This document shows, piece after piece, positions 1-64,000 of a DNA stretch of 64,000 nt. Both the position numbers and the translations under genes were made by a program. The stretch comes from Owenia fusiformis (Eukaryota > Annelida > Polychaeta > Sabellida > Oweniidae), in NCBI GenBank assembly GCA_903813345.2, contig CAIIXF020000047.1, positions 1 to 64,000 on the forward strand, read 5' to 3'. How positions within the stretch are numbered: position 1 is the first letter of the stretch; each line of letters opens with the position of its first letter. The notes beneath the pieces are model-generated. The model did no database searches. It was not told the origin of the DNA and saw only the letters and a list, made by a program, of their open reading frames with translations.

Positions 1-1144
1 GTCCGGCTTTTAGGTCGAATTATGCCTGTCATTTCCATGGGTGAAAAAAGTATAAGAAAATAAAACAGATTTTTTTCCACAATTTGAGGTAATTAATACT
101 AAAGCTAACCATATCTTAGAAAAACAAAACATATGTTTTATGTTTCTCGGCTATAAATGTGAGGTTATTGTCATCAAAAATACAAAAAAAAAATAAATAA
201 AAATCAGTCTATCAACAATTTTCTTGTGTTAGGGAATATCTGTGAAGTAAACATTTTGAATGAACTATTTTTATTTTGAAATGATATATCCTGATATTGT
301 ATTGGTCTTTCAACAAATTGGTCGTGATACGTTTTGAGATATGGACTGTCAACTCCAGGGGTCATTTACCAATAAATGATAGCGTATCGCTCTTCCTTGG
401 CTGACTATCACCACGGTTCAATTATTTTTCTGTAATTAGATATCACCTGGCCTCTTATAAAATAATCACAAAAATCGGTAAAATTCATGAATCTTTGAGG
501 ATTTTCTCTTTGATCTTTGTCATAGTGATGAGAACATGTGATGACAACCAGCAGTAATTTAAAAAGAAAAACTAATGAATTGAATAAAATATCTTATGTT
601 GTTACGTTTCCTTGCTCTTTTTTAGTATTTCACATTTAATACGAGTCAGTAATTCGGAAATGATCGAATACATGTATGAATAAATTGCAATTATGTTTTC
701 ATGGTACTTTACTTGTCATATTTAATATCAAAAAGTTAGTTTTATCGAAAAAACTTGCCAAAATGTCAGAACTTTATGAATTGCCAATAATTTACAAACC
801 TGGCTCCTGTTTTATATTTTAAGCTCTTTGTTTAATGGGAACTGTCTGTAAATGATCATAATATAAGATCTTTAATGAAGGGAAAATTAATGCAAGACTA
901 AAACGTAGGATATACTCACTTATACATCTGAATAAAAACAAATCGTAATTAAAAATATGAAAGGCGTTCCGAACCATTTGCCAAACACAGATAGAGGCAT
1001 TCGAATGTGTCGAGTGTTGTACATCACACACTACGGTAAACGTGATAAACATTTCTTTGACAAAGTATCCATATAAAAACGAGTAAAATATGACATTAAC
1101 AATAGAACTAAATAGAATCTTTGGCAGACATTTCACTCACAACA

Positions 1145-2225
1145 TGAAGAAACATAAATGGTAAAGCCCCTCTAGTCTCTAGTCTCCCACAAAAGTGAGC
1201 AATAGTTGACATGAAAAAAATCTGATGTAACCTCAGCAACAATCGAACTCACTCACACAGGAGTAATGTCCAATATGACGAAATAAGCAATTGAGCTCAC
1301 TCACACATGAGTAATGTCTGACATAAAGAAATACAAATGATAAAGCCTCTGGTATATAGCTCCCACACAAGTGAGCAATACTTGACATAAAAAGATAAAT
1401 CTGATGCAGCCTCAGCAACAATTGAACTCACTCACACATGAGTAATGACTGAGATAACGAAATAAATGATAAAGCCTCCATTGTAAATAGTTCACTCACA
1501 ATTGAGCAATACTTGACATGAAAAATAAATCTGATGTAGTCTCAGCAACAATTGAAGTCACTCACACATGAGTAATGTCTGAGATAACGAAATAAATGAT
1601 AAATCCTCCATTGTAAATAGATCACTCACAAGTGAGCAATAGTTGACATAAAAAAAAATAAATCTGATGTAGCCTCTGTAGCAATTGAACTCACTCACAC
1701 ATGAGTAATGTCTGAGATAACGAAATAAATTATGAAGCCTCCATTGTAAATAGTTAACTCACAAGTGAGCAATAGTTGACATAAAAAATAAATCTGATGT
1801 AGCCTCAGCAACAACTGAACTCACTCACACATGAGTAATGTCTGAGATAACGAAATAAATGATAACGCCTCCATTGTAAAAAGTTCACTCACAATTGAGC
1901 AATAGTTGACATAAAAAATAAATCTGATGTAGTCTCAGCAACAATTGAACTCACTCACACATGAGTAATGTCTGAGATAACGAAATAAATGATAAAGCCT
2001 CCATTGTAAATAGTTCACGCACAAGTGAGCAATATTGACCTAAAAATAAATCTGATGTAGCGTCAGCAACAATTGAACTCACTCACGCATGAGTAATGTC
2101 TGAGATAACGAAATAAATGATAAAGCCTCAATTGTAAATAGTTCACTCACAAGTGAGCAATACTTGACATAAAAATAAATCTGATGTAGTCTCAGCAACA
2201 ATTGAACTCACCCACACATGAGTAA
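1145..2225 (-). repeat. ~130-bp minisatellite array in element copy 1
   Basis: About eight imperfect monomers, each carrying two short dyads (CTCACAAGTGAG and CTCACACATGAG) and the spacer word AATAAATCTGATGTAG. The array is the reverse complement of the one in copy 3 and has fewer units. Short minus-strand ORFs here (for example ending in HYSCVSEFNCC) are translations of the monomer and not genes. Confidence 0.9.
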
Positions 2226-2438
2226 TGTGTCATTTGCATTTTTTCTTGTTTTGCTACAAAATATACACAGGCGGGGAGACATTTCTGCGGGAAATATATA
2301 AGTGGGATATTTGGCGGCGGGTTCATGGTTATGATTCGTTTCATTTGATTGTTTTCGCTTACGAGAAGAGATGCCTTTTGCCACATTTGGCATCCTGCTT
2401 GAGGAAGTGTTTAATACTCTGAAATCGATGCTATACAC
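2208..2438 (-). pseudogene. Truncated zinc-finger-like ORF of the TIR element
   Basis: The peptide begins MPNVAKGISSRKRKQSNETN after extra upstream codons. It retains the CxxC pair (CIFCSK) that is damaged in copy 3, where the second Cys is Tyr. The C-terminal half with the H-x3-C pair is missing because a deletion joins the ORF to the minisatellite. Function is unknown. A DNA-binding N-terminal domain of a lost transposase is possible but inferred only. Confidence 0.5.
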
Positions 2439-3533
2439 TATGATTCATTTCAATTAAAATGTAATGTTAATCGATAAGATCACATGTTATATGAACTTGT
2501 TGATAGCGGAGTTCATATGACTAAACCGTTCGGAAAAACACAATAAATACCCTTATTCAAACTTGAAGTTTGCTATTTAAAATGTACGCTATTAAACATC
2601 TAAAAGCTTTGAAAAAATATATGGAAATAAAAAAGAATTATGCTATTCGTAAAACTAAATGAGTACCTTTCAATCACATCAATCTCCAACTGATATCATC
2701 AAATTGCATCCATCCATCCCAAAGTCATCAAGTTCGTTCCTGTTTCTCAATCACGCAGAGTAGCATTGTTACTTCATTATATAATCGATAACTGAAATAT
2801 ATGCTTTATTGACTCTCTATTTATAGCATTTTGCATGTTGGTTTGTTGACGCGGACACAGCTTTTTTGATTTTTGACACTATGAAAAATGCGAGGCATTT
2901 GATTGCGCATGCCTATTAAACGATTTAACACATTCATTTTAAAATGTGTAAACATTTTAATACTAATGGCTCATTCTTTTAGTGTTATATGAAAACCATT
3001 TGTCATTTGATCATATTGTATATAATCAACAGAAATTATTTGTGGTTTCTACCTCGACAATGATATATATAAACTCAGCAAATATAATCTTTTTAGTAGT
3101 ACAAAACTAAGATGTTAGTTGCCATGAATTTTCTAAATATTTTGCTTAGTTTTCGTATATTTGTTCAATCAATATATGAAAAAATAAATAAAAAGCAGAA
3201 AACCACATTTATGTAACACACTAATTAAACAACGCCATTTGTACCACGATGTTTATTAAATATTATATAATGATAATCCTTTTCATTGTATATATACTTA
3301 CATTTACGGTTTTGGGTCTTTTAGTCTGCATTAAAATTCAAATGAACATTTTTACGATTTTTGACCCCTTGTGATGACAGGCAGATTTTGACCCGAAAGC
3401 CGGAAGTTTTTTCAGCAAACAGTATTTAAAAAAAATCAAGACATATGCATCTCCTCAAATATTGGTTCAAATGTCGCTGCTCTTTTGTGTGCTACGATTT
3501 CTTCATATTCCCGAGTCACACCATGGACTAATA

Positions 3534-6500
3534 AGTAAATATCTCCGTTTTAAATAATTTTGTAAACGTTGTTCTCTATAGGTGCCATTTCTTATAATTG
3601 AAACACAAAATTGAACAAATTGCATTTAACCGTTAACGATTGAAGTCATTAATAATATTCCCCTTAGTGATCCCATGTTAAGTAGACATTAACTGGGTCA
3701 ATGTTTTATGTTCAACCTTGTTTTCTTGACTTTTAACATGAGTCGACAATTATGTAGGAAATTTCAATTCCAAATCTTAGCGTGTCAACTCCTGTTTTTG
3801 CAAAATATTTAGCCTTTTATAATGATAGATCGCCAAAATCTGCATGAACTTCTCAATGAGGCGATATGTTTTTTTTATTAAATTTATAGATGTAAGCTAT
3901 AAACTTAAACAAAAATTCAAACCAACGCTATTATTTTGATTGCACAAGACGAAATTTCCACTCCCGGGGAGCACTTTGGTCACACTCTGAAGGATGATTC
4001 TTGAAAAATCGTTCGGATTTCCACAAAAGGTTTTATGCAATTTCATTGCTTTCTTTAAGCCTCGTCTGATATCATGCTCAAATCCGATACCATAATTATA
4101 AATTAAAATGAAACATTAAACTCACCAGGTTATATGATAAACCGTTTCGAGAATTGATGATTTGAGTTAACTGTGGATATATATATTTATGTAAGTCGGC
4201 ATGTATTAGATAGTTAAATTACACACATGATGTATGCATCAAAGTGTGACTTAAATATCAATTCGTGACTATCATATTTGGCTTTCAAATATTAAGTTGG
4301 AAGTTACAGTGGTAGGAGATTAACGAAAACGCCAATCACATCCAAATATCCGAACGACGTTAAATATGAACAATACACTTTTCATGTATCTCGAACAAGG
4401 CAAGGTTCTGTGATCTAGCAATGTGTATTCCGAAAGAAAAAATTCTAAAATATGAACAAATTTCATTGAGTTGGAGATTACATTCGAAATCACAACTTTC
4501 GAAATATTTGTTTTAACCGAAAATTGTAAGAACTTGAAACATGTTGTTAGTTTTTCAAATCGCATATCCTCATTTAAGTTCTTTGACAAGGCTGAATCCA
4601 TGTGAAAACATGGATTTTCTTGATTATTCTTCAAAACTACCCTTGAAATATAAGTATGTAGGATATTACAGTGTAAATTGACACGCATTTGTTTGATCCA
4701 TATCATGAAAAAATAAATGCAGTACCATCTTTCGATATGCGAAAACAGAAAAATTCATTCTGGATGTAAACAAGAAAAAATACATTTATGGTTGGTTCAT
4801 AATGAAAAATGACAAATAACATACATCTTCTGAAGTAGGGGTATACAGGGACATAGTGGAAATTCAGAAATTTGGGCTATATCCCCAAGATAGCTTCACC
4901 AATATGTAACAGAACATTAAAATTATCATTTACACGTTTGCTGATAGGTTTATTGAAAATAATTAACCAGAGGTTTACTTCAATTGTGGCACCATTCTTA
5001 GTAAATATTGATGAACATACGAATAGCGAGTGTTGACTAAGTTACTTGACTTGACCGATGCCACTAGTCTAGATAAATAAGAGTAGATACGAGGTTCTCG
5101 GTGGTGCACGGTTATTTAGAGTATCCCTCCTGGTATTTTATACGATTTTTGGCTGAACTTGGCGGGGAATTGTTTTTTTTTATCTATGTCAAGGTCAAAA
5201 TCTAGGCCAATATTTTCTACTCTCTCAAATATGGACAACAAATCAGAAGTTGTACTGAATCATTTTACTCGATTACATTTATGCTATCTTAGCGTATGAA
5301 GGCCATGCCTTACAATGGGGCTTTCTCGGTAAATAGTACCCAATTCTTTTTTAAGTTTGTTTTTATTCTAAGGGGTCCTTTTATATAAAACTGTATTTCC
5401 ATAATGTTATTAGGGGTTATTGGCTTAGATATGTGGATATTTTAGTAAATTACTTATCTTCAGTATCTTATATTAACTCGGTAAATAGTACCCAAAACGG
5501 CTTTTTCAATGGCAATTTAACATGGGCTACTATTAATATGTTACTTTGCTTCCACCAAGTCGGTACTTTTTGCTTATCTGATCTTGAATTATAACCAAAA
5601 TATACAGCTGCAAAAACATGAAATGCCTATATGGTTTGTTATGTCTAAGAAACGATTTACTCCACAATAGATATTATGTATATGCTCAAGATGGAATGCT
5701 ACTTTTAAGTGAAATAAAAATATGCTATATGAGTAAAAAGGGGTTGCAATAGAGGTCAAAGCTCACAACGGGAAACATTATTTTGTAAGCACTACTAAGA
5801 AAGAATACGTTATGTGTTATCCATAAGTAGTAATCACGACTAACTACTAATTCTCAGTAATAAAAAGTTCACACTATTGAGATAGATAGAGCGTATCCTC
5901 GGACCAGATACGTCTTATCCGTGTGTCATATGACTACTGTGTTAATTAACTAAGTAAAGTATTCCAATTAAAAAGTGTTGTATGTTTGCAGGCAGCAAGC
6001 GTTTCATAATTCTTCGGACATATAAAATTGTCCATAAAAGAGTCTGATATATAATATTGTCCATACAAGATCGGTCTGATAATTACAAGTAACTCATGTT
6101 TATTTTAAAACTATTCTTTACGAATTTATGGTAAGTGTATAATGTTCAATCATACAAATGCGCAGTCAGTGATTGCTCTCCACACTCACCCCTCCCTCTT
6201 CCTGACATGAACTATTTTGTAAAACCATTGACATTTGGAAAGGATTCTTACACTTGAGTGTCAAGGGGGGGGGGGCAGTTATAAAAATATACAAGGCGAT
6301 GGTTCAAATTGGACAATTTTCAAAACTGCTCAACATGGTGAAAACTTCATGTTTTTAAAGAATGCTTGCCCGGCAAGTGGTTTGCTCTGGATTGCGAGAG
6401 AACAAAAACTTAGGATTTTCCTTATACTGCTATGAACTCAATAGTCTAAATGATAATAAGTTCATAATTCAGTCTTGGCTGACTAGTCTTGCATCATCAG

Positions 6501-7199
6501 AGTTGGATTGCAAATACCTCCCTAAATCAAATATTTAAACTACTAGTGTACGGGTCGGGGACACAAGTCTCCACCCAACCACTAAAGTTTAAAAGGAAGA
6601 CTATAGTGTCCCGTGAATTCATTATGATTATCTTAGACAATAGTGAAGCGGTACAATCATGGGAGTGATAATTAATCGGAATGCTAGTTTGATTTAAAAT
6701 AACTCCTTTGGATCAAATATTTAAATTCAACTAGAATGTGGGGAGTGGAAACAAGTCTCTATCCAAGCACTAAATATCAAAAGAAAGATTTCAGTACCCC
6801 TTAACTTCACTCCCGGACTTCACTATTCACCATCACCCCTCCCCTCCCCCAATTATCCCTTATGACCCCAGAATGTTCGTTTCTGTGCCCCATCCATGAC
6901 CAGTAAGTTATCTATGTGTATACTGGCTCCCTCCAAAAGGTGGGAAAACCAGATGCAGGCATACGTGTAGACATTGACAGGGTGAGGGGATTTAAATATA
7001 AAATTCACGATCCAATAAAGCTTATAGTATCATTTATTAAGAGAGCCACCGTTCAAAAGACATAAACATAACTCTGTCGAGTGCAAACCAGTTTTAAATG
7101 TCACTGTTTAAACCTACATGTAGTAAAGTTTACAACATCAATGGATATAATTACAGTCACATGTATTTTGTTATTAAATTCAGAAACTTTAACGGCCGG
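3534..7199. other. Non-coding interval between element copies 1 and 2
   Basis: I see no supported gene. A 128-codon minus-strand ORF at 4320-4706 has no recognisable domain, splice context or repeat-family match. Around 6520-6790 there is a degenerate ~190-bp direct duplication (both halves contain AATATTTAAA...ACAAGTCTC...CCA). The run of G at about 6266 is simple sequence. A short stretch near 5190-5215 resembles the AGGTCA-rich satellite found at 33913-53105. Confidence 0.6.
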
Positions 7200-9012
7200 C
7201 GCGATATTTGACCTAATATTTACATACCTACATATGTCCCGTATTTATTTTTATTACAGCCATTAAATATACGTCCGGCTTTTAGGTCGAATTATGCCTG
7301 TCATTACCATGGGTGAAAAAAGTATAAGAAAATAAAACGGATTTTTTCCCACAATTTGAGGTAAATAATACTAAAGCTAACTATATTTTAGAAAAATAAA
7401 ACATATGTTTTATGTTTCTCGGCTATAAATGTGAGGTTATTGTCATCAAAAATACAAAAAAAATAAAAATCAGTCTATCAACAATTTTCTTGTGTTAGGA
7501 AATATCTGTGAAGTAAACATTTTGAATGAACCATTTTTATTTTGATATGATATATCCTGATATTGTATTAGTCTTTCAACCAATTGGTCGTAATACGTTT
7601 TGAGATATGGACTGTCAACCCCAGGGGTCATTTACCAATAAATGATAGCGTATCGCTCTTCCTTGGCTGACTATCACCATGATTCAATTATTTTTCTGTA
7701 ATTAGATATCACCTGGCCTCTTATAAAATAATCACAAAAATCTGTAGAATTCATGAATCTTTGAGAATTTTCTCTTTGATTTTTGTCATAGTGATGAGAA
7801 CATGGGATGACAACCAGCAGTAATTTAAAAAGAACAAGGCATTAACATGACAAAATGTCACCACCTAAAACAATTTGGTCAATTTAAACCAAGTTGGAAA
7901 ATACCTTTTGACCTTAAGAAGGTTTTTGAAGATTTGAGCTTCTGGGATCTTGTAGACGATTTTGAAAAAAGAAATTGTTCAATCTGAAGCAAGTTAAAAC
8001 TAGTTGCACACAATATTATACTGATCAAAAGTTAAATAGTATAAGCATAAGTCTCATAATTTGGTACTATGTACCAAATTTTGATAAAAGCTAAACATGT
8101 ATACAGGTATAAAACATGCAAAATTGGTGATTACTCTAGGAGTCACATTTCGTGTCAATTTGAGTTTGAAAGTGTCCAAATGCCAGAAATGTTTCAGTTT
8201 CAGGATCGTTTGGCACAGTACAAACATTGTACTGTCTATACACTTTTGAAGATTTACACTAGAGTGGACTGACTTTTTCACATCAGCCCTTAGCGCAGTA
8301 TTTATTTCTGTGTTTTTATTAATTACCTAATAGATTATTTGCCCAGAGTAAGAAACATGACTGTAGCAAAATAATTAGAAATAGAGGAAAAATACTTACT
8401 GTAGATTAGGTTATTTTGACAGTATTTTATTTGGTGAATTTCCAATTTTCTAAATTTTGGTACATACCTATTTTGGTGGACACCTGGGGTTGGTAAATAG
8501 TTCCTATATCTCAGTTTCCATTAAACTATGGTGACAAACATTCCCAGGAAAGTTTTGGTTAAATATCAAAATTGTTGATTTTTCCATTTTGCCTTAGTCA
8601 AAATAAAGTGTGACCAAATTAACCCAATCTACAGAATTACCCATAATCTTAAGATACCTGTAGAGACAATCAGAGTAGGTTGATCAACTGGCTGATGTTA
8701 CACATTTTGTTGTTTCATCTGAGCTGATGTTAACCACTGTTGGATCAAATATTAAATACTGAAGTCCCTCAAATGAAATCAATATGGCATGATGGTGACT
8801 GTGATGAAGTTGTCCCATATTGATAAGGTCAGATTTGTATCCATTTAAATGATATAATATATAGGTTTGCTTGTAGTTCCAGTAAATTCACTAAGTCCTG
8901 GTACATAGTATTTTACAGTACTTAGTACCTGTCAACATAAACACAGTAAGTATATCAATTGGTTGGTCAGAACTTTTGATTAATTAATGTTACTTATGAT
9001 ACTGGTAGTTCA

Positions 9013-9068
9013 CTCGTGTAGCTCAGTGGTAGGGCGTGTAAGCTGAATGATTAAATTCCAGGAATTCA
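9013..9068 (+). other. tRNA-like remnant in Helentron 3' region
   Basis: GTGTAGCTCAGTGGTAGGGC resembles a tRNA 5' half with an A box, followed by a degraded B-box-like GATTAAATTCCAGG. The spacing is too short and the acceptor arm does not pair, so this is not a functional tRNA. It may be a fragment of a tRNA-derived SINE. Confidence 0.3.
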
Positions 9069-12000
9069 ATCTAATGCAACCCATATAGCACTATGGTAAC
9101 TGTAGTACACTTCTTCTGTACCTGCTTGGACATTGTCAGATTTGCAATTGGTATAAATGTGATCTATGGTTGTTCGAAGGTCTGTTGTATAGCCTGTAGT
9201 TATTTGCTGCATCCCATATTTGGAAAGATAGCTTATTATCAGATTATGTTCAGGTGTCATAACATTGATGTTAAAGTCTCCAAGTATGATGGTATTTGTA
9301 AAAGAAGTTGTTACTATCCTTGCTGTGTCCAGTGCTTCAATCAAGGTTTTCACCATAATTTGTGGGGGTTTATATAGTTCAACAATATGTATATCCGTGG
9401 ATAGTTTTACAACTATTATCTCAATGCCTTTGTGGTTCTCCACCATAAGTGTTTCTAAATGAAGAGAAGTCTTATAATACAATGATGAACCATGGAGTGG
9501 TCTTAAATGAGACTGTTCAATGTAATGCACGCCTACAAAGTTGTCAATAACTTTATCATCACTTTCTTTAAATCTTGTTTCAGAAAACATCATAATATGG
9601 GAACTTAGAAGTGCTTCATGTGCATTGATATCTTCAAGATGTTTGTGGAGTGACTGTGCATTCAGATATACTAATTTCAAGCTTGATTGTGTCCGTAAAA
9701 GTTTATTATATTCATCTCCTTGTGGAGCATTTCTTACCCTTTCAATTTCTGTTTGAACTTGATCATCAACTTTGATCTTGCTTGGGTCAAAGTTGAGCAG
9801 AAATAAGCCATCAAGGCTAGTTGCACGACTCAGTGCTACATAATGCACATGTCTGCTTGTTCTCCCGGTAAAATCAATGACAACTTTATTCATGGTATCT
9901 CCTTGTGCTCTCCATACTGTTTTACCATTAGAAGGACGAAGAGGAAATTGTTTTCGTAAAACTCGAGCATGCTTGCTTCGTCCAACTTGAAACTCTCTAC
10001 TTATTGGTATTATCGATGTCCAGGATTTGTCAATAAGCTGTGTATATAAATGCTTATTTTGCTGTCTTGTCATTTTGCCAATACGTGCTTCATTAAAATG
10101 TACCCAAATAACACCAGATGCATAGCTGGATGAGATGGAGGAAATGTCTTTAACGATACAATTTGCACCATTTGTGAGACCATCCTCAACGTCCATATTT
10201 ACAGAAATGTCATACTTGAGTCCTACAGAGATCTTTAACATATTTGACAGTTGCATTGTTTTTGCAGGATCATCAGGAATTCTTTGCAGGACTGCTGATT
10301 TGTGCTCAGATGATAGATCTCCAACAACTACATCATATGCTTTAAAATGCTGTTTGCGTAACAAAGAAAGTGAATATACAGATTCATTGTGTTCATTGAC
10401 TTTCTTATTACTGAGAAAAAGGTGCTGCTCATTAAGTGGATAGTTATCACTGTCTCTACGAATGCACCTACTGCTAAATAACTCTATGTCGGCATCTGTA
10501 TGTGTCCCTACACGAAGTCTGTTAAGAGCTTCTGCAAAAGTCTTCTCTTTTTGTCGAATCACTTCAACTAACTCCATGATTTGAAAATTATGCCACAGAT
10601 TTGTAGCTAAAGAGCCATACCCCCTTTTCAGATCAGAAAATATCCAGTTATCGCAAACTGGTGCAAGTTGTCCAAAATCACCAACGGCAATAATTGGTAA
10701 TCCACCAAAATCTTTAGGAACTCCAGTAATTTCTTGTAAGCGTTTATGAATAAAGGTTAACATATTGTTGCCAACCATGGATATCTCATCCTCTATTAAA
10801 AGTTTCAAATTGTGTAGTTTGTGTCTAAGCGTATTTCGCTTATCTGCTGTCAATGGTTCATAATCAAAACCTTGATTTGCTGGCACCTTGAATATAGAAT
10901 ATGGATTGTATTTCCCTCTATGAGGAGGGCAGCCTTCCCAGTTGGTGCTGCAACCAAAATAAATATGCCATCTGGTGAATTAGACACCCTGCTGTTGAAA
11001 TATTTTGTTAAAGTTTGACATATAGCTTTTGTTAAGTGTGTTTTCCCTACACCAGCACCCATTGATAAATTTGTAAATTGCAGTATCACATGTTTTCAGA
11101 TGATGGACAATATGATTCAAAAATCCCCTTTGCGTTATTGTTAAAGATCTCATTAATTGGGAATATTCTGTTTCTTGCATTTCTCGGGTTGCTTTCAACT
11201 GCTTATCTATATTACATGATTGATCTGTAGAATAATGACAGGTATCATCTCGCTCCTGTTTGTTCTTTTCATCTATAACTACATCTCTCTCCTCATTTGC
11301 CTCAGTACAAGGTGCAATTGTATCATCGATGTAGGGCTCATTTACTTCAATTTCCACCATATCCATAGCTTCATCAATATATTCAGAAAATGGTTCAAGC
11401 TTGGCTTTTTGTAGGTTGATGTCCTCTTGTCTTGTAAAGAACATTTCTTCATACGAAGAATGAGTTCCTTTTATGTTACTTTCTTTTCTCCAGGACGTAT
11501 GTAACATAAGCTGTTCACGGTAATGGTTCTCGGGATCTTTTTCTTTGTTGTAATGAACATATCGCAGAATGTAAGTTTTTTTTCTTTGAGTTGGCTGCAT
11601 GGACTTTGTTTTAACATCATAGTATGCAGAATATTCAACAAATGTACAATGTTCAAGTGAATGTGGCCTATCACAATACCTTTGTACTTGGTCCTTGCAG
11701 CTAATATCTTCATCATCATCATCATCAAGAGTTTCAAGTACATTTCTGGGTTTAAGTAAAAATACTCTGTTTTCTTCAGGGCTTGTGTTCACAAACTTTA
11801 CTGCTCTCGAGGATTGAACCATTGGCAACTGAAGGCAAATGTAACTTGCTTCTTGGGCACTTATTTCCACTGAATTTAGAAATTTGTTACCAATGGTTTT
11901 TAATTGATCTCGAATAGAACTTGCTCCTCTTTCAACTTCTTCACAGCATGATCTTAAAAGCTCACTCATACCTTTCTGGTCTTTCATAATGTATGATGAA

Positions 12001-12874
12001 ATGTACATAGCAACAGCGTATGAGTCTAGACAAATTTGAGAGTCCATGTTTGCTTTCCAAAGTTTCAACAGGAATGGAATATAGGCATTGCTTCGTATTT
12101 CAGATGGCTGTCGTTTCAGAAAAAGTGTCCTTTTTTCAAGCTGGCTGATACAGCAAGTAAATACATTTCTTCAGTAAGTTTGGTTTTTGAGAGAAAATCT
12201 TCAAATGATATGTCCTCGCCAAACTTAAGACCATTTATCACTTCATTGATATGGGACCAATTTTCTGTATGTTTTTTGAAATCAGGATTATCCTTGTCTA
12301 AAGGATATAAAATTGTTGTCGATGACATCGGTGGTAGAGGATATCCAAATCTGCACTGGAACTTTTTACCTTTTCTACAAGTGTGTGTGTGCCTGTGTTG
12401 TTGGAGTTGAACCAACTCAGAGAGTTCTTCATCTTCTTCACTTGATGGTATATGGCAGGAAATAACAGAATCGACATAAGCAGTAATTTCAATATCTTGG
12501 CAGTGATTAATATTTGGTGCTCCATCCAACCAAATAAGGGAATGGATATGTGGACTGCCCCTATTTTGGAATTCTACCCTGTAGAAGAAATCCTTTATTT
12601 TTTTAATTGGAGAATCTTTACTCTTTAATGTGTGATTGAAGAGATAATTGACTCTGTGGTTAAAATGTCTGGCACACATAACTGGATCGAGTTGAATGAG
12701 CCTGCACTTTTCAGACCATTTCAAATCCCTTGCTTCCTGTAGTGTTATATCTTCACCATCCAACTTAGCAAGTGTTTGAAGCAAATGAGGCCATCGTGTT
12801 TCAGCCGAAGAGAAGCTACAGAATAGAGTTGGAGGTCCAACAGTTCTAATGCTAAAACTTTGACATCTTGTCAT
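9066..12874 (-). pseudogene. Helentron Rep-helicase-endonuclease polyprotein (frameshifted)
   Basis: Rolling-circle transposase remnant of about 1,270 codons. From the right: Helitron-like N/Rep region with the HUH motif in FQNRGSPHIHSLIW (ORF 12116-12874), then the tyrosine region YAVAMYISSYIMK (10980-12068), Walker A GAGVGKTH and APTGKAA (10850-11089), then helicase motifs DEISMVG, AVGDFGQLAPV and HVHYVALSRA. The C-terminus is an endonuclease/exonuclease/phosphatase domain (LNAQSL, FSETR, GDFNIN, TIDHIYTN) ending at 9066. A Pif1 helicase fused to this endonuclease is characteristic of Helentrons. Three frameshifts are visible: in the A-run near 12130, at the G-run 11058-11060 (one G missing inside Walker A), and near 10900. 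The start is truncated: an in-frame stop lies just upstream of 12874 and the N-terminal zinc-finger region is absent. It cannot make an intact protein. Confidence 0.9.
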
Positions 12875-12974
12875 ACATTCAGTTGACTATACATGTACCA
12901 AATAACTAAGCTCAATATGTATAATTGACGAAGTTATTAAGACTTGAGTGGGTTCCAGTTTTTTTGTCACCCTG

Positions 12975-13715
12975 TAGTTCACTCACAAATGAGCAATATA
13001 TAACAAAAGATAGATCTGATGTAGCCTCTTTAGCAATTGAGCTCACTCACACATGAATAATATCTGACATGAAGAAACATAAATGGTAAAGCCCCTCTAG
13101 TCTCTAGTCTCCCACAAAAGTGAGCAATAGTTGACATAAAAAAATAAATCTGATGTAACCTCAGCAACAATTGAACTCACTCACACAGGAGTAATGTCCA
13201 ATATAACGAAATAAGCAATTGAGCTAACTCACACATGAGTAATGTCTGACATAAAGAAATACAAATGGTAAAGCCTCTGGTATATAGCTCCCACACAAGT
13301 GAGCAATAGTTGACATAAAAAAAATAAATCTGATGTAGCCTCTGTAGCAATTGAACTCAGTCACACATGAGTAATGTCTGAGATAACGAAATAAATGATA
13401 AAGCCTCCATTGTAAATAGTTCACTCACAAGTGAGCAATACTTGACATAAAAAATAAATCTAGATCTGATGTAGCGTCAGCAACAATTGAACTCACTCAC
13501 ACACGAGTAATGTCTGAGATAACGAAATAAATGATAAAGCCTCCATCGTAAATAGTTCACTCACAAGTGAACAATACTTGACATAAAAAATAAATCTGAT
13601 GTAGTCTCAGCAACAATTGAACTCACCCACACATGAGTAATGTCTGACATAACGAAATAATGATAAAGCCTCCACTGTAGATAGTTCACTCACAAGTGAG
13701 CAATAGTTGATTTAG
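12975..13715 (-). repeat. ~130-bp minisatellite array in element copy 2
   Basis: Five to six monomers in the same orientation as copy 1, with the dyads CTCACAAGTGAG and CTCACACATGAG. It begins right at the Helentron junction and ends just before the zinc-finger-like ORF region. Confidence 0.85.
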
Positions 13716-13889
13716 CAAATGTTTTCTTCTTCAACGAGTAGACTACGGGAATTTTCGTCGCGTGTATGACCGATAGCATTGATTGTGATAGCATATTCTA
13801 TCGTACTTTCTAATATATACCATCATTTCTATCATCATTTTGTTTTATACTATCGTAAAGAGCATGACCCTTAATGATTCTTTCTGAAG

Positions 13890-14078
13890 TCACAACGTTA
13901 AGTGGAACTTTTGTGTCATTTGCATTTTTTCTTGTTTTGCTACAAAATATACACAGGCGGGGAGACATTTTTGCGGGTAATATATAAGTGGGATATTTGG
14001 CGGCGGGTTCATGGTTATGATTCGTTTATTCGATTGTTTTCGCTTACGAGTAGAGATGCCTTTTGCAACATTTGTCAT
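13890..14078 (-). pseudogene. Zinc-finger-like ORF remnant, element copy 2
   Basis: Encodes MTNVAKGISTRKRKQSNKRI and then continues in a shifted frame relative to copy 3. The region upstream on the plus strand (13730-13890) preserves the second half (the H-x3-C segment) but no longer in one frame. It is a decayed version of the ORF at 25901-26224. Confidence 0.5.
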
Positions 14079-14834
14079 CCTGCTTGAGGAAGTGTTTAAT
14101 ACTCTGAGATCGATGCTATTTACTATGATTCATTTCAATTAAAATGTAATGTTAATCGATAAGATCATATGTTTTAAAGGAGGAGTAATAGGATTTCAGA
14201 ACTTGTTGATAGCGGAGTACATATGACTAAACTGTTCGGAAAAACACAATAAATACCCTTGTTCAAACTTGAGGTTTGCTTTTTAAAATGTACGCTATTA
14301 AACATCTAATAGCTTTGAAAAATATATGGAAATTAAAAAAAGGATTATGCTATTCGTAAAAATAATGAGTACCTTTCAATCACATCAATCTCCAACTGAT
14401 ATCATCAAATCGCATCCATCCATCCCCCAGTCATCAAGTTCGTTCCTGTTCTCAATCACGCAGAGTAGCATTGTTACTTCATTAAATAATCGATAACTGA
14501 AATATATGCTTTATTGACTCTCTATTTATAGCATTTTGCATGTTGGTTTGTTGATGCGGACACAGCCTTTTTGATTTTTGACACTATGATAAATTCGAGG
14601 CATTTGATTGTGCATGCCTATTAAACGATGTAACACATTCATTTTAAAATTTGTAAACATTTTAATACTAATGGCTCATTCTTTTAGTGTTATATCAAAA
14701 CCATTTGTCATTTGATCATATATTGTATATGATCAACAGAAATTATTTGTGGTTTCTACCTCGACAATGATATAAATAAAATCAGCAAATATAATGTTTT
14801 TAGTAGTACAAAACTAAGATGTTAGTTGCCATGA

Positions 14835-16036
14835 CACTGGCTACCAGCTAGGCTAACTTTGTTAGATTTAATCCAGTAGCTACTGTAACATAATATCCCT
14901 GCTTGATATTCATAGCATCACCACTTGCTGCTGTTGCCTAGCAACATAATGAGCATCAAAATGCCCGAAGTTCTTCCCTTTTTAATGTGTATTTTGAATG
15001 CTTAAAACTAGCCCTTAGACTTACCAAGAGTATCTTTCTCTTGTATAAACTTTTTCTAAAGGGCTTGACTTACTCTTTGATGTTGAGACATTAAGGAGAT
15101 GATGATTCACTTGGGGTAATTTGACATCTAAACTTTTCTACCCATTTCTCTGAGTTTGGATCATCTTAATGTCCATTAACTTTAAACTGATATAGGAAAA
15201 ATTCTCCTGATGGAAAGTTAGTACTTTTTCCTAAGTGTTTAAGTTTAGAGTATCTTCTGCAAGGTTTAAAAGATTTGATTCACTTTCCGCCAGCAGAATT
15301 TGAGAAAATTTAAATCTAAGACACCCCCTCCAACAGCTAATTAGCTTACAGTTGAATCAGTATACACAAATAAGCAAGTACTTAGAAGTGATGGAGGACT
15401 TAAAAATGCAAAAATAAACATTGCAAACACTCAATTTATCAAAATTAATTTATTATATATATATATTATATATATATTATACAGTTGTATGTACATTAGA
15501 CAGTTGCTGTATAATTATGAAAAATCTATGACAGGAAAATGAACCAATTGGAAATAAAAAATAAACAGGGCACCAATCAGCTGATAGGTGAGTAATGAAT
15601 TCTTTGTATTATCATCCTCAACTCAAATAACAAACCATAACACATTTACCCCCCCCCCCCCCGGATGTACCCACCCAGAAATACATACACTCACAAACAT
15701 ATTACACTCAAATACTAGATACACCAAATTAGATTGATACAGATAATTGTGATCCAGAATGATATATAGAGTACTTTCATTTTTAGCTATTAGTATAATT
15801 TAAATTGACTTTGATGATAGATTTTAATTCTACTTGTTAATGTTATGGCAATAAAACATTGTAGTGATGCTTGTGGTCAGATAAATACAGCATAGGCATT
15901 AAGCTCTAGCTGCTCCAATAAGATTCACTGCCTGGCTTATCTTACTAATTACCTTATTAGATGTTTAATGTTAAGAAGCGCCAACTAGTATCTGTTTACA
16001 TAACTAGGATTAAATCTACATAGCTGGCAGCCAGTG
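14835..16036. mobile_element. 1.2 kb CACTG-ended non-autonomous DNA transposon (CMC-like)
   Basis: It begins CACTGGCTACCAGCTA and ends TAGCTGGCAGCCAGTG, imperfect TIRs of 16 bp with one mismatch. It is flanked by ATGA on both sides (14831-14834 and 16037-16040). Copy 1 has the empty site, GCCATGAATTTTCT at about 3121-3134, which proves the insertion. A CAC terminus with a short target duplication fits the CACTA/Mirage/Chapaev group, and four bases favours Chapaev-like. There is no transposase. It contains (TA)n at about 15450-15480 and a 13-C run at about 15650. Confidence 0.8.
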
Positions 16037-16442
16037 ATGAATTATCTAAATATTTTTCTTAGTTTTCGTATATTTGTTCAATCAGTATAAGAAAAAGTAA
16101 ATAAAAAGCAGAAAACCACATTTATGTAACACACTAATTAAACAACGCCATTTGTATCAAGATGTTTATTAAATATTATATAATGATAATCCTTTTCATT
16201 GTATGTATACTTACATTTACGGTTTGGGTCTTTTAGTCTGCATTAAAATTCAAATGAACATTTTTACAATTTTTGACCCTTTGTGATGACAGACAGATTT
16301 CGACCCGAAAGCCGGAAGTTTTTTCAGCAAACAGTATTTTAAAAAAATCAAGACATATGCATCTCCTCAAATATTGGTTCAAATGTCGCTGCGCTATAGT
16401 GTGCTACGATTTCTTCATATTCCCGAGTCATACCATGGACTA

Positions 16443-17043
16443 AAAGGCATGTTCTTATTTCTGTATTCTGTCCTTTGATTGTGTATTAAGTTGAGCTGCA
16501 CGCCAAACGTTAAGATTGTTAAAACGCTTAAAATAAAACTTTATTCCTTTCAATTTACATAAAAATGAAACAGATTAGATTCGAATCTCAGTCACACCAG
16601 CCACTGGTCAAAGGAAGTACAAATATCTATATTAATCAAATGTCTGAGAATTTGATAACTGTCTGTAATCCAATGTTAATTTTATTTAATCAAACTAAGA
16701 AAAGTATAAAGAATAGATGAATTTTAAACTTTTAGAGGGAAAAGTCAAATATGCATTGTAACCCTAAAAATAATTCATTAAAGTGTCGTACACATTTAGG
16801 ATAACATTTATATAAATAAAACAAATAAAGCACAAATCTAATACCCTAATGAATTCATATCGGCGCAAACGGCCCTTGCAATAAAAACGCATCGAAGCAG
16901 GGAATGCTTTGTAAATTCTTCCGAGACTGACTTTTGTTATTTCAAAATTGAAATATGCCAAATTTCTATGAAATAATCAAATAACCACGCGATCTTTTTC
17001 CCTGGATTTTACTCTATTTTAGATTTACCAGAAAATGTTTATA
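16443..17043. other. Non-coding interval
   Basis: About 600 bases between the end of element copy 2 and the mariner. I see no gene, RNA or clear repeat. A 65-codon minus-strand ORF (16764-16961) has no recognisable features. Confidence 0.5.
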
Positions 17044-18138
17044 CGAGGGGTGATCAATAAGTAATGGACTCTTTTTTACACAGATGATTTTTATAGACCA
17101 ATCATTTCGATTTTCTTACCAGTGTTACATCATTCAATTATCTATCAACTCTGAAGATTTGAAGACAAAATATATAATACATGTTGATATATCCTTATTT
17201 CTGTGAAGGAGGTACAGGTACCCCAGGACCGACATTTACGTCACATATTCTGAAGCTATTTTAGCTTGTTTAACGTGCAATGCAGTTGAATGCAGGCTGA
17301 ACAAAACAAACCATTATGGTCATGAATTACCCAATTTTGTTATGCCATGGTTGATTTTGAATATTTTATCATCACTATGTGGTATTCATGCCACATTCAT
17401 TCCACAGGGCCCTCTAAATAGGTTCCATAAAGTGCTACATGTACACAATTCATCATCCTCTTAACTCAAGATTGTGAGACAAGGCTGAATCCATTCTCTG
17501 ACATGGTAGCAAGATGCAGTTGCACGGGTTGTTTTATCATGTTTATTTCATCAATGTCAATAAACCTGCATCCCTTCTCTATAGAAATAAGTAGTATAGA
17601 AATAAACAAGTCACATGTGAGCAGATCTGGACAATATGGTGCATTAGCCAAGGGCTCGATCTTGATTTCCAGGGATATTGTTTTCTGAACATTTTGAGAT
17701 CTGTGGGCAGGTGCATTGTCCATATGGAGTAGGGTGTTCCCTTCTCTCACCACCCCTTTCTTCCACAATGCTTTCTCAAATTGACCTGCAAACCCCTTCC
17801 ATACAACACTCTGACATCACAATACTTTCTGTTTATGTGTTACCAGTCAGCAAAAAATTTCAAACAACACAGCACTTGTTGCACATAAAAAGTTCCAATC
17901 TAACTGAAATTTACCAAACTGGCTAAAAACTGAATATGTGACGTAAATGTCGGTCCCGGGGTACCTGTACCTCCTTCACGGAAATAAGGATATATCAATA
18001 TGTATTATATATTTTGTCTTCAAATCTTCAGAATTGATAGATAATTGAATGATATATCACTGGTAGGAAAATCAAAGGGATTGGTCTATAAAAAGTATCT
18101 GTGTAAAAAAGCGTCCATTACTTATTGATCACCCCTCG
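17044..18138 (-). mobile_element. Mariner-type transposon with long TIRs, internally deleted
   Basis: Ends are CGAGGGGTGATCAATAAGTA and its inverse, flanked by TA on each side (17042-17043 and 18139-18140). The inverted repeats are not the usual ~30 bp: similarity runs about 200 bases inward at each end, to the shared block CCGACATTTACGTCACATAT near 17229-17249 and 17937-17956. The element is 1.1 kb, shorter than a full mariner, and has lost the N-terminal part of its transposase gene. Confidence 0.85.
17466..17768 (-). pseudogene. Mariner transposase C-terminal fragment
   Basis: A 100-codon ORF with two of the catalytic aspartates of the mariner DDD triad, in LHMDNAPAHRS and PYCPDLLTCDLF (family consensus YSPDLAPCDF). 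There are 35 residues between them, one more than the mariner D34D spacing. The first catalytic Asp, the helix-turn-helix DNA-binding domain and the start are missing. It is inactive, but might be mobilised in trans through the intact TIRs. Confidence 0.85.
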
Positions 18139-18743
18139 TATAATGTTGTGATGATTGCGTTTGCTTCTCACGAGTTCATTGAAAAGTTCAGTCGTAAAAC
18201 TTCAGAGATCAAACGACTAATTAGGCACCTGATTGCGAAAGTTTGGTTGCATTTCGATCGCCGGGATTTTACAAACGTATTGTTTAAGTAGCGATCGTGT
18301 TCTTGGGATCTTGATAACTTCCTATTTTAAGTTTTGGGTTGAAAGCAATGAGTATGTCGGACTTTCTCAAGTCCACATATTTCTGTTTTCAAATGAAATA
18401 ATTTCACCCTTGCCGGACTGACTTGTAGATAATGCACGAATCAAGTAGCATGGAGATCAGATAATCAGATTGATTCGTATTTTCGCAATCAGATGAATTA
18501 ACTTATTGTTTTCTCTGATTAATAGGCGGTTTGAAGCTACTTTTAACTGTTTACAGGATTTGTAAATTCGCAATCAGACTGGCTTATTTTAATATTTAGT
18601 AAGTGCAAGAGGAGGGGCTATAATGTAGAACAATAACTGAATAATTTATCACAATTGTTAAATACGCAAACAGAGACAGGTTTAAAAATGAGAATAGAGG
18701 CAAAAAACTCTATTCATGAAATGTAATTAAAACCCGGGAATTA

Positions 18744-19390
18744 AAAGCAATTTAAGACTGTTAGATGATCTCTTCTGTAATCAAGGTGATGTTGGTACAC
18801 TTCCGCCGTCAGAAAAACAAAGACTAAGACAAAGACTATATAGCAATTAATCCTTTTGTAATCATTAAATGTTAGATTCTTATTATTTTGTTGGGAAATG
18901 TTCAGACTTCTGACCAAGATTAATTCATTTATGTTTGTATTTAAAAAAATAGTATTTCAGTCAGACAGACGTTCTAATGAGTTAGAAAAATACATTTGTC
19001 CATTTCCTCTCAAGAAGTTTTCAAAGGTAATCAAGTCGATTTGTTTGAAAGTTCAGCATTGTTTTTCATAACTTGACGCTTCCATGAACAGAATGACTTT
19101 GAAATGAGTTTTTATAATTTTAGCTTTTATACGGACATGCTTATTGTTTTCTATATGAACGTTGTAATTTATTTGATGTAACATCGCCCCCCCCCCCCAA
19201 ATTACAGGTATACAAATTTTGGACAGAATGCTTTAACTTGCAATTAAAAGCAATTTTAGACTGTTAGATGATCTCTTATGTAATCTAGGTGATGTTGGTA
19301 CACTTCCGCATTTAAGAAAATAAAGACTAAGACAAAGAGAACTAAGCAATTAATCCTTTTGTTATCATTAAATGTTAGATTCTTATTTTT
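18744..19390 (+). repeat. Dispersed direct repeat of ~150 bp (two copies)
   Basis: Copy one is 18744-18890 and copy two 19243-19390. Both share GACTGTTAGATGATCTCTT, GTGATGTTGGTACACTTCCG and CATTAAATGTTAGATTCTTA in order. The spacer of about 350 bases is unrelated. Identity is high but not perfect. No coding potential was seen. Confidence 0.8.
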
Positions 19391-19939
19391 TTTATTAGAC
19401 ACTATTAAGACTTCTGCAGGAAATGTGACTGGGGTGTTACAAATATTTATTGCAGGTTGTGTAGACCGTTGATGCTTGATTTAAAGCAAAAACATTGACT
19501 TTTGCACGTTGGTGGCGTTGCGCCTTTTTTAATAATCTTATACCTAAGAAGAGAATCGGCTAAAAAAAATTCGTAGAATACGCGACATTTTTACCATACC
19601 GTGTGCCTATTCGTTTAGCAATTAAATCATAAACCTTTTCTTGAAAAAATAATTTTTGCAGATTTGTTCATTTTTCTACCAGAAATTGCTTGCTCCCCCC
19701 CTCCGTCCCATTTTCACGATCACCGGGTGTGTCTATGGTGTATTGAAATCCTAGAGCAGGATTTTATTTGACCCTAGTTTTCACTCTATTAAACAAGGAT
19801 TGAGATGCGTTTATAATTACGTATATCAAAAAACGAACTGCGAGACGCAAATTATCGAAATTCGTATCCGTAAACGTAACAAATTACGGATGCGGATACG
19901 TTTTAGCTAACCCGTTGTGCGAACCTCTCTATTAAAACT

Positions 19940-20300
19940 CAATAACTGAAAAAGGTCAAATTTCGAAATTTTTCTTGACCAAATTTCAAATTGCTCCCAA
20001 TTGACTAAACTTTTTAAATCATCTACAATTTCCCAGAAACTCAAATGTGACCTTCGTTTTGACCTTTGACATTTGCTTGACCTATAGTAACCTTAAAAAG
20101 GAACCTAGGAACTAACTTAATAACCTATTAGAGAATCGTTTATCATTTTCAAAGTCAAGTTCCAAATTGCTTCAGTTTAAACTAACGTTTTTTTGAAAGT
20201 CAGCGACAAGTTGCTAGAAGTGCGAATCTGACCTTTGATATGTAATTTGACCTATGTTTGACCATATAAGACCAAAACGCCTAAGAGGCCTCCATAAGAT
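19940..20300 (+). repeat. Diverged relative of the AGGTCA-rich satellite
   Basis: Contains AATTTCCCAGAAACT, TGACCTTTGACA and repeated TTTGACC words, in the order found in the satellite module at 33913-53105. It is far more diverged, so it would be an old dispersed copy or a distant homologue. Confidence 0.4.
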
Positions 20301-21000
20301 TGCTTGCAGTCTTAAATCACTAGTTTTCTTAGGATTCGACGGATCCGTGTTATACCCAACAAAATGTTAATTTTGAAGTATAAAACTTAACCGACTCGTA
20401 AGCTAAATTGGAGAACAGATCATTTACCTCTCATAAGTGTCAATGTAGGGTTTAAATTAGAAAAAAAACATTTATACTTAGTCTGATGAGAATATCATGG
20501 GCTTGAGCCTTCGACCAACTTTTAACATGTCATCAAATCCTGTTCTGAATAGACCACATAACCGGTAAAAGTTATCACTTCAATTTCGTGAGGAATTTTC
20601 TTAGTTATTGGTACAAAATTCACCTTTTTGGGTGTACGAGTATTTCTCAAAACTGGTAAATTTTCATCGGGAAATAGAGTTAGATTGTGCTGAAAATACT
20701 CATGGCGTAGAATGATGGAAATAGCGTCATGAATCCCGGGACAATGAATCACAGATCCAAGTACGTCATGATTAATGGTCGAAAATCAAAATATTGACAA
20801 ATTTATAACCTAAAATTGGAGTTGTTTAGATCACGTAACGAATGATATGAAATGATGAGAATTTGGGTTTTTTCAAAGTTTATAATGGCGGCCAATGGGG
20901 AATTTTAGCAAAATATCCCGAAAATTAAATCATTTAAAGGCGAAAGATCTGCGGATGGATTTTGCTGTTTTATATATCAAAATGAACACTTTGTTGGGTC

Positions 21001-21500
21001 NNNNNNNNNNNNNNNNNNNNNNNNNNNNNNNNNNNNNNNNNNNNNNNNNNNNNNNNNNNNNNNNNNNNNNNNNNNNNNNNNNNNNNNNNNNNNNNNNNNN
21101 NNNNNNNNNNNNNNNNNNNNNNNNNNNNNNNNNNNNNNNNNNNNNNNNNNNNNNNNNNNNNNNNNNNNNNNNNNNNNNNNNNNNNNNNNNNNNNNNNNNN
21201 NNNNNNNNNNNNNNNNNNNNNNNNNNNNNNNNNNNNNNNNNNNNNNNNNNNNNNNNNNNNNNNNNNNNNNNNNNNNNNNNNNNNNNNNNNNNNNNNNNNN
21301 NNNNNNNNNNNNNNNNNNNNNNNNNNNNNNNNNNNNNNNNNNNNNNNNNNNNNNNNNNNNNNNNNNNNNNNNNNNNNNNNNNNNNNNNNNNNNNNNNNNN
21401 NNNNNNNNNNNNNNNNNNNNNNNNNNNNNNNNNNNNNNNNNNNNNNNNNNNNNNNNNNNNNNNNNNNNNNNNNNNNNNNNNNNNNNNNNNNNNNNNNNNN
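21001..21500. other. Assembly gap (500 N)
   Basis: Exactly 500 Ns, a conventional unknown-size placeholder. It adjoins the start of the micro-exon array, so further repeat units may be hidden here. Confidence 1.
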
Positions 21501-22076
21501 GTTTGACTTTACTATACAACTATCGAATGAGTGAATAAGGAGTAATTAGTTACGCTTTAGTGGACTGCATTTGACAGTCAATCGTCTTTTGTGTCACACT
21601 GGTTTGGGAAAGCTTCTAATGTGTTCATTCTGCAGCTTAAATAGTTTAAAACAAACAACAGCTCACTCGTTTGTGTTGCTATCTAAGTGAGGTTTGATGT
21701 AAAATAAAAGAAACGAAAAAACGTTCTTAATATGATAACCCTTATGCAGCCAGGGCCTCGAGCTATGATAAATAGTTTTATGTAATTGTAGAACCTATAG
21801 CTTCTCGTAGTTTTTTTTACTTTAAATATTCTCAAAAAGATGTCTCAAGTTAATGCAAGAATAAATTGATAAATTATTTTCCTTCAAACAGAAGTGAACG
21901 CTAAATACAATTGGTACATACTTTACAAGAAATGTAATGTTTCCTTTGACATAACTAAATATTTAAATCATGAGATTGTCTTAGAATTTTCAGACAAACA
22001 AACTTTACCATGCCAATATGTTATGTTAAGTGGCCAAGAAAAAAGTTTCGCAAATTGTTTCAGGGAAATTGCTTAC

Positions 22077-22109
22077 CTGCCTTTCCAAATCAGCAATTCT
22101 CTTTGCTTC
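22077..22109 (-). CDS. Micro-exon A, 33 nt (EAKRIADLERQ)
   Basis: On the minus strand the acceptor is ...TTCTTTCAG and the donor is GTAAGC. The exon is exactly 11 codons in phase 0 and reads EAKRIADLERQ. It is identical at every base to the exons at 22717, 23785 and 33242. The host gene is unknown. The charged, Ala/Ile/Leu-spaced sequence predicts helix. Being phase 0 at both ends, it can be skipped or included without a frameshift. Exon status is inferred from splice sites and conservation; no transcript evidence is available here. Confidence 0.7.
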
Positions 22110-22716
22110 CTGAAAGAAGACGTATAAAATAATGTTTAGTAACAAATCAAAAATAAACGTTTATTATGTAACTATTAATTACAAAAACTGTGACAAACAT
22201 ATTGATAGAAAAGCATAACAATATGATTAATATCTGATTTGCACTTATCTTATTAGATAATTGGGTAAATTTTACCAAATTGATGCAAAGTAAAAGGACT
22301 GAGTTGTTTGAAGAGTGAATCGGAGTAGTTCTTTCATGCATTTTGCTTCTGTTTATTTCCATTCGTGCTTGAGACATTAACCTCATCCGCCCACTAGTAT
22401 TTTAGTTATATAGGCAGATAAATAGAATTGTTTTATCCATATGCGACCCGAACTTTGTTTTGTGGAATAATCATGAAAAATGTCTCAAATTAACCTAAGA
22501 TTAAATAGATAAATAATTTTACTTCAAACTGAAGTGAACGCTAAATACAATTGGTACATACATACAAGAAATGTAATGTTTTCCTTTGACGTAACTTAAT
22601 ATTTAAATCCTGAGCTTGTCTTAGGATTTTCAGGCAAACAAACTTTACCAAACCAATATGTAATATTGAGTGGCCAAGAAAAAAGTTTTGCAAATTGTTT
22701 CAGTGAAATTGCTTAC

Positions 22717-22749
22717 CTGCCTTTCCAAATCAGCAATTCTCTTTGCTTC
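22717..22749 (-). CDS. Micro-exon B, 33 nt (EAKRIADLERQ)
   Basis: Same exon, acceptor CTTTCAG and donor GTAAGC as micro-exon A. The surrounding intron differs from unit A by small indels and substitutions (for example TTTTCCTTTGACG against TTTCCTTTGACA), while the 33 exon bases are unchanged. Confidence 0.7.
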
Positions 22750-23379
22750 CTGAAAGAAGTCGTATAAAAAGATGTTTAGTAACAAATCAAAAATGAATGT
22801 TTACCATGTAACTATTAATTACAAAAAAACGTGGAAAAACATATTTATCTAATACTTACAGATGTGAGTGTTACACAGATCAAGAAACAAAACAATAGGA
22901 TTAATATCTGATTTGATTGATCATTTTTGATGTTATGAGTATTGGCTATCAATTTTTTTCAATTTTCTTCAACACGTATTGTAATGACTTCAGTATGAAG
23001 GAAATGTCCCTTGGTGTTCTGGTCCTGGATTGTGATATTGGTTCTCGATTGGAGGGGGACGGGGATGTTAGACATTGTTACTGTTCACGTTATATCATGG
23101 TTTTGGGAAATATAGCTCACTCGTTTGTGTTGCCATCTAAGTGAGGTTTGATGTAAAATAAAAGAAATGAGAAAACTTTCTTAATATGATAACCCTTATG
23201 CGACCAGGGCCTCGAGCTAAGAGAAATAGTTTAATGTAATTGTAGAAGCTATAGCTTCTCGTAGTGTTTTTACTTTAAATATTCTCAAGCGGGGTAATGT
23301 TACTATTCAAAATAGTGTCATTGTTGATCTAGCAAGATATCCGCAGATGGCTTTATATATGAAAAGGGTAAACATTTAC

Positions 23380-23424
23380 CTCTTCTATTTTTTGTTTTTC
23401 CAAATCAGCAATCCTCTTTGCCTC
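23380..23424 (-). CDS. Micro-exon C, 45 nt (EAKRIADLEKQKIEE)
   Basis: Minus-strand acceptor ...GTATCTTTCAG, donor GTAAAT, 15 codons in phase 0. The first 11 codons match the 33-nt exon at protein level except Lys for Arg at position 10, with KIEE added. The flanking introns are unrelated to those of the 33-nt type, so exon similarity is not just part of a larger duplicated block. Compared with exon E, four of five base differences are synonymous. Confidence 0.7.
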
Positions 23425-23784
23425 CTGAAAGATACATTATAAAATGGTTTTAAAGGCAAATGGAAAGGATGTTTACAAATATGCATTTATGCTTGAGACT
23501 TTAACCTCATCCCCCACCAGTATTTAATCACAAAGGCAGATAAAAAGAATTATTTTATCCCTCTTGGACCCGAACTTTGTTTTGTGGAATAATCATGAAA
23601 TATGTCTCGAATTAATGCAAGATTAAATTGATAAATTATTTTCCTTCAAACAGAAGTGAACGCTAAATACAATTGGTACATACTTTACAAGAAATGTAAT
23701 GTTTCTTTTGACATAACTAAATATTTAAATCATGAGATTGTCTTAGAATTTTCAGATGCAAATTGTTTCAGGGAAATTGCTTAC

Positions 23785-23817
23785 CTGCCTTTCCAAATCA
23801 GCAATTCTCTTTGCTTC
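23785..23817 (-). CDS. Micro-exon D, 33 nt (EAKRIADLERQ)
   Basis: Identical in sequence and splice sites to exons A, B and F. The intron on its donor side has a deletion relative to unit A (sequence jumps from TTTTCAGA to TGCAAATTGTTTC), again outside the exon. It is the last array exon before the inserted TIR element copy 3. Confidence 0.7.
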
Positions 23818-25900
23818 CTGAAAGAAGTCGTATAAAAAAAGATGTTTAGTAACAAATCAAAAATAAACATTTATTATGTAACTATTAATTACAAAAACAT
23901 TGACAAACATATTGATAGAAAAGCATAACAATATGATTATAATATCTGATTTGCACTTATCTTATTAGATAATTTGGTAAATTATACCAAATTGATGCAA
24001 AGTAAAAGGACTGAGTTGTTTGAAGAGTGAATCGGAGTAGTTCTTTCATGCATTTTGCTTGTGTTATTCATCTAAGAACATTGATACACTTTAGAACAGT
24101 TTTATTGAATACAAGATTGCACCATATTACCCCGAAAATGTTTTTTTTTTATTTCAAGGTTTATCTATTTATTTTCATTTTTCAAACTTCAGAGGACTAG
24201 GAAACATTGATTATGAACGCTTTTGAATAATATATATATATTATATATATATATTATATAATATTCATGGAAGCAAATAATTTCTAAAATTTGTGTAATT
24301 GGTACCCATTCCTTAATCCCTAACATTTTATATTTGAGGAATTCCCCATATTAATCCAATGGTACAGTTCAAAGCAGATTTTGAGATAACAGGAAAGTAA
24401 ATCATTGACACACAACTTATTTTGCCTCTAATACTTGCCTGTATTAAACCAGTGGGGCGTCAACTGATATGCTATGATATGAAATCTATAGAGGTATTAG
24501 TGAGTCAAATTGTATTTTAAGAATGCTAACTTCTATGACTAGCCACACCTTTATCCTAGCAAGAAGACTGTAAATCGACTAATATATGCTATGAATTTTG
24601 TTTTGTTTTCACTCAGGTTTATAGATGATAATTTGTAGATAATAATAAAGTTTGTTTTTTTATTTGCCATAGCATCTGAAATGTTAGATATATTACATTA
24701 ATGATATGATGACATTTTATCTTCACGGCTAATCATGCTATGTAGTCCATGGTATGATTCTGGAATATGAAGAAATCGTAGCACACTATAGCGCAGCGAC
24801 ATTTGAACCAATATTTGAGGAGATGCATATGTCTTGATTTTTTTAAAATACTGTTTGCTGAAAAAACTTCCGGCTTTCGGGTCGAAATCTGCCTGTCATC
24901 ACAAGGGGTCAAAAATCGTAAAAATGTTCATTTGAATTTTAATGCAGACTAAAAGACACAAACCGTAAATGTAAGTATATATACAATTAAAGGATTATCA
25001 TTATATAATATTTAATAAACATCTTGATACAAATGGCGTTGTTTAATTAGTGTGTTACATAAATGTGGTTTTCTGCTTTTTATTTATTTTTTCTTATATT
25101 GATTGAACAAATATACGAAAACTAAGCGAAATATTTAGATAATTCATGGCAACTAACATCTTAGTTTTGTACTACTAAAAACATTATATTTGCTGATTTT
25201 ATTTATATCATTGTCGAGGTAGAAACCACAAATAATTTCTGTTGATTATATACAATATGATCAAATGACAAATGGTTTTGATATTACACTAAAAGAATGA
25301 GCCATTAGTATTAAAATGTTTACACATTTTAAAATGAATGTGTTACATCGTTTAATAGGGATGCGCAATCAAATGCCTCGAATTTATCGTAGTGTCAAAA
25401 AACAAAAAGGCTGTGTCCGCGTCAACAAACCAACATACAAAATGCTATAAATAGAGAGTCAATAAAGCATATATTTCAGTTATCGATTATTTAATGAAGT
25501 AACAATGCTACTCTGCGTGATTGAGAGACAGGAACGAACTTGATGACTGGGGGATGGATGGATGCGATTTGATGATATAAGTTGGAGATTGATGTGATTG
25601 AAAGGTACTCATTTAGTTTTACGAATAGCATAATCCTTTTTTAATTTCCATATATTTTTCAAAGCTATTATAGATGTTTAATAGCGTACATTTTAAATAG
25701 CAAACCTCAAGTTTGAACAAGGGTATTTATTGTGTTTTTCCGAACGGTTTAGTCATATGAACTCCGCTATCAACAAGTTCTGAAATCCTATTACTCCTCC
25801 TTTAAAACATGTGATCTTATCGATTAACATTACATTTTAATTGAAATGAATCATAGTATATAGCATCGATCTCAGTGTATTAAACACTTCCTCAAGCAGG

Positions 25901-26224
25901 ATGGCAAATGTGGCAAAAGGCATCTCTACTCGTAAGCGAAAACAATCGAATGAAACGAATCATAACCATGAACCCGCCGCCAAATATCACACTTATATAT
26001 TACCCGCAAAAATGTCTCCCCGCCTGTGTATATTTTATAGCAAAACAAGAAAAAATGCAAATGACACAAAAGTTCCACTTAACGTTGTGACTTCAGAAAG
26101 AATCATAAAGGGTCATGCTCTTTACGATAGTATAAAACAAAATGATGATAAAGAAATGATGGTATATATTAGAAAGTACGATAGAATATGCTATCACAAT
26201 CAATGCTATCGGTCATACACGTGA
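25901..26224 (+). CDS. Small Cys/His ORF of the TIR element
   Basis: 107 codons starting MANVAKGISTRKRKQSNE, with a basic RKRK stretch that could serve nuclear entry, then CIFYSK (CIFCSK in copy 1), a helix-like middle (VTSERIIKGHALYDSIKQ) and YHNQCYRSYT. A Cx2C pair followed ~60 residues later by Hx3C resembles a zinc-binding fold seen at the start of many uncharacterised invertebrate proteins. That resemblance is from memory of the pattern, not a search. In this copy one Cys is already Tyr. It may be the first exon of a lost transposase. No clear donor site follows the stop. Confidence 0.45.
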   Translation: MANVAKGISTRKRKQSNETNHNHEPAAKYHTYILPAKMSPRLCIFYSKTRKNANDTKVPLNVVTSERIIKGHALYDSIKQNDDKEMMVYIRKYDRICYHNQCYRSYT

Positions 26225-26280
26225 CAAAAATTCCCGTAGTCGTTGAAGAAGAAAACATTTGCTGAAAAGATAGGAAAATC

Positions 26281-28100
26281 AACTATTGCTCACTTGTGAG
26301 TGAACTATTTACAATGGAGGCTTTATCATTATTTCGTTATGTCAGACATTACCCATGTGTGAGTGAGTTCAATTGTTGCTGAGACTACATCAGATTTATT
26401 TTTTATGTCAAGTATTGCTCACTTGTGAGTGAGCTATTTACAATGGAGGCTTTATCATTTATTTCGTTATCTCAGACATTACTCATGTGTGAGTGAGTTC
26501 AATTGTTACTGACGCTACATCAGATTTATTTTTTATGTCAAGTATTGCTCACTTGTGAGTGAACTATTTACAATGGAGGCTTTATCATTTATTTCGTTAT
26601 CTCAGACATTACTCATGTGTGAGTGAGTTCAATTGTTGCTGACGCTACATCAGATTTATCTTTTTATGTCAAGTATTGCTCACTTGTGATTGAACTATTT
26701 ACAATGGAAGGTTTATCATTTATTTCGTTATCTCAGACATTACTCATGTGTGAGTGAGTTCAATCGTTGCGGAGGCTACAACAGATTTATTTTTTATGTC
26801 AACTATTGCTCACTTGTGAGTGAACTATTTGCAATGGAGGCTTCATAATTTATTTCGTTATCTCAGACATTACTCATGTGTGACTGAGTTCAATTGCTAC
26901 AGAGGCTACATCAGATTTATTTTTTTATGTCAACTATTGCTCACTTGTGAGTGAACTATTTACAATGGAGGCTTTATCATTCATTTCGTTATCTCAGACA
27001 TTACTCATGTGTGAGTGAGTTCAATTGTTGCTGAGACTACATCAGATTTATTTTTTATGTCAAGTATTGCTCACTTGTGTGGGAGCTATATACCAGAGGC
27101 TTTATCATTTGTATTTCGTTATCTCAGACATTACTCATGTGTGAGTGAGTTCAATTGTTGCTGAGACTACATCAGATTTATTTTTTTATGTCAACTATTG
27201 CTCACTTGTGAGTGAACTATTTACAATGGAGGCTTTATCATTTATTTCGTTACCTTAGACATTACTCATGTGTGAGTGGGTTCAATTGTTGCTGAGACTA
27301 CATCAGATTTATTTTTATGTCAACTATTGCTCAATTGTGAGTGAACTATTTACAATGGAGGCTTTATCATTTATTTCGTTAGCTCAGACATTACTCATGT
27401 GTGAGTGAGTTCAATTGTTGCTGAGGCTACATCAGATTTATATTTTTATGTCAAGTATTGCTCACTTGTGTGGGAGCTATATACCAGAGGCTTTATCATT
27501 TGTATTTTTTTTATGTCAGACATTACTCATGTGCGAGTGAGCTCAATTGCTTATTTCGTTATATTGGACATTACTCCTGTGTGAGTGAGTTCAATTGCTG
27601 CTGAGGTTACATCAGATTTTTTTATGTCAACTATTGCTCACTTTTGTGGGAGACTAGAGACTAGAGGGGCTTTACCATTTATGTTTCTTCATGTCAGACA
27701 TTATTCATGTGTGAGTGAGCTCAATTGCTAAAGAGGCTACATCAGATCTATCTTTTGTTATATATTGCTCATTTGTGAGTGAACTATGTACCAGAGAGGC
27801 TTTAACATTTTTTTCGTTATGTCAGACATTACTTATGCCTTAGTGAGCTCAATGGCTGCAAATGCTACATCGGGTTTATTTTTTATGTCAGGTATTGCTC
27901 ACTTGTGAATGTAACTTTATACCAGTGAAGGTTTAACATTTGTACTACTTTATTTATTTTAATTTATTTATGTAGGTCTTTACTCATTTGTGAGTATATC
28001 ATATGCCAAAGATACTTTATCAGTTGTATTTCCGTTGTCAAATATTTATAATTTGTGAGTCAGTCAAATCAATTGTATTTATATTAGGAACAATCTTTTG
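26281..28100 (+). repeat. ~130-bp minisatellite array in element copy 3
   Basis: About 14 monomers. Successive TATTGCTCACTTGTGAG starts fall at 26284, 26413, 26543 and 26674, giving periods of 129-131. Each monomer has two dyads (CTCACTTGTGAG and CTCATGTGTGAG). Monomers decay towards the right, and past 27900 only scattered words remain. The ORF at 28104-28409 is continuous in copies 1 and 3 but lies in this decayed zone and has no recognisable domain. Confidence 0.9.
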
Positions 28101-29369
28101 TGAGTGAAATGTCTGCCAAAGGTTCTATTTAGTTCTATTTTTAATGTCATATTTTACTCGTTTTTAAATGGATACTTTTTCAAAGAAATGTTTATCACGT
28201 TTACCGTAGTGTGTGATGTACAACATTCAACACATTCGAATGCCTCTATCTGTGTTTGGCAAATGGTTCGGAATGCCTTTCATATCTTTAATTACGATTT
28301 GTTTTTATTCAGATGTATAAGTGAGTATATCCTACATTTTAGTCTTGCATTAATTTTCCCTTCATTAAAGATCTTATATTATGATCATTTACAGACAGTT
28401 CCCCATTAAACAAAGAGCTTAAAATATAAAACAGGTGCCAGGTTTGTAAATTATTAGCAATTCATAAAGTTCTGACATTTTGGCAAGTTTTTTCGATAAA
28501 ACTAACTTTTTGATATTAAATATGACAAGTAAAGTACTATGAAAAACATTATTGCAATTTATTCATATATGTATCCGATCATTTCCGAATTACTGACCCG
28601 TATTAAATGTGAAATACTAAAAAAGAGCAAGGAAACGTAACAACATAAGATATTTTATTCAATTCATTAGTTTTTCTTTTTAAATTACTGCTGGTTGTCA
28701 TCACATGTTCTCATCACTATGACAAAAATCAAAGAGAAAATTCTCAAAGATTCATGAATTCTACCGATTTTTGTGATTATTTTATAAGAGGCCAGGTGAT
28801 ATCTAATTACAGAAAAATAATTGAATCGTGGTGATAGTCAGCCAAGGAAGAGCGACACGCTATAATTTATTGGTAAATGACCCCTGGGGTTGACAGTCCA
28901 TATCTCAAAACGTATCACGACCAATTTGTTGAAAGACTGATACAATATCAGGATATATCATTTCAAAATAGAAATGGTTCATCCAAAATGTTTACTTCAC
29001 AGATATTTCCTAACACAAGAAAATTGTTGATAGACTGATTTTTATTTTTTTTTGTATTTTTCATGACAATAACCTCACATTTATAGCCGAGAAACATAAA
29101 ACATATGTTTTGTTTTTCTAAAATATGGTTAACTTTAGTATTATTTACCTCAAATTGTGGAAAAAATCCGTTTTTTTTTCTTTTACTTTTTTCACCCATG
29201 GTAATGACAGGCCTAATTCGACCTAAAAGCCGGACGTATATTTAATGGCTGTAATAAAAATGATTACGGGACATATGTAGGTATGTAAATATTAGGTCAA
29301 ATATCGCTGCGCTATAGTGTGCTACCATCTCCTTTATTAGACGTCCTAGAAATTTCATACCATGGACTA

Positions 29370-30258
29370 ATGTGCTTCAGATAGTTTAAGAATCAAGAAT
29401 ATAAAGAAAATGGTGAAAACCCACAAAATAATACATTTCTAAGGTAACAAATAGTGTTACTGTTGCTATAACAGCGGATAAAGATCTGTTCTTGATTTTT
29501 GCCAGACAAATTAAGCCTCATACTGAAATTAATTTCTGAAAAGTTCAAGTCTATATCTTGACTGATGTCAGAGATATAAAGGTGTATTAAAGTACCCCTG
29601 TAGATTTTATCAAGGGGTATGATAAATAGTTTGTAGAGAGTTGCCGAAGGAAGGTTCCCAACGTATATTTATGCTGAAAAGTTAAAACAAACATTGTTAT
29701 CCGAAGAAAACGATAAGCTTTGAACTTTCTGCCAGAATATATTTTGCATGTCAGTTCTTAAGTTGATTTCCTGTAAATATATATATGAAAAATCCGTATA
29801 AAACATGAAAAGTGTTTCACCATCAAATGTTATCAATGCAGATCCTCATACATTTCTCAATCATTAGTCAACTGTATCCATTAAATCAGCAGTTCCCTCT
29901 ATGTATCAAATAGTTAATCAAAGTATAATTCATTGAAAACCCTGCGGAAAAGGTTTACTTCCAGTTTTTTTTTGGGGGGAGGAAGTTGAGTTAATTTCAT
30001 ATTTTGATAATCAAAATTGAGTGACTTGTGTACATATCATTTAATTTCATGGTATGGAAAATTGTTTAAAATCCTATCGAATTGGTAACTACAAGAAAAT
30101 ACTCTATTATGCATAATAAATGTTAAATAATTTTCAAATTAAGTTGTTACCATTCAAAAGATGACCACCGTGCTATTGTCGTCTAATTTTCATATTTTTG
30201 ATGACTTGTTTAAGACGAAAAAAGTTGAATTTCGTTCTCAATATCGATACTAATACTT
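29370..30258. other. Non-coding interval
   Basis: Between the TIR element and the resumption of the micro-exon duplication. I see no exon-like EAKRIADLE sequence and no repeat family. If the minus-strand gene is continuous, this is intron. Confidence 0.5.
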
Positions 30259-30651
30259 CGTTTGACTTTACTATTGCTACAGCTTTAGTGGAGTACATGT
30301 GACAGTCAATCACCTTTTGTACCACACTTGTTTGGGAAAGCTTCTAATGTGTTCATTCTACAGCTTAACATAATTTAAAACAAACAACAGCTCACTCATT
30401 TGTGTTGCTATCTAAGTGAGGTTTGATGTAACTGAAATGAGAAAACTGTCTTAATAAGATTACCCTAATGCGGCCAGGGGGCCTCGAGCTATGATAAATG
30501 TAATCGTAGAAGCTAGAGCTTCATGTAGCTTCTATTTTTTAACTTTACAAATTCTCAAGCGGGGAAATGTTGCTATTCAAAATAGTGTCATTGTTGATCT
30601 AGCAAGATATTTGCAGATGGTCCTATATATGAAAACGGGTAAACTCCTTAC

Positions 30652-30696
30652 TTCTTCTTTTTTCTGCTTTTCCAAATCAGCAATCCTCTTCGCCTC
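30652..30696 (-). CDS. Micro-exon E, 45 nt (EAKRIADLEKQKKEE)
   Basis: Minus-strand acceptor ...GTATCTTTCAG, donor GTAAGG, 15 phase-0 codons. It differs from exon C at five bases: GCA/GCG, AAA/AAG, CAA/CAG and GAG/GAA are synonymous, and one changes Ile to Lys. This pattern suggests the peptide is under selection. Transcription would run F, E, D, C, B, A. Confidence 0.7.
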
Positions 30697-30816
30697 CTGA
30701 AAGATACAGTATACAAATATTTTAAAAGGGAAATGAAAATGATGTTCATAAATATCCATTTATGTTTGACACATTAACCTCATCTGCCAACCAGTATTTT
30801 GGTGCACATAGGCAGA

Positions 30817-32940
30817 AAACAGGATCTTAAGAGGTTCTGGACAAATCATTTGATTCTGGTCTTGTCATATTTTTTTTCAACGAAATCACATCCAAGGGTT
30901 GAATTTTTATTAACTATTTAGAGAGTAAGTCCTGCCTAGTATTAATTTCAATCAAAATTGAAATATTTTTAAAGTGCATTTTTTATGAAATATTATCCAG
31001 CGAGTATTTAGATGAAACGGTCTTATTTAAATACAAATCATAACATGATGATATTTTTCATGAAACATTTTTCATTTTTAATTTAGGTGAAAATCCTCAC
31101 ATGATGATGTGTTTTCATAACTTCCTTCATAAAATTCCATCAAGGAGTGAAGATAAAATGATCGAATTGAAGTGATTTAAGGATCACGAGAATATGTTTT
31201 CTTGGATATTTTCTATGTAATCCCATCCAGTAAAATTTTGATTTTGATTTGGTATTAGGTCACGTGTTCCGAAAGATCCATATAAGGCCCATAGAACCAT
31301 ATAGGAACGTCATTTTGAATGTCACGTGATAGATCCATATAAGGCTTTTAGAACCATGTCTGGAAAGATAAGGGGAAGCCCCTGACACCTGTTTCACGAT
31401 TTTATCGGAACGTTGTTCGGATCATGTTGGTTTTTATGCACTTCATTATTGTACCGAAGTTTGCCGATTCGATTCGTCGAATTTTGGAATCCTGGTGACA
31501 ATTTTATACTCCAATTGGAGTATTTTTGATCTACTTCTTATGACGAAAATTCCCGACCCTTGTTCGGATTAATCCGGATTTTCTGACCTACTTTATCTAC
31601 CGAGATTTCACGAGTTAACATTCGTCTCATTTCGGAATCCTGGTGACAGTTTTATACTCCATTGGAGTATTTTTGATCTACTTTTTCTGGATTTTGCTCA
31701 AATTATAATATCTTGACAACAAGCAAATCAAAACGTTTGAAATGAACGGTTCTCGATCAACTAACCCAGAGCGTGGAAGCCAGGCACGCTAACCATGAGG
31801 CCAACGTGTTGCCGATATGAAAGAGCAAAAGTATTATGTATTTATACCGAGCGTCAATTCAAAATGATCCCCACTTTTGACTCCACTTAATACAACTCGT
31901 CAGTTGTATCCAGAATAGGTGAACGCCTATGGCGCTAGTGGCTTCCATGCTCTAGGCTAGTTTATTGAGACCCATTCATGTCGAACTTTTTGATTTACTT
32001 GTTATCAAGATATAATAAGTAGGGCAAAATCCAGAAAAAGTATATCAAAAATACTCCAATGGAGTATAAAATTGTCACCAGGATTCCGAAATGAGATGAA
32101 TGTTAACTCGTGAAATCTTGGTAGATAAAGTAGGTCAGAAAATCCGGATTAGTCCGAACAAGGGTCGGGAATTTTCGTCATAAGAAGTAGTTAAAAAATA
32201 CTCTAATTGGAGTAAAAAATTGTCACCAGGATTCCGAAATACGACGAATCGAATCGGGAAACTTTGGTACACTAATGAAGTGCATAAAAACCGTGAAACA
32301 GGTGTCAGGGGCTTCCCTCATCTTTCCCGACATGGTTTTAAAAGCCTTATATGGATCTATCACGTGGCATTCAAAATGACGTTCCTTTATGGTTCTATGG
32401 GCCTTATATGAATCTTTGGAACACATGACCTAATAAAAATCAAAATCAAAATGTTACCTTGACCATTGGATGGGATTTCATAGAAAATATCCAAGAAAAC
32501 ATATTCTCGTGATCCTTAAATCACTTCAATTCGATCATTTATCTTCACCCCTTGATGGAATTTTATGAAAGAAGTTATGAAAACACATCATCATGTAAGG
32601 GTTTTCACCTAAATTAAAAATGAAAAATGTTTCATGAAAAATATCATCATGTTATGATTTGTATTTAAATAAGACCATTTCATCTAAATACTTGCTGGAT
32701 AATATTTCATTAAAAAAATGCACTTTAAAAATATTTCAGGATTTGCCTTAATTTATCAATGGAATGTAAGTATTAGATTGACGCTCAGGGTTATATTTTA
32801 ACTTTTTTATTGAAATTAATACTAGGCAGGACTCACTCTCGAAATAGCTAATACAAATTCGACCCTTGGATGTGATTTCGTTGAAAAAAATGACAAGTCC
32901 AGAATCAAATGATTTGTCCAGAACCTCCTAAGATCCTGTT
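30817..32940. mobile_element. Foldback element, 2.1 kb with ~1 kb inverted arms
   Basis: The left end AACAGGATCTTAAGAGGTTC is mirrored by GAACCTCCTAAGATCCTGTT on the right. The arms stay recognisably inverted almost to the centre near 31860, for example GGATCACGAGAATATGTTTT and its inverse near 32490. Comparison with empty units (GGCAGATAAATAGAATTG at 22414) supports an insertion, with AGA as a possible 3-bp target duplication. No protein is encoded. The arms carry internal repeats (ATACTCCAATTGGAGTAT) and the centre has a tRNA-like stretch. Confidence 0.8.
31748..31813 (-). other. tRNA-like sequence near the foldback centre
   Basis: Read on the minus strand, TTGGCCTCATGGTTAGCGTG resembles a tRNA A box and ATCGAGAACC weakly resembles a B box about 40 bases later. 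The mirrored arm has only a degraded version (TGGCTTCCATGCTCTAGG near 31938). A functional tRNA is unlikely; tRNA-derived SINE ancestry is possible. Confidence 0.3.
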
Positions 32941-33241
32941 AGATAAATATTATTGTTTTATCCCTATGCGACCCGAACTTTGTTTTGTGAAATAATCATG
33001 TAAGATATCTCAAATTAATGCAAAATTAAATTGATAAATCATTTTACTTCAAACAGAAGTGAACGCTAAATACAATTGGTACATGTTTTACAAGAAATGT
33101 AATGTTTCCTTTGACATAACTAAATATTTAAATCATGAGCTTGTCTTAGGATCTTCAGGCAAACAACCTTTACCATGCCAATATGTAATGTTGAGTGGCC
33201 AAGAAAAAAGTTTTGCTAATTGTTTCAGGGAAATTGCTTAC

Positions 33242-33274
33242 CTGCCTTTCCAAATCAGCAATTCTCTTTGCTTC
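33242..33274 (-). CDS. Micro-exon F, 33 nt (EAKRIADLERQ)
   Basis: The most upstream exon visible for the minus-strand gene. It has the same acceptor (CTTTCAG), donor (GTAAGC) and 33 bases as exons A, B and D. A gap lies 140 bases upstream, so further exons may be missing from the assembly. Confidence 0.7.
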
Positions 33275-33337
33275 CTGAAAGAAGTCGTATTAAAAAAAAT
33301 GTTTAGTAACAAATCAAAAATAAACGTTTATCATGTA

Positions 33338-33412
33338 ACAAAGAGGGCTGATCAAAATGTTTCTTACCGTTGGCTCTAGATTTTACAATAAGATGAGTTG
33401 GATGCTTAAACT
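33338..33412 (+). mobile_element. Probable mariner-type TIR cut by the gap
   Basis: The duplicated unit is interrupted after TCATGTA by ACAAAGAGGGCTGATCAAAA, which has the GAGGG-TGATCA pattern of mariner-type ends (compare CGAGGGGTGATCAATAAG at 17044). The preceding TA would be the target duplication. The rest is in the N gap. Confidence 0.5.
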
Positions 33413-33912
33413 NNNNNNNNNNNNNNNNNNNNNNNNNNNNNNNNNNNNNNNNNNNNNNNNNNNNNNNNNNNNNNNNNNNNNNNNNNNNNNNNNNNNNNNN
33501 NNNNNNNNNNNNNNNNNNNNNNNNNNNNNNNNNNNNNNNNNNNNNNNNNNNNNNNNNNNNNNNNNNNNNNNNNNNNNNNNNNNNNNNNNNNNNNNNNNNN
33601 NNNNNNNNNNNNNNNNNNNNNNNNNNNNNNNNNNNNNNNNNNNNNNNNNNNNNNNNNNNNNNNNNNNNNNNNNNNNNNNNNNNNNNNNNNNNNNNNNNNN
33701 NNNNNNNNNNNNNNNNNNNNNNNNNNNNNNNNNNNNNNNNNNNNNNNNNNNNNNNNNNNNNNNNNNNNNNNNNNNNNNNNNNNNNNNNNNNNNNNNNNNN
33801 NNNNNNNNNNNNNNNNNNNNNNNNNNNNNNNNNNNNNNNNNNNNNNNNNNNNNNNNNNNNNNNNNNNNNNNNNNNNNNNNNNNNNNNNNNNNNNNNNNNN
33901 NNNNNNNNNNNN
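33413..33912. other. Assembly gap (500 N)
   Basis: A 500-base placeholder between a truncated mariner-like end and the start of the large satellite. True length is unknown. Confidence 1.
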
Positions 33913-36900
33913 TGGATAAAACAGGAAGGTAGGATAGGATAGAATGGGAAGGAACGATAGGATAGAATAAGAAAAAAGGATAGGATAGAACAGAATAGGA
34001 AGAAAGGATATGATAGGAGAGGATAGGAAGGATAGGAAGGAAAGGATACGAAGGAAAGATAGGATAGGATCAGATAGGAAGGATGGATGAATTTTTCAAT
34101 ATTTTCTTCTCTACTCTTGACTTTCTATCAGGATACCATCAGATCGATTTTCCGAAATTTCAAAACGCCATAACTTCCGAACTGGAAGTCGGATCTAAAT
34201 TTGATTTAAAGATTCGGATTCCTGACAAAATTCTACCCCTAATTCATAACTTATACATTAAATTTGGCGAATTTTTATTTTGACCTACTTTTTGGAAACG
34301 ACATAATTTCCTAACCGGAAGTCGGATCTAAATTTGGTTTGCAGATTCGAATTCCTTATAAAATTTTACTCTTAAATCATAACTCATACTTTAAAGACTT
34401 GACTTGGACAAAACTGGACTTGGACCTGGACTTGACCTTGACTTGGACCTGGAAATGAACTGGACTGGTATTTTTTCAATTTTATTTCACTTTTCTTGAC
34501 ATTCTATGAGGGTACCATCAGATCGATTTTCCTCGAACTTTCAAAACGTCATAACTCCTGAACCGGAAGTCGGATATCAATTCGGTTTTCAGATTCGGAA
34601 TCCTGAGAAAATTTCCTATAAGATTATTATCCTGGACATCGGATTCGGAGAACTTTTTTTCGGACCTCGTTTTCGGACACTGATATCTCGAAATCGGTTC
34701 GAGATATCAAAAAACTAATTCGACACTAGCTTTCCTACTTTTTTATGAGGAACACAATGAAAAAAACCCGGATCGAAAATTCTGAAGGACGACTGAGAAA
34801 ATTGAAAAAAGTGACAAAGTACTGGATTTGACCCAGTTCCTGACCTTTGACCTAGATAAAAATTTGACCTAATTTCCGAGAAACTAGATACTGGACCTGA
34901 ATTAACCATATACAGGTCTTGACTCAATGTCTTCTAGTTAAGGAGAAAACGTTGGAAGAATAATAATAATAATAACTAGACTTTGGAAATTGAACGAAGT
35001 TCAATTTCAGACTCCAGATCTAGACTTTTTTTTAGCCGAGTCATCAAGAATAAGCCTAGTCATCCAAAATAAGCTGAGTCATCCAGAAAAAGATGGATGG
35101 ATGGATGGATGGATGGATGGATGGATGAAAAAGGAAGGAAGGATAGGCTAAAATAGGAAGGAACGATAGGATAGAATAGGAAAGAATGATAGAATAGAAT
35201 AGGAAGAAGGAATAGAATAGGAAGGATAGGAAGGAGAGGATACAAAGGAAAGGTAGATAAGAAGGATACGATAGGATCACAAAGGAAGGATGGATGCATT
35301 TTTCAATATTTTCTTCTCTACTCTTGACTTTCTATCAGGATACCATCAGATCGATTTTTCTCGAAATTTCAAAACGCCATAACTTTCGAACCGGAAGTCG
35401 GATCGAAATTTGGTTTGCAGACTCGGATTCCTGAGAAAATTCTACCCTTAATTCATAACTCATATGTTAAATTTGGAATTTTTTTTTATTTTGACCTACA
35501 TTTCGGACACCATATCTCAAAAGTGGGTTGAAATACTTCATGATGGCAAAAAGCTAACATTATTAGCACACTCTTTCCTACCTGTCTACAAAATTTTGAA
35601 GCAAATCATGAAAATATAGTGTCAGAATCGCAAAAATAAAGAAAAACTATGAATTTGACCTAGATTTTGACCTAGGCATTTTGCTGACCAAATTTTGATT
35701 CTAGGTGGCTTTGAGGTCTTCTTCTTTTAAAAGCTTTCATTATATTAAGCTGTATTCAGTCAATATCTTGTATTTTACACTTCAAAAAATTTTTTTTTCC
35801 CATTGACTTAACATGGGGCTCCAAATTTAGCGATTTTGAGCTTTCAAAACGCCATAACTTCCGAACCAGAAGTCGGATCGAAATTTGGTTTGCAGAATCG
35901 GATTCCTGAGAAAATTCTATCCTTAATTCATAACTCATACATTCAATTTGAAGAACTTTTTATTTTGACCTACTTTTCGGACACCATATCTCAAAAGTGG
36001 GTCAAAATACTTTCTGACGGCAAAAGGCTAACACTATTTACACACTATTGGCTACATGTATACAAAATTTCGAAGAATATAATTAAAGTGTAGTGTCAGA
36101 ATCGCAAAAATATGGAAAAACTTTGAATTTGACCTAGATTTTGACCTAGGCCCTGGACTGGATTTAGACCTAGACTTGACTTGAACCTGGACCAACGCTG
36201 GACTTGGACCCGGACTGGACCTTGACTTGGACCTGGAAAAGGACTGGACTGGTATTTTTTCAATTTTTTTCACTTTTCTTGACTTTCTATGAGGGTACCA
36301 TCAGATCGATTTTTCTAGAACTTTCAAAACGTCATAACTCTTGAACCGGAAGTCGGATTTCAATTTGGTTTTCAGATTCGGAATCCTGAGAAAATTTCCT
36401 ATAAGGGGAATACCCTGGACATTGAATTTGGAGAACTTTTTTTCGGACCTTGTTTTCGGACACTGATATCTCGAAATCGGTTCGAGATATCAAAAAACTA
36501 AATCGCTCATTGATTTCCTACTTTTTTATGAGGAACACAATGAAAAAAACCCGGATCGAAAATATTGAAGGACGACTGAGAAAATCGAAAAAAGTGACAA
36601 AGTACTGGATTTGACCCAGATCCTGACCTTTGACCTAGATAAAAATTTGACCCAATTTCCCACCAACTAGATACTGAACCTAAATAAACTGTATTATGGT
36701 CTTTACTTGATACCTTATAGTTATTGAAAAAACTCTTAAAGAATAATAAGAAGAAGAACTAGACTTTGGAAATTGAACGAAGTTCAATTTCAGACTCCAG
36801 ATCTAGACTTTTTTAAGGCCAGTCATCTAAAATTAGCCGAGTCATCCAGAATAAGCTGAGTCATCCAGAATAAGATGGATGGATAAAATTGGAAGGTATG

Positions 36901-39083
36901 ATAGGATAGAATGGGAAGGAACGATAGGATAGAATAAGAAAGAAGGATAGGATAGAACAGAATAGGAAGAAAGGATATCATAGGAGAGGATAGGAAGGAT
37001 AGGAAAGAAAGGATACGAAGGAAGGATAGGAAAGAAAGGATACGAAGGAAGGATAGATAGGAAGGATAGGATAGGATAGGATCAGATAGGAAGGATGGAT
37101 GAATTTTTCAATATTTTCTTCTTTACTCTTGACTTTCTATCAGGAAACCATCAGATCGATTTTCCGAAATTTCAAAACGCCATTACTTCCGAACCGGAAG
37201 TCGGATCTAAATTTGATTAAAAGATTCGGATTCCTGACAAAATTCTACCCCTAATTCATAACTAATATGTTAAATTTGGCGAATTTTTCTTTTGACCTAC
37301 TTTTTGGACACGCCATAACTTCGGAACCGGAAGTCGGATCGTAATTTAGTTTGCAGATTCGGATTCCTGACAAAATTCTACCTCTTATTCATAACTCATA
37401 CGTTAAATTTGGAAACTTTTTATTTTGACCTACTTTTCGGACACGCCATAACTTCCGAACCGGGAGTCAGATTCAAATTTGAATTGCAGATTCAGATTCC
37501 TGACAAAATTCTACACCTAATTCATAACTCATACGTTAAATTTGGAGAACTTTTTATTTTGACCTACTTTTCGGACACCATATCTCAAAAGTAGGACAAA
37601 ATACTTTCTGACGGCAAAAGGCTAACACTATTAGCACTCTCTTGGCTACATGTATACACAATTTCAAAGAATATAATTGAAGTGTAGTGTCAGAATCGCA
37701 AAAATAAGGAAAACCTTTGAATTTGACCTAGATTTTGACCTAGGAATTTTGGTGTCCAAATTCTGAAGCTAGATGGCTTTTGAGGTCCCCTTCTTTTGAA
37801 GGCTTTCATTAAATTAAGCTGAACTCAGTCTATATTTCGTATTTTTCACTTCAAAAAATATCTTTTTCCCATTGACTTAACATGGGCACAAAATTTAGCG
37901 ATTTTTGAGTTTTCAAAACGCCATAACTTCCGAACCAGAAGTCGGATCGAACTTTGGTTTGTAGATTCCGATTCCTGACAAAATTCTACCCCTAATTCAT
38001 AACTCATACATTGAATTTGGAGCACTTTTTGGTGTGACCTACTTTCTGGACGCCATATCTCAAAATCGGTTTGAGATATCAAAAAACTAAATCGACCCTA
38101 GATTTCCTACTTTTTTATGAGGAACACAATGAAAAACACCCGGATCGAAAATATTGAAGGACGACCGAGAAAATCGAAAAAAGTGACAAAGTACTGGATT
38201 TGACCTAATTCTTGACCTTTGACCTAGATAAAAATTTGACCCAATTTCCCACCAACTAGATACTGAACCTAAATGAACTGTATAATGGTCTTTACTGGAT
38301 ACCTTATAGTTATTGAAAAAACTCTTAAAGAAAAATAATAATAACTAGACTTTGGAAATTGAACAAGTTCAATTTCAGACTCCAGATTAAGACCTTTTTT
38401 AGCCGAGTCATCCAGAATAAGCAGGTGGATGGCTGGACTGATGGATGAATGGATGGATTGATAGGAGGAAGGATAGGACAGAATAGGAAGGAAGGATAGG
38501 ATAGAATAGGAAGAAAGGATAGGATAGTATAGTATAGGGTATGAAGGATAGAATAGGATACGATAGAATCCGAAAAAAGAATAGGAAGGGTAGGATAGGT
38601 TAGGAAGGAAGGATAGGATAGGAAGGATAGGAAAGAAGGATAGGATTGGATAGGAGGATATTATAGTCGAGTCATCCAAAATAGCCAAGTCATCAAGAGT
38701 AGGCTGAGTCATCCAGAATAAGCCGAGTCATCCAGAATAAGCCGAGTCATCCAGAATAAGCCGATGGATGGATGGATTGATGGATGAATGGATGAATTCA
38801 TAGGATAGGAAGGATAGGACAGAATAGGAAGAAAGGATAGGATAGGATAGGAAGGATAGAATAGGATATGATAGAATCCGAAGAAAGAATAAGATAGGAC
38901 AGAATAGGAAGGATGGGATAGGAAGGAAGGAAGGAAGGATAGGATAGGAAAGAAGGATAGGAAAGAAGGATAGGATTGAAAAGGATAGGTGGGATGGACA
39001 TAGCCGAGTCATCCAGAATAAGCCAAGTCGTCCAGTCATATCCCTCTTTCCTATCCTTCTTATCCTATCCTTCCTTCCTATCT

Positions 39084-39125
39084 TATCCTATCCTTCCTTC
39101 CAGAATAGGAAGGAAGGATAGGATA
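39084..39125. repeat. Perfect 18-bp-arm palindrome in the GGATA tract
   Basis: TATCCTATCCTTCCTTCC at 39084-39101 is exactly inverted at 39108-39125 around a 6-base loop. From 39036 leftwards the tract is on the CCTAT strand for about 65 bases and then flips to GGATA, which indicates a local inversion. Confidence 0.9.
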
Positions 39126-42100
39126 GAATAGGAAGAAACGATAGGATAGTATAGGATAGGAAGGAAGGATAGGATAGGAAGGATAGGAAAGAAGGATAGG
39201 ATTGGATAGGATATACGATAGGATATAGGAAAGATATAGGATAGGATATAGGATAGGATATAGGATAGGATAGGATAGATAGGATGGATGGAAGGATTTT
39301 TCAATATTTTCTTCACTACTCTTGACTTTCTATCAGGATACCATCATATTGATTTTTTCGATCTTGCGCGTGCATATTGGCAGGTTAAAAAAAGTTTTAA
39401 AATGTCATAACTTTTAAACCGGAAGTCGGATCGAAATTTGGTTTGCAGATTCGAATTCCTGAGGAAATTCTACCCTTAATTCATAACTCATATGTTAAAT
39501 TTGGAGAACTTTTTATTGTGACCTACTTTCTGGACGCCATATTTCAAAATCGGTAAGCGTAATCAAAAATCTAATGTCATATCTTTGCTTTGGCTTTTTC
39601 TAAGCTACATGATGAAAAAAAGATTTAGGAGTTACGACAAACAACGACGAAGATAAATGACAGAATGTTAAAAATGTAAGATTTGACCTAGTTCTTGACC
39701 TTTGACCTAGATAAAAATTTGACCTAATTTCCGAGAAACTAGATCTAGGACCTAAATGGACCATATATAAGACTTAACTCAATATCTTCTAGTTAACGAG
39801 AAAACTGGGAAAGAAAAATAACTAGACATGTAAATTGAACAGGTTCAATTTAAGACTCCAGATTTTAAAGCTGAGTCATCCAGAAAACTTGTAAGCTGAG
39901 TCATCCAGAATAAGCTGAGTCAGCTAGAATATAGACATTTAGACGACTCTTAAGAATGTTATCTTCGACTCCATTGGCTTAACATGGAGATATCATCAGA
40001 TCGACTTTTCGAGACTTCAAACCGATATAACTATCTAACCAGAAGTTGGATTGAAATTTGGATTAAAGATTCGGATTCCTGAGGAAATTCTACCCTTAAT
40101 TCATTACTCATACTTTAAATTTTGAGAACTTTTTATTTTGACCTACTTTTCGGACACCATATCTCAAAAGTTGGTCAAAATACTTTCTGACGGCAAAAGG
40201 CTAACACTATTAACTCACTCTTTGCTACCTGTATACAAAATTTTGAAGCAAATAATTAGAGTGTAGCGTCAGAATCTAAAAAATAAGTTAAAACTATAAA
40301 TTTTACCTAGATTTTGACCTAGGCATTTTGGTGTCCAAATTTTGAAGCTAGATAGCTTTTGAGGTCCGTTTCTTTTATAGGCTTTCATTATTTGAAGCTG
40401 TACTTAGTCTATATCTCGTAATTTACACTTCAAAAAAAATCTTTTTTCCCATTGCCATAACGTGGGGCACCAATTTTAGCGATTTTTGAGCTTTCAAAAT
40501 GCCATAACTTTCGAACCGGAAGTCGGATCGAGATTTAGTTTGCAGATTCGGATTCCTGAAAAAATTCTACCCCTAATTCATAACTCATACGTTAAATTTG
40601 GATTTTTTTTATTTTGACCTACTTTTTGGACACGCCATAACTTCCGAACCAGTAGTCAGATCAAAATTTGGTTTGCAGATTCGGATTCCTGAGAAAATTC
40701 TACCCTTAATTCCTAACTCATAAGTTAATTTATGAGAAATTTTTATTTTGACCTACTTTACGGACACCATATCTCAAAAGTGGGTAAAAATACTTTCTGA
40801 CGGCAAAAGGCTAACACTATGAGCACACTCTTTGCTACCTGTATACAAAATTTTGAAGCAAATTATTAAAGTGTAGTGTCAGAATCGTAAAAATAAGGAA
40901 AAACTATGAATTTGACCTAGATTTTGACCTAGGCATTTTGGTGTCCAAATTTTGAAGCTATGTAGCTTTTGAGGTCCCCTTGTTTTATAAGCATTCATTA
41001 TGTTAAGCTGTTCTCAGTCTACATCTTGTATTTTACACTTCGAAAAAGTCTTTTTTCCCATTGACTTAACATAGGCACCAAATTTAGCGATTTTTGAGAT
41101 TTCAAAACGCAATAACTTCCGAACCGGAAGTCGGATCGAAATTTTGTTTGCAGATTCGGATTCCTGAGATGATTTTACACTTATTTGATAACTCACACGT
41201 TGACTTTGGAGAACTTTTTATGTTCTGACCTACTTTTTGGACGCCATATCTCAAAATCGGTAAGAGTAATCAAAAAACGATTTGCCTTACGGAATTAGCT
41301 TTTTTTCTAAGGAACATGATGAAAAAAACCCGGAGCAAAAATATCGAAGGACGACTGAGAAAACTTGTAAAATAGTGAAAACACACGATTTGACCTAGTT
41401 CTTGACCTTTGACCTAGATAAACATTTGACCTAATTTCCCAGAAACTAGGTCTCATTACCCAGCTGACTATGTTAGCAGATTTTAGTAAGTCCTTCTAGT
41501 TGCTGAGAAAACTGGCAAAGAAAGAATAATAATAATAATAACTAGACATGTAAATTGAACAAGTTCAATTTAAGACTCCAGATTTAAGACTTGTTTTAAG
41601 CTGAGTCATCCAATTACTTGTAAGCTGAGTCATCCAATTACTTGTAAGCTGAGTCATTCACTATAAGCTGAGTCAGCTAGAATATAGACATTTTGACAAC
41701 TCTTAAGAATGTTATCTTTGACTCCATATGCATGACATGGGGATATCATCATATCGACTTTTCGAGACTTCAAACCCCTATAACTGTCTAACCAGAAGTT
41801 TGATCGAAAATCAGATTATAGATTCGGATTCCTGAGAAAATTCTACCCTTAATTCATAACTCATTTTATTTTGACCTACTTTACGGACACCATATCTCAA
41901 AAGTGGGTCAAAATACTCTCTGACGGCAAAAGGCTAACACTATTAGCACACTCTTTGCTACCTGTATACAAAATTTTGAAGCAAATCCTAAAAGTGTAGT
42001 GCCAGAATCGCAAAAATAAGGAAAAACTATGAATTTGACCTCGATTTTGACCTAGGCATTTTGGTGTCCAAATATTGAAACTAGGTAGCTTTTGAGGTCC

Positions 42101-44239
42101 CCTTCTTTTATAGGAATTCATTATCTTAAGCTGTACTCAATCTATATCTCGTATTTTACACTTCAAAAAAATCTTTTTTCTTTGACTTTCTATCAGGATA
42201 ACATCAGATCGATTTTTCTCGAAATTTCAAAACGCCATAACTTTCAAACCGGAAGTCGGATCGAAATTTGATTTAAAGATTCGGATTCCTGACAAAATTC
42301 TACCCCTCATTCATAACTCATACGTTAAATTTGGCGAATTTTTATTTTGACCTACTTTTCGGACATGCCATAACTTTGGAACCGGAAGTCGGATCGAAAT
42401 TTGGTTTGCAGATTCGGATTCCTGAGAAAATTCTACTCTTAATTCATAACTCATATGTAAAATTTGGAGAATTTTTTATTCTGACCTACTTTTCGGACAC
42501 CATATCTCAAAAGTGGGTCAAAATACTCTCTGACGGCAAAAGGCTAACACTATTAGCCCACTCTTTGCTACCTGTATACAAAATTTTGAAGCAAATCCTA
42601 AAAGTGTAGTGCCAGAATCGCAAAAATAAGGAAAAACTATGTATTTGACCTAGATTTTGACCTAGGGATTTTGGTGTCCAAATTTTAAAGCTAGATAGCC
42701 TTCGAGGTCCCCTTCTTTTATAGACTTTCAGAATCTTAAGCTGTACTCAGTCTTTATCTGGTATTTTACACTTCAAAAAAATCTTTTTTCTCATTGACAT
42801 TACATGGGGCACCAAAATTAGCGATTTTTGAGCTTTCAGAACGCCATAACTTCCCAACGAAAAGTCGAATTGAAATTTGGTTTGCAGATTCGGATTCCTG
42901 AGAAAATTCTACCCTTAATTCATAACTCATAAATTAAATTATGAGAAATTTTTATTTTGACCTACTTTACGGACACCATATCTCAAAAGTGGGTCAAAAT
43001 ACTTTCTGACGGCAAAAGGCTCTCACTATTAGCACACTCTTTCCTACCTGTATACAAAATTTTGAAGCAAATCCTAAAAGTGTAGTGCCAGAATCGCAAA
43101 AATAAGGAAAAACTATGAATTTGACCTAGATTTTGACCTAGGCATTTTGGTGTCCAAATTTTAAAGCTAGATAGCCTTCGAGGTCCCCTTCTTTTATAGG
43201 CTTTCAGAATGTTAAGCTGTACTCAGTTTATATCTGGTATTTTACACTTCAAAAAAATCTTTTTTCTCATTGACATAACATGGGGCACCAAATTTAGCAA
43301 TTTTTGAGCTTTCAAAACGCCATAACTTCCGAACCGAAAGTCGGATTGAAATTTAGTTTGCAGATTCGGATTCCTGGGAAAATTCTACCCTTAATTCATA
43401 GCTCATATGTTAAATTTTGAGAACATTTTATTTGACCTACTTTTCGGACACCATATCTCAAAAGTGGGTCAAAATACTTTTTGACGGCAAAAGGCTAACA
43501 CTATAACCACACTCTCTGCTACCTGTGTGCAAAATTTTGAAGCAAATTATTAAAGTGTAGTGTCAGAATCGCAAAAATAAGAAAATACTATAAATTTGAC
43601 CTAGATTTTGACCTAGGCATTTTGCTGTCCAAATTTTAAAGCTAGATAGCCTTCGAGGTCCTCTTCTTTAATAGGCTTTCATTATGTTAAGCTGTACTCA
43701 GTCTATATCTCGTATTTAACACTTCGAAGAAGTCTTTTTCCCCATTGACTTAACATGGGGCGCCAAATTTAGCGATTTTGAGATTTCAAAACGCTGTAAC
43801 TTCCGAACCGGAAGTCGGATTGAAATTTTGTTTGCAGATTTGGATTCCTGAGATCATTCTACACCTATTTGATAATTCACACGTTGAATTTGGAGGACTT
43901 TTTATGTTCTGACCTACTTTTCGGACGTCATTTCTCAAAATCGGTAAGAGTAATCAAAAAACGATTTGCCTTTCGGAATTAGCTTTTTATCTAAGCTACA
44001 AGATGAAAAAAACCCGGAGCCAAAATACCGAAGGACGACTGAGAAAACTTGTAAAATAGTGAAAACTAACGATTTGACCTAGATTTTGACGTTTGACCTA
44101 GATAAACATTTGACCTAATTTCCCAGAAACTAGGTCTCATTACCCAGTTGACTGTGTTAGCAGATTTAAGTAAGTCCTTCTAGTTGCTGAGAAAACTGGT
44201 TCGGAAAGAAAAATAATAATAATAATAATAATAATAATA

Positions 44240-44340
44240 AGAAAACTGGCAAAAGCAATAGACTCCAGATGAAATCTGGAGTCTAATAAGAAAACTGGCA
44301 AAAGCAATAGACTCCAGATTTTCAATCTGGAGTCTAATAA
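44240..44340. repeat. Hairpin module pair (AGACTCCAGAT inverted)
   Basis: Two tandem units of GAAAACTGGCAAAAGCAAT plus a perfect stem: AGACTCCAGAT-GAA-ATCTGGAGTCT (44260-44284) and AGACTCCAGATT-TTC-AATCTGGAGTCT (44309-44335), separated by AATAAG. It lies next to (AAT)n simple repeat. Confidence 0.9.
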
Positions 44341-45829
44341 TAACTAGACTTGGGAAATTGAACGAAGTTCAATTTCAGACTCCAGATCCAGACTTTTTTA
44401 AGCCCAGTCATTTAAAAAAAGCCGAGTCATCCAGAATAAGCCGAGTCACCCAGAATAAGATGGATGGATAAAACAGGAAGGTAGGATAGGGTAGAATGGG
44501 AAGGAACGATAGGATAGAATAAGAAAGAAGGATAGGATAGAACAGAATAGGAAGAAAGGATATGATAGGAGAAGATAGGAAGGAAAGGATACGAAGGAAG
44601 GATAGATAGGAAGGATAGGATAGGATCAGATAGGAAGGATGGATGAATTTTTCAATATTCTCTTCTCTACTCTCGACTTTCTATCAGGATACCATCAGAT
44701 CGATTTTCCGAAATTTCAAAACGCCATAACTTCCGAACCGGAAGTCGGATCTAAATCTGATTTAAAGATTCGGATTCCTGACAAAATTCTACCCCTAATT
44801 CATAACTCATACGTTAAATTTGACGAATTTTTATTTTGACCTACTTTTTGGACACGCCATAACTTCTGAACCGGAAGTCGGATCGAAATTTGGTTTACAG
44901 ATTCGGATTTCTGAGAAAATTCTACCCTTAATTCATAACTCAAACGTTAAATTTGGAGAACTTTTTATTTTGACCTACTTTTCGGACACCATATCTCAAA
45001 AGTGGGTCAAAATACTTTCTGACGGCAAAAGGCTAACGCTATTAGCACACTCTTGGCTACATGTATACACAATTTTGAAGAATATAATTAAAGTGTAGTG
45101 TCAGAATCGCAAAAATAAGAAAAAACTTTGAATTTGACCTAGATTTTGACCTAGGCATTTTGGTGTCCAAATTTTGAAGCTATGTGGCTTTTGAGGTCCA
45201 CTTCTTTGAAAGGCTTTGATTATATGAAGCTGAACTCAGTCTATATTTCGTATTTTTCACTTCAAAAAAATCTTTTTTCCCATTGACTTAACATGGGCAC
45301 CAAATTTAGCGATTTTTGAGCTTTCAAAACGCCATAACTTCCGAACCGGAAGTCTGATTTGAATTTGGTTTTCAGATTCGGAATCCTTAGAAAATTTCCT
45401 ATAAGACTGATATCCTGGACATTTGATTCGGAGAACTTTTTTTTGGACCTCGTTTTCGGACACTGATATCTCGAAATCGGTTTGAGATATCAAAAAACTA
45501 AATCGACCCTAGCTTTCCTACTTTTTTATAAGGAACACAATGAAAAAAACCTGGATCAAAAATATTGAAGGATGACTGAGAAAATCGAAAAAAGTGACAA
45601 AGTACTGGATTTGACCTAGTTCTTGACCTTTGACCTAGATAAAAATTTGACCCAATTTCCCACCAACTAGATACTGAACCTAAATAAACTGTATTATGAT
45701 CTTTACTGGATACCTTATAGTTATTGAAAAAACGCTTAAAGAAAAATAATAATAATAATAATAACTAGATTGGTAAATTGAACAAAGTTCAATTTAAGAC
45801 TCCAGATTGATTTACTTGAGTAAAGAGCT

Positions 45830-46005
45830 GAGTAGGAAGCTGAGTACGTAGATGATTAAGTAATTGAGTAAGTAGCTGAGTAGGTAGCTGAGTAGGTAGC
45901 TGAGTAAGTAGCTGAGTAGGTAGCTGAGTAAGTAGCTGAGTAGGTAGCTGAGAAGTAGGTAGCTAAGTAGGTAGCCGAGTAGGTATGTAGGTAAGTAGGT
46001 AAGTA
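45830..46005 (+). repeat. Local microsatellite (AGTAGGTAGCTG-type)
   Basis: Twelve-base period of GAGTAGGTAGCT with GAGTAAGTAGCT variants. Reverse-strand ORFs with repeated Tyr-Leu-Leu-Ser come from this and are not genes. Confidence 0.9.
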
Positions 46006-47489
46006 GGAATTGTTGAAAGTATATTTGATGGATCTGCATTGTGGATACTGGCAAATGTGAATTTTAAACAAATGTGAATTTTAAAATGGCGTAGAATCTA
46101 AAGCAGGAGTCGGATTGAAAGTTGCTTTGCAGATTTGGATTCCTGAGAAAATTCTACCCTTAATTCATAACTCATAAGTTAAATTTGGAGAACTTTTTAT
46201 ATTGACCCATATTTCGGACACCATATCTTAAAAGTGGGTTAAAATACTTTCTGACGGCAAAAGGCTTACACTATAAGCACACTCTTTGCTACATGTATAC
46301 AAAATTTTGAAGCAAATTATTAAAGTGTAATGTCAGAATCGCAAAAATAAGGAAAAACTATGAATTTGACCTAGATTTTGACCTTGGCATTTTGTTGTCA
46401 ACATTTTAAAGCTAGGTCGCCTTTGAGGTCCCCTTCTTTTATAGGCTTTCATTATGTTGAGCTGTACTCAGTCTATTTCTGGTATTTTACACTTCAAAAA
46501 AAAACTTTTTCCCTATTGACATAACATGGGGCACCAAATTTAGCAATTTTTGAGCTTTCAAAATGCCATTACTTCCGACCTGGAAGTCGAATCAAAATTT
46601 GGTTTGCAGATTCGGATTCCTGAGAAAATTCTTCCCTTATTTCATAGCTCATATGTTAAATTTGGAGAACTTTTTATTTTAACCTACTTTTCGGACAGCA
46701 TATCTCAAAAGTGGGTCAAAATACTTTCTGACGGCAAAAGGCTAACATTATTAGCACACTCTTTGCTACCTGTATACAAAATCTAGAAGCAAAGCATTTA
46801 AGTGTAGTGTCAGAATCGTAAAAATTAGGAAAAACTATCAATTTGACCTAGATTTTGACCTTGCGATTTTGGTGTCCAAATTTTAAAGCTAGATAGCCTT
46901 CGAGGTCCCCTTCTTTTATAGGCTTTCATTATGTTAAGCTGTACTCAGTCTATATCTCGTATTTTACACTTCGAAGAAGTCTTTTTCCCCATTGACTTAA
47001 CATGGGGCACCAAATTTAGCGATTTTGAGATTTCAAAATGCTATAACTTCTGAACCGGTAGTCGGATCGAAATTTTGTTTGCAGATTGGGATTCCTGAGA
47101 TAATTCTACACTTATTTGATAATTCACACGTTGAATTTGGAGAACTGTTTATGTTCTGACCTACTTTTCGGACGTCATTTCTCAAAATCGGTAAGAGTAA
47201 TCAAAAAACGATTTGCCTTACGGAATTAGCTTTTTTCTAAGAAACATGATGAAAAAAACCCGGAGCAAAAATACCGAAGGACGACTGAGAAAACTTGTAA
47301 AATAGTGAAAACCCACGATTTGACCTAGTTCTTGACCTTTGACCTAGATAAAAAGTTGACCTAATTTCCCAGAAACTAGGTTTCATTACCTAGTTGACTA
47401 TGTTAGCAGATTTAAGTAAGTTCTTCTAGTTGCTGAGAAAAAGTGTTCGGAAAGAAAGAAAGAAAGAAAGAAAGAAGGAAAGAAAGAAT

Positions 47490-47680
47490 AATAGGAAAAC
47501 TGGCAAAAGCAATAGACTCCAGATTTTCATCTGGAGTCTAATAATAATAATAATAAGAAGAAGAAGAATACTGGCAAAAACAATAGACTCCAGATTGACA
47601 TCTGGAGTCTAATAATAAAGAATAATAAGAATACTGACAAAAACAATAGACTCCAGATTTACATCTGGAGTCTAATAATA
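47490..47680. repeat. Hairpin module array, three units
   Basis: Three more ACTGGCAAAA(A/G)CAAT plus AGACTCCAGAT...ATCTGGAGTCT stems, with loops of about 3-5 bases that differ between units, joined by AAT/AAG simple repeats. Preceded by an AAAG tract at 47448-47490. Confidence 0.9.
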
Positions 47681-48740
47681 ACTAGACTTTGGAAATTGAA
47701 CGAAGTTCAATTTCAGACTCCAGATCTAGACTTTTTTAAGCCCAGTCATCTTAAATAAGCCGAGTCATCCAGAATAAGATGGATGGATAACATAGGAAGG
47801 TAGGATAGGATAGAATGGGAAGGATCGATAGGATAGAATAAGAAAGAAGGATAGGACAGAATAGGAAGAAAGGATATGATAGGAGAGGATAGGAAGGAAA
47901 GGATACGAATGAAGGAAAGATAGGAAGGATAGGATAGGATCAGATTGGAAGGATGGATGAATTTTTCAATATTTTCTTCTCTACTCTTGACTTTCTATCA
48001 GGATATCATCAGATCGATTTTCCGAAACTTCAAAACGCCATAACTTCCGAACCGGAAGTCGGATATAAATTTGATTTAAAGATTCGGATTCCTGACAAAA
48101 TTCTACCCCTAATTCATAACTCATACATTAAATTTGGCGAATTTTTATTTTGACCTACTTTTTGGACACGCCATAACTTCGGAACCGGAAGTCGGATCGA
48201 AATTTGGTTTGCAGATTCGGATTTCTGAGAAAATTCTATTCTTAATTCATAACTCAAACGTTAAATTTGGAGATTTTTTTATTTTGACCTACTTTTCGGA
48301 CACCATATCTCAAAAGTGGGGCAAAATACTTTCTGACGGCAAAAGGCTAACACTATAAGCACACTCTTGGCTACATGTATACAAAATTTTGAAGAATATA
48401 ATTAATCTGTAGTGTCAGAATCGCAAAAATAAGGAAAAACTTTGAATTTGACCTAGATTTTGACCTAGGCATTTTGGTGTCCAAATTTTAAAGCTAGATG
48501 GCTTTTGAGGTCCCATTCTTTTAAAGGCTTTCATTATATTTAGCTGAACTCAGTCTATATTTCGTATTTTTCACTTCAATAAAATCTTTTTTCCCATTGA
48601 CTTAACATGGGCTCCAAATTTAGCGATTTTTGAGCTTTCAAAACGCCATAACTTCAGAACCGGAAGTCCGATCCAAATTTCGTTTTCAGATTCGGAATCC
48701 TGAGAAAATTTCCTATAAGACCAATATCCTGGACATTTGA

Positions 48741-51700
48741 TTCGGAGAACTTTTTTTTGGACCTCGTTTTCGGACACTGATATCTCGAAATCGGTTTGAG
48801 ATATCAAAAAACTAAATCGACCCTGGGTTTCCTACTTTTTTATAAGGAACACAATGAAAAAAACCTGAATCAAAAATATTGAAGGACGACCGAGAAAATC
48901 AAAAAAAGTGACAAAGTACTGGATTTGACCTAGTTCTTGACCTTTGACCTAGATAAAAATTTGACCCAATTTCCCACCAACTAGAGACTGAACCTAAACA
49001 AACTGTATTATGGTCTTTACTGGATACCTTATAGTTATTGAGAAAACTCAAAAAGAAAAATAAGAATAACTAGACTTTGGAAATTGAACGAAGTTCAATT
49101 TCAGACTCCAGATCTAGACTTTTTTAAACCCAGTCATCTAAAATAAGCCGAGTCATCCAGAATAAGCTGAGTCATCCAGAATAAGATGGATGGATAAAAT
49201 AGGAAGGTAGGATAGGATAGAATGGGAAGGAACGATAGGATAGAATAAGAAAGAAGAATAGGATAGAACAGAATATGAAGAAAGGATATGATAGGAGAGG
49301 ATAGGAAGGATAGGAAGGAAAGGATACGAAGGAAGGATAGATAAGGAGGATAGGATAGGATCAGATAGGAAGGATGGATGAATTTTTCAATATTTTCTTC
49401 TCTACTCTTGACTTTCTATCAGGATACCATCAGATCGATTTTCCGAAATTTCAAAACGCCATAACTTCCGAACCGGAAGTCGGATCTAAATTTGATTTAA
49501 AGTTTCGGATTCCTGACAAAATTCTACCCCTAATTCATAACTCATACGTTAAATTTGGCGAATTTTTATTTTGACCTACTTTTTGGACACGGCATTACTT
49601 CGGAACCGGAAGTCGGATCGAAATTTGGTTTGCAGACTCGAATTCCTGAGAAAATTCTACTCTTAATTCATAACTCATATGTTAAATTTGGAGAACTTTT
49701 TTTTTGACCTACTTTTCGGACACCATATCTTAAAAGTGGGTCAAAATACTTTCTGACGGCAAAAGGCTAACACTATTAGCACACTCTTTCCTACCTGTAT
49801 ACAAAATTTTGAAGCAAATCATTTAAATATAGTGTCAGAATCGCAAAAATAAGGAAAAACTATGAATTTGACCTAGATTTTGACCTAGGGATTTTGGTGT
49901 CCAAATTTTAAAGTTGGGTAGCCTTCGAGGTCCCTTCTTTCATAGGCTTTCATTATTTTAAGCTGTACTTAATCTATATCTCGTATTTTACACTTCAAAA
50001 AAATCTTTTATCCCATTGACATAACATGGGGCACCAAATTTAGCGATTTTTGAGCTTTCAAAATGTCATAACTTCCGAACCGGAAGTCGGATCGAAATTT
50101 GGTTTTTAGATTCGGATTCCTGAGAAAATTCTGTACTTAATTCATGACTCAAACGTTAAATTTGGAGAATTTTTTATTTTGACCTACTTTTCGGACACCA
50201 TATCTCAAAAGTGGGTCAAAATACTTTCTGACGGCAAAAGGCTAACACTATTAGCACACTCTTGGCTACATGTATACAAAATTTCGAAGAATATAATTAA
50301 TCTGTAGTGTCAGAATCGCAAAAATAAGGAAAAACTTTGAATTTGACCTAGATATTGACCTAGGCATTTTGGTGTCCAAATTTTTATGAAAAGAAGGTTT
50401 TGAGGTCCCTTTCTTCTATGGGCTTCCATTATGTTTAGCTGTGCTTAGTCTATATCTCGTATTTCACACTTCAAAAAAATATTTTTTCCCATTGAATTAA
50501 CATGGGGCACCAAATTTAGCGATTTTTGAATTTTCAAAACGCCATAACTTCTTAACCGGAAGTCAGATCGAAATTTGGTTTTCAGATTCGGAATCCTGCG
50601 AAAATTTCCTATAAGACTGATATCCTGGACATTGGATTCGGAGAACTTTTTTTTGGACCTCGTTTTCGGACACTGATATCTCGAAATCGGTTTGAGATAT
50701 CAAAAAACTAAATCGACCCTGGGTTTCCTACTTTTTTATAAGGAACACAATGAAAAAAACCTGAATCAAAAATATTGAAGGACGACCGAGAAAATCAAAA
50801 AAAGTGACAAAGTACTGGATTTGACCTAGTTCTTGACCTTTGACCTAGATAAAAATTTGACCCAATTTCCCACCAACTAGAGACTGAACCTAAACAAACT
50901 GTATTATGGTCTTTACTGGATACCTTATAGTTATTGAGAAAACTCAAAAAGAAAAATAAGAATAACTAGACTTTGGAAATTGAACGAAGTTCAATTTCAG
51001 ACTCCAGATCTAGACTTTTTTAAACCCAGTCATCTAAAATAAGCCGAGTCATCCAGAATAAGCTGAGTCATCCAGAATAAGATGGATGGATAAAATAGGA
51101 AGGTAGGATAGGATAGAATGGGAAGGAACGATAGGATAGAATAAGAAAGAAGAATAGGATAGAACAGAATATGAAGAAAGGATATGATAGGAGAGGATAG
51201 GAAGGATAGGAAGGAAAGGATACGAAGGAAGGATAGATAAGGAGGATAGGATAGGATCAGATAGGAAGGATGGATGAATTTTTCAATATTTTCTTCTCTA
51301 CTCTTGACTTTCTATCAGGATACCATCAGATCGATTTTCCGAAATTTCAAAACGCCATAACTTCCGAACCGGAAGTCGGATCTAAATTTGATTTAAAGTT
51401 TCGGATTCCTGACAAAATTCTACCCCTAATTCATAACTCATACGTTAAATTTGGCGAATTTTTATTTTGACCTACTTTTTGGACACGGCATTACTTCGGA
51501 ACCGGAAGTCGGATCGAAATTTGGTTTGCAGACTCGAATTCCTGAGAAAATTCTACTCTTAATTCATAACTCATATGTTAAATTTGGAGAACTTTTTTTT
51601 TGACCTACTTTTCGGACACCATATCTTAAAAGTGGGTCAAAATACTTTCTGACGGCAAAAGGCTAACACTATTAGCACACTCTTTCCTACCTGTATACAA

Positions 51701-52532
51701 AATTTTGAAGCAAATCATTTAAATATAGTGTCAGAATCGCAAAAATAAGGAAAAACTATGAATTTGACCTAGATTTTGACCTAGGGATTTTGGTGTCCAA
51801 ATTTTAAAGTTGGGTAGCCTTCGAGGTCCCTTCTTTCATAGGCTTTCATTATTTTAAGCTGTACTTAATCTATATCTCGTATTTTACACTTCAAAAAAAT
51901 CTTTTATCCCATTGACATAACATGGGGCACCAAATTTAGCGATTTTTGAGCTTTCAAAATGTCATAACTTCCGAACCGGAAGTCGGATCGAAATTTGGTT
52001 TTTAGATTCGGATTCCTGAGAAAATTCTGTACTTAATTCATGACTCAAACGTTAAATTTGGAGAATTTTTTATTTTGACCTACTTTTCGGACACCATATC
52101 TCAAAAGTGGGTCAAAATACTTTCTGACGGCAAAAGGCTAACACTATTAGCACACTCTTGGCTACATGTATACAAAATTTCGAAGAATATAATTAATCTG
52201 TAGTGTCAGAATCGCAAAAATAAGGAAAAACTTTGAATTTGACCTAGATATTGACCTAGGCATTTTGGTGTCCAAATTTTTATGAAAAGAAGGTTTTGAG
52301 GTCCCTTTCTTCTATGGGCTTCCATTATGTTTAGCTGTGCTTAGTCTATATCTCGTATTTCACACTTCAAAAAAATATTTTTTCCCATTGAATTAACATG
52401 GGGCACCAAATTTAGCGATTTTTGAATTTTCAAAACGCCATAACTTCTTAACCGGAAGTCAGATCGAAATTTGGTTTTCAGATTCGGAATCCTGCGAAAA
52501 TTTCCTATAAGACTGATATCCTGGACATTGGA
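48741..52532 (+). repeat. 1,896-bp direct tandem duplication, essentially exact
   Basis: 48741-50636 and 50637-52532 match at every position I compared with an offset of 1,896, including the GGATA tract, monomers and hairpin module. Identity continues a little further, to about 52593 where GAGATATC becomes GAGATACC. Other satellite units differ by several percent, so this duplication is very recent or an assembly artefact. Confidence 0.9.
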
Positions 52533-52859
52533 TTCGGAGAACTTTTTTTTGGACCTCGTTTTCGGACACTGATATCTCGAAATCGGTTTGAGATACCAAA
52601 AAACTAAATCGACCCTAGATTTTCTACTTTTTTATGAGGAACACAATGAAAAAAACCCGGATCCAAAATATTGAAGGACGACCGAGAAAATCGAAAAAAG
52701 TGACAAAGTACTGGATTTGACCTAGTTCTTGACCTTTGACCTAGATAAAAAATTGACCCAATTTCCCACCAACTAGATACTGAACCTAAATAAACTGTAT
52801 TATGGTCCTTACTGGATACCTCATAGTTATTGAAAAAACTCCTAAAGAATAATAAGAAT

Positions 52860-53105
52860 AAGAATAAGAAGAATACTGGCAAAAACAATAGACTCCAGAT
52901 TGACATCTGGAGTCTAATAATAATAATAAGAAGAAGAATAAGAATACTGGCAAAAACAATAGACTCCAGATTGACATCTGGAGTCTAATAAGAAGAAGAA
53001 GAATACTGGCAAAAACAATAGACTCCAGATTTTCAATCTGGAGTCTAATAATAAGAATACTGGCAAAAACAATAGACTCCAGATTGACATCTGGAGTCTA
53101 ATAAT
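52860..53105. repeat. Hairpin module array, four units, at satellite end
   Basis: Four units of AATACTGGCAAAAACAAT with AGACTCCAGATTGACATCTGGAGTCT-type stems (loops GAC or TTTCA-like) and AATAAG spacers. This array forms the right edge of the satellite; sequence after 53105 is single-copy within the window. Confidence 0.9.
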
Positions 53106-54869
53106 ATAATATAATTTTATCGAAACACTTATCTGTGTCAAGTTGCCTTGAAGTGTATAAAAATAGCAAGAGGAATCTTGCATCAAAGTGCACATTAAAA
53201 AGCACAATGAACACTTATAATGCCTAAAGAACCTTCACAGATGAAATAAGATGTACATTTACATTCATGGCCATATCTACAAGAATCACAAACGCCCCTC
53301 ACTTTTTATTGGCGTTTTTGAAAACCTTTGAAAGAACGAGGGTATAAAGAGGGTAATTAGTAGCAGGATTAAATATTATAAATTAGTATTCGCATTTATA
53401 TCCTTTACTCACAGTAATATAATTTCCTCACAAACTTTTGATGTTCACCAGTCACGTGTGCAGCAGTTGAATGTCCCTTTTAAACTCCAGTCATGTATTG
53501 CACATTGACCAATCAGAGAGTGAGAAAGATGACAATGATATGATAATGAAAAATATCAGTACCTAACGGTATTGATATGTTAACGTTTACCTTTTCTTGT
53601 CGCTATTCGTACAATGTGAAATGCAATTTCTATTTAACAATTAAAAGATGTCATTATTGTTGATGGATAATCACTACGTACACTTCAGATGTTTTAGGCA
53701 ATTGTTATTATGCATAGGAATCATTTTCTCGAGTGTTTCGTCAACTAGTCGTTATAAGCACTTGAAAAGTACACAAATGCACCTTAATAAATAAACACGC
53801 ACCACATTTAAATAAATACTGTTAGCGATAAACTCCAGTACTATTTTAGATGATTATGGACGATATAATTTCTTCTGAGTTTCCACATCCCCTCATTTTA
53901 CTTTTTAAGACTACCTCGATTACTGGTTGAATTCAATCCACACTCATGCTGGGAAGTCATCTCCTGAAACCCAATCACTGACCCCCCCTGTCATCATAGT
54001 TGGGACACATAAAGATGCTCATAATGTGGTAAGGCCCCACACAAAGTTTGAAGGTAGTATAAGAAACATATAGCTTATTCATTTCATTTTTGTCCCATAC
54101 CACTCCTTTTTATTATACCTAGTACCCAAAATTCCAAAAACACCATACTTCATACAAGATAAAGATGAAATTGTTTGTGTTAGTTCCTCTGTAAATGTAT
54201 GTATCACAATATTATGGATCTTTTGGGAGATAATTTTAATGAGATTTTTTTCATTATACATTATTTTCAAAAATCTCTTCAATCGCCCGAATGCATAATA
54301 GAAGAGTAGAGTACAAAGGAAACAAGAGTATAAGATATTGGAAAGAGTGATATTGGTAGATCAATTGTAAATGTTGCTATCAATTTTGTCATCCCTTGTT
54401 ACTCTAATTCTAGCTTTAAACCACTTTGGTTTATGTTTTTGTCTTACCCAATTTTATCAGAATGAGATAATTGTTTTTATAAAGTTGTTATCATTGATTC
54501 CGAAGTTTAGTTCAAAATGCTACAATTTAATAGAAACATACAGGTATGTAACTGGTACTAAAATACTATACTAGTACTTAAATACTGCAAGATACTCCAT
54601 ATATCATACGTAGTGTAGAACTTAATCTTTTGCTGTTATAATGGCGTTCAAAATTCGAATAATTTAAAAGCTAACACTTTCCCCACATTTTAAAGCCGTG
54701 TCAGATACTTTTTAAATGTATTTCAATTTGTAACCATTTATAGTTGTAACTCCACGTGCGATCAAAACAAAATTAATATTTTGGGGTAATGGAAACTCAA
54801 CACGCTGTCAAATTCATTTATGATTGTAAAATTGCGACACTATTCATCAGCAATTTATTTTCATTTCAG
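53106..54869. other. Non-coding interval, probably intron of the COR-death-domain gene
   Basis: No Roc GTPase motif, leucine-rich repeat or ankyrin exon is visible between the satellite and the COR exon. It ends with a good acceptor, TTATTTTCATTTCAG. A 66-codon ORF at 54371-54574 is not recognisable. Confidence 0.5.
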
Positions 54870-56097
54870 ACTGTCCAGTACATAAACGACTATTTTCACA
54901 AGATAGACACTAACCTCCATAGCAAGGTCTACTTTCGTCATGTTAAAACATACATTGCAGTTGATAACAAATCCGATGACGACCCTGAGTTGAACAGACT
55001 AAAGAAGACAATCGTTCAGCTAGCAGAAGGTCAAGGATTCTGGGGGCAGAAGGTACCTATTAAATGGTTGCTTCTTGAGAAACATCTTCGTGGATTAAAA
55101 GTAGAATCCGAAGATCGAGAGCCAGTGCGCTTTCTTAAGTTTGAAGAAGTCAAAGCGATTGGTTTGAGAGAAGAAATGGACCAGGCATCTGTCACAGCTT
55201 GCCTTGAATTTTATCACTCAGTCGGAGACATGATTTTCTTCAATGAAAACAACCTCTGTGATCTTGTGATTCTTGATCCCCAGTGGCTCATCGATGTTTT
55301 CAAGAGTGTTATAACAGTACCAAAGTTCGACATAGACTCGAGTGAACAGAGCGAGTCTGAAAGAACTGTTTGGGAGATACTGGATAAAGATGGTGTTATT
55401 ATGGAGAAATCAATTGAAACCGTATGGAAGGATCGTTACGCTAAATTATCGATTCCTAGCGATGTTATGATAGATATCATGCAACGATTTGACTTAATTT
55501 GTCCATTTGGAAATAACCAGAGAAGTTTTCAGGAGAAACGACAATTCTTTGTGCCTTGTTTGCTTCCCAAGCCAGAGCCCAGTGACGTTATAAAAAACAA
55601 GCCACTTGCTGTTGGCACGCTTTTCTACACATTCTCTTTCCTCCCTAAAGGGCTCTTTCATCGACTCGTTGCCAAAATCTGCCAAGAGAATAAATGGTCT
55701 TTACATGGCAAATTATACTTTGATTATGCTGTTTTTAAAGTTACTGATCAACTTCATGTGTTGACACTCCTAGCAGAAGAAAATTACCTTGAGTTGAAAA
55801 TTCACCAACTTTTGAAAGAAAGAACGAATCGGAGACAAAATAGCGATATGTGTTTGACGATCCGTGAGGACATCGAGGCAATTCTGAAGTCTGCCATTAA
55901 GATCTATTGTCCAAGTGTCAGCTTTAAGGCATCCGTCAGGTGCAGATGCCTAAATATCCAAGAAGGGCAAAAGTTAGTGCCAATTTCAACGGATGAAATA
56001 AACAGGGGTCACAAACTATGTGATTTTCATACAAATTGTGAGGCTATAGATCTGCAAGATTACAAACCCTGGTTCCAAATGATGGAAGGAAACTATG
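54870..56097 (+). CDS. ROCO-family protein, COR-domain exon
   Basis: A 1,228-base exon. The acceptor is TTTTCATTTCAG just before 54870 (phase 0) and the donor GTAAGT begins at 56098, leaving one base of the next codon. It encodes 409 residues. First come about 35 residues resembling the end of a Roc GTPase (VDNKSDDDPELNRLKK), then the COR dimerisation region: WGQKVPIKWLLLEKHL, LVILDPQWLIDVFKSVI, FFVPCLLPKP and FLPKGLFHRLVAKIC. In ROCO proteins COR follows the GTPase and transmits nucleotide state to downstream domains. The ORF can be extended upstream to an ATG at 54789, but that stretch is intron-like. No Roc exon with a P-loop is visible in the window, so the gene is incomplete here. The next exon encodes a death domain in matching phase. 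Confidence 0.85.
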
Positions 56098-57122
56098 GTA
56101 AGTGTATAGAAACTAAAGTGTAAGTGTACGTACATGTATTTCCAATAAAATTGAGTTCAGACGTAAGTTGGTATGAAATTAAAGTCTGAATAGTTACTTT
56201 TGAATGACCAGAGGAAGGACACCTCGTAAAAAGCACTTAATATATTGCTGCATAACGTTCTTGAATAATAACAACATTCTTTCCTTTTTCGTGACGAACG
56301 AATGACATCGACTGGTGTCCGTGTAATTGTTGTAATACCTTGTTGGTTTGTAATGGTTGTTGCTGAAGTATGAACAAAACAGGAGATTCAGAGGTGACCA
56401 AACTAGATGCGTAAGATGAGATGCAATATAATAATATAGCACTGAATTTAGCAAATGCGAGTAGGTAGTTACCAGTTTCACCACCAGGTGGCTCGCTCGG
56501 GTCAGATAGCATGGCGGGTATAGTAGAAAGTTCCTTTTAACTTAAATTACATCTGTTTGAGTGGTTCAATTTTCATATAGCCCTTGTGTATCGAATAGTT
56601 ATGCAAATTAAAGTATGTCCAGTAAAAGAAAATATTATATGTCCAATACAAGAAAAAATATTTCACTTTTTGTGATTTTGTAATATGGGGTCTATGGGGA
56701 ATCAACCCGAACAAGAAGTCACATTTTCAAAAAAGATTAAATTTTCAAAGTTGATAAACAATTTTCGAAACCATATTTTTAGATGTATTTTTACATGTAG
56801 ATTTCAAATATGACATCACTTTGACTGGATTTTGAATATTTAATGACGTAAATCACGATCATATCTACTCGCATCTAGTCTAATAGACTTAGACGTGCCT
56901 TATTCCTATAAGGGACCTAATATTTGTGTTTGATTTGTAGATAATGTATCAAAGGCCGCGTGTTTCATTTTTAGATATCAACGTTTATTTCTTGGAACTA
57001 TTTCCCAATTTCTTGAACAATGTGCACATGTGTCGTAAGCACATGCACGTGGGAACAACAGGATGTCCCCAAAACTCATGAGAATTTTTCAGAGGGAGAG
57101 AGATACAGGGCATGAATGATTT

Positions 57123-57297
57123 AAGGATTTAAGCCCTGGACTCTGTGCCCTGGACAATGTGAAATGATCATTCCTTGAAAATGTTGCTTTCTAAAATTTG
57201 CACGAGATGCGGAGCATCGAGTGCTAATTGTAGGAAGCAACGTCTGAAAGGAATGGTCATTACACAATGCATCGAGCTGTCTTGGGCTTAAATTCTT
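57123..57297. mobile_element. Palindromic MITE, 175 bp
   Basis: Terminal AAGGATTTAAGCCC is inverted at 57284-57297 with one mismatch. Inner arms also pair (TGATCATTCCTTGAAAATGTTGC against GCAACGTCTGAAAGGAATGGTCA). The target duplication is not clear. Confidence 0.65.
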
Positions 57298-58459
57298 TTC
57301 ACACATTGCAAAATATTTTCTTCCATGTCACCTAAAAGATTCGAAATCACTAAAAAGACATATTTTCAATGACATTTTTTGCAAGGATCAAGTTGGCAAA
57401 CAATCAATTATAGTCTGTTGAGTGAACTTGTCACCTTTGCAACCACATGAGGAATGACTTTGGATGGGTTATTGGAATTTCATGCACAGTGCATTATATC
57501 ATCATGATACACCATGACATCTCATTTCTTCTCAGCCCTGAGATGCCATGATATAATGAGCTTGATTTGGCGATCCAGGAGAGCCCAAAATTGAGGATTT
57601 TTGGGATCTTTCATCCCAGCTCATATTTCATTTAATTGGGGTCATTAAACTTGTGTACACATGCCTGTGCTAATATCTGCTGTTAAATACAATGCCTATT
57701 ATGTAATGTATTGACATTAGGTAAATGATTACATGATAACTATCACACTTATTGACAGTTATAACTCTTCCCATCTGATGTGCTCAGATCACAGAATATG
57801 CCTTATAATATCAGAGCATGTTTCAGGTGAAACAGAAAGATGCTATGAGTATCAGAATGGCATTATATGAATTACTGTGTTCGAATTGGCTGAAATTGGA
57901 CACACCTTGGTTAATTATGTGTGAATGTTCTTTAAAAGTGCGTGTATTGTTAAAGATACTTTTAGGAATAACTCATTTGCGTATAACCCTATGACAGCTT
58001 CTATTTTATACTGCTCAGTGTCAATGCCATCTATGACATATGGTAAAGAAATTTTACAATTTAAAAAAGCGAGTATGACGCACTTGAGGACACGCACAGA
58101 CAAAAAGCCAAACAAATTCAGCAACTTCCATGTTGCGTCCATAATGAAGCTTCACTAGCACAAAGAAGTTAATGTTTTTGTGGTGCATCTTACATTTATG
58201 ATACCAACAGGAAGCTTGTACAAATCACTTTTTATTGTTTAGCTTTTCAGATGGAAAGAAACGTCACTACATTCGAGCCTACACAGCAAATATTAACCAA
58301 TAAATGCAATTTTAAATTTGTTAACGAGGTATAACTTGTGGTTTTTCTTAAACGAATATGTCGTAAATTATGATCTTATGCCCAAAATGTGCTTGGAAGC
58401 GAATCCTTAAATCACGAATAATGCAATATGAAGTAAATAGGTGACACATAATATGTACT

Positions 58460-59035
58460 GTGTCAAGCTCACTCCGTCTATATAAAATGGTACAAGATTC
58501 GATAAAGCCACGCGTATGGTGGCACACTAGCCAAAGTAATTGCAAGCTCTTATCAAGGTGTAAAGAAATTGTGAAATTGTTAACGGGAGTCACGCCTGCA
58601 AATGAGACGATAGTTCATTTTTTATTAGAATGTCCAGAATTGTCAGAAGAAAGAGCTTCAATTAGAGATGTCATGTTTAGAAACGTAGTATTTCATGATC
58701 ATAGTGTGCAAGAGAAGGTAGAAATATTACTTGGTAAGGCAGATCTCCTAAATTTTTGTGAGTACATCCAAATATTGTTTTGCATATGCAATATGCTAAA
58801 TTAATGCTTTGGGATGCAGTTCCGGTGTTCATCGTATTATCCAGATATCCTTCCCTATGTAGTTGCTTATGTTTTTGGCGTTGTGCATATTTTATAACGA
58901 TGTCATGGGTCTATTTTATACTTTCATATTTATTTTCTTATTCTATATACTACATGTTGTAATTTTTAAAATTTAAGATAATTTATGTGCTCATCTTTAA
59001 GGTGGAAATAAAGAAACATAAACATAAACATAAAC
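58460..59035 (+). mobile_element. 3' end of a non-LTR retrotransposon (5' truncated)
   Basis: The ORF 58460-58804 contains KEIVKLLTG and ETIVHFLLECPELSEERAS, the pattern at the C-terminus of invertebrate LINE reverse transcriptase proteins. The zinc-binding CxxC segment normally between these two motifs appears deleted. A ~200-base 3' UTR ends in AATAAAGAAACATAAACATA..., an (AAACAT)n tail. Typical 5' truncation. Confidence 0.7.
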
Positions 59036-59249
59036 TGACACATAAGTTTCAGGCACAGGTTCAAGTTTCAAAATCCACAGACATTATACTTCTACATCGC
59101 CAAATACCCCAAAGTTTTCCGAGAGATACAGTTTACATCACTTTTTGTTAATCTTCTCAGCTATATTAGCAATGTTTTTTTAAAAAATAAATTGAGGGTA
59201 CTTGGTAATCAGTAAATAGGATCATGCATATTTAGCTCAAGTCAGTCTT

Positions 59250-59545
59250 CCTTATTCAAAGTAATTTCCCTGGTTGTCCATTATATGTTGAAACTTGTCC
59301 GGTCACTCTTTATACACCTTCTCGAATAACTCTTAAGCCATTTTCTGTAGAAACAAATACTTTAATGGTCGCTATTCCAGTGTTTGTGGCGTAATATTGT
59401 AATCGTGCAATAATTGTATGACAGCTACACGCCTGAAAACGTCAACACATATTAACCAATTTTTTACCTGTGTGGCAAGTCTAAAGTAAATCAACCCCTT
59501 ATGCCTCCCTCAAAAAAGTCTCATGAGTTCTTGGACACTCTGTAT
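59250..59545 (-). mobile_element. Degenerate mariner/Tc1-superfamily transposase C-terminus
   Basis: On the minus strand, frames give ELFEKVYKE, then FQHIMDNQGNYFE and a stop, resembling the C-terminal CI..QG.YFE ending of such transposases. VQELMRLF lies further upstream near 59510. Stops and frameshifts are present. No TIRs were identified. Confidence 0.35.
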
Positions 59546-60352
59546 TTTTGACTAAGTTGTAAGTTCTACTTTTCATTTTGATTCTTAAACTCAACTCAGA
59601 AATGCATGACTCATAAAATGTTAATGGAATAATAAATGGAAGGTGAAAATAAGCTCTGGTAGCAGAGCAGCAACGCGAGAACCTATGTATACAGTTCCTG
59701 ATTATTAATACATAAAAATAAAGAAAACGTTATTTAACGTGTGTCTCTCGACAAAATTGGTCAGTGGCCATCCCCGGACAGAGCCCTAGATGTAACAATA
59801 CGATTCAGATTCCCGGATGTACATAATACACGGCCGTTCACCTATGGAACACAACTGTATTCGCGCCATCTATAAACTGCAAACAACGTCAATATTTCAC
59901 ACGGTTTCTGTCGCCGATACAATAACTGCTAAACCAGATGAGGAAATTCAAGTTAAAACTCTTGATTGAGTTTTCATGTACATGTTCAAATCGTGATATA
60001 GACCTCAGATCAGGTATTATATCGAATTATTAATACCTTAGGACTAAGCACAAAAGCTATCAAACCTGCAGAAAAACATTTACAAGTGCAAGGCCCGATG
60101 GTTTTTATTCGTCAAAATATTACCTAGTCTTCGGTCTATATTTCTAAATTAAAGAACGGCTTTGCTGCATTTCAATTGGTTGAGAAACTCAATAGACTAG
60201 ATGCGTGTAGAAAATATCTTGATTTATGTCATTAAATATTCAAAATTCAATCAAAGTGATGTCCTTTTTTGAAATCTAGAAATATGGTTTCGAAAATTGT
60301 ATATCAACTTTGAAAATGTAATTGTTTTTGAAAATGTGACTTCTAGTTCGGG

Positions 60353-60566
60353 ATAACATTTCCCAAATATAACTGCCAATCAAATATATGGAATAGGTAA
60401 AGTAAAGAATTACAGAAATATACTGATAGCAAAGTTATCTATTCACAAGTGGTATATTGAAAAATGTGTGAGTAACTTAAATATTTACAGGTCTGGTACA
60501 AAGGTACAAAGATGAGTGTACCAGACCTGTAAATAATAATGTATAACTGAAATAAATGAATAAAAA
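60353..60566 (+). mobile_element. 214-bp insertion with 8-bp target duplication
   Basis: AGTTCGGG flanks it on both sides (60345-60352 and 60567-60574). The opposite inverted arm has the empty site (TTGATTCC/GTTCGGG near 56702 when inverted). It starts ATAACATTTCCC, ends AAATAAATGAATAAAA and contains a perfect 18-bp-arm hairpin, TATTTACAGGTCTGGTAC (60482-60499/60518-60535). The A-rich end suggests a retroposon; an 8-bp duplication also fits hAT. Confidence 0.7.
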
Positions 60567-60934
60567 AGTTCGGGTTGATTCCCAATAGACCCCATGTTAC
60601 AAAATCACAAAAAGTGAAATATGCTTTCTTGTATTAGACAGATAACATTTTCTTTTACTGGACACATTCTAATTTGCATAACTATTAGATACACAAGGGC
60701 TATATGGATATTTTTCCACTAAAACAGATGTATTTTAACTTTAAGGGAACTTTCTACTATACCCGCAATGCTATCTGAACCGAATGAGCCACCTGGTGGT
60801 GAAACTGGTAACTACATGTACCTACTCGCACCTACGTTATTAGAGAAGGGTCATGAATATATTATAAATTATGGAAAATTGCCAGATTATTCATTTTGAA
60901 AGGTTTTAATTTTATTTGCAAATTATCTTTCAAG

Positions 60935-61266
60935 ATATTGGACTGACCGATACTGAGCTACTCGACATTGGCAAGAAATTGGGGAATAAAACTGAAGAGA
61001 TTGCCACTCGGCTTGGTATCAGCAAACCTGAAATGGAAAACATCAAACAGAGTAACCCACATAATGCCGAACCCTGGGGATTCAACATGCTTGTAAAATG
61101 GAGAAACAGACAGGAATCAGATGTAAACCAAAGAAAAGTACTGACCGATGCTCTCAAGCGGGCAGGAAGAGTTGATCTAGCTGATCGAGTTGGGGCCAAG
61201 TGCGGGAGATTTGAGCGCAGATATAAACAAGATAAGGATGTCTGGTATCGGTGTTGTTTATTATGA
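60935..61266 (+). CDS. ROCO-family protein, death-domain terminal exon
   Basis: Last exon. Acceptor TTATCTTTCAAG is before 60935, phase 1, and completes Asp with the final G of the COR exon. It encodes about 110 residues. The death domain covers roughly the first 85: IGLTDTELLDIGKKLG, ATRLGISKPEMENIK, the conserved Trp in NMLVKWRNR, and VLTDALKRAGRVDLADRV. Death domains recruit partner death-domain proteins in apoptosis and immune signalling, and COR plus death domain is a known invertebrate ROCO arrangement. A basic tail (GRFERRYKQDKD) leads to VWYRCCLL and the TGA stop. CCLL fits a CaaX prenylation signal with Leu last. The reading frame is intact. Confidence 0.85.
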
Positions 61267-62324
61267 CTGTTACTAGTGTATAACAGAAAAGGTGACAGAA
61301 ATGTATCATATTTCTACCAATTAAAGATGAATTAAATCATGTCAGAAAGACCAATAATGATGGAGAAAATTGATGTTTTTTCAAATGTTTCGGATATCAT
61401 AACAAACAAGTGTTAAATTGAAAATACATGTAAGCAATTTTGTAAGAAATATGTAATATTTTGTGAGAACTGTTCATAAAACAGGTTGATATTTTAAATA
61501 TATGTGTTCATTGTTCGAATTTGAATGTTTTCAGATTTCAAGGTTTTTTGTGTCACCAACAAAGTGGTGACACGCTGTGGTGGTCTCCGTTTTTGTTGTG
61601 GCGGTGGTTGGTGGTTGGCGATCGGCGGTTTGCGTCTGTAACAAATTCTTACAACGCCCAATAACTTAACAAATACCGTTTAGACTGACTTAATTTTATA
61701 CTTTATTTAAGATTTGACCTTCAATCGCCTTTTCAATGACAAAAAGGTTCTTTCCTGAAAAAATGAATATAATTGTCGTATTCTTTGTTCCCTCTTCAAA
61801 AGAGGAGACGCGAAAGATTTTCCTTATAAGGTCAAAATATTTCCCATGATGCAGTTCGCAGAGGAACAAATTCATACCTCCTTGTTTTCCCCCATTTAAC
61901 ATGGGGGTTTTAAATCGATATATTCGTTCATATTCCCATACAGGAGTACAGAAAAAATTATCAGAAATGGTTGATATACAAAATTGCGTAATTTGTTTGA
62001 TTAAGAACTTTCGAATCACGCAATAACTATACACTACTACGCGAAATGTGTCGTTGGAAAAAATTGACATTGTCCTTTTTGAGGGCTTTTAAGCACACAT
62101 TTTCGTACATTATCGATTAAACACCGAACGACGAAAGGCTTTATTGGATCAGTATTTTCCAAGAAATAACGATATCTTTGGGTTGCGTTTTTCAACACCC
62201 TGTATGTAGGTTTAATCCCAATATGGATCCCTTATGTAATTTATACAGTCTCAACCTAGTATGAAAACTTTACTCTAGTAAGGATTCCCTCTTCCCCAGA
62301 ACAGTAATAATGTCTGATAATGTC
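61267..62324. other. Downstream flank, no gene supported
   Basis: Contains a perfect 8-bp-arm hairpin GTGTCACC...GGTGACAC (61550-61573), followed by a G/T-rich stretch with repeated TGGTGG and GGCGG to about 61640. A 124-codon minus-strand ORF at 61696-62070 has no recognisable domain. Confidence 0.5.
61319..61326 (+). terminator. Possible polyadenylation signal
   Basis: ATTAAA about 55 bases after the death-domain stop. This is a common variant of AATAAA. No canonical AATAAA follows within the next few hundred bases, so the 3' end may lie elsewhere. Confidence 0.35.
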
Positions 62325-62715
62325 AATTTCAATTCAATTTATTTATTTCATAATTCTAATATAATATACACTATAAAAACAAGCCGCTAGACACCCTAGT
62401 GGGTATATAGTGCGGTTTAACAGAAATTCTTAAAATGACATCTAGACTACATACAAAAGAAAGCACTTATATTATGTTACATGTAGGTATATAAAATGGT
62501 ATTAACAATTACTTGAAGGATGTGCAATGCAGAAATGTTACAAAAAATCAGGTACCAGCATAAAATCAACAATACAATATGATATTGGTATTATACATTA
62601 TCGATAGATGAGTAGTTTTTTATATGAAGATTTGAAAATATTTAGAGTGGAGCATTTTTTAATATCATCTGGTAGAGCATTCCAAAGATTAGGACCTTGG
62701 TTGAAAGCTCATGGA
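62325..62715 (-). mobile_element. CR1-like LINE C-terminus and tail (5' truncated)
   Basis: Read on the minus strand, AFNQ then GPNLWNALPDDIKKCSTL and FKSSYKKLL, the standard C-terminal ending of CR1/L2-type reverse transcriptase proteins, stops near 62600. A 3' region follows and ends in an AAATAAATAAATTGAATTGA tail at about 62328-62350. It begins abruptly at about 62715, typical of 5' truncation. Confidence 0.75.
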
Positions 62716-64000
62716 GCCCTAAAACATCAGTACATGTGTTTACTCCCGTATGGATCATCTACACCTCTAAGTATAGTAACAACCTAGTTTGAGGTATTTT
62801 ACCAGTATGGATCCTCTAATCTCTATATCTATACATATAAATCCATACGTACACCATAACATGAAATATATCACACTAATGGCATTACAATAGTACATGT
62901 CGCTTGAACATAAATATAAAATGGTTTTCATGTTGTGTGAAATGATCAAACATGTCCTAGGACATTCGTGAAAAATGAACTTGAGACAATCAAAGGAGAT
63001 ATGTCATTAAATTATATCAGAAACATTTACATTTTTGGTAAAATATACTCACATGGAATGAGCGTTGGATTAAAAATTTGATATTATGTTCGACCGGATG
63101 TATTCATTCAAACACTAATTTATGCAAAGATAGCTCTTGTGTCAGCAAAATCATAACTCATAACCAAATACGTACATAACTCATAAAACAACTCGTTTTT
63201 ATCTTAGCAGCAACATCGCTTCTGTCTTTACCTTTAACATGTTTGGTGTTTTAAATTTTAAAATGTATAAATATAAAAATGTACTCATTAGCCTGTTATA
63301 CTTGTCATCTACAGGGATATTCAACAGTTACAGAAATAAGACTTTGGGAAATCCTTATCTAGTCTAGTCTATGTATGCTTGATATATTTGGTTAAAGCAT
63401 GATTTGTTATTTTGTAATAATTGTTATCTGGGTTTGGTGACATGACATACGGATGTATAGAGCAATATTTTTGCATCATATTATCGAAGGAAAGAGACAA
63501 AATTAAAACCTATTACTACTATAATCCAATTTTGATTGTATAATATCAGAATGTGCTTAAGTTCCTTGTCTAATGTACGATGTATATGGACACACAAGAA
63601 TGTTTATACAACGTACAAAACTTGTATTTTCTTCAATTTGACCTCCATTGCAATCAGCACATTTATCTTGGAACCAGTTTACATGATCGAAGTAATAAAT
63701 GTCATTCGGGATAAATTAATATAGAAATACATGGTGGCCGCTTTTTTATTTGCTTTTTTGAAACAAACAAGCTCTATACACATAAAACGTTACAAAATTG
63801 TCGTGATTATTTAGAAGTCCAGGAGATGTTAAGATCCGTATAGCAAGTATATTTAAGATGATACAGAATGGTCGAGAAATATGAACAATTACAGAAACGT
63901 ATCGAGAACATTTATTCCCCTAAAATTCATTCATTCATTTGTTCATTTGTAGTTCACATACAGCCTTACATGTAGCAAGCAGATTTCTATATATGTTGAA
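62716..64000. other. Non-coding flank to window end
   Basis: About 1.3 kb with no recognisable gene, RNA or repeat. ORFs of 60-62 codons here lack any supporting feature. Confidence 0.5.

Follow-up and report, generated by a model that had tools for sequence, protein, structure and literature searches.

In fibrous proteins, for example those encoded by collagen-type repeat exons, each exon carries a whole number of structural repeats and the number of exons sets length. The array described here resembles such genes in that one exon corresponds to one whole module, so that exon number would set length, and differs in that the module would be a charged helix of 11 or 15 residues. The micro-exon genes (MEGs) of schistosomes are characterised, in one report (PMC10526429), by several very short exons, mostly multiples of three, with much longer introns; there the vast majority of exons are given as 15 bp and the products as secreted proteins with a signal peptide. 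Like MEG exons, which span 6-81 bp and are mostly multiples of three, all 13 exons found here are short (33 or 45 nt) and in phase 0. Unlike them, none of the 13 is 15 bp long, and they repeat a single charged, putatively helical module with little change. A MEG has 10-20 such exons and long introns; the array-bearing piece of the window (the whole 64,000-nucleotide stretch of Owenia fusiformis DNA that was analysed) holds six and ends in assembly gaps. The likeness to schistosome genes drawn in the original prediction thus stands for the short, in-phase exons and fails for the 15-bp size, and we keep it as an analogy only.

A second report (PMC9741552) describes tandemly duplicated exons, among them exons used in a mutually exclusive way, as homologous neighbours of equal length and phase that arise by local duplication. 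The array exons are likewise homologous neighbours, equal in length and phase. They differ in comprising six copies of 11-15 residues, four of them identical; a one-of-six choice would give little diversity, and additive or skippable use would be more sensible. The reading that we favour, at a probability of roughly 70%, is that these are tandem-duplicated phase-0 micro-exons of one gene or small gene family, coding for an alpha-helical and perhaps coiled-coil stretch, as judged from sequence.

Six micro-exons and their duplication history

The minus-strand exons originally predicted, six in number and 33 or 45 nt long, with CAG acceptors, GTAAGC, GTAAGG or GTAAAT donors and phase 0, were confirmed at the positions listed in Table 1. 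The four A-type exons share the peptide EAKRIADLERQ, the acceptor ttctttcag and the donor GTAAGC; the two B-type exons share the acceptor atctttcag and encode EAKRIADLEKQKKEE and a variant with KIEE. All boundaries fall between codons (phase 0 at both ends), and it follows from this and the exon lengths that any combination preserves the frame, as had also been proposed. A scan of both strands of the window, allowing up to nine mismatches in 27, returned these six exons and two further matches, each with nine mismatches, on the plus strand and containing stop codons.

Table 1. Coordinates of the array, its exons and neighbouring or candidate features (C47, the scaffold with the window array; C70, a second array scaffold)
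Feature	Scaffold	Position	Strand	Description
A exon 1	C47	33242-33274	minus	33 nt, EAKRIADLERQ, phase 0
B exon 1	C47	30652-30696	minus	45 nt, EAKRIADLEKQKKEE, phase 0, donor GTAAGG
A exon 2	C47	23785-23817	minus	33 nt, EAKRIADLERQ, phase 0
B exon 2	C47	23380-23424	minus	45 nt, EAKRIADLEKQKIEE, phase 0, donor GTAAAT
A exon 3	C47	22717-22749	minus	33 nt, EAKRIADLERQ, phase 0
A exon 4	C47	22077-22109	minus	33 nt, EAKRIADLERQ, phase 0
Duplicated units	C47	21836-24065	minus	A-B, then A without B twice; self-alignment
Gap-bounded assembly piece	C47	21501-33412		bears the entire window array
Flanking gaps	C47	21001-21500 and 33413-33912		500 N each
Palindromic (fold-back) element	C47	30818-32940		inside a former single A-B intron
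COR exon	C47	54777-56120	plus	Pfam, confirmed
Death exon	C47	60910-61263	plus	Pfam, confirmed
Candidate upstream exon	C70	35457-35738	same as micro-exons	ORF, helix-like, 90 residues, ends in phase 0
51-nt exon	C70	22627-22677	same as micro-exons	DRLSEELQLIEKEIQHK, phase 0, precedes micro-exons

Self-alignment indicates that a pair of exons, A and B, was duplicated to give the window array, the B part being absent after A22717 and A22077 with the frame undamaged. Because the DNA around the exons was duplicated too, the six copies do not represent six independent events. The palindromic element has relatives on a further array scaffold, C217. Gaps of 500 N are usual for 3d-dna, and the array piece lies alone between two of them, so its orientation and neighbours are not secure. 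The original prediction had taken gaps on both sides to suggest more copies; the gaps are there and more copies do exist, but those that we found sit on other scaffolds.

The insecure orientation leaves room for the idea that the micro-exons are part of the ROCO-Death gene on the next piece over, the array piece having been scaffolded back to front, and on C47 the COR exon has no convincing Roc exon upstream of it. On C47, however, the array and the Roc, COR and Death exons are separated by a gap and lie on opposite strands, so that linkage was not found, and on C70, C217 and the fourth array scaffold, C376, a search at E 0.5 for Roc, COR and Death turned up nothing bar a single match at E 0.20. 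We consider this origin highly improbable.

Diverged copies and exon constraint

Seven further copies lie on C70 (three), C217 (three) and C376 (one), all in phase 0 and on the minus strand of their own scaffold. Searches of the genome (498,259,871 bases in 525 contigs) with pieces of the array gave matches on the four scaffolds only, setting aside a dispersed repeat of roughly 193 bases; in one of these searches all matches were at E 0.36 or worse, and divergent arrays may escape, since scoring was limited to first-look candidates. A scan of both strands of the four scaffolds for like exons yielded 15 hits, namely the 13 known copies and, on C70, the 51-nt exon and a 40-nt plus-strand match, although its scoring was derived from the known exons and so provides no independent test. 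No second copy of the 51-nt exon was found at E 10.

The copies on four scaffolds are ready material for comparing constraint on exons and introns, and the cross-scaffold intron comparison was completed for the window array. Over 57 between-scaffold pairs, exon identity averages 0.81, against 0.46 and 0.39 for the two flanks ungapped and 0.61 and 0.56 gapped, where the random-DNA baseline is 0.52 (sd 0.04, 300 random pairs). Exon differences between scaffolds number 50, 90 and 217 at codon positions 1, 2 and 3 (of 627 each), and over 10 distinct haplotypes the third-position share is 0.63 (permutation p = 0.0002, with related copies treated as independent). Synonymous codons account for 68 of 145 differences among the 23 of 57 between-scaffold pairs listed, compared with 0.19 of random A-exon changes. 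Within the window, the four A exons vary at 0 of 33 columns and their flanks at 35 of 248 gap-free columns (P about 0.007, taking both sites and related copies as independent). The exons look like real gene parts because the peptide in related rows is better kept than the introns around it, and the divergent copies, through third-position bias and an exon identity above that of the flanks, bear out the proposal of in-phase micro-exons under protein-level constraint. Coding-type constraint across the four scaffolds is, at the level of sequence comparison, supported.

Not every copy fits equally well. Those at C217:3077 and C376:10179 have the weak donor GTATTT and differ from the C47 A exon by one synonymous and six replacement changes and by zero and five, respectively; given such donors and mostly replacement differences, some copies may be decaying. 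In addition, C70:649-961, 10 kb from the C70 exons, matches the C47 introns 23921-24231 at 82.5% and 22211-22359 at 88%, a similarity about equal to that of the exons; it could represent either the relic of a unit or a repeat of the dispersed kind. Such observations would fit an array consisting of a former gene's exons, now dead fragments spread by segmental duplication on hard-to-assemble scaffolds, as would the double loss of B, the small size (152, 36, 25 and 18 kb) and repeat-rich content of the scaffolds, and the failure of our searches to find a host gene. We nevertheless judge this unlikely. The open frame, phase 0 and AG/GT sites are retained in 13 of 13 copies, although open frame and AG were among the search criteria and this retention is partly built in; the differences are concentrated at third codon positions; and no differences occur among the four A exons of the window, whose flanks vary.

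The search for a host gene

Neither protein-family nor shared-exon searches found the host gene of the array, nor did they reveal where it starts or ends or any additional exon. Pfam matches to seven C47 ORFs (COR, Roc, Death and PIF1-type helicase) do not name it. In the shared-exon search, ORFs of at least 18 residues from C70, C217 and C376 were compared with the four scaffolds. The matches listed comprise a first set of 121 (all 86 with C70 queries and part of those with C217 queries) and, from a second set of 1938 counted, those of C217 and C376 queries among C70, C217 and C376, with most of the 356 C217-C47 and 1427 C376-C47 matches lying outside; among the matches listed, the shared elements were repeats and the micro-exons with their flanks; beyond these, no exon common to the scaffolds was recognised. 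The array illustrates how micro-exon genes may be overlooked, with short exons on small, repeat-rich, gap-bounded scaffolds.

On C70, a 90-residue exon, the 51-nt exon and the micro-exons agree in order, strand and phase. The look of the 90-residue exon prompted a GBP/atlastin reading, in which the array would be the coiled-coil tail of a large GTPase of that type. GBP-type genes are present in the genome, and the three that were read of five GBP_C matches also end in phase 0, although one of those exons begins in a different phase. With a GBP_C-like exon on C26 as the query, the C70 exon ranked first among 7680 ORFs, but at E 9.2. It was not listed at E 20 by a profile built from three of the genome's own GBP_C exons, fell among chance matches to an atlastin profile (E 99), and in Pfam had no GBP match, only Sir1 (E 0.062) and Tox-ODYAM1 (E 0.73), both short of the cut-off. 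Aligned with the atlastin that this genome encodes, it reached a score of 62, which 8 of 500 shuffles equalled, and with the C26 exon a score of 39 (41 of 1000); for two C2 exons, 184 and 962 of 1000 shuffles did as well. The exon is linked to the array by position only, and a stop-containing ORF between them (C70 29940-30278) could end the gene to which it belongs. With no GBP_C or atlastin-middle-domain match and these tests failed, we rejected the GBP/atlastin reading of the exon, and we think a GTPase tail very unlikely for the array. The exon matched only itself in a protein search of the genome and nothing in a PDB sequence search; the joined C70 chain gave eleven weak PDB matches, the best being ribosomal protein eS17 (E 0.086).

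Module length and a possible helical seam

Under the favoured reading of tandem-duplicated coding micro-exons, splicing on the minus strand would let each exon contribute one module of 11 or 15 residues; the joined modules would form a helix or coiled coil, and their number would set its length. A more specific proposal, which we offer tentatively and regard as rather unlikely, is that the modules are interchangeable, each having a length close to an integral number of turns of the helix, such that the length of a coiled-coil rod would be set by exon choice together with germline exon gain and loss, with reading frame and helical seam both unbroken at any length. If modules were spliced in varying numbers, the locus would offer a compact natural system for studying how the length of a protein rod is measured and how exons are gained and lost repeat by repeat.

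No convincing Pfam or PDB hit came from searches in which the modules were part of the query. Joined in genomic order, the six modules have a helical hydrophobic moment of 1.16 at 90-110 degrees, equalled by one of 2000 shuffles. Between 80 and 130 degrees, the single angle that fits best is 125, outside the helical 98-103, as is possible when a strict 11-residue repeat yields such a harmonic. All 1089 arrangements of two to six modules hold a moment of at least 0.81. Invented module lengths of 10, 14, 17 and 18 preserve the seam too, so 11 and 15 residues are allowed lengths and not unique ones.

Micro-exon copies in the window and on other scaffolds

Re-reading of the sequence places six exons on the minus strand at the positions of the original prediction, and all six are in phase 0 as it had claimed. 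They are of two types, A (33 nt, EAKRIADLERQ, four copies among which no base differs) and B (45 nt, peptide EAKRIADLEKQKKEE or EAKRIADLEKQKIEE), both with TTTCAG directly before a codon start and with GTAAGC, GTAAGG or GTAAAT directly after a codon end. In transcript order, the starts of consecutive exons are spaced 2578, 6879, 393, 675 and 640 bases apart. More copies had been expected, and genome searches with the A and the B exon regions as queries gave further matches on three small scaffolds, C70, C217 and C376, which carry seven (see table). Including the window there are 13 exons, with 13 of 13 in phase 0 and 13 of 13 on the minus strand of their own scaffold.

Micro-exons and tandem exon duplication are each already known. 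The likeness that had been drawn to schistosome micro-exon genes holds for the short multiple-of-three exons common to both, but not for their make-up, which in schistosomes is mostly of 15-bp exons and in the window array is not. Within the available parts of the open-licence literature on micro-exons, tandem exons, coiled coils, guanylate-binding proteins, annelids and Owenia, we recognised no published description of the array.

Features of the array, of its scaffold (C47) and of related scaffolds; coordinates without prefix are those of the window
Feature	Location	Strand	Remarks
Micro-exons	C70	minus	EAKRIADLEKQRKEE (45 nt), EEKRLAELKKQ, EAKRIADLEKQ
Micro-exons	C217	minus	EAKRIADLEKL, ESKRNADIEKQ, EARRIADWERQ
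Micro-exon	C376	minus	EAKRNADIEKQ
Helix-like exon, 90 residues	C70 ORF 35457-35738	same as micro-exons	upstream of micro-exons; donor phase 0
ORF with terminal stop	C70 29940-30278	same as micro-exons	upstream of micro-exons
51-nt phase-0 exon	C70 22627-22677	same as micro-exons	upstream of micro-exons; DRLSEELQLIEKEIQHK
GBP_C-like exon	C26:47453-47695	-	under curated cut-off; near end of 48-kb scaffold
Palindromic fold-back element	30818-32940 (2.1 kb)		self-alignment; inserted in micro-exon intron, separating A33242 from B30652
Long ORFs	9069-12886	-	one with PIF1-type helicase and weak endonuclease-like stretch
Large tandem region	34000-53000		~133- and 475-base units, GGATAG-rich arrays
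COR domain exon, ROCO-Death type gene	54777-56120	+
Death domain exon, ROCO-Death type gene	60910-61263	+
Second Death exon	C47:91554-91823	+	further along scaffold
Roc exon	C47:150680-151084	+	further along scaffold

Constraint on the exons and probable helical character of the modules

The four window A copies have 0 of 33 variable columns in the exon versus 35 of 248 in gap-free flank, although the window copies alone prove little because introns are common to them. Between scaffolds (57 pairs), identity is 0.81 over the first 33 exon bases, whereas the flanks reach 0.46 and 0.39 ungapped, or 0.61 and 0.56 gapped over 62 bases, where random pairs (n=300) give 0.52 (sd 0.04). Between-scaffold differences at codon positions 1, 2 and 3 number 50, 90 and 217 out of 627 each; among 10 distinct haplotypes the third-position share is 0.63 (permutation p = 0.0002), and 68 of 145 between-scaffold differences fall in synonymous codons against a random expectation of 0.19 (23 of the 57 pairs); because the copies are related, these figures overstate independence. 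From this sequence evidence we take the array members to be real exons. At two copies (C217:3077 and C376:10179) the donor is weak, and replacements make up most of the changes relative to the A exon of the window; these two copies align with each other over ~190 bases of exon and intron.

Not every part of the introns has diverged. Near the C70 exons, intron-matching patches are as long as 275 bases (67%). Ten kb away from these exons, the stretch C70:579-961 resembles window intron (C70:649-961 at 82.5% to 23921-24231 and 88% to 22211-22359; C70:579-679 at 82.5% to 22813-22915), and C217:1048-1282 is a remoter relative (72%) of the same intron part. A scan for like exons and an intron comparison revealed no A-like exon adjoining the C70 stretch, which could be a unit that has been truncated, or else a dispersed repeat. 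The intron likeness weakens the exon-versus-intron contrast with C70 but leaves intact the codon-position evidence, which is independent of it.

Linked as they follow one another in the genome, the six modules (the 11- or 15-residue peptides each coded by one micro-exon) give a chain of 74 residues, of which 22 are acidic and 21 basic. Its helical hydrophobic moment at 90-110 degrees is 1.16, a level attained by 1 of 2000 shuffles; when two to six modules are combined, none of the 1089 orders falls below 0.81. When made-up module lengths of 9-19 were used as a control, the helical seam was kept at 11 (1.27) and 15 (0.81) and lost at 9, 12, 13 and 16 (0.16-0.27); lengths 10, 14, 17 and 18 likewise keep it, and 19 is weaker (0.62). 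The optimal angle is 125 degrees (80-130 scanned), and a coiled coil is therefore not proved from periodicity alone. Every micro-exon would contribute one helical module, and the number of modules would determine length.

Duplication history and assembly setting

Self-alignment identifies A-B as the repeated unit of the window array. A33242 and B30652 were originally one unit, because 23114-23543 matches 30389-30819 and 23538-23882 matches 32941-33339. The B part is absent after A22717 and after A22077, and module number has therefore been altered by whole exons with the frame unharmed. The sequence jump at 22353/22360, where B is absent, represents either loss of B or copying of A alone; at the 21835/21836 jump a B-containing stretch is gone. 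The array occupies a separate piece (21501-33412) bounded by two 500-N gaps, whose orientation and neighbours beyond both gaps are not secure. Relatives of the palindromic element occur at three C217 places among the matches listed, and a dispersed repeat of ~193 bases (22923-23115) at no fewer than (i.e. at least) 38 places outside C47.

Candidate host genes and other features

Searches of C47, C70, C217 and C376 did not find the host gene of the array. A reading of the C70 upstream exon as a GBP/atlastin tail was unsupported by Pfam, by an atlastin profile and by a same-genome profile from three GBP_C exons. With the C26 exon as query, the C70 exon ranked first among 7680 ORFs (E 9.2), the sole GBP-type query to do so. 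The ROCO-Death gene on C47 lies across an assembly gap from the array and on the opposite strand; C70, C217 and C376 gave no convincing match to its domains.

The long ORFs at 9069-12886 are Helitron-like. DNA related to the large tandem region is present on C376, and repeated ORFs at C47:72154-76215 suggest a direct duplication ~3.45 kb apart.
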